NCBI GenBank assembly: GCA_021789555.1
Contig: JAJYJK010000004.1
Span: 53,813-117,812, forward strand
Source of the DNA: Nitrospirota bacterium
GTDB taxonomy: Bacteria; Nitrospirota; Thermodesulfovibrionia; Thermodesulfovibrionales; JdFR-88
DNA: 64,000 nucleotides
Reading direction: 5' to 3'
Made by a program: the position numbers and the translations under genes. The notes beneath the pieces were generated by a model. That model was given only the letters and a program-made list of their open reading frames with translations, had not been told where the DNA came from and searched no databases. Positions 1 to 64,000 of the stretch are shown piece after piece; positions within the stretch are counted from its first letter, which is position 1; every line of letters begins with the position of its first letter.

Positions 1-1217
1 AGACCGGCGAGCCGGAAAAAAGGCTGCCCGAGGTCTCCGCGCCACTTTCGGCCTACGTCTTCAAGACCGTCGCGGACCCCTTTACCGGCAGGCTCTCGAT
101 ATTCCGCGTCTACTCCGGCAGCATCAGTTCGGACTCAAGCGCCTTCAATGCCGCAACCGGCGCAAGGGAGCGCGTGGGGCAGCTCTTCTATCCGTTCGGC
201 AAAAAACAGGTCCCGGTGCAGGGCCTGGGACCGGGCGAGATAGGCGTCGTGGCCAAGCTCAAGGAGACGAACACGGGCGATACCCTCTCCGATGAGGCGC
301 ACCCAATCCTGTTTGAGAAGGTGAAACTGGCCGAGCCCCTGATCTCCTACGCCATCGCCTCCAAATCAAAAGGGGACGAGGAAAAAGTCAGCTCCGGCCT
401 CCATAAAATCCTGGAAGAGGACCCGGCCCTCCAGTTCCACAGGGACGAGGAGACGAAGGAGATGATACTCTCCGGGATGGGGCAGCTCCACCTCGAAGTG
501 GCCCTCGAAAAACTCAAACGGAAATTCGGGGTTGATGTCGAGATGAAGACCCCGAAGATACCTTACCGCGAGACGGTAACCGGCGCTTCGAGGGTGCAGG
601 GCAGGTATAAAAAGCAGTCGGGTGGCAGGGGTCAGTACGGCGACTGCTGGATAGAGGTGAAACCCCGGCCGCGCGGCGCGGGATTTGAATTCATCGACGC
701 CGTCGTGGGCGGGGCGATACCGAGAAACTACATACCGGCGGTCGAAAAGGGGATCCTCGAGACGCTGAAAGAAGGCATCATCGCCGGCTATCCGATGATA
801 GACCTGAGTATTACGCTCTTTGACGGCTCGTTCCACCCGGTCGACTCCTCCGAGATGGCCTTCAAGATTGCGGGCTCGATGGCGATAAAAAAAGGCGCGA
901 CAGAGGCGAAACCGGTCCTGCTTGAGCCCATCATGAAGGTAAATATAATAGTGCCGGAGGAGACCCTGGGCGCGGTCATCGGGGACCTGAACGCCAAGAG
1001 GGGAAAGGTGCAGGGGATGGAGCAGTCCGGCAACAACCAGAAGATAGCGGCCCTCGTCCCCATGTCCGAGATGCTCACATACGCCAACCAGCTCCAGAGC
1101 CTCACGGCCGGCAGGGGCCTCTACACCATGCAGTTCTCCCATTACGAACAGGTGCCGGGGCACCTCGCGCAGAAGATAATAGCGGAATCCGAGGCCAAGA
1201 GGAAGAAGGAAGAATAA
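1..1217 (+). CDS. fusA: Elongation factor G-like GTPase, C-terminal part (5' end outside window)
   Basis: The frame is open from the window edge (TGEPEKRLPEVSAPLSAYVFKTVADPFTGRLSIFRVYSG...) and runs into the listed ORF. It contains EF-G domain IV/V hallmarks (SGGRGQYGDCWIEVKP, GAVIGDLNAKRGKVQGM, AGRGLYTMQFSHYEQVP). Confidence 0.9.
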   Translation, partial: TGEPEKRLPEVSAPLSAYVFKTVADPFTGRLSIFRVYSGSISSDSSAFNAATGARERVGQLFYPFGKKQVPVQGLGPGEIGVVAKLKETNTGDTLSDEAHPILFEKVKLAEPLISYAIASKSKGDEEKVSSGLHKILEEDPALQFHRDEETKEMILSGMGQLHLEVALEKLKRKFGVDVEMKTPKIPYRETVTGASRVQGRYKKQSGGRGQYGDCWIEVKPRPRGAGFEFIDAVVGGAIPRNYIPAVEKGILETLKEGIIAGYPMIDLSITLFDGSFHPVDSSEMAFKIAGSMAIKKGATEAKPVLLEPIMKVNIIVPEETLGAVIGDLNAKRGKVQGMEQSGNNQKIAALVPMSEMLTYANQLQSLTAGRGLYTMQFSHYEQVPGHLAQKIIAESEAKRKKEE

Positions 1218-1240
1218 AGTGGAATACCCGCCCGAATACC

Positions 1241-1284
1241 CGCCCGGATTTCACGCGCGGACTAAAGCCCGCGTGGCCTATTTA
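1241..1284 (+). repeat. Copy of a hairpin repeat ('A' element), inverted relative to 3721-3770
   Basis: cgcccggatttcacgcgcggactaaagcccgcgtggcctattt aligns with the reverse complement of 3727-3770 (cgccccagtttcacgcgcgggcttaaggcccgaatggccttttt). Confidence 0.75.
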
Positions 1285-1376
1285 AATAAACCACCCCGCC
1301 GCAAGCGGACGGGGTATTAAGGCGATCTTTAGATTCCTATTCGTGGCAAGCCACGGGGAATTAACCCTAAGAAAGA

Positions 1377-1412
1377 TTAAATGGGGGGCTCGCGCCCCCC
1401 AAACCCCCTAAA
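1377..1412 (+). repeat. GGGG-loop-CCCC(AAACCCC) hairpin repeat ('B' element)
   Basis: attaaatggggggctcgcgccccccaaaccccc. Similar elements occur near 3691-3735 (inverted), 9692-9738 and 44197-44240 (inverted). Confidence 0.6.
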
Positions 1413-1614
1413 CAGCAAGCTTCTCCCGGAAATAAAAAACGAGTGCCCTGATTGAGGGCCGGTGCGAAATGCCCCTTCTTAATAACACTTTTGTGCCAAG
1501 GCGGCGGATGCGAAAATACTCTTTAAACTCTACATCCCTGAATTTTGTTATAATGCCGCAGTTATAAACGGAAATCTTGATTATGTGGTCAGGGCATAAA
1601 AGGGCATTGTCTTT

Positions 1615-1651
1615 GTCCCCTCGCCCTTTGGGAGAGGGCTAGGGTGAGGGA
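1615..1651 (+). repeat. Left terminal inverted repeat of DUF559 element
   Basis: tcccctcgccctttgggagagggctagggtgagggag is nearly the exact reverse complement of the right copy at 2006-2042. Confidence 0.85.
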
Positions 1652-2090
1652 GATTGCGTTTTCATCCAAAATTCCGATCCCTAAAGAACTACTCCAAGCC
1701 TGTCGCGACCTTCGCCGGAATTCAACTGATGCAGAAAATTTGCTTTGGAGATTACTACGTGGCCGCCAATTGAACGGCGCAAAATTCCGCCGCCAACATC
1801 CCATCGGCCATTTCATTCTTGATTTTTATTGTGATGAACTTAAGTTAGCCATTGAACTCGATGGCGGCGGGCATGCAGAAGAGAAGCAAAAATTATATGA
1901 TGAGCAAAGGACAAGGGCGTTAGAAGGAGAAGGCATAAAAGTTCTGAGATTTTGGAATAATGATGTGCTCACTAGAACGGAGGCGATTTTAGAGACGATT
2001 TGGGACTCCCTCACCCCGGCCCTCTCCCAAAGGGCGAGGGGGAACGAACACAAAGAGAAAAAGAATGCGGCAAAAGAACAAATCGGCTAA
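1644..2090 (+). CDS. DUF559 (Vsr/PD-(D/E)XK-like) endonuclease domain protein
   Basis: LLWRLLRGRQLNGAKFRRQHPIGHFILDFYCDELKLAIELDGGGH...RTRALEGEGIKVLRFWNNDVL is typical of DUF559. The C-terminus (SLTPALSQRARG) is encoded by the right inverted repeat. Confidence 0.85.
   Translation: MREIAFSSKIPIPKELLQACRDLRRNSTDAENLLWRLLRGRQLNGAKFRRQHPIGHFILDFYCDELKLAIELDGGGHAEEKQKLYDEQRTRALEGEGIKVLRFWNNDVLTRTEAILETIWDSLTPALSQRARGNEHKEKKNAAKEQIG
2006..2042 (-). repeat. Right terminal inverted repeat of DUF559 element
   Basis: ctccctcaccccggccctctcccaaagggcgaggggga; its reverse complement matches 1615-1651 with about 2-3 differences. Confidence 0.85.
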
Positions 2091-3285
2091 ATTATCAGAA
2101 ATTTATCATGCTCCGGCAAGTGAGCTTTTTCATGCCATAATTGAATTATTTCCTCACCCTGCCAATTTTGAAACTGAAGAGAAATCAATACGATTTTATG
2201 AAGGGCCATTATCACTGCCAATTCAAATACCACGGAATTTTGACCCCAGAAATATTGTCATTAAACTCCTCTCTGAGAGCGAGAATGAGACGGAGATTCG
2301 CTCTGGTCCGAAATGTACCCGAAAATTTTTTGACCAGGTAAAATCGGTTATAGAAGAGGAAGTATTGAAAACTAATCCAAGCACAGGGCGTAAGCTAATA
2401 CTTTCTGGTGTGCCAATAACCGGATATTTCAAATACCGCACCGAATTCCAGATATTGCCTCCCCCCGCTGATGCGCCTAAACCGAAGGGAATCTTGGACG
2501 GGCCTCACCCGGTTCTCCTCGAGTTCCGATTTGATAAATCCTCCGTTGGATCTATTAATAATCGCAGAATCATGAAAAAATCCTTTGAATCATCAAGTTT
2601 ACTCACTCTCTTCTTAGATATACACATCTGGACGCGCGATTTCAAGATCAGAAGAGAATGGGTTTACTGTATTGACGATAATCCGCGTGTGTTCAAATTG
2701 TGCGATGCTGTTTACGATTATAGATTCTCTCCTGAGAATGAATATGCGGATTTCAAGGATATCAAGGATTACAAGCCGCTTGACGTTCCTTTAAATTTGA
2801 CTGAGCTTTTTGATAAAGCCTTCAGTCTCGAAAGAGCCATGCGCGAGAAATTGATGAAAGTCGCCCATTTGTTTTTGCTTGCCTTGAAATTATGGGATAT
2901 ATCCGAGACGGCGGCATACCTTGCCACTGTCAATACAATTGAAAGCATTGTACCCCCTTCAAATGAGAGGTGCCCGACTTGTAAGAGCCATTTAGGTATT
3001 ACGAAAACTTTTAAGAAATTTATGGAAGATCATACATCTGCATCCAATGATCCTTTAATTGAAAAAATAAAAAATAATATCTACAAAACTCGTTCTGGCA
3101 TTGCTCATCAAGGTATTTTATTTGGTAGCGATCGGAACCCGTATTGGCATAACTTCTTCGAAGAAGAGCATCGCAATGAAGGCCATATTTTAAGATATCT
3201 CGTGCGCGAGGCTATTATTAACTGGTTCAATGATATAGCTGTTGACAATCGGATTAGCGACGATTGTGATGCTTACGACCAATAA
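2065..3285 (+). CDS. Uncharacterised protein with C-terminal HEPN-like motif (RSGIAH) and a CPTC knuckle
   Basis: 406-aa ORF overlapping the DUF559 gene by 26 bp. It has YKTRSGIAHQG (R-x4-H), and is visibly AT-richer than the surrounding genes. Confidence 0.55.
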   Translation: MRQKNKSAKLSEIYHAPASELFHAIIELFPHPANFETEEKSIRFYEGPLSLPIQIPRNFDPRNIVIKLLSESENETEIRSGPKCTRKFFDQVKSVIEEEVLKTNPSTGRKLILSGVPITGYFKYRTEFQILPPPADAPKPKGILDGPHPVLLEFRFDKSSVGSINNRRIMKKSFESSSLLTLFLDIHIWTRDFKIRREWVYCIDDNPRVFKLCDAVYDYRFSPENEYADFKDIKDYKPLDVPLNLTELFDKAFSLERAMREKLMKVAHLFLLALKLWDISETAAYLATVNTIESIVPPSNERCPTCKSHLGITKTFKKFMEDHTSASNDPLIEKIKNNIYKTRSGIAHQGILFGSDRNPYWHNFFEEEHRNEGHILRYLVREAIINWFNDIAVDNRISDDCDAYDQ

Positions 3286-3444
3286 TTGATATAATTGTTG
3301 GGCTTACACTTCCGCGTGTTATGGGACGAAACATACTAAAAGCGTTAGCGCCAGCTTACATCACAAGTTCTGGACGGACTGTTGAAAATACCGGCTCTCG
3401 TGGAAATGCTATGTTTCAAAGGGAATCTTCTCTTTTTTACTGGT

Positions 3445-3466
3445 GCTACGCCGCATGCGGCGTAGC
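3445..3466. repeat. 22-bp perfect palindrome
   Basis: gctacgccgcatgcggcgtagc equals its own reverse complement. Confidence 0.9.
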
Positions 3467-3690
3467 TTGAGATCATGACGCATGTCACATGAACTATTTA
3501 TATGGACAATGTCATGGTCCGGCGGATTATGATGGGAACCGGCAGGGCATATCAAAAGCCGAAGCCGGAAAGGGGTTTTTTAGAGGTGTTCATTGAACGC
3601 CTTTGAACAGCCGGGCTAAAAAAATATTTTAAAAGCAAGGGGTTAAAATTTTCAGCTTGAACGGTAAATCACAAAAAAGGCCGGGCGCAA

Positions 3691-3770
3691 GATACTTGGG
3701 GGCATGGGGGCGCAGCCCCAAAATAATAAAAAGGCCATTCGGGCCTTAAGCCCGCGCGTGAAACTGGGGC
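3691..3770 (-). repeat. Adjacent B and A repeat elements, inverted relative to 1241-1412
   Basis: The reverse complement reads ...tttcacgcgcgggcttaaggcccgaatggcctttttattattttggggctgcgcccccatgccccc. Confidence 0.7.
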
Positions 3771-3803
3771 GGGAAATCAGCTGCCTTATGTTAAAATGAT
3801 TGG

Positions 3804-6632
3804 ATGTCAAAGGAAACCGACTATAAAGACACCCTAAACCTGCCCGCGACCGATTTCCCCATGAAGGCAAACCTGCCCCAACGGGAGCCTATGATGCTCA
3901 AGACGTGGCAGGAAGCGAAACTCTACGCGAAGATACTCGAAAAAAACCGGGACGGGGAGAAATTCATCCTGCACGACGGCCCCCCGTACGCAAACGGCCA
4001 TATACACATGGGCCACGCCCTCAATAAGGTGCTGAAGGACATAATCATCAAATACAAGACGATGAAGGGGTTTAACTCTCCCTATGTGCCGGGCTGGGAC
4101 TGCCACGGGCTGCCGATAGAGCTGCAGGTGGACAAAAACCTCGGGCAGGCCAAAAACCAGACCACGGTGCTCGAGAAACGCAGGCTCTGCCGGCAGTACG
4201 CGGCCGGCTTCGTCGATATCCAGCGCGAGGAGTTCGTGAGGCTTGGGGTTTTCGGTTTATGGGAAGCTCCATATCTGACGATGACGAACGACTACGAGGC
4301 GGACATCGTGGCGGAGTTCAACCTTTTTGCAAAATCAGGCTATCTCTACAAGGGGAAAAAGCCCGTCCACTGGTGCCCCTCATGCGTCACCGCGCTTGCC
4401 GACGCGGAGGTCGAGTATGCGGAGAAAAAATCCACTTCGGTATATGTGCGCTTCAGGCTCCTCGATGAGGACGCGGCAAAACTTGGGCTCACGGGGGCCG
4501 TCTACCTCGTCATCTGGACCACCACCCCCTGGACATTGCCCGCGAACCTGGCCCTGGCCGTAAACCCGGAGGTGGACTACGCCGCCTTCACCGCCAACGG
4601 GGAAACGCACATCCTCGCGGAAAACCTTTACGAGCCACTGAAAGAAATCCTCCATATAGCCGGCGAAAAAGTTCTGGAAATAAAGGGCATCGCCCTCAGG
4701 GGATTAAGGGCAAAACACCCGTTTATCGACAGGCTTTCCCGGGTGATAACCGGAAAATTCGTGACGACCGAGGAAGGCGCCGGCATTGTCCATATAGCCC
4801 CGGGCCACGGGGAGGACGACTACGCGGCCGGCATCGAAAACGGGCTTGAGATTTACGCCCCGGTCGACGATTACGGGAAATTCAGAGGCACGGGAGTTGA
4901 GCGGATTGAGGGCGAATTCGTCTTCAAGGCAAACCCGAAAATAATAGAGATGCTCCGGGAGAAGGGCGCGCTGCTGGCGGAAAAGGAGATAACCCACTCC
5001 TACCCGCACTGCTGGAGGTGCAAAAAGCCCGTCATCTTCAGGGCGACGGAACAATGGTTTATCTCTATGGAATATTCCGGCCTGAGGGATAAATGCCTCG
5101 CGGAGATAGAAAAGGTGAAATGGGTGCCGGAATGGGGCAAAGGCAGGATATACGGCATGGTTGAGCGCAGGCCCGACTGGTGCATCTCCAGGCAGAGGGC
5201 CTGGGGGGTGCCGGTTGCGCTGCTTTCTTGCGCCGGCTGCGGCCGGACCGTTACCGAGCCGGCCGTCCTGGACAAGACCGAGGAGTTTTTCCGCCGCCTG
5301 GGCTCGGACGTATGGTTCGAGAAACCGGCCTCCGAATTCATCCCCGAGGGGTTCACCTGCCCCGGTTGTGGCGGAAGGGAATTCACGAAGGAGAAGGACA
5401 TCCTCGACGTATGGTTCGACTCCGGCGTAAGCCATCATGCCGTTTTAGAGCGCAGGGCCGGGCTCGCCTTTCCCGCGGAGATGTACCTGGAAGGCTCCGA
5501 CCAGCACAGGGGGTGGTTCCAGAGCTCGCTGATAACGGCAACGGCGCTCGCGGGGTCCGCCCCGTATAAGACAGTCCTCACCCACGGTTTCGTCGTGGAC
5601 GGCAAGGGACACAAGATGTCAAAATCCCTGGGCAACGTCGTCGCCCCGGAAGACATCATAAAGAAACACGGCGCGGAGATACTCAGGCTGTGGGTATCGG
5701 CCGAGGACTATCGTGACGATATAAGGCTCTCCCCGGAAATCCTGGAGCGCCTGACCGAGGCGTACAGGAAGATAAGAAACACGGCCCGGTTTCTGCTTGG
5801 CAATACACATGATTTCAGCGGCGGGCACGATTTCGAGGGCGGCGACACGCACCGGGGCTCGCTTCTGGAGATAGACCGCTGGGCGCTCTCCAGGCTCCAG
5901 GGGCTTATAGCCGGCGTGGAGCGGGCGTATGAGGATTTCGAGTTCCACGAGGTCTATCACAGGCTCTACAATTTCTGCGTGGTGGACATGAGCTCGTTTT
6001 ATCTGGACATCCTCAAAGACAGGCTCTATACATTCAGGCGGGATTCGGAGCAGCGCAGGGCGGCGCAGTGGGTCCTGGGCCAAATCCTGCTTGCGATGGC
6101 GAAGCTCATGGCCCCTGTGCTGAGCTTCACCGCCGAGGAGATATGGGGTTACATAAACCCGGCCGCCGGACGGGGAAAAGACGCGGAGAGCGTCTTTCTC
6201 TCCTCCTTTCCCGCCGTGGACGACAAACTCCTGGATGCCGCACTCGAAGAGAAATGGAGCAAGATCATCGCCGTAAGAAACGAGGTGAATAGGGCCCTCG
6301 AGATAAAAAGACAGCAGCGCATGATAGGCAATTCCCTTGAGGCGAGGGTTTTACTATACGCCCCGGATGATATATACGCGCTTCTGAAAGATCATGAAAA
6401 TTTCCTGCCCGCCCTCTTCATAGTCTCGCAGGCGGAGATCAGGAAAATCTCCGGGGAAGAGCTTATGAGTGATATTCTCACTGAAGCGTTCCGGTCCGAA
6501 GAGATAAAGGGGCTGGTTGTTGATGTCCTCCGGGCCGAGGGCGAGAAATGCCCGAGGTGCTGGATGCGTGATACGAGCGTGGGCAAAAACCCGGAAGGCG
6601 TCTGCGACCGCTGCAGGGGCAACATATCGTGA
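3804..6632 (+). CDS. ileS: Isoleucyl-tRNA synthetase
   Basis: 942 aa; HIGH-type motif GHIHMGHALNKVLKDIIIKYK, KMSKSLGN, C-terminal Zn finger CPRCW...CDRC. Confidence 0.97.
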   Translation: MSKETDYKDTLNLPATDFPMKANLPQREPMMLKTWQEAKLYAKILEKNRDGEKFILHDGPPYANGHIHMGHALNKVLKDIIIKYKTMKGFNSPYVPGWDCHGLPIELQVDKNLGQAKNQTTVLEKRRLCRQYAAGFVDIQREEFVRLGVFGLWEAPYLTMTNDYEADIVAEFNLFAKSGYLYKGKKPVHWCPSCVTALADAEVEYAEKKSTSVYVRFRLLDEDAAKLGLTGAVYLVIWTTTPWTLPANLALAVNPEVDYAAFTANGETHILAENLYEPLKEILHIAGEKVLEIKGIALRGLRAKHPFIDRLSRVITGKFVTTEEGAGIVHIAPGHGEDDYAAGIENGLEIYAPVDDYGKFRGTGVERIEGEFVFKANPKIIEMLREKGALLAEKEITHSYPHCWRCKKPVIFRATEQWFISMEYSGLRDKCLAEIEKVKWVPEWGKGRIYGMVERRPDWCISRQRAWGVPVALLSCAGCGRTVTEPAVLDKTEEFFRRLGSDVWFEKPASEFIPEGFTCPGCGGREFTKEKDILDVWFDSGVSHHAVLERRAGLAFPAEMYLEGSDQHRGWFQSSLITATALAGSAPYKTVLTHGFVVDGKGHKMSKSLGNVVAPEDIIKKHGAEILRLWVSAEDYRDDIRLSPEILERLTEAYRKIRNTARFLLGNTHDFSGGHDFEGGDTHRGSLLEIDRWALSRLQGLIAGVERAYEDFEFHEVYHRLYNFCVVDMSSFYLDILKDRLYTFRRDSEQRRAAQWVLGQILLAMAKLMAPVLSFTAEEIWGYINPAAGRGKDAESVFLSSFPAVDDKLLDAALEEKWSKIIAVRNEVNRALEIKRQQRMIGNSLEARVLLYAPDDIYALLKDHENFLPALFIVSQAEIRKISGEELMSDILTEAFRSEEIKGLVVDVLRAEGEKCPRCWMRDTSVGKNPEGVCDRCRGNIS

Positions 6633-7063
6633 TTGTCTCGGCGCTCGTCATCATACTAGTCGTCATCGACCAGGCGACGAAGACCATCGCCCACGGGCTT
6701 GTAGGCCCTGATTGCGTGGACCGCATCCTGCCCTTTCTGAACATCGTGGACCTCAGGAACCGGGGGTCCGCGTTCGGGATGCTCCAAAACGCGGGCAACG
6801 CCTTTTTCATCGCCATCACCGCGGCGGCCATCGTCGTAATCAGCTTCCTGCTGGCCAGGGGGCGGAGGAAACAGGCGGGGCTCATCCTCGTGCTTGCTGG
6901 TGCGGCCGGCAACCTCATGGACAGGCTCCTCTACGGATCGGTGCGGGATTTCATCGACGTCCACGCGGGCAGGTTCCACTGGCCCGCCTTCAATTTCGCG
7001 GACTCCTACATAAGCATAGGGATAGTGCTTTTATTCATAAGCTCCCTCAGACAGGCCAGATAG
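6629..7063 (+). CDS. lspA: Lipoprotein signal peptidase (signal peptidase II)
   Basis: DLRNRGSAFGML, AGAAGNLMDRLLYGSVRDFIDVH, FNFADSYISIGI; overlaps the ileS stop. Confidence 0.95.
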   Translation: MIVSALVIILVVIDQATKTIAHGLVGPDCVDRILPFLNIVDLRNRGSAFGMLQNAGNAFFIAITAAAIVVISFLLARGRRKQAGLILVLAGAAGNLMDRLLYGSVRDFIDVHAGRFHWPAFNFADSYISIGIVLLFISSLRQAR

Positions 7064-7380
7064 ACCAGGCCGGATAACCCGCGCGGTCACACGCGGTCCA
7101 CTCCGCGTGCTTCATCAGGTTGGAGTCCACCGTCAAGGGCAAGACCAGTTTACTTCCCTCCGCCGGCAGGTAGAATTCCGGCAGGAGCGTCTTTCTGCCG
7201 CCAAACCAAAAAATAAAAATCTCCCGGAAGACAAGGAAATGTAGACCGAAAGGTTCAAGGAAAGAGTTCGAGAAGACCCTCTTCCGTTACGTCCCCGCCC
7301 AAAAGCCTGCGAATCTTTATATTAAAGCTTCCGCTTGCGCGGCAATGACGGATGGAGGCAAACAGCGAACGCTACACGGA

Positions 7381-7866
7381 CTATTTTTTAAACCCTTCCC
7401 GGAGGATGGCCACCTTGCCCGTGCGCACGAGGTCCTTTATCCCCATCGGCTTCATCAGGCCGATGAAGGCCTCTATCTTCTTCTCGTCCCCGGTTATCTC
7501 TATCGTATAGGTGCTCTCGGAGGAATCGACGACCCTGCCCCTGAATATCTCGGCCAGGTTCAGGACCTCGGCCTTCCGCTCGGGCCTCGGCGTGACCTTT
7601 ATGAGGACCATCTCCCTTTCGACGTGCTCGAATTCGGTGACGTCCGTGACCTTGATGACGTCGACAAGCTTGTTTAACTGCTTGTTTATCTGCTCTATTA
7701 TCAGGTCGTCTCCGCTTGTGACTATCGTCATCTGCGAGTACCGCGGGTCTATCTCCTCCCCGACGGACAGGCTTTCGATATTGTACCCCCGGCCGCTAAA
7801 TAGCCCGGATATCCTTGAGAGGACGCCGAACCTGTTTTCCACCAGAAGCGTTATCGTGTGTCTCAT
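7381..7866 (-). CDS. ilvN: Acetolactate synthase small subunit
   Basis: ACT domain [33 protein letters not shown]; next to ilvB. Confidence 0.96.
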
Positions 7867-9605
7867 TTGACGACCTTGAGCCTTCTTTTCTTCTCCTGCC
7901 GGGCCTCCTGCTCCTCGAAGAGCATGTGGTCAATAGGGGCGCCGGCGGGCACCATCGGGTAGACCTTCTCCTTCCAGTCAACTACAAAATCCATGAACAC
8001 CGTCTTTTTGATCTTGAAGAGCCCTTCCCTGAGGACGTCCTCCACCTCGGAGGGTTTTGTGGCCTTCAGGCCCGCGGCCCCGTAAGCCTCGGCTACCTTC
8101 ACGAAGTCCGGCACGACGTCCAGGCTGGTGTGGGAGTAGCGCTCTCCGTAGAAAAGCTCCTGCCACTGTCTCACCATCCCCAGATATCCGTTATTGAGTA
8201 TGACCACCTTTACCGGCAGCCGGTTCAGGACGGCGGTTGCAAGCTCCTGTATGTTCATCTGGATGCTGCCGTCCCCTGCGATATCAATAACGAGCTTTTC
8301 GGGAAAGGCCAGTTGGACGCCTATGGCCGCGGGGAAGCCGAAACCCATCGTCCCCAGGCCGCCCGAGGATATGAACGTGCGGGGCTTGTCGTACTTGTAG
8401 AATTGGGCGGCCCACATCTGGTTCTGTCCGACTTCGGTGGTGATTATGGCCTCGCCCTTCGTAAGCTCGTATATCTTCTCCACGACCGCCTGGGGTTTGA
8501 TGACCTCATCGCTCGGGGTATAAGTGAGGGGCCTCTCCCTTTTCCAGGCGTCAATCTGCTTAAGCCACGCCTTCCTTATCTGCGCCCACTGCGTCTTGGC
8601 CTCGGTCTTTATCGTCTTGTTGAGGGCGGTCAGGACCTTCCTGACGTCGCCCACAATGGGTATGTCCACCCTCACGTTTTTCCGTATCGAGGTGGGGTCT
8701 ATGTCTATGTGGATGATGCTTGCGTTCGGGGCGAAGGAATCGGTCTTTCCGGTCACCCGGTCATCGAACCTCATGCCGAGGGCGATGAGGAGGTCCGAGT
8801 CCTGGATGGACTTGTTCGCGTAATAGGTGCCGTGCATCCCCGGCATCCCCAGCGACAGCCTGTTTGTCTCCGGGAAGCAGCCGATGCCCATGAGGGTCGT
8901 CGTAACCGGTATCTGGGTAAGCTCGGCCAGCTCCCGCAGCTCCTTGTGGGCCCCCGATATTATCACGCCGCCGCCGGCGACGATCACGGGCTTTTTTGAT
9001 TTCTCTATCAGGTGCGCGGCCTGGGTGATCATCCATTTGTTGCCCTCGTACCTCGGCTTGTAGCCCTCGAGGTGGACTTTTTCCGGCCAGACGAAATCCG
9101 TCTTGCCGGCGGTCACGTCTTTGGGCAGATCGATCAGCACCGGACCCGGCCTGCCGCTCATGGCGATATGGAAGGCCTCCTTGATGACGACGGCAAGGTC
9201 TTTTACGTCCTTGACGAGGTAATTGTGCTTGGTGCAGGGCCTGGTGATGCCCACGATATCGGCCTCCTGGAAGGCGTCATTGCCGATGAGCATCGTCGGC
9301 ACCTGGCCCGTTATCACCACAAGGGGCACGGAATCCATGCTGGCCGTGGCGATGCCGGTGACGGTGTTGGTGGCCCCGGGGCCTGAAGTCACAAGGACAA
9401 CGCCGGGTTTGCCGGTGGCGCGCGCGTATCCGTCCGCCGCGTGCACCGCCCCCTGCTCATGCCTCGTGAGTATGAGTTTTATGTCCTTGTCGTCATAGAG
9501 GAAGTCGAAGATGTTCAGCACGACCCCGCCCGGATAGCCGAAGATGTGCTTCACACCCTCCTTTTTCAGGCTCTCTATCAATATCTCTGAACCGGTAAGC
9601 TTCAT
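7863..9605 (-). CDS. ilvB: Acetolactate synthase large subunit
   Basis: [12 protein letters not shown], ThDP-binding [29 protein letters not shown]. Confidence 0.96.
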
Positions 9606-9691
9606 ATCCCAATCCTTTTAAAATAGAAAGAAATGTGTCTGTTATTTTAACACAAGCAGACGGGCATTAACAAAATAAGGGGGCCTTGGAT

Positions 9692-9738
9692 TCCCATCCC
9701 GCCCGCCCTTTTTTATTTGGGGCTTCGCCCCAAACCCC
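9692..9738 (+). repeat. B-family GGGG-loop-CCCC hairpin repeat
   Basis: catcccgcccgcccttttttatttggggcttcgccccaaacccc. Confidence 0.65.
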
Positions 9739-9798
9739 GAATAGAAAAAACTATCCGGGCAGAAGGCGGAGGGGACACTGGCGAAGCGCAGCGTCCGG

Positions 9799-9826
9799 GG
9801 GACCAGTCCCGAAGGGGACCGGTCCC
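9799..9826. repeat. Two near-palindromic 12-mers GGGACCAGTCCC / GGGACCGGTCCC
   Basis: gggaccagtcccgaaggggaccggtccc. The same 12-mer recurs twice inside hflX. Confidence 0.6.
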
Positions 9827-9896
9827 GAAAGGCGAGTTTCGCAGATGCAGCGGAGCGAGACAGAGGTTTTCCCGCCATCGATCCCGGCGGTATATT

Positions 9897-11558
9897 CTAT
9901 CCCTCCTCCATGATAGCGCCCTTGGCGGCGGAGCTGACAGAGGCGCTGTAGCGGGCCAGCCAGCCCTTGCTCACTTTGGGTTTCGGCCTCTTCCATCCCG
10001 CGAGCCTGGCTTCAATCTCCTTATCGGTCAGTCCGATGTTAATCTTCCTGCCGGGTATGTCTATGGATATGATGTCGCCGTCTTTAACGGCCGCGATCGC
10101 CCCTCCCTCCATCGCCTCTGGAGAGACATGGCCGATGCAGGGCCCCCTGGTGCCGCCAGAAAACCTGCCGTCGGTAATCAGGGCGACCGAATCGGAAAGC
10201 CCCATCCCGGCTATCGCCGAGGTGGGCGAGAGCATCTCGCGCATCCCCGGGCCGCCCTTGGGGCCTTCATAGCGGATGACGACGACGACGCCGGGCTTGA
10301 TCTCCCCGCCCATTATCGCCTTCATCGCCTTCTCCTCGGAATCAAACACACGGGCTTTGCCCTTAAACCGCCTCATCTTCGGGCTGACGGCGGACTGTTT
10401 CACGACGGCCCCCCAGGGCGCGATATTGCCCGTGAGGACGGCTATCCCGCCTTCCTTGTGGTAGGGGCGCTCAGCCGGCCTTATCACTTCCTCATCCATG
10501 ATTTCAGCGGCCTCCGCGATATCGAAGACCTTGCGGCCGCTTACGGTGATGTGGTCGGCCAGGAGTTTTTTGAGGTCCTTCATCACGGCGGGTATGCCGC
10601 CCGCCCAGTGAAGGTCCTCCAGATAGTGCGCGCCGCCTGGCAGCATGTCGGCTATGTGCGGGGTCTTCCTGGAGAGCCGGTCGAAAGATTCAAGCGTCAG
10701 CTCCAGGCCCGCCTCGTGCGCGATTGCGGGCAGATGGAGGCAGGTATTGGTGGAGCCACCGAGGGCCAGGTCCACCACTATTGCGTTTTCAAGAGATTTT
10801 CCCGTGACAATTTTGGAGGGCGTCACGCCCTTTTTCACCAGTTCCACAACGCGCCTGCCGCTTTCGAAGGCTATCCTCTTTTTCTCCGCACTGACGGCAA
10901 GGGCCGTGGCGCAATAGGGAAGGCTCATGCCCATGGCCTCGGTAAGGCAGGCCATCGTGTTCGCCGTGTACATCCCCTGGCAGGAACCCGCGCCGGGGCA
11001 GGCGCAGAGTTCAAGCTCCTCCACCTCGCGGTCGCTTATGAGCCCCTTTTTGTATTTGCCAACCGCCTCGAACGTGTCGTTTACAAGCGACAGGCGCTTC
11101 CCCCTTAAACGGCCGGAGAGCATCGGGCCCGCAGTGACAACGACCGTGGGCACGTTCACCCGCAGCGCGCCCATGAGCATCCCGGGGGTGATCTTGTCGC
11201 AGTTCGTCAGCAGCACCAGGCCGTCTAATTTGTGGGCCTGCATTACGGTTTCCACCATGTCGGCGATCAGCTCGCGGGAGGGCAGCGAGTACTGCATGCC
11301 GCTGTGGCCCATCGCTATGCCGTCGCAGATGCCCGGAAGCCCGAAGAAAAACGGATACCCGCCGCCGGAGTGGACGCCTTTCTCGATGAACCGCTCCAGG
11401 TCCCTCATGCCGATATGGCCGGGTATGATATCGGTAAAACTGGTTGCGACCCCTATGAAGGGCTTGTCCATCTCGGATTTCGGTATCCCGGTGGCATAAA
11501 GAAGGGCCCTGTGAGGGACCCGCTCTATGCCTTTCTTGATCATTCCTGAACGTGCCAT
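9897..11558 (-). CDS. ilvD: Dihydroxy-acid dehydratase
   Basis: [45 protein letters not shown]. Confidence 0.97.
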
Positions 11559-11621
11559 TTTTTAGAAAAAAACATCCTTCCTCTCTGAAATTGAATAACT
11601 AAACTGCGGTACGGAAACGGC

Positions 11622-11852
11622 TTAGTTGGTCGAGTGGTCTTTCTTATACCTTATAATGAGTTCCTCCATGCGGTCCTTCTTAAGGAGTTTCAATTTCTGG
11701 ATGCGCTTCTTCTCGATCTCTTCTTCCGTGCTCAGGTAATGCTTGCCGGCCAGATCGGCCGCCTGGCTGTCCAGAAGTCTGTGCTCTGCCGCAAGCTTCT
11801 TGAACTCATCGCTTTCCTTCGTAAGGATCTCCACAATTTGCTCGTCTTTCAT
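11622..11852 (-). CDS. DUF465/YdcH-family small protein
   Basis: 76 aa; EFKKLAAEHRLLDSQAADLAGKHYLSTEEEIEKKRIQKLKLLKKDRMEELI. Confidence 0.8.
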   Translation of the reverse strand: MKDEQIVEILTKESDEFKKLAAEHRLLDSQAADLAGKHYLSTEEEIEKKRIQKLKLLKKDRMEELIIRYKKDHSTN

Positions 11853-11906
11853 CCGCGCTCCTCCTTTACAAAAAAATTAACATATGAATCCCCGAAAAGA
11901 CAAGGG

Positions 11907-13289
11907 TCAGAGCTTCATGTTTATATTTTGGGCCAGGGCAAAGGAATTGTCGATACAGTCATTGAGCGAAATCCCCCGGAAGGCGTTTCCGGTCATGAAA
12001 AGGCCCCGGTGGGCCGCCAGCGCCCCGTCCATCTTTTCGAGCCTTTGGGCGTGGCCCAGGGGATACTGCGGAATGGCCCTTTCATGACGAAAAATCCTTA
12101 CAAAATCGGGTGTTGCCCTGAGGCCGAGCATCCCCTGCAGCTCACCCGACACCAGGGAGAGGAGTCTCTCGTCATCGAGCATCGCAAGCCCCGAAGCCCT
12201 GGCCCCCCCGACCATCACCCTTAAAAGGACATGCCCCTCGGGGGCGCGCTCCGGGAAGATGCTGGAGTCGTAGAGCACCCCCAGTATCTTCCTGCCCTCC
12301 TTGAACGGCACCAGAAACCCGAAGGCGTCCACGGGAAAAGAGTGTTTAAGTTTTTCCCTCCTGAACCCGAGGCTCACGACCGAGACGGCGGGATACTCTA
12401 TGTCCCCGACGACTCTTGAGAGGTCCTTATCGAAATCTTTCAGTATCCTGGCGGCCTCATAGGCCGGGCAGGCAAGGACGACGGCTTCGGCAAGGACGGC
12501 CTCTTTGCCTTCGATATGGAGCCGGTAGCCGCTTGCGCCTTCGAGCCTTTCAATCCCCGCTACCCTGCAGCCCGTCTTCAGCCTCTCGCCCAGAATGGCC
12601 TTCAGCGCAAGAATGAGCTCTTCCATCCCACCCGAAAAGGAAGATAAAACGCCTCCCGGGCCGGCCCCGACCGGCCCCTTGCCGGCCTTTTTGGCCTCCC
12701 GGCCAAGGCTTATCATCGCCCTGACGAGACTGCCGTACTTTCGCTCCATGGCCTTTATCTTCGGGAAACAGCTCTCGACGCTCATCTTCTCCGGGTCCCC
12801 GGCGAATACGCCCGAGGCCATGGGGTCTATCAGGTTTTCGTAGGCCCGCCTGCCCAGGCGTCTTGTTGCGAAACCGGCAAGCGTCTCGTCGTTTTTATTG
12901 GCGGGGATGAAGGGCTCAAGCGCGATGCGAAGTTTGCCGAGGGGGGAGAGCACATCTGATATCAGGAAGGCCGCCGGGCTCTCCGGCAGGAGCCTCGGCC
13001 TTGCTTTCAGGTAAATGAACCTCTTCCTGGCCGCGTCGGCGCTCCGCTGCACTTTTAGCCCCAGGTTGTCCGCCACCTGAAGCGTGCGGGGCCTGTTGTC
13101 GAGAAACCCGTTTACGCCCCATTCGCAGATATATCCTTCGGCCTTTTCCGTCCTGATCTTTCCGCCGGGACGGTCTTCGGCCTCAAGGACAATCGGGTCG
13201 GCGGCGCCCGCCCCCCCTTCCCCGAGCAGGAAATGGGCAAGGCAGAGCCCGGAGATGCCGCCGCCCACAATGGCTATCTTCACCTTCAC
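11907..13289 (-). CDS. hemG: Protoporphyrinogen oxidase
   Basis: FAD-binding MKVKIAIVGGGISGLCLAHFLL...VLEAEDRPGGKIRTEK; next to hemH/hemE. Confidence 0.9.
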   Translation of the reverse strand: MKVKIAIVGGGISGLCLAHFLLGEGGAGAADPIVLEAEDRPGGKIRTEKAEGYICEWGVNGFLDNRPRTLQVADNLGLKVQRSADAARKRFIYLKARPRLLPESPAAFLISDVLSPLGKLRIALEPFIPANKNDETLAGFATRRLGRRAYENLIDPMASGVFAGDPEKMSVESCFPKIKAMERKYGSLVRAMISLGREAKKAGKGPVGAGPGGVLSSFSGGMEELILALKAILGERLKTGCRVAGIERLEGASGYRLHIEGKEAVLAEAVVLACPAYEAARILKDFDKDLSRVVGDIEYPAVSVVSLGFRREKLKHSFPVDAFGFLVPFKEGRKILGVLYDSSIFPERAPEGHVLLRVMVGGARASGLAMLDDERLLSLVSGELQGMLGLRATPDFVRIFRHERAIPQYPLGHAQRLEKMDGALAAHRGLFMTGNAFRGISLNDCIDNSFALAQNINMKL

Positions 13290-13314
13290 TCTGTCCGCTC
13301 CGAATCTCTCGCCT

Positions 13315-14271
13315 TTACCAGGAGAGCTCCTTTACCTTGTCCAAAACCATCTCCCTAAACGCCTGAATCAGCAATGGGTGGGTATTCAGGGCGGGGGCGC
13401 GCTTGAGCTCGATGCCCAGAGCCCCCGCAAGCCTTTTATATAATATATCAATCTCGTAGAGCGTCTCAATGTGGTCGGAAACAAAACTGATCGGCACCGC
13501 GAGGACCTTTTTTATCCCGCGTCCGGCAAGCGTTCGGAGCATCTCGTCCGTATAGGGGGCCAGCCATTTTACCGGCCCGGTGCGGGACTGGTAACTAAGG
13601 GCGTGCTCAACCGGGGGCATCCGTTTAAGGACGGCATTTATCGTGCAGCGGATGTGCCCAACGTAGGGGTCGCCGGTTTCGACTATCTTCATGGGAAGGC
13701 CGTGCGCGCTGAAAAGGACGAAGACGTTATGGTCATCCCCTCCGCCGAAAAGTGAAATCCCTTTTTTGATCGTCTCCGCCAGGGCCTCTATATAGAGCGG
13801 CTGTTCGCACCACTGCTCAATGGCCCCGACGCGAATGCCGAGCCTCGCGGCCTCCTCGTTCAAGCGATGGAGCGACGAGCCGGTGGTGGCGATGGAGTAA
13901 TGGGGATAGAGCGAGAGGGCCATTAACTTTTTGATGCCGTCCTGGTGCATCCTCTCCACCGCTTCCCCTATATATGGACGCCAGTAGCGCATGCCGAAGG
14001 AGACCTTGAATTCGCCGTAAGGTTTCAACGCCTGCCCGAGGGCGGCGCATTGCGCGCCCGTCCATTCATTTAACGGGGACCTGCCGCCTATGAGCGCGTA
14101 TGCCTTCTTCGCCTTTGCCGCCCGCCATGCGGAGATGGCCCAGGCAATCGGCTTCTGGAGCGGGGCGGGCCCCAGTCTGATAATCATCCTGTCCGCGAAG
14201 AGATTGAAGAGGAAGGGCCTCACCGCGCGCAGGCTGTCCGGCCCCCCGAGGTTCAGAAGAATTACGCCTAT
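13315..14271 (-). CDS. hemH: Ferrochelatase; conserved N-terminus extends upstream of the ORF-caller start, apparently to an AUA codon
   Basis: RPFLFNLFADRMI, SLYPHYSIATTGSS, LFSAHGLPMKIVETGDPY. In-frame upstream sequence encodes GVILLNLGGPDSLRA. Confidence 0.9.
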   Translation of the reverse strand: MGVILLNLGGPDSLRAVRPFLFNLFADRMIIRLGPAPLQKPIAWAISAWRAAKAKKAYALIGGRSPLNEWTGAQCAALGQALKPYGEFKVSFGMRYWRPYIGEAVERMHQDGIKKLMALSLYPHYSIATTGSSLHRLNEEAARLGIRVGAIEQWCEQPLYIEALAETIKKGISLFGGGDDHNVFVLFSAHGLPMKIVETGDPYVGHIRCTINAVLKRMPPVEHALSYQSRTGPVKWLAPYTDEMLRTLAGRGIKKVLAVPISFVSDHIETLYEIDILYKRLAGALGIELKRAPALNTHPLLIQAFREMVLDKVKELSW

Positions 14272-14281
14272 AGGGCCTTTC

Positions 14282-15325
14282 TCACTCAGGGCGGCCGGCC
14301 GCTTTCCCGCTTAGCTCGTGCACGATATCAACCAGCGCCTTCGCGTTTTCGACCGGGATTTCGGGCAGGATGCCGTGGCCCAGATTGAAGATATGCCCCC
14401 TTGCGGGCCCCGCTTTCTCCAGTATCTCCCGCACCTTCGGCCTGAGGCCTTCAGGGGGCAGCAGGAGGGCGCACGGGTCCAGGTTTCCCTGCACCACGAA
14501 CTTTTTGCCGAGTTTTTTTACCGCGTCACCCATATCAATACGCCAATCAATGCCTATGGCCCCTGCGCCGGAGGCCTTTATCTCTTTCAAGAGCCCCGCG
14601 CAGCCGTTTACAAAATAGATAATCGGCGCACCATCATCTTTAAGCTCCTTTATTATCTGTTTCACATACGGCAGGGCGTATGCGCGGTAGTCGTCCGGGG
14701 AGAGCACGCCCGCCCATGTATCGAAGAGCTGGACGGCATCGGCCCCCGCCTTTATCTGCGCCCTCAGATAGGCCGTCACCGTGTCGGTTATCTTGGTCAT
14801 GAGCCCGCCGAAGAGGCCGTGGTTCTGGTACATAATCCTCTTTGTGCTGAGGAAATTCTTCGAGCCCCCGCCCTCTATCATGTATGTGGCGAGGGTGAAG
14901 GGCGCGCCGGAGAAACCTATCAGCGGCACTTTAAGCCCCGATTTGAGGATTTTTACGGTCTCCAGCACAAACGGCAGGTCGTCTTCCGGGACCGGCACGG
15001 AAAGCCGCTCCAGAAGCGCCCTGGTCCTGATGGGCTCGGCCAGCGAGGGCCCGTGCTTCTCGGAAAAGGCGAGCTTCATCCCCATCGCCTCGACCGGTAT
15101 GAGGATATCGGAAAACAATATGGCCGCGTCCACGCCCAAGATGTCCACGGGCTGGAACGTGACCTTGGCCGCCAGCTCCGGGGTCTTGCACAGGGTAAGG
15201 AAATCAACACTCTCCCTCACCTGCCTGTACTCGCGCAGGTACCTGCCCGCCTGACGCATAATCCAGACAGGCGTGTAAGGGGCCTCTTCGCCCCTGAGGA
15301 CCTTAAGAAAGATATCGTTCATCAA
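14282..15325 (-). CDS. hemE: Uroporphyrinogen decarboxylase
   Basis: PVWIMRQAGRYLREYRQVRE, FSDILIPVEAMGM, QLFDTWAGVLSPDDY, NLGHGILPEIPVENA. Confidence 0.96.
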   Translation of the reverse strand: MMNDIFLKVLRGEEAPYTPVWIMRQAGRYLREYRQVRESVDFLTLCKTPELAAKVTFQPVDILGVDAAILFSDILIPVEAMGMKLAFSEKHGPSLAEPIRTRALLERLSVPVPEDDLPFVLETVKILKSGLKVPLIGFSGAPFTLATYMIEGGGSKNFLSTKRIMYQNHGLFGGLMTKITDTVTAYLRAQIKAGADAVQLFDTWAGVLSPDDYRAYALPYVKQIIKELKDDGAPIIYFVNGCAGLLKEIKASGAGAIGIDWRIDMGDAVKKLGKKFVVQGNLDPCALLLPPEGLRPKVREILEKAGPARGHIFNLGHGILPEIPVENAKALVDIVHELSGKAAGRPE

Positions 15326-15420
15326 AAATCCTCCGCCTGAGGTTTTACCTTTACCTTTTATTTTTATGCTTTACTTTTACTTTTTACTTTTGTGCTAAGA
15401 AAAAAAACGGGCCGGGACAA

Positions 15421-16509
15421 TTATCCTTTATTGCCCTGTCCGATCACGCGCTTTTTCATTTTAAGGGGCACATGGCCGCAGAAGGGCTCCTCCTCCAGGT
15501 AATCGCCCGTGAGCGAATAGGCCCTGGCCCTGCACCCTCCGCAGACGTTTATGTATTCGCAGGAGCCGCATTTGCCCTTGTAGCCCTTGAAATCCCGCAG
15601 CTCGCGGAAAAGCTCCGAGTCCTCCCAGATGTCCTTGAACGGGCGCTCCATGACGTTGCCGGCCGGCTTCGGGAAATAGCTGCACGGAAGGACGTTGCCG
15701 TCAACGTCTATTAGGCATATGAGCTGCCCCGCTATGCATCCCTTCGCCCCCCCGGTGGAGAATTTCAGCGTCCTTCGCTCGAATTTCGACTTCTCATCGC
15801 GCGACCTCTGGAGCACGACCCTGTAGTAATGGGGGGCGCAGGTGGGGCGCACGAGCATATCTTTTTCGTCCTTCTCCATCCGGTAGTGCCAGTCGAGTAT
15901 CTCCTCGTAGTCCTCCTTGGAGATAAGCTCGTTCATTATCTCCTCGCCCCTTCCCGTGGGGACTATCATGAACATGTACCAGGCCGTGGCCCCGAGGTCC
16001 TTTGCGAGCCGGTAGACCCTGGGTATCTCCTCCTGGTTCCGCTTGGTGAAGGAGGAGTTTATTATGAACTCCATCCCGTGCTTGCGGAAGAGCCCGGCGG
16101 CAGTCGTGATGCCGCGGAAGGCCCCCTTTACCGACCTGAAATTATCGTGCACTTCCTCCGTGGAGCCATCAAGGCTCAGCGAGACGATCCTGATCCCGGA
16201 GGCCTTTATCTTTTCGCATATCCCGTCGGTCACAAGCATGCCGTTTGTGGCAAGGCACATCCTGAGCCCGAGCCCCGTGCCGTGTCCGGCTATTTCAAAT
16301 ACGTCGTCCCTCAAGAGGGGCTCGCCGCCCGACAGCACTATCACGGGTTTCGCATAGGAGGCGATATCGTCCAGTATCCTGAATGCCTCGCCGGTCGGGA
16401 AGTCCGGATGGCCCTTGACTTCCAGCTCCGAGGAGGAGCGGCAGTGGACGCACCTCAGATTGCATCTCCTGGTTATCTCCCAGGCTATCCATTTAGGGGC
16501 AAATTCCAT
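15421..16509 (-). CDS. Radical SAM/SPASM protein, AhbC/AhbD/NirJ-like
   Basis: CNLRCVHC (CX3CX2C), [20 protein letters not shown] cysteines [31 protein letters not shown]; in a heme-gene run. Confidence 0.8.
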
Positions 16510-16518
16510 TTCGCCTTA

Positions 16519-18297
16519 TTATACCTGTACCTTCGCTGCTTTTTCATGCCATATGGCATCTTCGAGCGCGGCAAGCAGGGGGCCGAAGGTGGAGGGCGCG
16601 AGCGCGGAGACCGCGACCGCGCCGTAGCGCGCCGAAAGCGCCCCGGCCTCATCCGCGGAGAGCCTGTCGGCCTTGTTGAAGACCACCAGCCTCGGCTTTG
16701 AGGAGAGTCCAAGCTCCTCCAATATCCTGGCAACGCTGTCCATCTGCTGGGGGAACCTCGGGTTCGATGCGTCCACCACGTGCAGCAGGAGGTCTGTGTC
16801 CTCCAGCTCCTCGAAGGTCGCCTTGAAGGCCGCGATGAGGTCCTTGGGCAGGTCCCGTATGAAACCCACGGTATCCGTGATGATTACCTGCCGCTGGCCC
16901 GGCGCGGTCCCGGGGAAAACCGTCCCCACGGGGATTTTCACTTTCAGTTTCAGCCGCCTGCTGGCCGTCTCCAGGGTGGCGAACATCCTGTCCTCGACGG
17001 CGGTCCCGGAGCCCGTAAGGGCATTTAGCAGGGTGGACTTCCCCGCGTTCGTGTATCCGACGATGGAGACGATGGGCAGCCCCCGCTCCACCCTCCTTTT
17101 TTTCCTCTGACCCCGGCCCAGCGAGAGGGCTTTCAATTGGCGCTCCAGTAAATGGATGCGGTCCCTGACGCGCCTGCGGTCCACTTCAAGCTTCGTCTCG
17201 CCCGGCCCCCTGCCGCCGATGCCGCCCATGAGACGTGACATCGAAGAGCCCTTGCCGGTAAGCCTCGGCAGCAGATATTTCAACTGCGCCAGCTCCACCT
17301 GGACCTTGCCCTCCCGGCTGCCGGCCCGCCGTGCAAATATGTCCAGGATAAGTTGGGAGCGGTCAATGACTTTCAGCTCCGTGAGATCGGTTATGGACCT
17401 TATCTGGGAGGGGCCCAGGTCCTGGTCGAAGACCAGCAGGGTCGCGCCCTTGTCCAGGGCGTCTATGATCAGCTCCTTCATCTTGCCCTCGCCCATCAGG
17501 TATTTAGGATTAATCTCTTTGGGCCGCTGGATGACCGAATCCAGCACGAGGACCCCGGCGGAGCGGGCAAGCTCTTTCAATTCATCCATCGATTCCTCAA
17601 TTGAATAGGGACCAGTCCCGTACCCGTATGCGGGCGGAAACGTCTTTCCCCTCGCCCTTACCGAAACGCCCACCAGGATCGCGCGCTCACTTTTATCGTC
17701 TTCGAAGTGCCTCCTCCTGGCCATCTCGCTCTCCAGCGCGGACACGAACCCCCCGAAATCGAAGCGGAGACGAAAGCGGCCAAGGTCCCCGAAGTCTTGC
17801 ACCTCGAACCTCTTGCCGGCATCCCGCCCTGCTCCATCCCCCGGGGAATGGCCGGCTACGGGACTGGTCCCTGCGGGCAGCAGGTGGGCCAATTCAACGG
17901 CGCCGGGTTCGCCGTCTTCGCGCACCCCTATGGCGCAGACCAGATCGAGGCGCAGGAGGGCCAGGTCGGTGAGGTCGTCACGGGTGAGTTTCTCGTCATC
18001 TTTAAGGTGGGTATGGATGAGTCTGAGGCCCCTGAGGGCCTTTCTGCCGAGCGGATAGGCCTCCAGGGACGGTATGAATATGCCCTTGGCGTCCCCGACG
18101 ATGACCTGCAAGACCGCCCCCCGCCTGTCGATAAGGACCCCGAGCTGCCGCCCCAGACGCGCAGAGAGCGCGGCCAGATACCGGGCAAGCTCATTAGTGA
18201 CGGCTTCTTCCGGAGGGACCCTTCTCCTGAAAACCCTTTCGAGCAGGCGCAGTTCGCTCCCCTTGAGGCTGGAGCTATTGCCCGTTATGGAAGGTAT
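16519..18297 (-). CDS. hflX: GTPase HflX; conserved N-terminus continues upstream of the listed ORF (18111) to a candidate AUA start
   Basis: GGIGGRGPGETKLEVDRRRVRDRI, GYTNAGKSTLLNALTG. Upstream in-frame: PSITGNSSSLKGSELRLLERVFRRRVPPEEAVTNELARYLAALSARLGRQLGVLIDRRG. Confidence 0.9.
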   Translation of the reverse strand: MPSITGNSSSLKGSELRLLERVFRRRVPPEEAVTNELARYLAALSARLGRQLGVLIDRRGAVLQVIVGDAKGIFIPSLEAYPLGRKALRGLRLIHTHLKDDEKLTRDDLTDLALLRLDLVCAIGVREDGEPGAVELAHLLPAGTSPVAGHSPGDGAGRDAGKRFEVQDFGDLGRFRLRFDFGGFVSALESEMARRRHFEDDKSERAILVGVSVRARGKTFPPAYGYGTGPYSIEESMDELKELARSAGVLVLDSVIQRPKEINPKYLMGEGKMKELIIDALDKGATLLVFDQDLGPSQIRSITDLTELKVIDRSQLILDIFARRAGSREGKVQVELAQLKYLLPRLTGKGSSMSRLMGGIGGRGPGETKLEVDRRRVRDRIHLLERQLKALSLGRGQRKKRRVERGLPIVSIVGYTNAGKSTLLNALTGSGTAVEDRMFATLETASRRLKLKVKIPVGTVFPGTAPGQRQVIITDTVGFIRDLPKDLIAAFKATFEELEDTDLLLHVVDASNPRFPQQMDSVARILEELGLSSKPRLVVFNKADRLSADEAGALSARYGAVAVSALAPSTFGPLLAALEDAIWHEKAAKVQV

Positions 18298-18491
18298 GTT
18301 AGAGACCTCTCCTTTTTGTCATCTCTAATATTATTTTAGCAGATTATTTAGTTTGATTAACCCTCACGCTCTCCCGCCTTGGGGAATATCTGCCTGCACT
18401 TTCGTTCGGTCGCGCGGTTCCGGACGTGAGCGACAACTTTGTTGAATCGTCTTCAGGGCGAAAGGGGAGGGGATTAAGGGGCGGGGTGTTC

Positions 18492-20495
18492 TTACCAGCG
18501 CCGGGTCAGGCTCGCAAAGAAGGCGTGCGCATGGCCGGACTGGTACTCCGGGTTCAGGCTGTTGACCGCGCTGTCAAAGTCGCTGTAGAAATAACTGAGC
18601 CCGAGCTCCGTCTTCTTGCGCACGGCCCATCTGGCCTTGAAGGAATAGACGGTCTCCTTTATGTCCAGCGTCGAAAAGACGGACAGGGGAAGCAGTGAGG
18701 GGCCGTTTGAAAAATCATACTGGCTTGACGGGGAGAAATCGCCGCTTGCCGAGAAACGGTTCACCGCCCCGGTCAGCTCAAGCTTATCGACCGGCGTGTA
18801 ATTGGCCGAGACCGTGTAGTTATGCGAGATGTCGGTGTAGGGCACATTCGGGTCCAGGAACTGCGCGCCCGCGGGGCCCGTGTAAACCAGGTCCTGCCTC
18901 ACCTTTGAGCGCCAGTATGCGTAGCCCGCATCCAATGTAATATTCCGCCTGATTGGAAATACGATATCGCCCGAGAATTTGTCCCTCCGCACGTCCCTGT
19001 TTGCGGCATTCGTGATGCCGGAGGTGGTCTCGTCTATTATCAGCACGTTGTCCCTTGTCTCGTGGGAAAGCTCGTAGCTTGCGAAGGCCGTGATCCCCCC
19101 CGGGAAGCTCCATGTGGCGGACAGGGTGCCGGCATCGCCGTTATTTGGCTGGTAATTGTACGCCGGGGAGCCGTACCATTCGTGGGTGTACTGCCCCCTA
19201 AGTTTCAGCATGCGGACAGGGCGGTAGTCCACATTGAACGAAGTCCTGGTGCTCCTGGTGGACGCGGGTAAAAGCCCGTCTTCCCAGAAGGTGGAATTTT
19301 CGCGCCTTTCGTTGTTCCAGGAGATCTGGCTGCCTACCGACAGATTGTATGTGATCCTGTAGCGGGCCACACCGGTTACGGTGTCCGTCACCGAGGAGAT
19401 CGGCGGCCGGATGGAGTTGATCAGCGCGGGTGGCGGGAGATTGAACTGGCTGTAAAGCTGGTTCAGGGTCGAGCTGATATTCTCCTCGGAAAGCTCCTCG
19501 TGTTTGTACCTTGCCACCAGCATAAGCGGCGTCACCGGTATGACCCTTATCTCGCCGTCGCCGAAGAAATAATCGGCGCGGGCGCCTGAGGTATCGTTCG
19601 TCCTTGATATCTTCGACAGCGTTCCCATGGCGTATATCATGCCCGTGTATGAGCTGTGTATCCTGAATGTGTCCGTGTTGCCCTCCAGTTCGGGTATCAG
19701 GTTGTGGAACCAGGAGACGCCACTGTCATTGGTGTAGCTCATGACCTCATTGCCGGCGGAAAACCTCTTGAACCCGTGCGAATAATCCATCTCCACGGGG
19801 CCCAGATGACCGTTCAGGCCCACCCTTATATCGGTCGTGCGCATGTCCACGGGCCTGTCCTGGGAGACCCTCACGATATCGCTGAATGAACCCGAGCCGC
19901 CAAGGAATATCTGCTGCATGTCTCCCGACTGAACCACGTTCATGCCCTGCAGATATATATGGAAGGGATAGTCGTGGGTTTTGAAACGCAGAGAGACGCG
20001 GTTGATTCCCATCCTTACGCCGTATTGGACCCCGGTATCGGACTGATCCAAATCCGAGCCATTTCTGGACGGGTTGCCTGCAAGCGTAATGTTGGGCAGG
20101 TTATGGAAGAGGCTGCTGCCCAAAAACCTGAAAAGGACGGTATCGCTGTAAGCGTAGCGGAAATCGGCAAAGTAGTCTTTTTTATTGAGGACGTCAAGCT
20201 CCAGGTGGACCCGGTTCGGGAACGGGAAGGCGATGATCTCGCCGCCCAGGCCGAGGGAATCGCTCGCGTAGCCGTATGGCAGCGCATTGCTGCCGCCGTT
20301 TAAGTGGGCGTCAGTAAAACCTCCCCACAGGCTGTACTCGGGGGCTATCTCCGGGTACTTGTAAACCTGGTTGTCCGCCTCGTCCTGCGCGAAGGCCGCG
20401 GAGGCGAGCATGAACAGGAGCACCGGAAGAAAAAGGACGGCGCATATACCTCTTTCCGTTTCAGCCCGCGTCCGCCACCTCACCGGGTGAACCAT
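18492..20495 (-). CDS. MtrB/PioB-type outer-membrane beta-barrel (porin of a porin-cytochrome conduit)
   Basis: Signal-like N-terminus ending ASAAFAQ, then EYSLWGGFTDAHLNGGSNALPYG and ~600 aa of alternating aromatic beta-strand sequence ending RRW. Overlaps the decaheme gene by 16 bp. Confidence 0.8.
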   Translation of the reverse strand: MVHPVRWRTRAETERGICAVLFLPVLLFMLASAAFAQDEADNQVYKYPEIAPEYSLWGGFTDAHLNGGSNALPYGYASDSLGLGGEIIAFPFPNRVHLELDVLNKKDYFADFRYAYSDTVLFRFLGSSLFHNLPNITLAGNPSRNGSDLDQSDTGVQYGVRMGINRVSLRFKTHDYPFHIYLQGMNVVQSGDMQQIFLGGSGSFSDIVRVSQDRPVDMRTTDIRVGLNGHLGPVEMDYSHGFKRFSAGNEVMSYTNDSGVSWFHNLIPELEGNTDTFRIHSSYTGMIYAMGTLSKISRTNDTSGARADYFFGDGEIRVIPVTPLMLVARYKHEELSEENISSTLNQLYSQFNLPPPALINSIRPPISSVTDTVTGVARYRITYNLSVGSQISWNNERRENSTFWEDGLLPASTRSTRTSFNVDYRPVRMLKLRGQYTHEWYGSPAYNYQPNNGDAGTLSATWSFPGGITAFASYELSHETRDNVLIIDETTSGITNAANRDVRRDKFSGDIVFPIRRNITLDAGYAYWRSKVRQDLVYTGPAGAQFLDPNVPYTDISHNYTVSANYTPVDKLELTGAVNRFSASGDFSPSSQYDFSNGPSLLPLSVFSTLDIKETVYSFKARWAVRKKTELGLSYFYSDFDSAVNSLNPEYQSGHAHAFFASLTRRW

Positions 20496-21628
20496 CCTTT
20501 ACCGGAAGTGGGCGGCAGGTCGGAGCCGTGGATTTGCGAATGGCAGTCGGTGCACCTCGTATAAGTGGCCCGGGTGTTGAGGGCGTTTATCAGATGCCCT
20601 TCATGGCACTGGAGACAGAGGAAGGGCTGTCTCAGTTTCAAGAGGTCATCGTTTGGCGAGCCGTGCTGGTTGTGGCAGACAAGGCAGTTTTCCGTATTTT
20701 CCGCGTGCTCGTAAATGAAAGGGCCCTCCTTGTCGGCGTGGCACTGGGTGCAGGTGGCCTTGATGGTGGGCTTCCGCAAAAGCTTCGGGTTCCCCCCGTG
20801 AGGGTCGTGGCAGTCGGTGCAGAATATCTTGCCCTCGGGAACCGGATGATGGCTTATCTGGTTGAATTCGCTCTTTATGTCCTGATGGCACCTGAAACAC
20901 ATCGACGCCGTGTCCCTGGGGTTTACGATGAGGTCCGGCCCGTGGTGGATATTGTGGCAGTCCTCGCAGTCCACGCCGTTTAAGGCGTGGGGGCTCGTGT
21001 TCCAGGCGTGAAGGTTGAAAGTGGCGTTTCCGGTATGGCATTTAAGGCATATGAGGGATTTCGCGGTCGGCGGCAGGCCCTTTATGTCGATGAACGTCTT
21101 ATAGTCGCAGGAGAGGGTCTTTCCCTCCTTCCGCGCCTCTTTCACCTTCCGCCGCGTAAGCCCCATTATGGCCAGGCTGCCAGGCCCGTGGCAGGACTCG
21201 CAGTCCACAATCGGAAGACCGGATTTGGGCGAAAGCTGGGCGCCCATCGTGCTTGCCTCAAAATCCCTCTTTATCTGGTCATGGTAATGGCAGGACCTCA
21301 GACAATTGGCATTGCCCACGTAATCGGCATCGAACCTGCCCGCAAGCATCTTTTCATATTCTTTTATGGGTATTAAGGGTTTTGAGGTCTTCAGGGTCTC
21401 GCAGCCCGCAGGCAGGAACAAGGCCGTCAAAATCAAAAAGGCAAGGAGCGGCAGATACCTCGAAAAGGCCGGCGAGAAGGCATTGTCCGTTTTTTTGAAG
21501 ACAACACGCCCGCTCTCCGTCGAGAGATTCCATCCGGATGGATTTTCACTTTCAACAGAGGGAGTTTTTTTATTTTTTATTATTATTCGCCCGGTTGCCC
21601 CTTTTGAGGCAATACGCCTGCTCTGCAT
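20480..21628 (-). CDS. MtrA/DmsE-type multiheme c-type cytochrome (9 CXXCH + 1 CX3CH)
   Basis: Counted motifs: CLRSCH (CX3CH), CESCH, CLKCH, CEDCH, CFRCH, CTDCH, CTQCH, CLVCH, CLQCH, CTDCH. Confidence 0.9.
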   Translation of the reverse strand: MQSRRIASKGATGRIIIKNKKTPSVESENPSGWNLSTESGRVVFKKTDNAFSPAFSRYLPLLAFLILTALFLPAGCETLKTSKPLIPIKEYEKMLAGRFDADYVGNANCLRSCHYHDQIKRDFEASTMGAQLSPKSGLPIVDCESCHGPGSLAIMGLTRRKVKEARKEGKTLSCDYKTFIDIKGLPPTAKSLICLKCHTGNATFNLHAWNTSPHALNGVDCEDCHNIHHGPDLIVNPRDTASMCFRCHQDIKSEFNQISHHPVPEGKIFCTDCHDPHGGNPKLLRKPTIKATCTQCHADKEGPFIYEHAENTENCLVCHNQHGSPNDDLLKLRQPFLCLQCHEGHLINALNTRATYTRCTDCHSQIHGSDLPPTSGKGWFTR

Positions 21629-21663
21629 TCAGCCCCCAACATCATAAAAAAACCGTGTGAAAC

Positions 21664-21691
21664 TATATATTTTAGGTCCTCAAAAAGTCAA
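21664..21691 (-). promoter_or_regulatory. Candidate sigma70-like promoter for the cytochrome/porin pair
   Basis: Minus strand TTGACT-N16-TATATA (or N18-TATAGT), 36 bp upstream of the listed cytochrome ORF start. Confidence 0.4.
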
Positions 21692-21783
21692 GCTCTGACG
21701 GGCGTATTGTCAAGGCAAAATAGAAATTTCCTGCTTTGGGCGGGCTCAGGCACCCGGCGGTTGCGCGGCAGAACGCTGTCGAA

Positions 21784-22932
21784 CTAGGGGGCGGTTTTTT
21801 TTATGGCGTCCTCAATAAACCGGGCGGGGGAGCCGCCTGAAAAATGGATCCGGACAATTTCAGAGCCGATCTCCTTTGTCTGCCTGTACGTCTCGTCAAC
21901 GGCCCTTTCCACCACGGCCCAGCCCTCGCGTGGGCCGTCCGTCCCTTTTTCAAGGAAAAGGCCGGCGGCCTTCTCTATCTTCACGGAGAGGAGTTTTCTG
22001 TAGCCGGCCAGAAAGGCGGCATAGAATGCTAGTGAGCCCGTTTTCTTTCCGTCCATGATGTAGCGGAGCATCCCTTCCGGGCAGGTGTCGGCGAGCACGT
22101 CTTTCAAGGCCCTGAGGTACATGGCGTGTTTGGCCTCCCGCGTCTCCATGAGCATCTCCGACCATGCCGGGCCGAGTCTTTTCCGCTCGGCCGCCTCTCC
22201 AAGCTCGTGCCTTATGTACGTCCTTAGTTCCTCCCTCGAAACGGCAGAAAGCATATCTGTCATTTCCGGCCCCGCCTCCGGGGCGGCCCCTGCCCGTTGC
22301 GCAATACCGGGGGCGACGCCGTAATACGAGAATGCCGCCCGCAGAAGGCCCGAGGGTTTTGCCCTGTATTCCTCGAATTTCTGCCATATCAGATTTTCAT
22401 TGGCCTCCAGGCGGGCAAAGACGCAGTCCCCCGCGAGCATGGCGACCGCGGCCGAAAGGTCCCTTGCGTATTCCCTGCCGCAGGTGTAAATTTCGAGGCC
22501 GTCCTCTGTCTCGCTCCCGATGACGTCGGCAAGAAAGAAGGTGGCCCGAAGATGGGGCCCGTAGCCCGCCGCGTAAACGAGCCCGCGGTCAATCAGCACC
22601 CGGTTTATGCCGGCCGAATCAAACGCGTCAAAGCGCGCGGCCTCCTCCGGGTTGTCCGCCTTCACCCCCCCCGTCTCTACCTTCAACCCCTTTATCTCGA
22701 CCGGCCCGAACGGCCGACCGTCAATCTCGCCCCAAAGGGCCTCCCTTTCGCCGATCCACCCGGCAATCCGCGCATTTTCCACCTTCTGCCACGGCCGCAG
22801 GCCGTGCTCTGAGTAGTAAAGCTCCCGGAGCCTCATCAAGAGCCCGCAGACGGAATAAAGCCCCCAGCTCCTGGCGTCCGCTATATCACAATTGCTCTTG
22901 ACGCTGCTTACAAGCAGGTCATCCGGCTCCAT
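21784..22932 (-). CDS. Conserved hypothetical protein (possibly Sfum_1244-type family)
   Basis: 382-aa ORF beginning MEPDDLLVSSVKSNCDIADARSWGLYSVCGLLMRLRELYYSEHGLRPWQ. Family name from memory only. Confidence 0.6.
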   Translation of the reverse strand: MEPDDLLVSSVKSNCDIADARSWGLYSVCGLLMRLRELYYSEHGLRPWQKVENARIAGWIGEREALWGEIDGRPFGPVEIKGLKVETGGVKADNPEEAARFDAFDSAGINRVLIDRGLVYAAGYGPHLRATFFLADVIGSETEDGLEIYTCGREYARDLSAAVAMLAGDCVFARLEANENLIWQKFEEYRAKPSGLLRAAFSYYGVAPGIAQRAGAAPEAGPEMTDMLSAVSREELRTYIRHELGEAAERKRLGPAWSEMLMETREAKHAMYLRALKDVLADTCPEGMLRYIMDGKKTGSLAFYAAFLAGYRKLLSVKIEKAAGLFLEKGTDGPREGWAVVERAVDETYRQTKEIGSEIVRIHFSGGSPARFIEDAIKKTAP

Positions 22933-23071
22933 CTGTAGATGATAACACGGCCGGTTTTTAAAAATGACGCCCGGTGATAGCAGTTATCCCGGCCTCCTTC
23001 CTGCTTATGCCGCCTGATTTGATGTAAACAAAACATTGGCGTTAAAATAAGGGTGAAAAACGAAACCGCAC

Positions 23072-23857
23072 GTGAGGAAGATAAGACTCCTGCTCGAATA
23101 TGATGGCGCGCGCTACAGCGGCTGGCAGAGCCAGCGTAAGGGCGATAGTGTCCCCACCATCCAGGAAGCAATTGAAAAACAACTAAAAAAGTTCCTGAAA
23201 TCCGAAGGCGTGTCCGTCGTCTCCGCGGGCAGGACGGACGCGGGCGTACACGCCCTGGGGCAGGTGGCGACCTTCATCGCGGGCCCGGACTTCGGGCTTG
23301 CGCCGCAGACCGTGAAGAAGGCCCTCAATGCCATGTTGCCGCCCGACATCAGCGTCATCGAGGCAAGCGACTGCCCCGCGGAGTTTCACCCCAGGCGGGA
23401 CGCGATAAAAAAGACCTACTTCTACCTGATCGCGGCCACAACGCGCCCGCCCGTCTTTGTCAGGCCGTACACGTGGCGGCTCCCCTTTCAACTGGACCTG
23501 GAGAGGATGAAAATGGCGGCCCGGCCACTTGTCGGCAGGAGGGATTTCACCTCTTTCAGGGCGTCCGGCTGCGGGGCGAATACGCCTGTGAAAGAGGTCC
23601 TGTCGGCCGAAATAACGCCGCTTCGGGAGGTGGAGTTCCTGACCGTGCGTCTAAGCGGAGATTTCCTAAGGATCAGCATTACGGCGGACGGGTTTTTGAG
23701 GCACATGGCCAGAAACATCGTGGGCACGCTCGTGGAGGCCGGAAGGGGAAGGATAAGGCCGGAACAGATGGAGGAGATCATAGCCGCCCGTGACAGGAGG
23801 CTTGCGGGACCGACCGCGCCCGCCCACGGACTGTTCCTTGAGCGGGTGTATTACTAG
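23072..23857 (+). CDS. truA: tRNA pseudouridine(38-40) synthase
   Basis: LLEYDGARYSGWQSQ, AGRTDAGVHALGQVA, FLRHMARNIVGTLVEAGRG. Confidence 0.96.
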   Translation: MRKIRLLLEYDGARYSGWQSQRKGDSVPTIQEAIEKQLKKFLKSEGVSVVSAGRTDAGVHALGQVATFIAGPDFGLAPQTVKKALNAMLPPDISVIEASDCPAEFHPRRDAIKKTYFYLIAATTRPPVFVRPYTWRLPFQLDLERMKMAARPLVGRRDFTSFRASGCGANTPVKEVLSAEITPLREVEFLTVRLSGDFLRISITADGFLRHMARNIVGTLVEAGRGRIRPEQMEEIIAARDRRLAGPTAPAHGLFLERVYY

Positions 23858-23921
23858 AAACTGGAGACTGAAAACCGGGGCTGGCGACTAAAAACCAGAG
23901 ATTCGGCAGGACGCCGCGACG

Positions 23922-24524
23922 TCAGATGCCGGTTTCCCGCTCCATCGCCTCCATTATCTCTCTTTTCTCCTGGTCGTCCTTGCAGTATATGGCGAAAGGC
24001 ATCACCTTCAGGCGTTCGAGGTCTATCTCCTCGCCGCACTCCTCGCAGATGCCGTAGGTGCCCTCGTCGAGCTTTCTCAGGGCCTCATCGATCTTGGCCA
24101 GGTTCTCCCGGTGGGTGCTGAGCTGTTTCAGGCTTATGTCCTCGGAAAGGTCGACCACAGACCAGTCGCCGTCATCCAGGGCGGTCTCCACGATCTGCCT
24201 GTTTTCTCCGCTGATGATCCTGCCTATCTCCTTTTTCGCTTCGCCCAGGATCATGCCGCGCTGCCGGATGAGCTCCCTTCTGAGCGCAAGCTCCCTTTCG
24301 TCGGGCGCCTCCGTCCTTGTTTTCTTCGGAGGGATTTCCGCCGCCGGGGCCGTCTTCGGCTTGGTCCTGCCGGCCGCCGCTTTCGCCTTTGCCGGGCGCG
24401 AGGTCCTTACCGGATGAGAGGTTTTTTCCGCATGGGGGGTCTTTTCCGCCTTCTTTTGCCCCGTCTGTCCCCGGGCGGACGCCTGCCTGCCCGCGGGGCC
24501 TTTCACAATTTTTTTCGGGGGCAT
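23922..24524 (-). CDS. DksA/TraR-family regulator with Lys/Ala/Pro-rich N-terminal extension
   Basis: C-terminal KLDEGTYGICEECGEEIDLERLKVMPFAIYCKDDQEKRE; N-terminal ~75 aa basic low-complexity tail. Confidence 0.85.
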   Translation of the reverse strand: MPPKKIVKGPAGRQASARGQTGQKKAEKTPHAEKTSHPVRTSRPAKAKAAAGRTKPKTAPAAEIPPKKTRTEAPDERELALRRELIRQRGMILGEAKKEIGRIISGENRQIVETALDDGDWSVVDLSEDISLKQLSTHRENLAKIDEALRKLDEGTYGICEECGEEIDLERLKVMPFAIYCKDDQEKREIMEAMERETGI

Positions 24525-24526
24525 TT

Positions 24527-24667
24527 TTATTTTTTCTCCTGCTCTGCGGGATCGGTTTCCTTATATATCTCCTGGATGCTCCTGATCTTGATGCCTGCCT
24601 GTTGCAGGGCCTTCTGTATATCGACGGTCTTTGCGTCTTCTACTTTCAGCATGAAATTGGATTTCAT
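24527..24667 (-). CDS. 46-aa small protein between frr and dksA (not in the supplied ORF track)
   Basis: ATG...TAA frame read by hand: MKSNFMLKVEDAKTVDIQKALQQAGIKIRSIQEIYKETDPAEQEKK. Its stop lies 2 nt before the dksA ATG. Confidence 0.55.
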   Translation of the reverse strand: MKSNFMLKVEDAKTVDIQKALQQAGIKIRSIQEIYKETDPAEQEKK

Positions 24668-24670
24668 CGT

Positions 24671-25228
24671 CTAGACCTCCATTATCTCTTTTTCCTTGGT
24701 TTCAAGAAGGCCGTCAACCTTCCCGATGTAGGAATCGGTTATTTTCTGGACCTCGGCGATGGTCTTTTTCACCTCGTCCTCGCTCATGTGCTGGTCCTTC
24801 TCGAGCTTCTTGACGCCTTCGTTCATGTCGCGCCGGACGTTCCTGAGGGCCACCCTCGTCTCCTCGGCCTTTTTCCTTACCACCTTAACCAGCTCGCGCC
24901 TGCGCTCCTCCGTGAGCATGGGGATTGGCAGCCTGATGAGCTTCCCGTCATTGGCGGGCGTCAGGCCGAGGTCGGACTTCATCAGGGCCCGCTCTATCTC
25001 GCCTATCATCTTCTGCTCCCAGGGCTGAATGACTATGAGGCGGCTCTCGGGCACCGAGAGGGCGGCCACCTGCTGAAGCGGGGTGGGGGTGTTGTAGTAA
25101 TCGACCATTATGCCCTCCAGGAGCGCCAGCGAGGCCCTGCCGGTCCGCACCGCATTGAATTCCTTCCGGAGGATGTCCAGGGCGGCGTCCATCCGGTGCA
25201 GGAGCTTGTCTTTCAGCGCCTTTTCCAT
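24671..25228 (-). CDS. frr: Ribosome recycling factor
   Basis: FNAVRTGRASLALLEGIMVDYYNTPTPLQQVAALSVPE. Confidence 0.97.
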   Translation of the reverse strand: MEKALKDKLLHRMDAALDILRKEFNAVRTGRASLALLEGIMVDYYNTPTPLQQVAALSVPESRLIVIQPWEQKMIGEIERALMKSDLGLTPANDGKLIRLPIPMLTEERRRELVKVVRKKAEETRVALRNVRRDMNEGVKKLEKDQHMSEDEVKKTIAEVQKITDSYIGKVDGLLETKEKEIMEV

Positions 25229-25229
25229 A

Positions 25230-25943
25230 TCACTCTATTATAGTGCCTACTTTCTTGCCCGCGAGGAGGCCCTTTATGTTGCCTCTCCCCTTGAGATTAA
25301 ATACCACAATCGGCATGTGGTTGTCCATACATAAAGTTATGGCGGTGGAATCCATCACCTTGAGGCCCTTCCTTATCACGTCCAGGTAGGATATCCTGTC
25401 GAACTTCTTCGCCCTGGGGTCCTTGATCGGGTCGGCCGAATAGACGCCGTCGACCTTGGTCGCCTTGAAGATCACGTCCGCGCCGATTTCCATGGCCCTC
25501 AGGGCCGCGGCGGTGTCCGTGGTGAAGTAAGGGTTTCCGGTGCCGGCGGCGAAGATGACGACCCTGCCCTTTTCGAGGTGCCTTACCGCCTTTCTCCTTA
25601 TATACGGCTCGGCAAGCTCGCGCATCTCTATGGCGGACTGCACCCTGGTGGGGATGCCCAGCTTCTCAAGGGCGTTCTGGACGGCAAGGGCGTTTATGAC
25701 TGTCGCAAGCATGCCCATGTAATCCGCCGCGGAGCGCTCCATGCCCTGGGCCGACGCCTCGACGCCCCTGAATATGTTCCCGCCGCCTATGACGAGGGCC
25801 ACCTGGACGCCGGTCTTCAGCGTCTCCCGGACCTCGCGGGCTATGTAATCGACGGTCCCGGGGTCTATCCCGTAAGAGCGTTCCCCCATCAGGGCCTCGC
25901 CGCTTAGCTTTATCAGAAGGCGCGTGAAGACGGGTTTCTTCAC
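25230..25943 (-). CDS. pyrH: UMP kinase (probable GTG start at 25943)
   Basis: [44 protein letters not shown]-type motif; follows tsf. Confidence 0.96.
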
Positions 25944-25968
25944 CTTTTTGGGGGCGGGGCCGCCCCTG

Positions 25969-26571
25969 CTATTTCGCACTTTTGCTTTCGCCAAGCTGGT
26001 ACCTTGCAAAACGCCTGACTACGATGTTTTCCCCGATCTTGGCCACCTTTTCGGTGATGATGTCCTTCACCTTCTTCTTGCCCTCCGGGTCCTTCACGAA
26101 TATCTGGTCCAGGAGGCAGCTCTCCTCGTAAAACTTCTCGATTTTCCCCTGGATTATCTTTTCGACGACATGGTCCGGCTTGCCCTGGACCTGCGCCTTG
26201 TAGATTTCCTTCTCGTGGTCGAGGACGTCCTGGGGGACGTCCTCCCGCTGCAGATAGGCCGGGCTTGCCGCCGCCACGTGCATGGCGATGTCCTTTGCGA
26301 GCCCCCGGAAATCATCCGTGCGGGCGACGAAGTCCGTCTCGCAGTTCAGTTCCAGCAGCACGCCTATCTTGTCCATGTGGATATAGGAGCTTACGAGTCC
26401 CTGGGAGGCCGCGCGCGCGGACTTTTTCTGCGCGGTCGCCATCCCCTTCTGCCTGAGGATGTCGACTGCCTTGTCCAGGTCCCCGCCGGAGGCCTCAAGG
26501 GCCTTTTTGCACTCCATCATCCCTGCGCCGGTTTTCTCCCGCAGGTCCCTGACCAGTTCCGCCGTAATCAT
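25969..26571 (-). CDS. tsf: Elongation factor Ts
   Basis: [40 protein letters not shown]. Confidence 0.97.
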
Positions 26572-27410
26572 TGCGCCGCCCCCTCCGGGAGTTCGCCTGC
26601 CGAAACGGCGCTCTCCGGGGGCTTTACTCCGGTCAAACCGGCGGGGGCCGCCTCGGCCGGAGCGGCTTCCTCCGAGGCCTTCTTTTCCTCTATCTTCGCA
26701 TCCTCGGCCACCTGCGCCGTCTTCTTGTTGTATATCTCCCTGCCTGTTATCACGGCTTCGGCCATCTTGGAGGATATGAGCGTTATGGCCCTGATGGCGT
26801 CATCGTTGCCGGGGATGACATAATCTATCTCATCCGGGTCGCAGTTCGTGTCGACTATCGCCACCGAGGGAATGGAGAGCTTCCTTACCTCCGAGACCAC
26901 TATCCTCTCCTTCTTGGGGTCGACGATAAAGACCGCCCCCGGAAGCGAGGTCATGCCCTTTATGCCGCTCAGGTTTTTATCCAGCTTGGCCCTTTCCTTC
27001 TCGATACGGGACACTTCCTTTTTGGTGAGGCGGTTATACGTGCCGTCCTCGCGCATCACGTCTATCTTTTTAAGCCTGTCGATGCTCTTCCTGACCGTCT
27101 GGAAATTGGTCAGCATCCCGCCCAGCCAGCGCTGGTTCACCCAGAAAACGCCGGCCCTCTTCGCCTCTTCCGAGATGGAGTCCTGGGCCTGCTTTTTCGT
27201 GCCCACAAATAAAACGGTCTGATTTTCCGCCGCCACATCCCGGATGAAATTGTAGGCCTCTTCGAGCCCCTTCAGGGTCTTTTGCAGGTCGATGATGTAG
27301 ATACCGTTTCTTTCCCCGAAGATGTACCGCTTCATCTTGGGGTTCCATCTCTTGACCTGGTGCCCGAAATGGACGCCGGCCTCGAGAAGCTCCTTCATTG
27401 TCGCTATCAT
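26568..27410 (-). CDS. rpsB: 30S ribosomal protein S2
   Basis: [41 protein letters not shown]. Confidence 0.97.
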
Positions 27411-27672
27411 TGTTTGCCCTTCCTCCTTCAGGTTTTTATCCTCCGTCCTCGCCCCTTCACCCGGAGCATCCGAGACCAGCCGGGGTCGATTTGCCGGACG
27501 TGTGTAAGTTAGCTTATTAGCTTAGCATGTAAACCTCTTTTTTACAAGATTAATTAAGGATTTGCACGCCCACCCGCCTTCTGCCTTATATCCAATTGCT
27601 TGCGCCGGCACTGTTTGAAAAACGCCGGGCGATGGCGGCGCTATCTTCCGTAGTTTCAGTCTTGGGAGGACC

Positions 27673-28419
27673 GTGTTAAAATCACATACCATGACAGGGC
27701 TGATTTCATCCGTCCCATTCGAGGCCGACCTGATACTTGATTCGTTTAAGAGGAAGAAAATTTCCGCCCCGCTTGTCGAGGGGACGATTGGGGAGAGAGG
27801 GAAAAAAGCGGCCTACATATGCTCCGGCATCGGAATTGCCAACGCTGCGCGCGCAGTGGCCATCCTGGCTGAAAGGAAAAAACCGGAGGCGATCTTTCTC
27901 TTTGGCATAGGGGGGGCGTATCCCTCCTCGGGCCTCAAAAAGGGAGACCTTGCGGCCGCCGAGGTGGAAATCTACGCCGAAGGCGGCCTGATCCGGGAAA
28001 AAGGCTGGGCAAAGACCGGGGGCGCATCAAAAGTGCAAAATTATGACGGGTTCAGGGTTTTGGGATTTCCGCTTTTAAAGAAGGACGGGAAGGTCTTTTT
28101 CAGCAGTTTCCCCCTGGACAGGCGCCTGCTTAAAGAGGCAAAAAAACGCATCCCGGACTTGAGGACGGGCCGTTTTCTTACGGTATGCGCAGCCGGCAGG
28201 TCGACAAGAAAAGCCGGCCCCCTCGGGGCCGGATACGGCGCGATTGTGGAGAATATGGAGGGCGCGGCGGCGGCCCATACGGCCCTATTCTACGGTATCC
28301 CCCTCATTGAGATTAGGGGGATAAGCAACATGGCCGGAGAGCCGCCTTCAAAGTGGCGCAAGCAGGAGGCCGCGCGCAACTGCCAGACGGCGGTGTTGAG
28401 GTTGCTGGAATTTTTATAA
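27673..28419 (+). CDS. mqnB: Futalosine hydrolase-like nucleosidase (likely MqnB)
   Basis: FGIGGAYPSSGLKKGDLAAAEVE, VENMEGAAAAHTALFYGIPLIEIRGISN. Confidence 0.8.
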   Translation: MLKSHTMTGLISSVPFEADLILDSFKRKKISAPLVEGTIGERGKKAAYICSGIGIANAARAVAILAERKKPEAIFLFGIGGAYPSSGLKKGDLAAAEVEIYAEGGLIREKGWAKTGGASKVQNYDGFRVLGFPLLKKDGKVFFSSFPLDRRLLKEAKKRIPDLRTGRFLTVCAAGRSTRKAGPLGAGYGAIVENMEGAAAAHTALFYGIPLIEIRGISNMAGEPPSKWRKQEAARNCQTAVLRLLEFL

Positions 28420-28559
28420 AATTTTGCCCTTGGCCGACTGCATTTTTAAACGCTTCCCCTTTTGAAAATATTCCGCCCGGACTTGTATAATTAGCCGATG
28501 CCCCCGGAACTACAATGCCTCCCGGAAATACAATGCCATGAAATTCCTCCCGCTTCACA

Positions 28560-30374
28560 ATGAAAGATGTAATTAAAGTTTCCGGCAAGCAGGAAACCAG
28601 CAGGCTTGAAGAGCTGGTCGTCGTCCTCAAGAAATTCCATATCACGGAACACACCGCCCTTATAATCCTCTCTTTCCTTGTCGGAGCGCTTGCGGGGCTT
28701 GCAAACATCCTTTTCCGCACAACGATGAACTTCATCCATCAGCTTGTCTTCGTCCAGGGCTCGGAACTCCTCTCCATAGACCATGGCGGCATGTTCAGGG
28801 CCCTCCTGCCGCTGCTGCCGATGGCGGGGGCCCTTCTTCTTGTCCCCCTCTCGCTGGCCTTTCCGGGCGAGGTAAACGGCTATGGTTTTCCAAGATTCAT
28901 CGAGCTTGTAAACATCAGGGGCGGCGTAATCAAGATAAGAAACATCCTGCTTAAAACACTTTCGGCCGGCCTCACGATCGGCTCCGGCGGCTCGGCGGGC
29001 ATTGAGGGGCCTATTGCCATCATAGGGGGAACCGTGGGTTCGGGAATAGGGCAGCTCTTCCGGGCATCGGGGAGCCGGATGAAGCTTTTGATAGCCGCGG
29101 GCTCCGCCGGAGCAATGGCCGCCACCTTCAATGCCCCGATAGCGGGCGTGATGTTCGCAACAGAGATAGTGCTCCTCGGCAATTACGAGCTTTCATCCTT
29201 TGCGGCCATAGTCATCTCCTCCGGAATCGCCACCGTCATATCCAGGGGGTTTTACGGCTCGACGCCGGCATTCTCCGTACCGCAATACCGGTTGAGAAGT
29301 CCGGTCGAGATACCTCTTTACATATTTTTCGGGGTGCTGGTCGGCATACTTGCCGTCTTCTACATACGGGTGTTCCACTGGATAAAAGACGGGTTTGACG
29401 CCCTGAAGGTGCATCCCCAGGTTAAACCCGTAACCGGGGCTTTTATCGTGGGCGCAATTGGCATATTCCTCCCCCAGGTCATGGGAAACGGATATGAGTT
29501 CATAGAGGTCTCTCTTGTGGGCAAGATGATTTTCCCGGTGGTATTGGCGCTCGTCTTCTTAAAACTCGTTGCCACCAGTGTCACCATCGGCTCGGGGGGC
29601 GCGGGCGGGGTCTTCGCGCCGTCTCTTTTTATCGGGGCGATGGTCGGAGAAAGTTACGGCTACATTGTCCATTGGCTTTTCCCCGCCTACACGGCATCTC
29701 CGGGGGCTTACGCCACCGTAGGCGTCGGCTCGTTCCTTGCCGCAGCGACGCACGCCCCGCTTACGGGCATCTTCCTTCTCTTCGAGATGACCGGCAACTA
29801 CCAGATAATAATCCCCCTCATGTTCTCCTCCATAATCGGCACCCTTGTCGCCAAAAGGCTTTTTTCGGACTCGATCGACACCGTGGAGATTACGAGAAAA
29901 GGGATAAAGATACACATGGGACGGGAAGTGGCCATCATGAGCAGCATCAAGGTAAAAAACGTCATGAGGAAAGATTTTATAACTGCGCCCGAGGACGCCA
30001 CACTGGACAAGATAATAAACGACATGATTGGCAAAGAGAAATTCTATATTCCCGTAGTCGACGCCAAAGGACTGATGACGGGCATAGTCTCGTTCCAGGA
30101 CATAAGGCCCGTGCTCCTTGAGGAGCAGGTAAAAGAAATAGTCAGGGCAAAGCAGATCGCAACCGAAGAGGTCATCGTGATGTACCCGGATGAAGACCTC
30201 AACGCCGCCGTCGAAAGGTTTTCCCTAAAGGATATAGCCGAGGTCCCGGTAGTAAGCAGGGACAACCCCCAAAAGGTAATCGGGATGTTAAGCAGAGGAG
30301 ATGTAATTTCGGCTTACAATAAAGAGGTCCTGAAAAAATCCGCCCCTCCCATCGAAACCTCCTGGATTATCTAA
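28560..30374 (+). CDS. ClC-family chloride channel/antiporter with CBS pair
   Basis: GSGGSAGIEGPIAIIGG, TIGSGGAGGVFAPSLFIGAMVG; C-terminal CBS domains. Confidence 0.93.
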   Translation: MKDVIKVSGKQETSRLEELVVVLKKFHITEHTALIILSFLVGALAGLANILFRTTMNFIHQLVFVQGSELLSIDHGGMFRALLPLLPMAGALLLVPLSLAFPGEVNGYGFPRFIELVNIRGGVIKIRNILLKTLSAGLTIGSGGSAGIEGPIAIIGGTVGSGIGQLFRASGSRMKLLIAAGSAGAMAATFNAPIAGVMFATEIVLLGNYELSSFAAIVISSGIATVISRGFYGSTPAFSVPQYRLRSPVEIPLYIFFGVLVGILAVFYIRVFHWIKDGFDALKVHPQVKPVTGAFIVGAIGIFLPQVMGNGYEFIEVSLVGKMIFPVVLALVFLKLVATSVTIGSGGAGGVFAPSLFIGAMVGESYGYIVHWLFPAYTASPGAYATVGVGSFLAAATHAPLTGIFLLFEMTGNYQIIIPLMFSSIIGTLVAKRLFSDSIDTVEITRKGIKIHMGREVAIMSSIKVKNVMRKDFITAPEDATLDKIINDMIGKEKFYIPVVDAKGLMTGIVSFQDIRPVLLEEQVKEIVRAKQIATEEVIVMYPDEDLNAAVERFSLKDIAEVPVVSRDNPQKVIGMLSRGDVISAYNKEVLKKSAPPIETSWII

Positions 30375-30434
30375 AAACCGGTCCGGGGCCCGTTGAAGAA
30401 TTTTCCCCGCCGGTGGGTCCATCCCGCTGAAGGG

Positions 30435-31088
30435 CTAGCTTCGGGCCGCTTTCAGCGCCTCCATAAACCCTTTGATGTTTTCCCTGATATCGCCGCAGGC
30501 GATCGCGCCCGAGACGGCCGTGGCATCGGCCCCGGCCCTTATCACCTGCCCGATGTTGCCCGGGGTTATCCCGCCGATTGCGACGATGGGGATTTTCACC
30601 GCCCGTCTCACTTCAACAAGAGATGAAATCCCCCTGGCCGGGCCCGCGTCTTTTGTTGCGGTCTCGAAAATGGGGCCAAAGCCGATATAATCGGCCCCGC
30701 CCATTGCCGCCTCTTTCGCCTCGGAGATGCTATGGGTCGATATGCCTATCAGTTTTTGGCCCATAAGCCCCCTGGCCTCTTTGAGAGGGAAATCGTCCTG
30801 TCCCAGGTGGACCCCGTCGGCGTCCACCGCGAGGGCGATATCGGGGTAGTCGTTTATGAAGAGGAGGGCGCCGTTTTCGCGCGTGAGGGCGCGAAGAATT
30901 AGCGCGGTCTCCCAGACCTCCCGCCTTGCGGCGTTTTTCATCCTGAGCTGCACCCATTTCAGGCCGGCCGAAAGCGCGGCCTCGGCCTGTCTTGCGGCCG
31001 GGAAGGGGCAGGCGGATTCCTCCGCCGTGAGAAAGCAGAGCCCGCCAAGGTAAAGGCCGGGGGTTGGATTATCCGAAAAAGATTTCAT
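30435..31088 (-). CDS. thiE: Thiamine-phosphate synthase
   Basis: WVQLRMKNAARRE, DGVHLGQDDFPL, IGISTHSISEAKEAAMGGADYIGFGPIFETATK. Confidence 0.94.
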   Translation of the reverse strand: MKSFSDNPTPGLYLGGLCFLTAEESACPFPAARQAEAALSAGLKWVQLRMKNAARREVWETALILRALTRENGALLFINDYPDIALAVDADGVHLGQDDFPLKEARGLMGQKLIGISTHSISEAKEAAMGGADYIGFGPIFETATKDAGPARGISSLVEVRRAVKIPIVAIGGITPGNIGQVIRAGADATAVSGAIACGDIRENIKGFMEALKAARS

Positions 31089-31114
31089 CGGAAAAAGGCT
31101 GCTCCCTCTCCCAA

Positions 31115-31137
31115 CCCTCTCCCATGATGGGAGAGGG
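31115..31137. repeat. Palindromic hairpin CCCTCTCCCAT-G-ATGGGAGAGGG
   Basis: Perfect 11-bp arms; shares its core with the DUF559 terminal repeats. Confidence 0.85.
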
Positions 31138-31171
31138 TTTCACCATTAAAACTGCGGGAAACAAAAAAACG

Positions 31172-32527
31172 TCAGCCCGCGGGGTTCTCGCCCGGGTTAT
31201 TCAGCTTTTCCAGGAAGGAGGTGTTTATCCTGCCCTCTCTGAAATCCTTGTTTTCGAGGACCCGCTTATGAAACGGGATCGTCGTTTTTATCCCCTCGAT
31301 GACGAACTCGTCAAGGGCGCGCTTCATCCTTGCGATGGCCTCCTGCCTGTTCGCGCCGAACGTAATCAGCTTGGCTATGAGGGAATCGTAATGGGGAGGG
31401 ACGGTCCAGCCGCAGTAGGCGGCGGTGTCCACCCGCACGCCGGGGCCGCCCGGCTGGTGCAGGAACTCTATTTTGCCGGGCGAGGGGATGAAGCGGTCGG
31501 GGTCTTCCGCGTTTATCCTGCACTCTATGGCCGCGCCCCTCGGCTTGAATATCTTTTTCGCCGTGATGGGCTGGCCCGCCGAAAGAAGTATCTGATCCTT
31601 CACGAGGTCAACGCCCATGACCATCTCGGTCACCGGGTGCTCGACCTGCACCCTGGTGTTGAACTCCATGAAATAGACCTCCTCCTCCGGGGTGACCATG
31701 AACTCCACGGTGCCGATGTTCTTGTACTTCACGGCCCTGGCGGCCCTGATGGCAAGCTCCCCCAGGCGGCGGCGAAGTTTTTCCGAGACAAACGGGGAAG
31801 GGGACTCCTCTATGAGTTTTTGGTGCCTGCGCTGAATGGAGCATTCACGCTCGCCAAGGTGGATGATCCTGCCCTTTGTGTCGGCAAGCACCTGGACCTC
31901 TATGTGCCTTACGTCCTGGAGGTACTTTTCAAGATAGAGCTCGCTTGAGCCGAAGGCCGTAAGCGCCTCCCTCTGGGCCATGAAGAAGGCGTCCTCGACC
32001 TGCTCCTCGGCGTTTACTATCTTCATGCCCCTGCCGCCCCCGCCCATCGAGGCCTTGATGATGCAGGGGAAACCTATCTTCTTTGCGGCCTTTGCGGCCG
32101 CGGCCGCGCTGTCCAGTGGGCCGTCGCTGCCGGGGACCACCGGCACACCCCTTCTCTTCATTACCTGCCTGGCCTTGGCCTTGTCCCCGCCAAGCCGGAT
32201 ATTGTCCGGGGACGGGCCGATAAAGGCGATGCCGGAGGCGGCGCAGGCCTCGGCGAATTGGGGGTTCTCCGATAAAAAACCGTAGCCGGGATGAATGGCC
32301 TCCGAGTCCGTTATCTCGGCTGCGGTCAGAATCGCCGGCACATTCAGGTAGCTCTGCTCGGTTTGAGCGGGCCCTATGCAGATGGCCTCGTCGGCGAGCC
32401 TGACGTGCATGTTCTGCCGGTCGGCCTCCGAGTATACGCCCACCGTGCGGATATCGAGCTCCTTGCACGCCCTGATAATTCTCACGGCGATCTCCCCCCG
32501 GTTGGCTATCAGTATCTTTTTGTACAT
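31172..32527 (-). CDS. accC: Acetyl-CoA carboxylase, biotin carboxylase subunit
   Basis: MYKKILIANRGEIAVRIIRACKELDI, VEFMVTPEEEVYFMEFNTRVQVEHPVTEM. Confidence 0.97.
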   Translation of the reverse strand: MYKKILIANRGEIAVRIIRACKELDIRTVGVYSEADRQNMHVRLADEAICIGPAQTEQSYLNVPAILTAAEITDSEAIHPGYGFLSENPQFAEACAASGIAFIGPSPDNIRLGGDKAKARQVMKRRGVPVVPGSDGPLDSAAAAAKAAKKIGFPCIIKASMGGGGRGMKIVNAEEQVEDAFFMAQREALTAFGSSELYLEKYLQDVRHIEVQVLADTKGRIIHLGERECSIQRRHQKLIEESPSPFVSEKLRRRLGELAIRAARAVKYKNIGTVEFMVTPEEEVYFMEFNTRVQVEHPVTEMVMGVDLVKDQILLSAGQPITAKKIFKPRGAAIECRINAEDPDRFIPSPGKIEFLHQPGGPGVRVDTAAYCGWTVPPHYDSLIAKLITFGANRQEAIARMKRALDEFVIEGIKTTIPFHKRVLENKDFREGRINTSFLEKLNNPGENPAG

Positions 32528-32531
32528 TGCC

Positions 32532-32975
32532 TTATTGTGCGGCGGGCTCTATCAGGAAGAGGGGCTCTCCGTACTCGACGGGCTGGCCGTTTTCGACCAG
32601 TATCTTTACAACCTGGCCCTCGATCTCGGACTCGATCTCGTTCATGAGCTTCATGGCCTCCACTATGCAGAGCACCTGGCCCTTTTTCACGATGGAGCCG
32701 ACCTCGACAAAGGATGAGGCCTCCGGAGTCGGGGCCCTGTAGAAAGTCCCGACGAGCGGGGCGGTTATCGTAGCGAGCCGTTCCTTTTCGCCTTCGCCCT
32801 CTTCATGCTTTATCTGCCGTGGCGCGCCCGGCAGCTCCGGCGACGGGAACTCGACCGACGTGTAGAAACGGCCACGCCGGATCTTTACCTTCGAGCCTTC
32901 CTTCTCCACCTGTATCTCGGTGACGTCGGTGTCTTTAAGGAGCGCGAGGAGAGCCTTTATGTCCTCTAGCTCCAT
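32532..32975 (-). CDS. accB: Acetyl-CoA carboxylase biotin carboxyl carrier protein
   Basis: APLVGTFYRAPTPEASSFVEVGSIVKKGQVLCIVEAMKLMNEIESE. Confidence 0.97.
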   Translation of the reverse strand: MELEDIKALLALLKDTDVTEIQVEKEGSKVKIRRGRFYTSVEFPSPELPGAPRQIKHEEGEGEKERLATITAPLVGTFYRAPTPEASSFVEVGSIVKKGQVLCIVEAMKLMNEIESEIEGQVVKILVENGQPVEYGEPLFLIEPAAQ

Positions 32976-33539
32976 CTATCTGACCCTCTCCACATATTCC
33001 CCGCTCCTGGTGTCGACCCGGATGACGTCCCCGACGTTTATATGGAACGGCACCTTCACGGTCGCCCCGGTCTCGAGCTTGGCGGGCTTGTAGCTCCCCG
33101 CGGCCGTGTCCCCCTTGAAGCCGGGCTCCGCCTGGGCCACCTGAAGCTCCACGAAGGTGGGCAGTTCTATGCCGATTGGGGCGCCCTTGTAATAGAGCAC
33201 CGTGGCCACGGTGTTTTCCTTGAGGAAAAGCCTGGAGTCCCCCAGTTGCTTTTCGTTAAAAGGCACCTGCTCATAGCTCTCCGTATCCATGAAATAGTAG
33301 AGCCCGTCCTGGTAATAGAGGTACTGCATCGTCTTTTCTTCCAGCTCGGGGCGGTCGAATTTCTCACCCGACCGGAACGTGTCCTCAAGGACATTGCCCG
33401 TCTTCAGGCTCTTCATTTTGGTGCGCACAACGGCGCCCCCGCGGCCCATCTTCACGTGCTGGAAGTCGACTATCTCGCAGGGCTCGCCCTTGTATACTAT
33501 CTTCATGCCTTTTCTGAAATCGCTTGTCGAAATAATCAC
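32976..33539 (-). CDS. efp: Elongation factor P
   Basis: ISTSDFRKGMKIVYKGEPCEIVDFQHVKMGRGGAVVRTKMKSLKTG; DTRSGEYVERV end. Confidence 0.97.
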   Translation of the reverse strand: MIISTSDFRKGMKIVYKGEPCEIVDFQHVKMGRGGAVVRTKMKSLKTGNVLEDTFRSGEKFDRPELEEKTMQYLYYQDGLYYFMDTESYEQVPFNEKQLGDSRLFLKENTVATVLYYKGAPIGIELPTFVELQVAQAEPGFKGDTAAGSYKPAKLETGATVKVPFHINVGDVIRVDTRSGEYVERVR

Positions 33540-33573
33540 GCCTTTTTTTAAAAACCTCCCCTGTGGTCCTTTT

Positions 33574-34719
33574 CTAAATTCCGCTTTTGCCTTTGGGCAG
33601 ACGGGTGAGCACTTCCGGGCGGCCTTGCGCCAGGTAAACCATGTCCTCGATCCTTACGCCCCCCAGACCGGGGACATAAATGCCCGGCTCTATTGTAAAG
33701 ACCGTTCCGCGGGCCAGAGGCTTGTTCTCCCCGGGACGAGGCGAAAGCCCCGGCTGCTCGTGCACCTCCAAACCGATGCCGTGCCCCAGGCTGTGCCCGA
33801 AATTCTCCCCATAGCCTGCTTGTTTTATAACATATCTGGCTGAATTGTCAATATCTTTCGGCCTTTTCCCCCTATACCCCCCGACACCGGCCCCCTTCGA
33901 ATACGCCTCCCCGAGGAAGGCGATGGCCCTGGACTGGGCCTCGAGCACTACCCGGTAAATCTTCCTCTTCTCGGCCAGGCGCAGGTCCTTCCGATGGCCC
34001 TTTTGCCCTCCGCCTACCAGGAAAGTCCGGGTCATGTCGGAGCAGTAGCCGCCGTACTCGGCCCCCCAGTCTATCACCACAAGGTCGCCCGGCGCGATTT
34101 TGCGCCCGGTGGGCCGCGCGTGCGGGACGGCGGAATTTTCCCCGGAGGCCACTATCGCCGGGAAGGCCGGTTTCAGGGAGCCCTTCTTTAAAATAGCCTC
34201 CTCGAGGCGCAGGGCCAGGGCCTTTTCCGTCACGCCCGGTCTGATAAAACCCTTTACCTCGTTAAAGGCGTCCTCGGCCCGTCTGACCGCCCCCCTGATG
34301 CAGCCGACCTCATAATCGTCCTTGACGGCCCGCACCCTCTCGACAACCCCGCCAAGCGGAATTACTTCTGCCCCGAAGACACGTCTGAGCTTTTCATAAA
34401 AGGCATAGGAGACGGTCTTCTCGAAGGCCGGTTTCCTGACTGCCAGCCGGCGGCAAAGCCGGGCAACTGTTTTCTCCAGCGGGCCCTTCATGATGACGGT
34501 CTCGTATAGCCGCCCCGCCTCGCCAAGCGCGTCCTTGCCGTATCTGGAATCGGTGATGAAGAGGGCATCCTTCCCGGTGACGATGATATGGCCCGCGGAA
34601 CCGTTAAAACCCGTCAGGTACCGGACGTTCGCCAGGTTGCTTATCAGAAGGGCGTCAGCCCCCCGCAGGGCCGTCCGCAGAGCGGCCAGCCTGTTTTGGA
34701 GAGACTCGTCGATCGTCAA
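33574..34719 (-). CDS. Xaa-Pro aminopeptidase/dipeptidase (M24 family)
   Basis: [65 protein letters not shown]. Confidence 0.93.
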
Positions 34720-35168
34720 GCCTTGTGCGGGGTCCCTTCCAGGAGTATCTTCGCCGCGGCCCGCAACGCCAGCATGTAGCTGCCCGGCCCGAAACCGCTT
34801 ATCTGCCCAAGGGCAACCTCCGCAATGTAAGAGCGCCTGCGGAATTCCTCGCGCCTGTGGATGTTCGAGAGGTGCACCTCTATGACCGGCTTCCCCACCG
34901 CCGATATCGCGTCCCTGATCGCAATGGACGTGTGAGTGTAGGCCGCCGGATTTATGATGAGCAGGTCATAGTCGGCAGCCTGGATTTCATCAATTATCCC
35001 GGACTCGCTGTTCGTCTGCACGACGGAGAGCTCAAGACCGAGCCGGCCGGCCATCGCCTTCATCGCCTCGTTTATATGATCGAGCGTGGCCATTCCATAG
35101 ACCGAAACCTCGCGCTTGCCGAGCAGGTTTAAGTTTGGCCCGTGGATGACCTTCACCTTCGGCATCAC
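34716..35168 (-). CDS. aroQ: 3-dehydroquinate dehydratase, type II
   Basis: [47 protein letters not shown]. Confidence 0.96.
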
Positions 35169-35377
35169 TCGGGCTCCTGCGCCACTTTATAGCCGGCGTC
35201 TTTTATCGCCTGCTCTATCTCGGAGAGCCTCGTCCTGCCTTCGTCGTAGCGGACCACGGCCTTGCCTATCTCCACCTGCGAGCTTGCCACCCCGCTTACG
35301 GCTTCCACGGCCTTCTTCACAGCCATGACACAGTGCTGGCAGCTCATGCCCTCAATCCTGATGGTGGCCTCTGTCAT
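35165..35377 (-). CDS. Heavy-metal-associated domain protein (CopZ-like)
   Basis: [30 protein letters not shown] (GMxCxxC). Confidence 0.92.
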
Positions 35378-35470
35378 CGAGATTCCTCCTGAAAAAATAA
35401 AAGCCGGTTTTTACCGAAAACCAGTCTACGGAACCTGAGATATTTCTTTAATCTTTATCTTTTAAAAAAA

Positions 35471-35890
35471 TCAGAAATCATTCTCTATCCGGGAGACGGC
35501 CTGCCTCAGGTAGAACCTGCCCTTTCCGAGGCTTCCCGCGCCAGATCTCATTACCAGGGCAATGAAGTATTCCGGATTGATCCTGCGGATTATTATAGCG
35601 CAGCTTCGCGCAAGGATGGTAATCTCGGCAGTGTCCCCGATTTGAAGATTTTTCGCGGCCCTGCCCGCCTCTCTTATGAGCTGCGAGGTCTCCGCCCCGA
35701 GGGTATCGGCGTCCATGATGCCGGAGTGGAGAGGTTCGTCCGTCCCGGAGACCCCGGAGGCGGCGGCCCCGGAGCCGACCGGGATGCCGTCTGTCCCGAG
35801 TATCATGGCAAAGAGCGCGCCCTCCACCTTTTCGATCACTTCCTTAAGGGCCTCTGAAAAAGTCATCCTTTTTTCTTTTGGCCGATTCAA
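35471..35890 (-). CDS. Roadblock/LC7-domain protein
   Basis: FSEALKEVIEKVEGALFAMILGTDGIPVGS...YFIALVM; next to a TPR protein. Likely start is internal at MTFSEAL. Confidence 0.75.
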   Translation of the reverse strand: MNRPKEKRMTFSEALKEVIEKVEGALFAMILGTDGIPVGSGAAASGVSGTDEPLHSGIMDADTLGAETSQLIREAGRAAKNLQIGDTAEITILARSCAIIIRRINPEYFIALVMRSGAGSLGKGRFYLRQAVSRIENDF

Positions 35891-36917
35891 GAAAGGCGCC
35901 GAGCATTGAAACCTTCACGTCGCCCTCGATGCCCAGGAGTTTTATCAGCATCCTCAGCTCTTCATGCCTCTGAAGGGCCTGAATATCCTCGGGATAAAGT
36001 TCCAGGTGTCTTCTCAGCCGGAGTAGCCCGCGCGCATACTCGCCCTCCCCAATCAGGGCATCGGCGGCCGAAAGGGCATCGGCGGCCGTTTCATCCGCTT
36101 CGCCGCCGGCTGTGGCGCCGTCCTCAATGACATTATCTTTCAGCACATCATCTTCAATGACATTGTCGGCCCCGGACTCGATTACAATCTCGCCGTCCTC
36201 TTCGCGGACACCCCCCGAGTTTTCCTCAAACCAGCCGGCCAAATCTTCCTCGGCAGCGGCGGGTCCCTCTGCGGCCTGTCCCCGGGCCGGGCTTTCACTT
36301 TCATTCGGGCCTTCAGCCCCTGGGCTCTCCCCCGCCTCGGGAGTCCCGTCATCAATTCTGAGGTCCCCCGGGGATTCCCCTGTCCCGAAATCGGTTTTGC
36401 CTTCCGCTTCCGTGGCGGGATTGGCGACAGGCGGCTCAGGCGCCACGGCCATCGGCTCTTCGGCCGGGGGCTCGGCCTCTGCCGGTGCTTCCCCGGGCGC
36501 TTCGTTTTCATCCGCGGCATTGACGCCACTTAGTCTCTCCAGGGTCTTTTTTGCCTCCAGGTCCATGGGGTTTAGGCGAATAACGATCTCGAACGCCTTT
36601 TTTGCGTCCTCCAGGTCCCCCAGGCGCAGATGGATTTCAGCAAGCTTTCTCTGGGCAAAGAGATTGTCCGGGATGGCATCGGCCACACGCCTGAATTCCG
36701 CAATAGCGCCCTCCAGGTTGTCTTCCTCGAGGTAGAGCTTCCCCAGGGCGACCCGCGCGCTCATGTAGTCGGGCTGCCTTTCAAGCCCATCCCGAAGGAC
36801 CTGGACCGCCTCCTCACGCATGCCCGCCTTTCTCAGCTCATCGGCAAGGGGGATGAAGAGCCTGGACGAGGGGTCTTTCTGGACCCTTTCCTTCAATCTC
36901 TCCAATTCACCGGGCAT
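35844..36917 (-). CDS. TPR protein with acidic low-complexity linker
   Basis: TPR-like N-terminus (YMSARVALGKLYLEEDNLEGAIAEFRRVADAIPD) then a long E/A/P-rich segment. Confidence 0.85.
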   Translation of the reverse strand: MPGELERLKERVQKDPSSRLFIPLADELRKAGMREEAVQVLRDGLERQPDYMSARVALGKLYLEEDNLEGAIAEFRRVADAIPDNLFAQRKLAEIHLRLGDLEDAKKAFEIVIRLNPMDLEAKKTLERLSGVNAADENEAPGEAPAEAEPPAEEPMAVAPEPPVANPATEAEGKTDFGTGESPGDLRIDDGTPEAGESPGAEGPNESESPARGQAAEGPAAAEEDLAGWFEENSGGVREEDGEIVIESGADNVIEDDVLKDNVIEDGATAGGEADETAADALSAADALIGEGEYARGLLRLRRHLELYPEDIQALQRHEELRMLIKLLGIEGDVKVSMLGAFLESAKRKKDDFFRGP

Positions 36918-36947
36918 TGTAGATTTTCAAATAATGGTATTTAAAAG

Positions 36948-38150
36948 TCAAGTTTTAAGAAGATGTGAAATACTGTCAAGTACCGCATTGGCAACGTCTT
37001 GCTTGTCCATAAGCGGAATCTCCCGGATGTCCCCGCCGCGGGCGATTATCGTTACCGCATTTGTCCCGCAGTCGAAACCGGCCCCCGGCCTCGTGACATC
37101 GTTAAAAATGATCATGTCCAGCCCTTTTTTCTCGAGCTTCTGCCGGGCCCTGCCGGTATCGGGCCCGGTCTCGGCCGCGAATCCGACCGTGAAGGGTTTC
37201 TTCTTCCGCCGGGAGACCTCAAGCAAAATATCATGCGTTGCTTTAAGTTTCAGGCTCAATTTATCTGATTTTGCCAATTTTTTCCCGAATGTCTCTTCGG
37301 GGGTAAAATCGGCCGGCGCGGCGGCCATAATCAATATTTGGGCGTTATTTATCTCTGCCAGGACGGCCTTTTCCATCTGGGCCGCGGTCTCCACGCGGAT
37401 TAATTTCCCGATGCCGGCGGGCGGGCTTATGGCGGCGGGGCCGCTTACAAGGGTGACGTCCGCCCCGCGGGCGGCGGCGGCCTTCGCCAGGGCAAACCCC
37501 ATCCTGCCGCTTGAGCGGTTGGAGATGAACCTCACGGGATCTATCGCCTCCCTGGTGGGGCCCGCGGTCACAAGCACCCGCCGGCCTTGAAAGTCCTTGC
37601 CGGTCAGGGCGTCCCGTGCGGCCTCCACAATCTTCTCCACCGCGGCCATCCGGCCCACGCCGGCGGCCCCGCAGGCGAGCGCCCCCTCTTCCGGGGCCAT
37701 CTCGATCACTGCCAGCCCGCCTTTAAGAAAATCCAGGTTCCTCCTGAAAGCCGGATGCGCGTACATCGCGGGATTCATGGCGGGAGCGACGAGTGTTTTC
37801 CCCCTATAAGCCAGAAAACATGCCGTAAGGATGTCGTCCGCTATCCCCAGGGCCATTTTGCCCAGGGTATTGGCGGTGGCCGGGGCCACGATGAACAGGT
37901 CGGCGGCCGCGGCAAGATTCACATGCGCCAGGGGTTCGCCTTCCCAGAGGCCGGTGAGGGGTTTTTGGCCGGACGCAAGCTCCAGTGAAAGGGGCGTGAT
38001 AAAATTCAAGGAAGCGGATGTCATTATCACTCTGACATCCGCTTCCTCGTCTTTCAGTCTCCGGACAAGCTCGACCGCCTTGTATGCGGCAACGCTGCCG
38101 GTGACCCCCAAAAGCAGGTTTTTATTCTTTAGGGGGCTCCTCTTCGCCAT
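36948..38150 (-). CDS. coaBC: Bifunctional phosphopantothenoylcysteine decarboxylase / phosphopantothenate-cysteine ligase
   Basis: LLLGVTGSVAAYKAVELVRRL, MNPAMYAHPAFRRNL, VTAGPTREAIDPVRFISNRSSGRMG. True ATG at 38150, not 38276. Confidence 0.96.
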   Translation of the reverse strand: MAKRSPLKNKNLLLGVTGSVAAYKAVELVRRLKDEEADVRVIMTSASLNFITPLSLELASGQKPLTGLWEGEPLAHVNLAAAADLFIVAPATANTLGKMALGIADDILTACFLAYRGKTLVAPAMNPAMYAHPAFRRNLDFLKGGLAVIEMAPEEGALACGAAGVGRMAAVEKIVEAARDALTGKDFQGRRVLVTAGPTREAIDPVRFISNRSSGRMGFALAKAAAARGADVTLVSGPAAISPPAGIGKLIRVETAAQMEKAVLAEINNAQILIMAAAPADFTPEETFGKKLAKSDKLSLKLKATHDILLEVSRRKKKPFTVGFAAETGPDTGRARQKLEKKGLDMIIFNDVTRPGAGFDCGTNAVTIIARGGDIREIPLMDKQDVANAVLDSISHLLKT

Positions 38151-38526
38151 TTTTTTCCACAAACAGCTCCTCGAGGCCCTCCTTGCTCTTCTCTTCCTTC
38201 TCGTGCAGGTACACCTTGAGGTCGCGTTCCAGTTCCGTGAGCTCCTCCACCCTCGCCTCGCGCTTCTTCGTCTCAAGGAGACGGCGCATATCGAGTTTCT
38301 TTGCCTCTTCGAGGGCGGTGCGCGCCTCTTCGCCGGTCAGAAACTCAAGCACGTTTTCCACGGCTTCGAGAATGCCCTGCGAGGCCACCTTCTTGTATTT
38401 GCTCGGCAGTTTCGGCTTGGCGCCAAGGGAAAGGTCTTTCGCCCTCTGCGAGGCGATGGCCACCAGACGGAACCTGCTGTCTATATTCTTCTTCTCTGTC
38501 TTGACGGGCAGCGAGATTATATCCAT
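38122..38526 (-). CDS. rpoZ: DNA-directed RNA polymerase omega subunit
   Basis: SRFRLVAIASQRAKDLSLG; sits between gmk and coaBC. Confidence 0.85.
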   Translation of the reverse strand: MDIISLPVKTEKKNIDSRFRLVAIASQRAKDLSLGAKPKLPSKYKKVASQGILEAVENVLEFLTGEEARTALEEAKKLDMRRLLETKKREARVEELTELERDLKVYLHEKEEKSKEGLEELFVEKNGEEEPPKE

Positions 38527-39170
38527 CAGCCCACCTCCTTTTTCTCCAGCTTGAAATGTTTCTCCACCCAGGCCCGGTCTAGCCTCCCCAGGCGCGCCCT
38601 GTCGGCCAGTATGACCGCCTTCAGACGCTCCAGGGCCTCTTCGAGCCTATCGTTCACTATAACATAATCGTACATTTCGTATTGCATTACCTCGCCAATC
38701 GCGTTTTGCAGCCTCAGTTCCACCTGCTCCCTGGAGTCGGTCTTCCGGCCTTCGAGCCTCTGTCTGAGGGCCTCCAGAGACGGGGGCAGGATGAATATAT
38801 ACAGCGCCTCCGGCAGCCCCTTGCCCTTGCCTTTTTTCCCCCTGATCTGTCTTGCGCCCTGCGTGTCTATGTCGAGTATGACGTCCAACCCGCGCGCAAG
38901 CAGCCGCTTAAGGTCCTTAAGCGAAGTCCCGTAGCGGTTCCCATGGACCTCGGCGCTTTCAAGAAATTCGCCCTTCCCGACCATCGAGGCGAATTCTCCC
39001 TCCGCTATGAAATGGTAATCAATGCCGTCAACTTCCCCCGTTCTGGGCTTTCTCGTGGTGTACGAGACCGACTCCTCTATTGCGGGCAGGCTCTTTAACA
39101 CCTCGCGCACAAGCGTCGTCTTGCCCGCGCCGGAGGGGGCCGATATTATGAAAAGGGTGCCTTCACTCAT
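38526..39170 (-). CDS. gmk: Guanylate kinase
   Basis: [42 protein letters not shown]. Confidence 0.97.
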
Positions 39171-39447
39171 TCTGCGCCGGTCTGCCCAAAAACCTCTGCG
39201 TGATGGTCTCGGCCTGAAGGGCGGAAAGTATCACATGGTCGCTGTCGGTTATCAGGATGGACCGTGTGCGCCTGCCCTCGGTTGCGTCAACGAGCTTGCC
39301 CCTCTCGCGCGCCTCTTCCCTCAGGCGTTTCATCGGGGCGGACCCCGGGGTCAGTATGGCCACCACCTTCGCCCCCGCCACCATGTTGCCGAAACCTATA
39401 TTGACGAGGACCGGGGCCAGATCGTCTTTTTTAGCCGGCATACTCAT
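39163..39447 (-). CDS. RemA-like/DUF370 protein
   Basis: [64 protein letters not shown]. Confidence 0.93.
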
Positions 39448-40289
39448 TGAAGGTTCTGGACCTGCTGCCGGATCCTCTCCACCTCGGTCTTGAACTCGAT
39501 CACCCTGGCGGTTATCTCCATATCAGTTGTCTTTGAGCCGATAGTGTTGGCTTCCCTGTGAAGCTCCTGCAGCAGGAAATCAAGCTCTCTGCCTATTTTA
39601 TCATTACTTGCGATGATTTTTTCCATCTGCCCGAGATGGCCCGTGATCCTCGTGAGCTCCTCCGCGATGTCGGCCTTCTCGGCCAGAATTGCGGACTCCT
39701 GCATCAGCCGCCCCTCGTCCCACCCGGTCTCCTGGAGCATCGATTTTATCTTCGAGGCGAACCTTTCCTTGAGGCCCGAAAGGGTCACGGGCAAGAGCTC
39801 TTTCATCCGGCCGTTTATGCGTTCGAGCGCGCCCAGGCGCGAGGTTACGTCTTCGGCTATCATCCGGCCCTCTTTTATCCTCATCGCCTCGACCTGGGAA
39901 ATCGCATCTTCGAACGCCTCCGTGAATGAGACGATATCGCAGCTCGTCTCCTCCGAGATAAAGAGGTCCTTCATGAGGGCGAGTTCCCGGATGCCGGCCG
40001 GCCCGGCGATGGAGAGCTCACGCCTGAGCCCCTCCAGGGCCTCGTACACCTGCCCGGCCTTCGAGACGTCGAGACTAAATCCCTGCTTGCCGGATTTTAC
40101 GGTCACGAAGACATCGAATCTGCCCCTGGCGAACCTGCCCCTTATGATGTTTCTGAGAGGGACTTCCTGCTCCATGAGGCCCGGGGGGAGCCGTAAATTC
40201 ATTTCGAGAAACCTGCTGTTTAAAGAACGCACCTCAACCCTGAAATCGCCTTTTTCGGAAGAGCCGAAACCCGTCATTCCCTGTAGCAT
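39444..40289 (-). CDS. yicC: YicC-family protein (endoribonuclease-like)
   Basis: [31 protein letters not shown]...[22 protein letters not shown]. Confidence 0.95.
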
Positions 40290-40368
40290 AGTTATGATAT
40301 TAAATCAGGAGCCGGCTTTAGTCAAAGAAAAAGCGGGAAAAGGGGGGGAAGAAAAAGGAGGGAAAGAG

Positions 40369-40397
40369 TTGCCAAGGCCCGTGAAAACAATTAGAAT
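40369..40397 (+). promoter_or_regulatory. Candidate sigma70-like promoter for the tandem hexaheme cytochromes
   Basis: TTGCCA-N17-TAGAAT. Confidence 0.45.
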
Positions 40398-40540
40398 TTA
40401 ATCTGTAACGGCATTGCGTCTGCGAAGCAACTCCAAAGGCAAAGCACGGCAAAACCCCAAAAACCCGGCAGTAAAGTGAAACCTCTGACGCGCGGGCCGC
40501 GCCACGCAGACCGCGCTCCAGGGGCCTTTGAGGCGGCCGC

Positions 40541-41857
40541 ATGAAGATTGCCCGCAAAACGATAGCCGGCCTGCTGCCGGCCCTTTCCCTCTGCCTCGCG
40601 GTGGCCGTCCGGCTCGCGGCGGGGCCGGACGTCGCCCTCGCCTTCCATAACGGGGGCACCGGGGACTGTGGCGACTGTCACACCACGCACAGGGCCGGGG
40701 CCATTGCCGAAAATGCCGCAACGGCGCAAGGCGTTTATATGTTGAAGGGGTCTGACGCGAGTTCGACATGCCTGAACTGCCATCAGGCGGCCGGCCTGGC
40801 GGGGCCGACCGGCCAGTATGTAAGCACCCCGGAGTCCGAGATGCCGGCCGGCGTCCCTCCAAAACAGATGACGCCCGGCGGAGATTTCGGCTGGCTCAAA
40901 AAAAATTACACCTGGAAGGCGCCCGGCTCCGGCATGCGGGCAAGCCCTGGATACATGCACGGCCACAGCATAGTCGCAGTCGATTACGGCTACAGCGCGG
41001 ACCCGGTAATCACGAGGGCCCCCGGCGGCGCGTATCCCGCCTCGGCCCTTTCATGCACCAGTTGCCATGACCCGCACGGGACCTACCGGAGGATCATAAA
41101 CGGCGCGATTGCCTCCTCGGGGGCGAAGATCTGCAATTCCGGCTCATACGACACAAGCCCAGACCCCACTGCGGACTGCCCTGTCGGGGTCTACAGGCTC
41201 CTCGGGGGCATCGGATACCAGCCCGCAAGCCTTAACGGTTACTCGTTTACCGCCGACCCTCCGGCCGCCGTCGCTCCATCGGTCTACAACAGGTCCGAGG
41301 AAACGACCGAGACCCGTGTCGCCTACGGCTCCGGGATGTCCGAATGGTGCGAAAACTGCCATTCCATAAATCCCGGCAACGGCCGGCACAGCCACCCGGC
41401 CGGCAGTCCGGCCAAGCTGGGGACCCTGGCCAAATACTACAATATGTACGTAAAGAGCGGGGATGTTACCGGCACCAGCGCCTCCTCCTATTCATCGCTT
41501 GTACCCTTCGAGGAGGGCACATCCGACTACAGGACCCTTCGGTCCCACGCCAAAAACGACGACTCCTACCTGCGGGGGCCGGACGCAAACTCCAACGTCA
41601 TGTGCCTTACCTGCCACCGGGCGCACGCATCGGGCTGGGATTTCGGCCTGCGGTTCAACACGTACGACCAGGACTTCATTACAACGGAGGCCCAGACGGG
41701 CGCCCCCCTCTGGCCGGGCACCGACACGACCCGCAACGCGCAATGGTCCATGGGGCGGACATCCGAGGAGACCAGAAGGGCCTACTACAATATCCCCGCA
41801 AGGAGGCTCTCGCCATACCAGAGGACGCTCTGCAACAAATGCCACATCCGGGACTAA
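40541..41857 (+). CDS. OmcS-like hexaheme c-type cytochrome (copy A)
   Basis: Six CXXCH (CGDCH, CLNCH, CTSCH, CENCH, CLTCH, CNKCH). Resembles Geobacter OmcS along its length (FHNGGTGDCGDCHTTH, MPAGVPPKQMTPGGDFGWLKKNYTW, APGGAYPASALSCTSCHDPHGTYRR, AVAPSVYNRSEETTETRVAYGSGMSEWCENCH, YQRTLCNKCH). Confidence 0.9.
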   Translation: MKIARKTIAGLLPALSLCLAVAVRLAAGPDVALAFHNGGTGDCGDCHTTHRAGAIAENAATAQGVYMLKGSDASSTCLNCHQAAGLAGPTGQYVSTPESEMPAGVPPKQMTPGGDFGWLKKNYTWKAPGSGMRASPGYMHGHSIVAVDYGYSADPVITRAPGGAYPASALSCTSCHDPHGTYRRIINGAIASSGAKICNSGSYDTSPDPTADCPVGVYRLLGGIGYQPASLNGYSFTADPPAAVAPSVYNRSEETTETRVAYGSGMSEWCENCHSINPGNGRHSHPAGSPAKLGTLAKYYNMYVKSGDVTGTSASSYSSLVPFEEGTSDYRTLRSHAKNDDSYLRGPDANSNVMCLTCHRAHASGWDFGLRFNTYDQDFITTEAQTGAPLWPGTDTTRNAQWSMGRTSEETRRAYYNIPARRLSPYQRTLCNKCHIRD

Positions 41858-41934
41858 CGCAGCCCCCGGAATTTGAGGTCTTTTGCCAATTACATCTTTA
41901 CATTTTCAAATGCTGCATTTTAAAATATAGCCGC

Positions 41935-43347
41935 ATGAAAGAGACAGTGGTTGCCTTGGCCCTTATGGCGATGGTCATCGCCGGTATTGACGGTAAGGGG
42001 TGGGCGTTCCACGACGGCGGCGTCGGCGCATGCGACGGATGCCACACGATGCACAACTCCATCGGCGGCCAGCCGGTGCAGCTCAAAAACGGGGCCGTAC
42101 CCTCCGCCACCGTGGGCCAGGCGTCCAACGCATACCTGATGAAGGGCACGGACCCCAGCTCCACCTGCCTTAATTGCCACCAGGAGACGGGAAACGCGGC
42201 CGCCACCGGCCAGTTCATAAGCACCTCCCCGGCGGACATGCCCGCCGGCTATCCGCCCATAGAGCTCACCCCCGGAGGGGATTTCGGATGGCTCCAAAAA
42301 ACATATACATGGGTGTACAGCGGCACGCAGTACACCGACCCGGGCCAAAACCACGGGCATAACATCGTCGCGGCCGATTTCAATTACGTGAAGGACTCCA
42401 CAATCATAACGGCCCCGGGCGGCACATATCCCGCCTCCGCCCTCTCCTGCATAAGCTGCCACGACCCCCACGGAAAATACAGGAGAAACTCTGGCGGAAG
42501 CATCACAAAGGGCGGGAGCCCCATAATCGGGTCCGGCTCCTACAATACAAGCCCGACCCCCGCGGCGGGCCAGGCAGTAGGCGTTTACAGGCTCCTGGGA
42601 GGCGTTGGATACCAGCCGGGTTATCTGCTGGGCAGTTATGCCTTTAGCTACGCCCCGCCGCCCGCCGTCGCCCCATCGGTCTATAACCAGTCGGAGAGCA
42701 CCTATCCGGTCCGCGTGGCCTACGGCAGCGACGGCTCCAGCAACGGGATGTCCTTCTGGTGCAGAAACTGCCATCCGAATATACACACCTCCAGCGGCCC
42801 GTCGGCGCCCTTGAACGTCTATAATCAAACGTACAGTTTCCCGCAAACCCACCCGATTGAGAGCTATTTGAGCATGGGAACAAACAACAATTACAACGCG
42901 TATATAGAATCGGGGGTCTACACGGGCACTCAGAGCACATCCTACTGGTCCATCGTGCCCTATGAGGAAAACAACTTGAATTACTCGACCCTTGCATCCC
43001 ACGCAAACAATAACGGCAGCTATCTTACGGGACCGTCAAGCAGCGACTACGTCTCCTGCATGACCTGCCACAGGGCGCACGCCACGGGATGGGACTACAT
43101 GCTCCGCTTCAACTATTTGGGCATACCGGACGGCAACCACGGCTGGACCCAGATCATAGACGACAACAGCGGCGGAGCGGTTTGGCCGGACCCGGTCCTC
43201 GACCCTTATAAGGCCATGGGACGCACCACAACGGAAACGCAGCAGGCCTATTACGGCAGACCGGCAACCACCTACGCGGCCGTCCAGTACGTCCTGTGCA
43301 ATAAATGCCATTACGCCGGCATGATGGGCGGGGGCAGCGGCCGGTAA
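41935..43347 (+). CDS. OmcS-like hexaheme c-type cytochrome (copy B)
   Basis: ATG at 41935 with signal peptide MKETVVALALMAMVIAGIDGKGWAFHDGG; six CXXCH (CDGCH, CLNCH, CISCH, CRNCH, CMTCH, CNKCH); paralog of copy A. Confidence 0.9.
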   Translation: MKETVVALALMAMVIAGIDGKGWAFHDGGVGACDGCHTMHNSIGGQPVQLKNGAVPSATVGQASNAYLMKGTDPSSTCLNCHQETGNAAATGQFISTSPADMPAGYPPIELTPGGDFGWLQKTYTWVYSGTQYTDPGQNHGHNIVAADFNYVKDSTIITAPGGTYPASALSCISCHDPHGKYRRNSGGSITKGGSPIIGSGSYNTSPTPAAGQAVGVYRLLGGVGYQPGYLLGSYAFSYAPPPAVAPSVYNQSESTYPVRVAYGSDGSSNGMSFWCRNCHPNIHTSSGPSAPLNVYNQTYSFPQTHPIESYLSMGTNNNYNAYIESGVYTGTQSTSYWSIVPYEENNLNYSTLASHANNNGSYLTGPSSSDYVSCMTCHRAHATGWDYMLRFNYLGIPDGNHGWTQIIDDNSGGAVWPDPVLDPYKAMGRTTTETQQAYYGRPATTYAAVQYVLCNKCHYAGMMGGGSGR

Positions 43348-44042
43348 CTCCTCAGCAGGTCCAGGTTTTCCCTTGCGGTTTTTTCCAAAGCCGGGCCGGA
43401 AATATCCTTCAGATACGGGAAAATGCCTATTAGCGGGACCCCCGACAGCTCCCTTATCACCTCGGGGTTTGTGGGCCATGAAGGGTCCTGATCTCCGTCC
43501 GCAGGGCCCAGGCGGTTTATTACCACCCCGGCCACCTGGACGCCGGCGTCAAGCGCGCACCTCACCGTAAGGAGCGTGTGGTTTATCGTCCCCAGGCCGG
43601 GCCTCGCCACAACGACGAGCGGAAGCCCCAGTTCCCCCGCCAGATCAAGGACGTAAAAATCCCGCCTGATGGGCACAAGCAGGCCGCCTACCCCCTCGAC
43701 AACGACCGCGTTGTATCTTTTTGCCAGCCCGCCGAAAATCTTTTTTATCCGCTCGGGCTCGATCCGGACCCCTTCCCTCTCCGCTGCGACCATCGGGGCA
43801 AGCGGGGCCTCCAGGGCGTATGGGGTCACAACAGAGATGTCTTCTTCCATCCCCGCCATCGTCCTCAGAAGAGCCCCGTCCGCGGGCACGAGGACATCGC
43901 CCTTCCTCATGCAGCCCGACTCAATTGGCTTCATCGCGCAGACGGAAAGCCCGGCCCCTTTTAAAAGGCGCACAAGCGCGGCCGAGATGACCGTCTTTCC
44001 GACGCCGGTGTCCGTCCCCGTCACAAAAAAACCCTTCGCCAT
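43311..44042 (-). CDS. bioD: Dethiobiotin synthetase (ATG at 44042)
   Basis: GFFVTGTDTGVGKTVISAALVRLLK, VVEGVGGLLVPI. Confidence 0.94.
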   Translation of the reverse strand: MAKGFFVTGTDTGVGKTVISAALVRLLKGAGLSVCAMKPIESGCMRKGDVLVPADGALLRTMAGMEEDISVVTPYALEAPLAPMVAAEREGVRIEPERIKKIFGGLAKRYNAVVVEGVGGLLVPIRRDFYVLDLAGELGLPLVVVARPGLGTINHTLLTVRCALDAGVQVAGVVINRLGPADGDQDPSWPTNPEVIRELSGVPLIGIFPYLKDISGPALEKTARENLDLLRSYRPLPPPIMPA

Positions 44043-44050
44043 TTTTTCAG

Positions 44051-44097
44051 ATCCCCTCACCCTCCGCTTCGCTCCTCCCTCTCCCATTGGGAGAGGG
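44051..44097. repeat. DUF559-repeat-like palindrome (CCCTCTCCCATTGGGAGAGGG plus CCTCACCCT arm)
   Basis: Reverse complement ccctctcccaatgggagaggg-aggagcgaagcgg-agggtgagggga matches the 1615-1651 repeat with a 13-nt insertion. Confidence 0.7.
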
Positions 44098-44196
44098 TTA
44101 TGGAACTCCTGCCTTTTGTGAAATCCCCTCCCTGAACAGGGAGGAGATCAGGGGAGGGTGCAACAGCTTTTCGACCAGCTGGTTTGGCCGTTCGCG

Positions 44197-44240
44197 GGGG
44201 TTTGGGGGAGCATCCCCCAAAAAGATAAAAAGGGCGGGTG
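44197..44240 (-). repeat. B-family hairpin repeat
   Basis: Reverse complement cccgccctttttatctttttgggggatgctcccccaaaccccc. Confidence 0.65.
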
Positions 44241-44251
44241 GGCGGGTTCCA

Positions 44252-44992
44252 TTATATCCTGCTTTCAATCGAATAGACCTGCCCGGTTACAGATTCCATT
44301 TCAAGAAGGCCGGCGATGAAAACGGCAGCCTCCGCGGGGTCTGAAAGCCTTCCGATGAGGCTCTCTTTTTCCGCCCTCTGCATGGCCCCGGCCGCGGCCG
44401 CCCCCATCCGTGTCGGCATATAGCCGGGGAGCACGGCGTTTACCCGGATGTTGTGCCTCCCAAGCTCCGCCGCCGCTCCGAAGGTAAGCCCGAGGACCGC
44501 GGCCTTCGAGGCGCTGTAGGCCGCCTGGCCCCGCTTGCCCTTCAGGCCCGAGTATGAGGAGACATTTATGATATGCCCGCCGCCACCCTCCGCCATCAAT
44601 GGGGCAAAGGCCTTTATCGCATTGAAAATACCCGTGAGGTTCACCCTTATGACCTCGTCCCACTCCTCGGGCGAGAGTTTTACAAGGAGGTTGTCCTTCG
44701 CGATTGCGGCGCAGTTTATGAGGGCATCGAGCCTGCCCCATCGCGCCCGGAGCGCCTCGGCCATGCCGCGGACCTCCTCAAGCACGCCCACGTCCGCCTG
44801 CAGCGCAATGGCCGATGGGCCCAGTTCTTTTACGAGCCTCTCCGCCCCGGCCCGGTCTTTGTGGAAGTTTACGGCGACCCCGTAGCCCTCCCTGCCGAGG
44901 GTCGCGGCCAGGGCGCTCCCAAGCCCCCCTGCGCCGCCCGTGACAAGGGCGGTCTTCCTTTCAGGCCGCCTTCTCAAGTCCGAAGGCCTCAT
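44252..44992 (-). CDS. SDR-family 3-oxoacyl-ACP reductase-like protein
   Basis: [47 protein letters not shown]. Confidence 0.88.
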
Positions 44993-46184
44993 GCAGGGCC
45001 CTCACGGCAAGCTCCGTGTATTTGGAATCTATGACACAGGAGACCTTTATCTCCGAGGTGCTTATCATCATTATGTTTATGCCGTGGTTTGCGAGGGTCT
45101 CGAACATCTTCGAGGCCACGCCGGAATGGGTCCTCATGCCGACGCCGACGATGGAGACCTTGGATATCTCCTCTTTCACGTCAACGCCCCTGGCGCCGAG
45201 GCCGTCGGCCAGCTCCCGGGTTATCTCGACCCCCCTGCGGCTGTCGGTCCGGGGTATTGTAAAGGAGATGTCCGCCGATTTGCCGTCCGCGCTGATGTTC
45301 TGCACTATCATGTCGACCACCAGGCCGGCCCCGGCGATCTCCGAAAAAAGCCGGCTGGCTATGCCGGGTCTGTCCGGCACCCCAAGCAGGGTCAGCTTGG
45401 ACTGGTTTTTATCATATGTGACTCCCGAGACCAGGACCTTCTCCATCTCCGCATCCTCCTTTACGATGTACGTCCCCGGCATGTCGTTGAAGCTGGATTT
45501 GACGACGAGCGGCACGTCATATTTCTTTGCGAACTCCACGGAGCGGGTCTGAAGCACTTTGGCGCCGAGGCTCGCAAGCTCCAGCATCTCCTCGTAGGAG
45601 ATCTTCTCCAGCTTCCTGGCCTCGGGCACGATGTTCGGGTCCGCGGTGTAGACGCCCTCCACGTCCGTGTAAATCTCGCAGAGGTCGGCCTTCAGGGCCG
45701 CCGCCAGCGCCACCGCCGTCAGGTCGGAGCCGCCCCTGCCCAGGGTTGTGACGTCCTCGTCTTCCGATGAAATCCCCTGGAAACCCGCGACGACGGCCAC
45801 CTCCCCGCGTTCGAGCGTCTTTCGGAGCCGTTCGGCCGTTATTTTTTCTATCTTCGCCCTCGTGTGCGCCTTGTCCGTTATGATGCCGCATTGCCTGCCG
45901 GTAAACGACATCGCCTTTATCCCGGTCTCCTGCAGGGCAAGGGCGGTAAGCGCGGCGCTCACGCGCTCGCCCGAGGACAGCAGCAGGTCCATCTCCCTCT
46001 CATCGGGCCTTTTGGCTATCTCCGCGGCCAGCCTTATAAGCCTGTCGGTCTCGCCGGACATCGCCGAGACGACGACCGCCACCCGCGAGCCGGAGCGCAC
46101 GCATTTTGCCACCCTATCGGCTACCGCTTTAATTCTTTCCAGGCTGCCTACCGAGGTGCCGCCGTATTTTTGGACAATCAGCAT
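44961..46184 (-). CDS. lysC: Aspartate kinase
   Basis: [44 protein letters not shown]-terminal ACT pair. Confidence 0.96.
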
Positions 46185-46211
46185 TTTACTTTTTATCGGC
46201 CCCGTTACTTT

Positions 46212-47462
46212 TTATCGGCCCTGGCCTGCCGTCAAAAAGCGTTTCATTATCGCGTGGGCGGGGAGTCTCATTATCCCCTCCAGCCTCAGTATCGATTCGT
46301 CATAGCGGGCCGCAGCGCCCAGGCCCGGACGGCCCCCCGCTTCGCTGTCGTATATCACAAAAGGCACGGGGTCCCTGGAATGGGTCCTGAGCTCTATCGG
46401 CGTGGCGTGGTCCGGCATCAAAAGCACCCTGAAGCGGCCGAACTCCGGCATACCGCGCATGACGCCGCCCACCACGAGGGCGTCGAAATCCTCGATTGCC
46501 TTTATCTTGTTTTCGATGCTCCCCTCGTGCGAGGCCTCATCCGGGGCCTCCACATGGACATAGACAATATCCGCATCCTCGAGGGCGCGCAGGGCGTACT
46601 CCGCCTTCCCCGCATAGTTCGTATCGAGGTAGCCCGTCGCGCCGGGGACGTCTATCACCCGGAGCCCGGCCGATATCGCAAGCCCCTTTGCAAGGTCGAC
46701 CGCCGAGACCATCGCGCCCTTGATTCCATAGAGCCTGCTGAAATCTGGTATCCGCGGTTTCCCCCCCTGCCCCCACAGCCAGATGCTGTTGGCGGGCCTC
46801 TTGCCCGCGGCCAGACGCTGCCTGTTTACTGAGTGCCGTTCGAGCAAGTCCTCGCTGGCGCGCATCAGGCCCCTTATGATGTCCTCGCCCGCGCCGTGCG
46901 GCAGGTATTCGCTTATCTCCCTGCCGAGGATATCGTGCGGGGGCGTGCACTCGAGCGGACGTTTATTGCCGTTTTCACAGGAAGCCGCCTCGCCCATCCA
47001 GAGCATCAGGTTGCGATAGCTCACACCCGGATAGAACCTCACCGTCTCCGAGCCCAGCTCGCGGTTAATATCCCCGATGAGGACGCGCCCCTCCTCCGAG
47101 GTGAGCTGTCCGGCGCTGTGGTCTTCCATGTACGCCTTTGTCTTGTCCCTGTTGAATTTCAGCGTGACCAGGTTGCACCTGAAGGCCACGTCCGCGTCCC
47201 GGAGCGGTATGCCCATGCTGGCCGCCTCAAGCGGCGCCCTGCCGGTGTAGTATCTCTCCGGGTCGTAGCCCAGGATGCCAAGGTTGGCGACATCCGAGCC
47301 GCCCGGCAGCCCCTCCGGAAGGGTCACGGCCCCGCCGGCCATGCCTTCTTTGGCGAGCCTGTCCATGTTGGGCTTGAATGCGGCCTCAAGCGGGGTCTTG
47401 CCGTGGAGTTTTTCGAGCGGCCGGTCCGCCATGCCGTCTCCAATGAGGATGACGTATTTCAA
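46212..47462 (-). CDS. aPGM-type cofactor-independent phosphoglycerate mutase family; possible homoserine-kinase analog
   Basis: [40 protein letters not shown]; between lysC and thrC. Confidence 0.88.
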
Positions 47463-48523
47463 AGTATCCTCTCTATTATCTTCCGTACGACGCCTATTTC
47501 GTTTTCGACCTTCGCAAGCTCGCCCGGCAATGCCTTGAAGACCGAATCCGGGTCCTTGAGCCCGTGCCCCGTGAGGGTGCAGACCACGCGGTCGCCGGGG
47601 CTGAAGAAACCCTCCCTGCCCAGTTTAAGCACGCCCGCGATGCTGGCCGCGCTGGCCGGCTCGCAAAAAATCCCCTCGGCGCCGGCCACAAGGCGGTAGG
47701 CCTCCAGTATCTCCTCATCCGTCACCGCCGCTATCCTGCCGCCTGACTCCGCTATGGCGTTTTCCGCCCCCTTCCAGCTTGCGGGGTTTCCGATGCGAAT
47801 GGCGGTGGCGATCGTCTCGGGGCGTTCGACCGGCCTGCCGATGACTATAGGGGCCGCTCCCGCCGCCTGGAACCCGAGCATCCGCGGAAGTCTGCCGATC
47901 CTGCCCCCCCTTTTGTATTCATTATATCCCTTCCAGTACGCCGTGATATTGCCGGCGTTGCCGACCGGCAGGGCATGGAAGGAGGGCGCGTCGCCCAGGG
48001 CGTCGGCGACTTCGAAGGCGGCCGTCTTCTGCCCCTCTATCCTGAAGGGGTTTATCGAATTGACAAGCTTTACGGGGTAGTCTTCGACGATTTTTTTCAC
48101 GAGGGCAAGCGCGCTGTCGAAATTCCCCTTGACCTGCAGGACGTGCGCCCCGTGTATTATCGCCTGGGCCAGCTTTCCGAAGGCTATCTTGCCTTCCGGT
48201 ATGAGCACTATGGCCTTCATTCCGGCCCTCGCCGCGTAAGCGGCCGCGGCGGCCGAGGTATTGCCGGTGGAGGCGCATATCACCGCCCTGCCGCCCTCCT
48301 CCAGGGCCTTCGGGATGGCCACGGCCATCCCCCTGTCCTTGAACGAGCCGGTGGGGTTGGCGCCGTCGAACTTCAGATAGAGCTCTATGGGCAGAGCGAA
48401 CCTCTCCGGAAGGTGGACCGCCTTTACAAGCGGCGTGCCGCCCTCCAGCAGCGTAACGGACGGAGTTTTTTCGCTTACGGGAAGGTATTCCCCGTATTGG
48501 CGTACAATCCCTTTCCAGGCCAT
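47459..48523 (-). CDS. thrC: Threonine synthase (short paralog)
   Basis: [56 protein letters not shown]. Confidence 0.92.
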
Positions 48524-48553
48524 TTTTTATTTCTATCCTGCTATGCCGCCCTT

Positions 48554-48790
48554 TTATTCAACTATATCGCCTTCGACAAGCTCCACCTGGACGCCCTGCG
48601 ACTTCAGATAATCGATGCCCCTGGCCAGGTCCTCATCGCGGCCCTCCAGCTCCAGCACCATCTCGCCCACGGTCTCGGTCACACGGGCGCGCCTTATATT
48701 GGGCATCACGCCGAACTGCTTTGCCATCCTGAAGATGACCGGCTCTTTTATGAGATGCTGAGGAAACGTAAGCTTAACCCTTGTCTTCAT
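48554..48790 (-). CDS. NIL-domain protein
   Basis: MKTRVKLTFPQHLIKEPVIFRMAKQFGVMPNIRRARVTETVGEMVLELEGRDEDLARGIDYLKSQGVQVE. Confidence 0.88.
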   Translation of the reverse strand: MKTRVKLTFPQHLIKEPVIFRMAKQFGVMPNIRRARVTETVGEMVLELEGRDEDLARGIDYLKSQGVQVELVEGDIVE

Positions 48791-48794
48791 CTTG

Positions 48795-49073
48795 TCATTG
48801 CCTCCCGCCCGCGATGGCGGGCACTATGGACAGCTCATCGCCGTCTTTGACCGCCGTGTTTTCGCCCTGGAGGAAGCGGATGTCCTCCTCGTTCACGTAA
48901 ATGTTGACGAACCTCCTGATCTTGCCCCCCTCGGATATCCTCTCTGCAATGCCGGGGAACGCTTTATCGAGCGCGCCAACTATGTCGATGACCTTGCCGG
49001 GCGCGGTTTCGACTTCAGCCTTCCCGCCGGTGACCCTCTGCAGCGGGGTCGGGATCCTCACCTTGACGGACAT
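48795..49073 (-). CDS. MoaD/ThiS-family ubiquitin-like protein ending ...AGGRQ
   Basis: MSVKVRIPTPLQRVTGGKAEVETAPGKVIDIVGALDKAFPGIAERI...DELSIVPAIAGGRQ*; last codons ggc ggg agg caa tga verified by hand. Confidence 0.9.
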   Translation of the reverse strand: MSVKVRIPTPLQRVTGGKAEVETAPGKVIDIVGALDKAFPGIAERISEGGKIRRFVNIYVNEEDIRFLQGENTAVKDGDELSIVPAIAGGRQ

Positions 49074-49074
49074 C

Positions 49075-50325
49075 TTACATCACCTCCCCTTTGTGAGAAA
49101 TGCCTTTAAGCACATCCTCGAAGGATGCCAGATTCGGTTTTATGCGGTGCACCGTGGCCGTATGCCCGGCGAGCGCCTCCTGGGTCTTCAGCCCGTTGCC
49201 CGTTATGCAGACCACGGTGCTCGAGTCCCTGTCTATCCTGCCGTCCTCCACGAGCTTCTTCGTGGCGGCAAGCGTGACCCCGCCCGCCGTCTCGGCAAAG
49301 ACGCCCTCCGTCGCGGCCAGCAGTTTTATCGCCCCAATCAGCTCGATGTCGGATACGTCCTCGCCGCCGCCGCCGGTCTCCCGCACCACCGCCCCGGCGT
49401 AATAGCCGTCCGCAGGGTTGCCGATGGCAAGGGATTTCGCCACCGTATCGGGCTTCACCGGACGGATGACCTCGGTGCCCTTCTTTATGGCGGCAACGAT
49501 GGGCGAGCACCCGGTGGCCTGGGCCGCGAAGACCTTCGTCGGGAGGGCGTCGATGAGCCCTATCATCTTCGCCTCCTTGAAACTCTTCCATATCTTCGTA
49601 AGCAGAGAGCCGCTGGCGCAGGGAATCACCACGTTGTCCGGGGCCTTCCAGCCGAGCTGCTCCAGGACCTCGAAGCCGAGCGTCTTTGAGCCTTCGGCGT
49701 AGTAGGGCCTTATGTTTATGTTGACGAAGGCCCATTTGTACTTGTTGGCTATCTCGCTGCAGAGCCGGTTGACGTCGTCGTAATTGCCGTCGACGGCGAT
49801 CAGGTTGGGCGAATACACGATGGAGGCCGTTATCTTGCTTTGCTCAAGCGACGCCGGTATGAAGACGAACCGTTTCAGGCCGGAGCGCGCCCCCAGGGCC
49901 GATACCGAGTGGGCCAGGTTGCCCGTCGAGGCGCAGGCCACGGTGTCGAACCCGAACTCCAGGGCCTTGGTCAGCGCCACCGAGACCACCCTGTCCTTGA
50001 ACGAGAGCGTCGGGTGCATCACCGTATCGTCTTTTATATAGAGCTCCCTCACACCGAGGGCCTTTGCCAGGTTGTCCGCCTTCAGCAGGGGCGTGAACCC
50101 GGAGTTGAACCCCACCCGGGGCTCTCCGTCGATGGGCAGCAGCTCCCTGTAGCGCCAGAGGTTTTTCGGCCTCTCCTCTATGCGCCGCCTGTCCAGGACA
50201 CGTCCGATGCCCTCATAGTCATAGACGACCTCCAGGGGGCCGAAGCAAAATTCGCATACGTAAATAGGCTCCACGGGGTATTCCCGCGAGCACTCCCGGC
50301 ATCTGAGGGCCTTCACGTAACCCAT
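49075..50325 (-). CDS. thrC: Threonine synthase-like PLP enzyme with N-terminal zinc ribbon (ATG at 50325)
   Basis: LRCRECSREYPVEPIYVCEFCFGPLEVVYDY, MHPTLSFKDRVVSVALTKALEFG, ACASTGNLAHSV; strong SD aaaggaggtgcgcg before ATG. Confidence 0.92.
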   Translation of the reverse strand: MGYVKALRCRECSREYPVEPIYVCEFCFGPLEVVYDYEGIGRVLDRRRIEERPKNLWRYRELLPIDGEPRVGFNSGFTPLLKADNLAKALGVRELYIKDDTVMHPTLSFKDRVVSVALTKALEFGFDTVACASTGNLAHSVSALGARSGLKRFVFIPASLEQSKITASIVYSPNLIAVDGNYDDVNRLCSEIANKYKWAFVNINIRPYYAEGSKTLGFEVLEQLGWKAPDNVVIPCASGSLLTKIWKSFKEAKMIGLIDALPTKVFAAQATGCSPIVAAIKKGTEVIRPVKPDTVAKSLAIGNPADGYYAGAVVRETGGGGEDVSDIELIGAIKLLAATEGVFAETAGGVTLAATKKLVEDGRIDRDSSTVVCITGNGLKTQEALAGHTATVHRIKPNLASFEDVLKGISHKGEVM

Positions 50326-50464
50326 CGCGCACCTCCTTTCAGGCAAGATATCTCGATATTTTACTCCAACCATGCCGATTTTTAAAGTATTGCCGGGCTT
50401 TTTTTTCGCCGCCGGGTAAAAGCGCCTCATTTGACAAAAGCCCCCACGCCCCGGATAATAAATA

Positions 50465-50480
50465 GTAAGTGTTTACTTAC
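50465..50480. promoter_or_regulatory. Inverted repeat GTAAGT-GTTT-ACTTAC, candidate operator
   Basis: Perfect 6-bp arms spanning the annotated start of the MFS gene. Confidence 0.4.
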
Positions 50481-51755
50481 ATCGTGAGGGCGCTCTCCGG
50501 GCTGAGGCTGGACTTCGCGGTCCTCCGGTCGCTAAAAAACCGCAACTACCGGCTCTTCTTCGTCGGCCAGGGCGTCTCGCTCATCGGCACATGGATGCAG
50601 CAGATAGCCATGAGCTGGCTTGTCTATCGCCTGACGGGGTCGGCGCTGCTTCTGGGGGTGGTGGGGTTTTCCGGCCGGATACCCTCTTTCCTGCTGGCCC
50701 CCGTGGCGGGCGTGCTGGCAGACAGGTGGAACAGGCGCCGCCTGCTGGTGGTCACGCAGTCGCTTGCCATGCTGCAGGCCTTTTGCCTCTCGGCGCTCAT
50801 CCTGACGAAGACCATCACGATATGGCAGCTCATAATGTTTAGCGTCATCCTCGGGTGCGTAAACTCCTTCGACATCCCAACGAGGCAGGCCTTTGTCGTG
50901 GAGATGCTCGAGAAAAAAGGGGACCTTGGAAACGCCATAGCCCTGAATTCCTCGCTCGTAAACGGGGCGAGGCTCATCGGCCCCGCTATCGCCGGGATCC
51001 TCATAGCGGCCGTCGGCGAGGGGATTTGCTTTCTTCTAAACGGGATAAGCTACATAGCGGTCATCGCGGCCCTGCTCATGATGGGGATAAGAAAACCCGC
51101 GGCGCAGGCGCAGGCAAAAAAAGGCTTCATGCACGAACTCCGCGAAGGCTTTTCCTACGCCTTCGGATTTTCGCCCATAAGACATATCCTTTTGCTGCTT
51201 GCCCTGATGAGCTTCATGGGCATGCCCTACCAGGTGCTGATGCCCATCTTCGCCGGCGGCATCCTCAAGGGCGGCCCGCACACCCTGGGTTTTCTCATGG
51301 GCGCATCGGGCCTCGGCGCCCTGGGGGGCGCGGTATTTCTTGCCTCGAGGAAAAGCTCCCCGCGCCTGGGCATGACAACGCCGCTTGCGGCGGCCGTCTT
51401 CGGCGCCGGGCTCATGGCCTTTTCCCGGTCCCGCCTGCTCTGGCTGTCGCTGCCGGTGATCTCCGTCGCCGGGTTCGGCATGATGGTGCAGATGGCCTCA
51501 AGCAACATGATACTGCAGAGCATCGTGGACGACCGCAGGAGGGGCCGGGTGATGAGCTTGTTTACGATGGCCTTCATGGGCATGGTCCCCTTCGGCAGCC
51601 TGCTGGCCGGCTGGCTTGCAAGCCGGATAGGCGCACCCTCCACCCTCTTTGCAAGCGGGTTTTGCTGTGTCGCGGGCGCGCTGCTGTTTTCAACCCGGCT
51701 GCCCGCGCTTAAAAAAGAGCTTGCGCCCGTTTACGAGCAGAAGGGGATAGCGTGA
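50469..51755 (+). CDS. MFS transporter (EntS-like)
   Basis: ~12 TM-type sequence; NYRLFFVGQGVSLIGTWMQQIAMSWLVYRLTGSALLLGVVGFSGRIPSFLLAPVAGVLADRWNRRRLL. Start may be GTG 50484. Confidence 0.9.
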   Translation: MFTYIVRALSGLRLDFAVLRSLKNRNYRLFFVGQGVSLIGTWMQQIAMSWLVYRLTGSALLLGVVGFSGRIPSFLLAPVAGVLADRWNRRRLLVVTQSLAMLQAFCLSALILTKTITIWQLIMFSVILGCVNSFDIPTRQAFVVEMLEKKGDLGNAIALNSSLVNGARLIGPAIAGILIAAVGEGICFLLNGISYIAVIAALLMMGIRKPAAQAQAKKGFMHELREGFSYAFGFSPIRHILLLLALMSFMGMPYQVLMPIFAGGILKGGPHTLGFLMGASGLGALGGAVFLASRKSSPRLGMTTPLAAAVFGAGLMAFSRSRLLWLSLPVISVAGFGMMVQMASSNMILQSIVDDRRRGRVMSLFTMAFMGMVPFGSLLAGWLASRIGAPSTLFASGFCCVAGALLFSTRLPALKKELAPVYEQKGIA

Positions 51756-51758
51756 TCT

Positions 51759-53402
51759 TTACTTGGCCCGCCCGGCGTCTTGTTTTTTCAGTTCTTCTTC
51801 CGCCATGCCCAGGTTGCGGCCCGCCTGGGCGTATCCGGGGTATATCCGGAGCGCGGTCTGGAATTCACCGATCGCCTCCCGGTAACGGCCCATCTTCCCG
51901 TACACCGCGCCCAGGTTGTTATGCGCCACCGCACTGTCGGGTTTCAGGTCCACCGCGATTGTGAGCTCCCGCACCGCGTCATTCAGCCGTCCAAGCTGCG
52001 TAAACGCCATGCCCAGGTCATCATGCGCCTCTGAATAATAGGGGTTGATGCTTATGGCGGTCTCGAACTCCCCTATCGCGCGCGGCAACTTCCCGATCTT
52101 CAGGTAGGCCGTGCCGAGGTTATTATAGGCGTCCACGTTTCCGGGGTCCGCCCGGACCATGCTCTGGTAGAGGTCAAGATTGTCCCACCAGACAAAATTC
52201 CTCTCGAAGGTCCTCACCTCGAAGGAAACGGCTATAAGTATTATGAGGGCGACCCCGGCCGGCGGGACCTTCCTGTATGCCTGCCGGAGCGCGTAGCCGG
52301 CCATGAGGGCAAATCCCGCCGCCGGAAGATAATAGAACCTCTCGGCCACCGGGGCGCTCGGTATCGGGATGATGTCCGACACCGGCAGGACCATCCACAA
52401 AAACCAGAGGGCCCCCGCCCGCAGCGGAGCGGGTGTCTTTTTCCTCACCGCAAGGAAGATGAGCATGGCCAGCCATAAAACCGAGAGCAGGGATTTCAGC
52501 CAGCTAAAGGGCGCCATCGACTGGTTTGTATAGAGGGCGTTGAGATTGAAAGGAAAGACCATGAGCCTCGCGCCCTCAAAAACCACATTCGAAATGAATA
52601 CAAGCCTGCCTGCCGAAAACCGGATGCCCTCCCCCGAGGCGTACATGCCGAGCGCCGCCCGTCTCAAGACCATATACCCCGCAGCCGCCGCGAAAAAAGC
52701 CGGCAGTGTCATCCACCATTTTTTTACAGGCCGCCATTTTTGGGCCCCCGCAAAATTTTCACCGGGCAGCAGGAGCGCCAGGCAGAGGAGGAAAAAGGGC
52801 AGCGCCACCGTCTGCTCCTTGCTCAAGAGGGAAAGAAAAAACAACCCCGCCGCGGCAAGGACAAAGACCCGCTTGGGGCCTCCTTTTTTGAGGACAAGCA
52901 GAGACCCGAAGACAAACGCCGCGTTTAACAGCGTGTTTCTCGCGGAGATAAAATCGACCGCCTCCGCGTTTACCGGGTAGAGCGCAAAGAGCAGGGCCGA
53001 TATGAAGGCAAGCGCGCCGTCCCCGAAAACCTCCGCCACAAGCAGGTAGAAGACAAGGACGCAGACGGCGTGCAGGAGCAGGTTTTCAAGATGATACCAG
53101 AACGGGTTTTGCCCCCAGAGATGATAGTCCATCATGAAGGTAAGAATGCTCAGCGGCCTGTAATACGGGGTCTTGACGGCCTGGGCATTGTCGGCCGTTT
53201 TAAGGATGGCGAGCGCGTTGCCCGGGTCGCTGAAGAACTGGCCCTTCTCCACTATCAGGTAATGGTCGTCCCATACGAAACCGGCGGACAGGCTGTTCCA
53301 GTACGCCGCGACAACGGCGAGGAGCAGCAAAAGGACGGCGAGCCTCCGGTTTAAGGCCAGGCCAAACAGCCGCACATCCCCATTGCCGCTTTTATTTTCC
53401 AT
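51759..53402 (-). CDS. TMTC-like GT-C membrane protein with C-terminal TPRs (paralog 1, ~3 TPR)
   Basis: NSLSAGFVWDDHYLIV, YRPLSILTFMMDYHLWGQNPFWYHLENLLLHA, then TPRs. Confidence 0.85.
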   Translation of the reverse strand: MENKSGNGDVRLFGLALNRRLAVLLLLLAVVAAYWNSLSAGFVWDDHYLIVEKGQFFSDPGNALAILKTADNAQAVKTPYYRPLSILTFMMDYHLWGQNPFWYHLENLLLHAVCVLVFYLLVAEVFGDGALAFISALLFALYPVNAEAVDFISARNTLLNAAFVFGSLLVLKKGGPKRVFVLAAAGLFFLSLLSKEQTVALPFFLLCLALLLPGENFAGAQKWRPVKKWWMTLPAFFAAAAGYMVLRRAALGMYASGEGIRFSAGRLVFISNVVFEGARLMVFPFNLNALYTNQSMAPFSWLKSLLSVLWLAMLIFLAVRKKTPAPLRAGALWFLWMVLPVSDIIPIPSAPVAERFYYLPAAGFALMAGYALRQAYRKVPPAGVALIILIAVSFEVRTFERNFVWWDNLDLYQSMVRADPGNVDAYNNLGTAYLKIGKLPRAIGEFETAISINPYYSEAHDDLGMAFTQLGRLNDAVRELTIAVDLKPDSAVAHNNLGAVYGKMGRYREAIGEFQTALRIYPGYAQAGRNLGMAEEELKKQDAGRAK

Positions 53403-55215
53403 GGTCCGTTTCTTTCGGGATATTTTCGGGGTTTGAGATCAGGGCCAGATATCTGGCGGCTGTCTGATTGGCGGGGTCGAGGCGAAGGACGCCCAGGAAC
53501 TCCTCTCTCGCCTCCTCAAGATTGCCCAGCCTCGCGCTGATTACTCCTGCATTGATGCGCGCCTCAATGAAACCGGGGTCCAGCCGGAAGGCCATTTTAA
53601 ATTCGTGGAGCGCCCCTTGCGGATTTCCGGAAGCCGCATAGGCCTGGCCAAGCCAGGCGTGAACGTCCGGACTGTCCGGCGTCAGCTTTCCGGATGTCTC
53701 AAGCTCCCGCACCGCATCCCGCAGACGGCCTTCATGCAGATATATTATCCCGAGGTTTTCGTGGGCATCGGCATATCCGGGGCTGATGCCGATGGCCATT
53801 TGGATCTCCCTCATGGCGTCTTCCATACGCCCCAGTTTCCGGTAGACGACGCCCAGGTTAAAATGGGCCCTGGCAAAACCAGGCTGCAGGACAACCGCTG
53901 CCTGAAAGGCCTTCGCCGCGTCATCGAGGCTGCCTTGTTTTTCCAGGACATAGCCGAGATTATTATAAGCGATCTGGTTTTTCGGGTCCGAGCGGAGCAC
54001 GCTTTGATAGAGGCCCAAATCGCTCCTCCAGACCCGGTTTCTCTCGAATGTCCTTACACCCAGGACAAGGACAAGCGCCATGGCCGCGACCACTCCGGAG
54101 CCGGCCCGCTTTTTATTCAAAACCGCCAAAAGATAGCCGAGGACAGCGACAAAACCGAAAAGAAACGTGTATTGATACCTTTCAGCCACCGGGGTGCTGG
54201 GTATCCTGACAATGTTCGATACGGGCAGTAGCCCCCACAAAATCCACTGCGCTCCGGCGCGCACCGGCTCCGGGGTCCTTTTAACAACGGCCAGCAAGAC
54301 AAGAGACAAAACGCCCAGGATTGAAAATAAGGCCTTTGGCGCGGTAAAAGGCAGGGTCCCCGTCAAATATATGGCGTTAAGCTTGAAGGGGTACAGCATG
54401 AGCCGGAATTCTTCAAAAAGGGAAGACGAAACAAGCTTCAGATTATCGATTGAAAAGACAATGCCCTGTCTCGAGGTGAAAGCGCCGATTACCATATATC
54501 TCAAGACAAAATACAGGGCCGTCGTCATGAAAAAAACGGCAAGCGCGGCTTTCCCCGTTTCATGCGTCTTTTCCCTTGTGGTCAGAGTGTAGGAGAGGAG
54601 GAAAAAGGGCAGGACTATGGCGGGCTCCTTGCTCATAAGGGCGAGAAAGTAAGATATAACGGACATGCCAGTCCATTTAAACCCTCTTTCCCTCAGGAAT
54701 AAAAGTGAGGAGATCAAAAACAACGCGCATAAAAGGCTGTTTCTGGCCGAGATGAAATCGACCGCCTCCGCGTTTACGGGGTATACGGCAAACAGCAAGG
54801 CCGCGAAAAAGGCAAGCGCGCCGTCCTTGAATTCCGCGAGCAAAAGCAGATAGAAAAGCGAGACGACGCACGCGTGCAGGAGCACAGCTTCCAGGTGGTA
54901 TCCGAAAGGTCTCGGTCCCCACAAATAGTGGTCGAGCAAGTATGACATCGCACCTAAAGGCCGGTAATAGGGGTTTGAATTGCCGATTTCGGCCCCGGTG
55001 TTATCGGGCGAGGTCAAAATGGAGGGGATGTTCCTCAAATCGGAGAAAAACCCCTGCCTGGAAACTACAAGGTAATGGTCATCAAAGACGAAACCGGAGT
55101 GGAGACTGTTGCCGTACGTGGCGGCCACCACAATGGCCAATAGCGCTATGGAAAGCCTCTTGTTTGCAAACAGGCCCCTGGCTCCCGGGGCCTTGCCCGG
55201 AGACTCTATAGACAT
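53392..55215 (-). CDS. TMTC-like GT-C membrane protein with TPRs (paralog 2, ~5 TPR)
   Basis: NSLHSGFVFDDHYLVV, YRPLGAMSYLLDHYLWGPRPFGYHLEAVLLHA. Confidence 0.85.
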   Translation of the reverse strand: MSIESPGKAPGARGLFANKRLSIALLAIVVAATYGNSLHSGFVFDDHYLVVSRQGFFSDLRNIPSILTSPDNTGAEIGNSNPYYRPLGAMSYLLDHYLWGPRPFGYHLEAVLLHACVVSLFYLLLLAEFKDGALAFFAALLFAVYPVNAEAVDFISARNSLLCALFLISSLLFLRERGFKWTGMSVISYFLALMSKEPAIVLPFFLLSYTLTTREKTHETGKAALAVFFMTTALYFVLRYMVIGAFTSRQGIVFSIDNLKLVSSSLFEEFRLMLYPFKLNAIYLTGTLPFTAPKALFSILGVLSLVLLAVVKRTPEPVRAGAQWILWGLLPVSNIVRIPSTPVAERYQYTFLFGFVAVLGYLLAVLNKKRAGSGVVAAMALVLVLGVRTFERNRVWRSDLGLYQSVLRSDPKNQIAYNNLGYVLEKQGSLDDAAKAFQAAVVLQPGFARAHFNLGVVYRKLGRMEDAMREIQMAIGISPGYADAHENLGIIYLHEGRLRDAVRELETSGKLTPDSPDVHAWLGQAYAASGNPQGALHEFKMAFRLDPGFIEARINAGVISARLGNLEEAREEFLGVLRLDPANQTAARYLALISNPENIPKETDHGK

Positions 55216-55239
55216 GGCGCTCCCAAAAAAATATATCCC

Positions 55240-57030
55240 CTAATTGCCCCCGGGGGTGGGACTTCCGCCCGCCGGTTTTACCAGCGGCAGGTCCCTGGCC
55301 GCAATGGCGTTTCCGGGGTCGATGGACAAAACGGTCTCGAACTCCCGCCTGGCGTCCGCGTAGCGGCCCTGCCTGAAGTAGATCACCCCCAGGTCGTTAT
55401 GGGCAGTGACGTTGCCGGGGTCCAGGGCGAGGACTTTTACAAATTCCCGCGATGCCTCTTCAGTGAGGCCCTGCCGCAAACGGGTTATCGCCAGGTTCAG
55501 GTGCGCGTCGGACCTCTGCGGGTTTAATTCCACCGCCCCGCGGAATTCGCGGGCGGCGTCCTCAAGCCTGTCCAGCCCGGCCAGCGCCACCCCCAGGTGT
55601 ATGCGGGCCGTGTAGAAATCCGAATCGAACGAGACGGCGGCCCGGAACTCCCGCACCGCCCCTTCGAGGTCGCCCGTCTTCATATATGCAAGCCCAAGGC
55701 CGTCGCTGGCCTCCGGATAATCGGGCTGACGCGCGAGGGCCGCCTGGAACTGCCCGGCCGACTCGTCAAACCTGCCTGCGTCATATAAAGAGCGCGCCAG
55801 GTAGTAATGCGCGGTGGGGTTTCCGGGGTCCGACCGGACCATGCTCCGATAGATGCTGAGATTACCGCGCCAGTCAAAATTCCTCTGGAATGTCCTAGCC
55901 CCCAGGATGATGACAAGCAGGGCCAGCAACAACATCGCAGGCAGCGCCCTTCTCCTGTACAGCGCGGCAATTGCGTAGCCAAGGATGAGGACAAACCCAA
56001 ACAGTATCGTGTACTGATATCTTTCCGCCACCGGGGCGCTCGGTATCATGACTATGTTGGAGACGGGCAGCAGCCCCCACACTATCCACTGGGCCCCGGC
56101 GCGCACCGGTCCGCTCGTCCCCCGTCCGATAGAAAGATAAAGAAGCGCCGCGAGGCCGGAGACGGCAATCACCGCCCTCAAGGGAGTGAAGAACACATCG
56201 AGCATCGAATAATAGGCGTTCAGGCTGAACGGCCAGAGCATCATGTGGAAATTCTCGAAGAGGACCGCCGACATGAATTTCAGCCTCTCGACCGAAAACT
56301 CAAGGCTCTGGTTGGACGCAAAAACGCCGAGTACCGCCTGCCGGATAAGAAAATAAACGGCGGTTATCACGAAAAAACCGGCGAACGTCTTCCACCCTAC
56401 CCTGAATCTTTTTTCATCCCTTGCGAAAAGGGTGAAGGTCAGGAGAAAAAACGGCTCCACCACGGCCGGCTCCTTGCTGAGGAGGGCCAGGAAATATGCG
56501 GCAAATGAAAGCGCGGTCCATTTCGCCCCCTTCCTTGAAAGCGCAAGCAGCGAGGCCATAAGAAACAGGGCGCAAAGGAGGGTGTTTCTTGCCGAGATGA
56601 AATTCACGGCCTCCGCGCAGACCGGATAGACCGCAAACAGCAGGGCGGAAAAAAAGGCCATCAGTTCGTCCTCGAAGACGCGGGCCACAAGAAGGTAAAA
56701 AAACACTACCACGAGCGCGTGCAGCAGGACGTCTTCCAGGTGGTACCATAGGGGGTTTAGGCCCCAGAGGTAATGGTCCAGCATGTAGGTAAGCGTGTTT
56801 AACGGGCGGTAGTAAGGGGTCGCCTCATTATTGGTGGTGTCCCGCTGGGCAAACGCCGAAAACGTGTTTTCCGGATGGCTGAAAAAAGCGCTCTTGTTTA
56901 TTACCGTGTCCCGGTCATCGAGGACAAAGCCGGAAATCAGGCTGTTGGAATAGACGATGCCGACGGCAATCAGCAGGGCCGCGATGGCGATCTTTTTGTT
57001 CAGTATGGCGCTTTTTATCCAATCGATCAT
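55240..57030 (-). CDS. TMTC-like GT-C membrane protein with TPRs (paralog 3, ~5 TPR)
   Basis: NSLISGFVLDDRDTVI, YRPLNTLTYMLDHYLWGLNPLWYHLEDVLLHA. Confidence 0.85.
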   Translation of the reverse strand: MIDWIKSAILNKKIAIAALLIAVGIVYSNSLISGFVLDDRDTVINKSAFFSHPENTFSAFAQRDTTNNEATPYYRPLNTLTYMLDHYLWGLNPLWYHLEDVLLHALVVVFFYLLVARVFEDELMAFFSALLFAVYPVCAEAVNFISARNTLLCALFLMASLLALSRKGAKWTALSFAAYFLALLSKEPAVVEPFFLLTFTLFARDEKRFRVGWKTFAGFFVITAVYFLIRQAVLGVFASNQSLEFSVERLKFMSAVLFENFHMMLWPFSLNAYYSMLDVFFTPLRAVIAVSGLAALLYLSIGRGTSGPVRAGAQWIVWGLLPVSNIVMIPSAPVAERYQYTILFGFVLILGYAIAALYRRRALPAMLLLALLVIILGARTFQRNFDWRGNLSIYRSMVRSDPGNPTAHYYLARSLYDAGRFDESAGQFQAALARQPDYPEASDGLGLAYMKTGDLEGAVREFRAAVSFDSDFYTARIHLGVALAGLDRLEDAAREFRGAVELNPQRSDAHLNLAITRLRQGLTEEASREFVKVLALDPGNVTAHNDLGVIYFRQGRYADARREFETVLSIDPGNAIAARDLPLVKPAGGSPTPGGN

Positions 57031-57050
57031 ATTGATCCTGCCGTTTGGTC

Positions 57051-58790
57051 CTACCGGCCTTGCAGCATCTGTTCGGCCCGCTCCAGGTTCCTCATCGCAA
57101 GCCCAAACCCTGGCCCGGCGGCCAGGACGGCCTTTTGAAACTCCTTCACCGCGTCTTTGATGTCCCCCTCGGTCTCATAGGCCAGCCCGAGGTTATTGAG
57201 CGCCACGGCGTTGCCGGGATTCAGATTGACCGCTGTCTGAAACTCCGCCATCGCATCCTTCATTCGTCCCATATTTGCGTAAACCCTGCCGATGTCGTCA
57301 TGCGCCTCGGAAGACCCCGAGGGGTCCAACTTTATCGCGGAGCCGAATTCGGCGAGGGCCCATTCGTACATCCCGTCCTTCGCATATGCCACGCCCAGGT
57401 TCACGTGTATCCTGGCAAGGCCCGGTGCGAGGACGGCCGCCGTCCGGAGCTGCCCTATCGCCGCCGGCAGATTATTGGCGTCCATATAGGCCGAGCCCAG
57501 GTTATAGTGCGCCTTGGCGTTCGAGGGGTCCGAGCGGACCATGCTGCTATACAGGCTTACATTATCGCTCCAGATAAAATTCCTCTCGAAAGTCCTTGCC
57601 CCTAGGACAAGCGCCAGGGCCGCGAAGGCGGCCAGGGCGGCGCAGGGCCTTTTTTTGCGCCAGGCCGCAAGCCCCCAGGCAATCATCAACACGAACCCGG
57701 CGGTAACCGGGTAGAGGTACCTGTCCGCAACGGGAGAGCTTGGTATCATTACTATGCCGGATATCGGCGCAAGCCCCCACAAGACCCAGAGGGCGCCCGC
57801 CCTGACCGGCTCCGGCCCCTTCCTCCGGAGGGCGAGATAAACAAGCAGGGCAAGACCGCAGAGCGCGGCGGCGGCCTTCAAAATGCCGAAGGGAACCGCC
57901 TCCGAGGTATAGTCCGCATTGAGCTTAAACGGCAGGACGATGAGCTTGAAATCCTCAAAGAGGACCGCGCAGACATGCCTGAATATGTCCGCGGAAAGGG
58001 ATATCCCCCCCTCCGAGACAAACGCCCCCAGCGCGGCATGCCTCAGCAGGAAATAGCCGCCCCCGGCAAGGAGAAACCCGGCAAGCACCTTCCAGTCCGT
58101 CTTCAGCGCTTTGTCCTTCGTCAGCAAGCCAAAAGAGAGCAGGAAAAACGGCAGCGCCACCGCCTGCTCCTTGCTCAGGAAGGCAAGGAAAAAGGCGGCG
58201 ACCGAAATTATCGCCCCCGCCAGCTTTACCCCGCCTTTTTCGGATGACCCGCCTTTTTCGGATGAGCGCGCGAGGAAATAAAGCGACACCAGAACAAGGA
58301 GGAAACAAAGGAGGATGTTCCTCGCCGATATCAGGTCGACCGGCTCGGCATTAAGGGGGTAGACCGCCCATATCGCCGCCGCGAAAAACGCGAGCATCTC
58401 TTCCCCAAAAACAAGCCGGATGAGCAGATAGAGGACAAGGACCGCCGCGGCATGCAGCAGCAGGTTTTCAAGATGGTACCAAAACGGGTTTAATCCCCAC
58501 AGGCGGGCGTCAAGCATATAGGTGAGCGTGTTCAAGGGCCGGTAATAGGGGAAAGTCTCGGCGAAGGGATTTTGAAGCCTGTAGTACGCGCTCGATGCGT
58601 CAAGGGGCTGATCGGGCATTACAAAAATTTTCAGGGCGTTTGCCGGGTTTTGAAAAAACGCGGCCTTCTGCACGATGAGGTATTTATCGTCCCAGACGAA
58701 GCCGGCAAAGAGCCCCCTGCCGTAGACGGCCGCCACCAGCAGCAAAAGGAACACAATTTTTTTAATGTTTGCGCTCCTATCCGCCGCCAT
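57051..58790 (-). CDS. TMTC-like GT-C membrane protein with TPRs (paralog 4, ~4 TPR)
   Basis: RGLFAGFVWDDKYLIV, YRPLNTLTYMLDARLWGLNPFWYHLENLLLHA. Confidence 0.85.
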   Translation of the reverse strand: MAADRSANIKKIVFLLLLVAAVYGRGLFAGFVWDDKYLIVQKAAFFQNPANALKIFVMPDQPLDASSAYYRLQNPFAETFPYYRPLNTLTYMLDARLWGLNPFWYHLENLLLHAAAVLVLYLLIRLVFGEEMLAFFAAAIWAVYPLNAEPVDLISARNILLCFLLVLVSLYFLARSSEKGGSSEKGGVKLAGAIISVAAFFLAFLSKEQAVALPFFLLSFGLLTKDKALKTDWKVLAGFLLAGGGYFLLRHAALGAFVSEGGISLSADIFRHVCAVLFEDFKLIVLPFKLNADYTSEAVPFGILKAAAALCGLALLVYLALRRKGPEPVRAGALWVLWGLAPISGIVMIPSSPVADRYLYPVTAGFVLMIAWGLAAWRKKRPCAALAAFAALALVLGARTFERNFIWSDNVSLYSSMVRSDPSNAKAHYNLGSAYMDANNLPAAIGQLRTAAVLAPGLARIHVNLGVAYAKDGMYEWALAEFGSAIKLDPSGSSEAHDDIGRVYANMGRMKDAMAEFQTAVNLNPGNAVALNNLGLAYETEGDIKDAVKEFQKAVLAAGPGFGLAMRNLERAEQMLQGR

Positions 58791-60693
58791 TTTCAGCCCC
58801 CATGGAGTCTAAATGGTTGCGGGCGGGGGCGTTCCCGGGGGCCAGCCTCAGGACTTCCCGGAATTCACGGGCGGCATCCTGCATGCGGCCTTCTTTCTCA
58901 TAACCGATGCCCAGGAAAAGATGCGCCTCCACCAGACCCGGGTCCTGCCTTTCGGCGCGTCCGAACTCCACCATCGCCTCATCCAGGCGGCCCATCTCCG
59001 CATAGGCCACCCCAAGGTTCATTCGCGCGTAATTGTAAAGCGGGTCCAGTTTCAGGGCCGCCTCGAACTCTCGTGAGGCCCCATTCAGGTCGCCGCGCCC
59101 CGCATATATGAGCCCCAGGTTTACATAGGCCTTCGTGTAGTTGGGGTTTAGCTTTATTACCGTTTTAAATTCCTTCTCGGCTTCTTCCATCATGTTTCTT
59201 TTTACATAGGCGATGCCCAGGTTCAAATGGGCCTCAGCCAGTTCCGGGTCCACTCTCACGGCAGTTAGAAATTCTTTCAAGGCGTCATCGGAGCGCCCTT
59301 CATCTCCATAGACCATCCCGAGGTTGACATGCGCCCCCGCATAGTCGGGGTCAAGCGCGATGGCAGTCCTGCATTGCACGGCCGCTTCTTCAAACTGCTT
59401 GTTTTTTATGTAAGCCTGGCCCAGGTAGTCATGGGCCGCGGCGCTCGCCGGGTCCGACCGTACCATGCTCGAACAGAGGCTCATCGTGTCGCGCCAGACG
59501 AAATTCCGCTCGAAAGTCCTCGCCCCGAGGGCAAGCGAAAGCGCGGCCATTACGGTTATTCCCGCGGCGGCCTTCCTGCGGTGCAGCTTCACGATCAGAT
59601 AACCGAGGATGAGGACGAAACCCGGAATGATCGTGTACTGGTATCTCTCGGCCACCGGCGCGCTCGGTATCTTGACGATATTGGAGACCGGCAAAAGCCC
59701 CCAGAAAACCCACTGCGCCCCGGCGCGCACCGGCGCCGGAATAAATTTCTTCCCGGCAAGCGAAAGATAAAGCAGGAGTGAAAGGCCCGAAACGGCGCCC
59801 GCCGCCTTCATCAGGCCAAAAGACATCTCCCCGTCCGTATAGAGCGCGTTTAGCCTGAACGGAAACAGCATCAGCCTGAAATTCTCGAAATATACGGCCG
59901 CAATGAATTTTAATCTCGAAAGAGAAAACTCCATGCCCGCCTTGGAAGTAAACGCGCCAAGGACAATATGCCTCAGAAGAAAATAGACGCCGGTGATTGC
60001 GAAGAGGCCGATCAGGACGCTTTTATTTACCCGGAATTTCTCTTCCTCCGTTGTGAGCGTAAAGGAAAGCAGGAACAAGGGCGCCACCACCGCCGGCTCC
60101 TTGCTCATGAGGGCAAGGAAATAGGACAAAAGCGCCAGCAGGGACCATTTAAGCCCGCCTTTTTTGAGAAAAAGCCCGCTTTTTCCAAGGAAAAACAAAC
60201 TGGCAAACAGAAAAACGGCGCACAGCAGCGTGTTTCTTGCCGAGACGAAGTCCACCGCCTCCGCGTTGACCGGGTACAGGGCAAACAGAAGGGCCGAGAA
60301 AAAGGCCAGCCGCTTGTCTTCAAAAGCCATTGCCAGGAGAAGGTAAAAAAGCACGACGGCCGATGCGTGCAGCAGCAGGTTCTCCAGATGATACCAGAAC
60401 GGGTCGAGGCCCCAGAGATGGGAATCGAGCACATAGGTGAGCGTGTTCAAGGGCCGGTAATACGGGGTGGCCTCATTATGGCGGAAATCCGTATCGGGGG
60501 AGGCCAGCAGCACCAGGGCGTTTCGGGGCTGGCTGAAAAACGCCTGTTTTTGTACTATCAGGGTGTCGTCGTCCCAGACGAAGCCCGACCGAAGGCTGTT
60601 GCCGTAAACGGCCAGCACGACAAGAAAAAGGACCGCAACCGCTAAGCCGCTGGCGGATTTCCCGTTGGCCGGGCTGTTTGCCGGGTTTTTCAT
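58777..60693 (-). CDS. TMTC-like GT-C membrane protein with TPRs (paralog 5, ~6 TPR)
   Basis: NSLRSGFVWDDDTLIV, YRPLNTLTYVLDSHLWGLDPFWYHLENLLLHA. Confidence 0.85.
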   Translation of the reverse strand: MKNPANSPANGKSASGLAVAVLFLVVLAVYGNSLRSGFVWDDDTLIVQKQAFFSQPRNALVLLASPDTDFRHNEATPYYRPLNTLTYVLDSHLWGLDPFWYHLENLLLHASAVVLFYLLLAMAFEDKRLAFFSALLFALYPVNAEAVDFVSARNTLLCAVFLFASLFFLGKSGLFLKKGGLKWSLLALLSYFLALMSKEPAVVAPLFLLSFTLTTEEEKFRVNKSVLIGLFAITGVYFLLRHIVLGAFTSKAGMEFSLSRLKFIAAVYFENFRLMLFPFRLNALYTDGEMSFGLMKAAGAVSGLSLLLYLSLAGKKFIPAPVRAGAQWVFWGLLPVSNIVKIPSAPVAERYQYTIIPGFVLILGYLIVKLHRRKAAAGITVMAALSLALGARTFERNFVWRDTMSLCSSMVRSDPASAAAHDYLGQAYIKNKQFEEAAVQCRTAIALDPDYAGAHVNLGMVYGDEGRSDDALKEFLTAVRVDPELAEAHLNLGIAYVKRNMMEEAEKEFKTVIKLNPNYTKAYVNLGLIYAGRGDLNGASREFEAALKLDPLYNYARMNLGVAYAEMGRLDEAMVEFGRAERQDPGLVEAHLFLGIGYEKEGRMQDAAREFREVLRLAPGNAPARNHLDSMGAENGGG

Positions 60694-61673
60694 TTTTTCT
60701 CCGGCCCCGGCCCGCTCTCCAGCGGCTTTTCCGCCACCACCGTTATCACTCCTCCCATCCGCAAGACGGCTTCGATGACGGATAGAAAAAACGCCGCCGG
60801 GGCAAACGCCATCGCTGAAACAATGGCGCCGTATCTTTTCCCCTCCCCCCTCAGGGTGCTGAAAAGATCTGGGCCGCTTCCGGACATGAGCGCCCCGAAA
60901 CTGAGGATCATCCCGGAGACACCGTGCTCGGCGCTGAAATGCCTAAAACCCTCGACCGCAAAGCCGCTTTGCTTCAGGGCATGGGCAAGCGGGCCGGGGC
61001 TGAAATGATATAAATGTCTTGGCAAATCCAGGTGTATCCATCGCCTGCCGAACAACTTCGCCTGAAGGCTCCCGATGTTGGGAACGGAGATGACGAGCAG
61101 CCCCCCGGGTTTCAGTATCCTCCTGACCTCCTTAAGCGTCTGCACGGGGTCCCTGACATGCTCAAGGACATGCCAGATGGTGACGACGTCGAAAAACCCA
61201 CCGGGCAGGTCCAGCTCCATCAGGTCCCCCTCATAAACGGTGAACGGCGCGTCTCCGGTTTTCTGCCGGAAAGGGGTTTGCCCCGGCAACTCCGTGCCAT
61301 AGCACTCAAAACCCCGGGATTTCAGTTCCGCGAGCATGAGCCCCCTTCCGCACCCTATGTCCAGGACCCTGGGATTTCCATCGTTTTTTTTTACGGCCCC
61401 GTCTGTTTTTCGGCGGGGACCGAAAAGCCTGTCTATCATCCGCGCCCTTCGCACCCTGAAATACTTTACAAGGGTTTCAGCGCCGTATAAAAAACGCTTC
61501 CCCCCTTCCCGCCTGTATCCCTCGTAAAAGACCGACAGGTCCCCGGGGACCGGGTCCAGGAAAACGAGGCCGCAGTCCGTGCATTTCAGGAGCCGGCGGG
61601 CGCCGTCGATTTCACGGTATTCAGTCAGGTCTTGGCTGCGGCAGACAGGGCACGGGCGAGAAGAAGGGTTCAA
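60690..61673 (-). CDS. Class I SAM-dependent methyltransferase with N-terminal Zn knuckle
   Basis: CPVCRSQDLTEY...LLKCTDCGLVFLDP, VLDIGCGRGLMLAELKSRGFECYGTE, VVTIWHVLEHVRDPVQTLKEVRRILKPGGLLVISVPN. Confidence 0.92.
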   Translation of the reverse strand: MNPSSRPCPVCRSQDLTEYREIDGARRLLKCTDCGLVFLDPVPGDLSVFYEGYRREGGKRFLYGAETLVKYFRVRRARMIDRLFGPRRKTDGAVKKNDGNPRVLDIGCGRGLMLAELKSRGFECYGTELPGQTPFRQKTGDAPFTVYEGDLMELDLPGGFFDVVTIWHVLEHVRDPVQTLKEVRRILKPGGLLVISVPNIGSLQAKLFGRRWIHLDLPRHLYHFSPGPLAHALKQSGFAVEGFRHFSAEHGVSGMILSFGALMSGSGPDLFSTLRGEGKRYGAIVSAMAFAPAAFFLSVIEAVLRMGGVITVVAEKPLESGPGPEKK

Positions 61674-62428
61674 CTCTTTTCTTCCAGAAACCGGTATTCC
61701 CTCAGTCCGAGCCTGTGAAAGATAAACCTCATGATCGTCCTTAGCACCCCGAAACCGTATCTCATGCTGGAGAGGAATCCGACCGACGAGGAGTCCACTC
61801 CGTAGTGGGTCCTGACCGGTATCTCCTCTATCCTGAAACCGAAGTGCACGAGCTGCGCGATTATCTCATTGTCGAAGACGAAGCCGTTTGAGTTGTCAAG
61901 AAAAGGCACCCGCTCAAGGACATTTCGCCCGTAGGCGCGGTAACCGGTATGATACTCGGAGAGTTTCAGCCCCATCGCGAGGTTCTCAATGAAAGTAAGG
62001 GTCTTGTTGGCTATGAATTTATAGAGCGGCATTCCTCCACGAAGGGGCTTGTGCAGCATCCTGGAGGCAAAGACGGCGTCCGTCCGCCCATCCAGGAGCG
62101 GTTTGACCAGGTCCGGGATGATGCGAGGGTCGTACTGGTAGTCCGGGTGGAGCATCACGATGATATCGGCCCCGTCTTTGAGGGCCTCAAGATAACAGGT
62201 CTTCTGGTTGCCGCCGTACCCTATGTTATATGAATGGGCGACCACCTTCAGGTTAAGGGATTTTGCGACCTCGACCGTCCCGTCGCGGCTGAAATCGTCA
62301 ACGAGCAGGATCTCATCCACCCATTCCATCGGTATGTCCATATAAGTCTTTTTAAGGGTGGCCGCCGCATTGTATGCGGGCATTACCACAACGATTTTCT
62401 TGTCTCTAAATCCCATGCCAGAAATCAA
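61670..62428 (-). CDS. Family 2 glycosyltransferase, polyprenyl-phosphate mannose/glucose synthase-like
   Basis: VVVMPAYNAAATLKKTYMDIPMEWVDEILLVDDFSRDGTVEVAKSL, VMLHPDYQYDPRIIPDLVKPLLDG. Confidence 0.9.
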   Translation of the reverse strand: MISGMGFRDKKIVVVMPAYNAAATLKKTYMDIPMEWVDEILLVDDFSRDGTVEVAKSLNLKVVAHSYNIGYGGNQKTCYLEALKDGADIIVMLHPDYQYDPRIIPDLVKPLLDGRTDAVFASRMLHKPLRGGMPLYKFIANKTLTFIENLAMGLKLSEYHTGYRAYGRNVLERVPFLDNSNGFVFDNEIIAQLVHFGFRIEEIPVRTHYGVDSSSVGFLSSMRYGFGVLRTIMRFIFHRLGLREYRFLEEKS

Positions 62429-62502
62429 GACCTCGCGTTTAAGGATAACTTACAAAGGCCATAATCTTCAATATTTTCAAGCCCTCCATTTATCGGAGCC
62501 AT

Positions 62503-64000
62503 CTAAAATTTTGCCGCCTTTTTGGCCTCCATGGACTCCATATATGCCCGCAGGCCCCGGGCGGCGTCCATGTCGCCCGCGCCCGACAGCGCATCGGCGG
62601 CCTTGCGGGCCGCCTCGATGGCCTCTTCGCACCGGCCCGCCGCCTCGAGTGATTTTATGAGGCCGTACCGGCTGTTTAAATCCGTAGGGTCAAGCTCCAC
62701 CGCCCTCCGGAATCGGGCGGAGGCCGATTGAAAGTCGCCTTTCTCGGCATAGGCGTTTCCAAGGGCCGCCTCGTCGGCAGCGGACCCCGGATTTCCCTTG
62801 ACCTCGATCAGATAACCCTTTATGGCCTGATCGAACTCGCCGGCGGCCCTGTCCTGCCTGCCAAGTTTTTTTAACGCGTATCCCAGATTATAGTGGACGT
62901 CGGGGGCCTCGTTCCCTCCGGCCCCAAGCGCGCTTTTAAAGGCGTCCGCAGCCTCCCGGTACTTGCCCTGCCGGACAAATACGCGCCCGATCTCGTTATA
63001 TATGCCCATGGACATCTCCGGCTGGGTCTTTAAAAGCCCCCTGTAAACCCGTATGCTCTCGTCAAATCTGCCAAGCTCTCCAAGGGCGAAGGCAAGCGTG
63101 TAGTCCGCCGAATAATAATCGGGGATTATCCGGAGGGCCTTCCCGCACTCCGCGACAGCCCCCTTGAAATCCCCCAGCTTGGCGAGCGCCTCCGCGAGTT
63201 TTTCATGGGCCAGGTAGTATTCGGGCAACTGCCGGAGGGCGGCCTGGAACTGGACGGCCGCCTCTGCATAATTTTTCTCCTCCGAGAGGAGCACCGCATA
63301 GTTGTAATGCAGCCACGGGTCTGACCCCGGCCCCCCGGCGGATGACACTCCCAGGGCCTGCCGGTACTCCTCCGCGGCCTCCTGCATCCCGGCAGCCGAG
63401 GCATACTTGCCCAGGGCGGCGACGGCCTGTTGGTAGCGGGCCAGTTCCCTGGCGTTATCGAGCCGGTTTGTAAAGGGAGGCTGCCGCAGTCTGCCGGCCA
63501 CGTCTTTATAAACCCTGCGATGGTCATAGCCTGTGAAGGCGAGCCGCTTTTCGCACTGCTCCTCGGAGAGGACACTGGCGCCCTCTTTATTTTTTGTCCA
63601 GTTTGGCAATATCCGGCCGATCTGCCTGAGCATCACCTCGGCCAGCAGGTAGTTGCCATGGAAATTCATATGCACATGCTCATAGAAGATGTTGTCTCCG
63701 GGGATGCCCCCTGGGCTTGCCTCCTCGAAGAAACGGGCGGCGTCCACCAGATATAGCCCACTGGCGGGTCCTCTGGTGGACCTGCCGGCGACCTGCCGGA
63801 TGATTGCGTTAATCCGGCTGTCTGCCCGGAAACGGAGCGTATCGTAGTCGCGGGCCTCGACATAGCTCTTCCTTGCCGCGGCGTAATCGCCCGCCGCCTC
63901 ATAGCACTGGCCCATCCTGTAGTCCAGGGCTGCGTATTGCGGGTCTATCCGGGCGGCGGCCAGGTAGGATTTCAGCGCCCCGCTAATGTCCCCGGCGCCC
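62503..64000 (-). CDS. Large TPR protein with SGNH-like segment (5' end outside window)
   Basis: Frame continues past the listed start to the window edge (GDISGALKSYLAAARIDPQYAALDYRMGQCYE); SGNH-like NIFYEHVHMNFHGNYLLAEVML; many TPRs. Confidence 0.8.
   Translation of the reverse strand, partial: GAGDISGALKSYLAAARIDPQYAALDYRMGQCYEAAGDYAAARKSYVEARDYDTLRFRADSRINAIIRQVAGRSTRGPASGLYLVDAARFFEEASPGGIPGDNIFYEHVHMNFHGNYLLAEVMLRQIGRILPNWTKNKEGASVLSEEQCEKRLAFTGYDHRRVYKDVAGRLRQPPFTNRLDNARELARYQQAVAALGKYASAAGMQEAAEEYRQALGVSSAGGPGSDPWLHYNYAVLLSEEKNYAEAAVQFQAALRQLPEYYLAHEKLAEALAKLGDFKGAVAECGKALRIIPDYYSADYTLAFALGELGRFDESIRVYRGLLKTQPEMSMGIYNEIGRVFVRQGKYREAADAFKSALGAGGNEAPDVHYNLGYALKKLGRQDRAAGEFDQAIKGYLIEVKGNPGSAADEAALGNAYAEKGDFQSASARFRRAVELDPTDLNSRYGLIKSLEAAGRCEEAIEAARKAADALSGAGDMDAARGLRAYMESMEAKKAAKF

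Follow-up and report, generated by a model that had tools for sequence, protein, structure and literature searches.

Two consecutive OmcS-family hexaheme cytochrome genes

The window, the whole 64,000-nucleotide stretch of DNA analysed here, belongs to a Nitrospirota MAG of 2.85 Mb that is 98.8% complete (G000:C49:53813-117812). On its forward strand, two consecutive genes, here called A and B, encode proteins with six CXXCH heme motifs each. Gene A (40541-41857, +; 438 aa) begins with a signal peptide (residues 1-34, 40541-40642), whose cleavage site we infer from the sequence and the alignment with 6EF8. The mature protein is predicted to start at FHNGG, in register with residue 1 of OmcS (FHSGG). 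Alignment places the equivalent of OmcS His16 at His50 of A (codon 40688-40690), and Arg428 (codon 41822-41824) corresponds to OmcS Arg397. The protein ends in CNKCHIRD, so that both elements of the conserved heme-6 end, the arginine and the canonical xxD C-terminus, are present in A.

Gene B (41935-43347, +; 470 aa) carries a predicted signal peptide at residues 1-24 (41935-42006), and sequence and alignment suggest FHDGG as its mature start. The equivalent of His16 is His40 (codon 42052-42054), as judged by alignment. At the Arg397 position, the arginine is lost and replaced by Tyr452 (codon 43288-43290). After the heme-6 motif, the extension YAGMMGGGSGR (43312-43344) takes the place of the three-residue xxD end. 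B thus lacks the equivalents of Phe351, Arg397 and Asp407 and gains a tail of 11 residues. Because Arg397 and the xxD end are missing, with Y452 and CNKCHYAGMMGGGSGR instead, we did not file B as a shaft subunit. A mechanically called ORF would start gene B at 41344, but this start overlaps A in another frame and was rejected in favour of the ATG at 41935.

The tail region of B overlaps the 3' end of the convergent bioD gene (43311-44087). We considered whether the tail is an artefact of annotation or frameshift caused by this overlap, and rejected the idea. The orthologue in the second species (locus L013) has a tail, YAGMGGGGGSGR, without such an overlap, and non-canonical tails of 11-15 residues occur in 7/7 members of the B clade. 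The distinct tail pointed out in the original prediction is therefore real.

An AT-rich spacer of 77 bp (41858-41934, +) separates the two genes. It contains a promoter-like element, TTTACA-18-TAAAAT (41897-41926), recognised by its match to the consensus. In both species that have the pair, this element is kept directly before B, and the 5' half of the spacer has diverged. B may therefore have its own transcription, starting from this putative promoter.

Fold and heme ligands of both proteins

When all PDB sequences were searched with phmmer, OmcS was the only meaningful match to either protein, covering essentially the whole mature protein in A (E 5.8e-137, 58% identity) and in B (E 3.2e-116). 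OmcE and OmcZ gave no sequence match to A or B in this search. The alignments behind the AlphaFold2 models excluded OmcS itself. The model of A has a pLDDT of 87.6 and superimposes on 6ef8 with TM scores of 0.92/0.91 at 2.9 Å. For B, the corresponding values are 75.0, 0.81/0.89 and 4.2 Å, and the low-confidence parts are mostly extra loops and the tail.

OmcS has 12 axial histidines, 11 from its own chain and one supplied by the neighbour at heme 5 (PMC6584659). In the alignment, 12/12 are kept in A and B (OmcS residues 2, 13, 16, 51, 110, 144, 147, 243, 257, 332, 335 and 404). Among 98 family members we notice exactly 12 conserved histidine columns, of which 11 are invariant in complete proteins, and His16 is lost in one subset only. 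That His16 is the sole axial histidine ever lost matches a need of the monomer for 11 ligands and of its neighbour for one more. We take His16 to be the ligand donated to the neighbouring subunit in 6EF8, in keeping with this conservation pattern.

Sequence, heme motifs, ligands and predicted fold together establish A and B as exported hexaheme OmcS-family cytochromes. The original prediction of a consecutive OmcS-like pair is borne out, since both ORFs lie on one strand with six CXXCH each and match OmcS over its full length. The motifs quoted for the pair are present with small differences (SCHDPHGTYRR in A, ELTPGGDFGW in B). A missing inter-subunit histidine had been named as a result that would speak against the prediction; His16 is kept in A and in B, and both models adopt the OmcS fold.

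Neighbourhood and history of the pair

The neighbours of the pair are housekeeping genes, with yicC, a gmk-like gene and coaBC upstream, and bioD, a fabG-like SDR and a lysC-like gene downstream. Further along the window, two threonine synthase paralogues are located close together (49075-50430 and 47459-48523, both on the − strand). One of them also gives a Pfam NinF score across 25 residues; a short zinc-ribbon-like stretch probably matches there by chance.

Eight OmcS-family matches are found in the host genome. Besides the pair in the window, these are an A paralogue on contig C104, three matches on C4 and two on C74. The closest relative of the host is the MAG WY3.bin132 of the same genus, whose A is 75% identical and where B sits between A and bioD, as in the host. 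Each of six genomes of the family has one A and one B, and the two are adjacent in one genus only. In four relatives outside the genus (L014-L017), A adjoins bioD and B lies elsewhere in the genome, which indicates that the tandem is a genus-level rearrangement of two co-occurring genes. A recent local duplication is rejected, because A and B are 53% identical, form separate clades across the family, and A alone adjoins bioD in those four relatives.

A and B are old paralogues. In trees they do not group with OmcS, forming their own 15-row clade (98 SH-aLRT); in the bootstrapped 70-row tree, B is the sister of A (94/96). The deeper branches of the trees are weak. Compared with the sister species, both genes are under purifying selection (NG86 dN/dS 0.24 for A and 0.22 for B). 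The idea that a tandem of OmcS-like genes is unusual in itself is not supported: the omcS-omcT-GSU2501 operon is known, and such tandems recur in many relatives and in many of the loci that we fetched.

Three non-overlapping classes in the OmcS family

We classed 174 full-length family members, A and B and 172 relatives, by His16 and by the end that follows heme 6. Most members end three residues past the heme-6 motif, in xxD. New here is the division of these members into three non-overlapping classes: 105 are normal ('shaft' class), 36 keep His16 and have an altered tail, 33 lack His16 and have a normal tail, and none is changed at both ends. The exclusivity of the two changes gives a Fisher p of 2.4e-4, uncorrected for kinship. 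In the normal class, R397 is present in 98% and the xxD C-terminus in 100% of members. The altered-tail class loses D407, R397 (from 98% to 19%) and F351 (from 86% to 11%), and the His16-less class loses the N-terminal residues V6, M15 and L37. Loss of F351 and R397 is seen in three separate altered-tail lineages, and loss of V6 and L37 in two His16-less lineages. These residues are outside the class definition. A fourth, small altered-tail lineage (L105 71-1441, L106 91-1497, L199 207-1595) breaks the rule, keeping F351 and R397 with the tail VLDFDDxTGxLPxxY.

The main tree was built without the end regions, and the bootstrapped tree and AU tests used a 70-row subset of the 174 members. In this subset, the tests reject one common origin both of the altered-tail members (AU p 1.8e-5) and of the members without His16 (AU p 0.018). 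A single clade of B and the Geobacter altered-tail members is not rejected (AU p 0.10), so the independent events are fewer than the lineages. The rare classes arose at least twice each, losing opposite ends of the protein.

The classes also occur together in genomes. A normal copy is present in 45/45 genomes that have at least two full-length copies, and all three classes are found in 22 of these 45, mostly one of each (permutation mean 9.1, with 22 reached in 0/5000 permutations; not fully phylogeny-corrected). A belongs to the normal class and B to the altered-end class, a state that is conserved across the B clade. Members of the B clade are longer (446-510 aa mature) and carry clade-specific loops, and their donor-face residues M15, H16 and L37 stay conserved.

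Normal and altered-end copies occur in the window's genus and sister genus, where no His16-less copy was found; G005, a more distant genome of the family, has one. The 33 His16-less paralogues include L031 5785-7245 and members at L034, L052, L053 and L173-L176, many of them directly after the osc block in Geobacteraceae.

Within the window, five consecutive proteins of 550-640 aa with C-terminal TPR (51759-62428, −), one of which has a weak PMT mannosyltransferase match, are encoded beside a GT2 glycosyltransferase and a methyltransferase. In Geobacter sp. L1geo, relatives of all three kinds stand right behind the His16-less osc-cluster gene (L031 8401-13242; GT2 56% identical). We notice here a possible glycosylation module for OmcS-type proteins.

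The osc-type assembly block and comparison with known systems

On contig C74, the host carries all eight genes of an osc-type block in the order found in Geobacter (L010, G000:C74 3383-15291). They encode a YNCE-like propeller, a 776-aa protein, a GNA1162/LpoB-like lipoprotein and a 414-aa protein, followed by a PPIC-type isomerase, a 26-heme and a 16-heme cytochrome and an NHL protein. The gene set and order are those of GSU2500-2493. The OmcS-like copies next to it here are others, from a distant clade. The A/B pair is not adjacent to it, having housekeeping neighbours in the window. Among 61 genomes from this order, 8/10 of those clearly matching the OmcS family carry the first gene of the block, against 0/51 of the others (Fisher 1.5e-8 for co-occurrence, uncorrected for kinship). 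Beside the block on C74, an OmcS-like ORF of 254 aa (L010 319-1083) has three CXXCH only and a normal C-terminus. It may reflect an internal deletion, decay or an assembly error in a repeat array; five intact copies stand together at G002:C17.

The window holds a further electron-transfer candidate. A nine-CXXCH cytochrome with DmsE/MtrA-like paired CXXCH (20480-21628, −) overlaps the start of a gene for a 667-aa secreted protein (18492-20495, −), which has a beta-barrel look, an aromatic C-terminus and no Pfam match. This pair (18492-21628) may form a porin-cytochrome conduit through the outer membrane.

OmcS itself (GSU2504; 6EF8, 6NEF) shares with A and B the six CXXCH, the 12 axial histidines including His16, the fold and the FH-GG mature N-terminus. 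In contrast to OmcS, A lies outside the OmcS clade at the identity given above and comes from a Nitrospirota host, A and B being known here from genes and models. B differs from OmcS by lacking the canonical xxD C-terminus and Arg397 and by having extra loops. G. sulfurreducens has omcS, omcT and oscC (GSU2501) at one place and omcJ at another (osc names from PMC13194489). Like A and B, the products of omcS-omcT-oscC (GSU2504-2503-2501) are consecutive divergent OmcS paralogues encoded on one strand. The adjacency of A and B arose separately, however: one genus has B placed between A and bioD, and in its relatives B is at other sites. Among the genomes that we searched, which do not include G. 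sulfurreducens, no 100% OmcS match was found. OmcE and OmcZ resemble the OmcS type as extracellular multiheme cytochrome filaments.

In Geobacteraceae, all three classes flank the osc block, in one of two orders: normal and then altered-end copies before the block and the His16-less copy after it, or the normal copy before it and the altered-end and then the His16-less copy after it. The altered-tail clade beside this block (e.g., L023 4419-5744, tail ATGTK) is probably OscC-like. Its members resemble B in that they keep H16, lose xxD, R397 and F351, and are paired with a normal copy. They differ from B by their separate place in trees, and both the tail and the loops are longer in B.

B as a candidate end piece of a predicted filament built from A

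By its sequence, A has every feature of a repeating wire subunit, including His16 and the conserved C-terminal face with the equivalents of Arg397 and Asp407. A would polymerise head to tail like OmcS, each His16 completing heme 5 of the neighbour. The hemes of OmcS are stacked in the order of the sequence, with heme 6 near the subunit junction (PMC6584659). The C-terminus that follows heme 6 should then lie at the junction opposite the His16 end, and this heme order would put Arg397, Phe351 and Asp407 on the acceptor face. The change in B is one-sided, with the His16 side constrained and the heme-6 side released, as expected for an end subunit of a polar polymer. The loss in the His16-less class looks like the mirror image of the change in B.

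Taken together, the one-sided change in B and its mirror image in the His16-less class lead us to favour, tentatively and as a somewhat less than even prospect, a division of labour in which A is the repeating wire subunit and B a specialised end piece of the filament. B would use its His16 side to attach to a polymer of A and sit at the end where no subunit adds further, either as a tip cap or as a base on the cell side. Export and folding of A and B would use the osc-type block on contig C74; that A and B are not beside this block speaks against this reading, as does the small altered-tail lineage that keeps F351 and R397. The original prediction left three options for the pair, namely two filament types, a heteropolymer or a cap/nucleator, and the last of these, for the second copy, gains support from the family-wide class pattern.

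A different possibility is that each protein builds an OmcS-like homopolymer of its own, the one made of B using a re-worked interface and having longer loops at its surface. Several types of filament are made by Geobacter (PMC12954529), B keeps its fold and all axial ligands including His16, and the length and loops of the B clade could suit a different filament. However, a new self-compatible interface should change both ends, whereas only one end of B is changed and the donor face (M15, H16, L37) is conserved. A normal copy is also present in each multi-copy genome with altered-tail members, and we regard two filament types as unlikely.

About as improbable, perhaps slightly more so, is a B that does not polymerise, its tail blocking the process. 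Such a protein might act as a monomeric electron shuttle or pass electrons to the wire, either in the periplasm or bound to the surface; under this account, A could be polymeric or not. Of four G. sulfurreducens homologues, OmcS alone is known to form a wire (PMC12977616), and OscC/GSU2501 is given as periplasmic (PMC13194489). This account leaves the retention of His16 in 36/36 altered-tail members hard to place, because a monomer would not need a residue outside its own heme set. Copolymerisation of A and B in one mixed wire, alternating or random, draws on the adjacent genes, the presence of His16 in both and the one copy of each per genome in the family, but it is very unlikely, because the adjacency is confined to one genus, separate promoters are possible, and the face of B without the residues kept in the normal class predicts one-sided competence.

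Returning to A as shaft and B as end piece, we speculate, still more cautiously, that nanowires of this family are a kit. A shaft would be combined with one or two polar end subunits, either His16-less or altered at the heme-6 end, which evolved repeatedly from shaft genes, and B would be an end subunit of the filament of A. As no His16-less copy is found in the host, any kit there is incomplete. A literature search covering few subscription papers gave nothing relevant on capping or terminal OmcS subunits and no mention of His16-less OmcS paralogues.

The functions of OmcS paralogues are stated as unknown (PMC12977616), and the physiological roles of OmcS filaments are described as disputed (PMC11077965). 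Our findings bear on how heme polymers start, anchor to the electron supply of the cell, stop and connect to an acceptor. If the rare classes are end pieces, electrons would enter or leave the wire through them, and the donated histidine and the C-terminal face would be control points of polymer length. If true, this would also provide a sequence rule that separates wire subunits from their partners in metagenomes.
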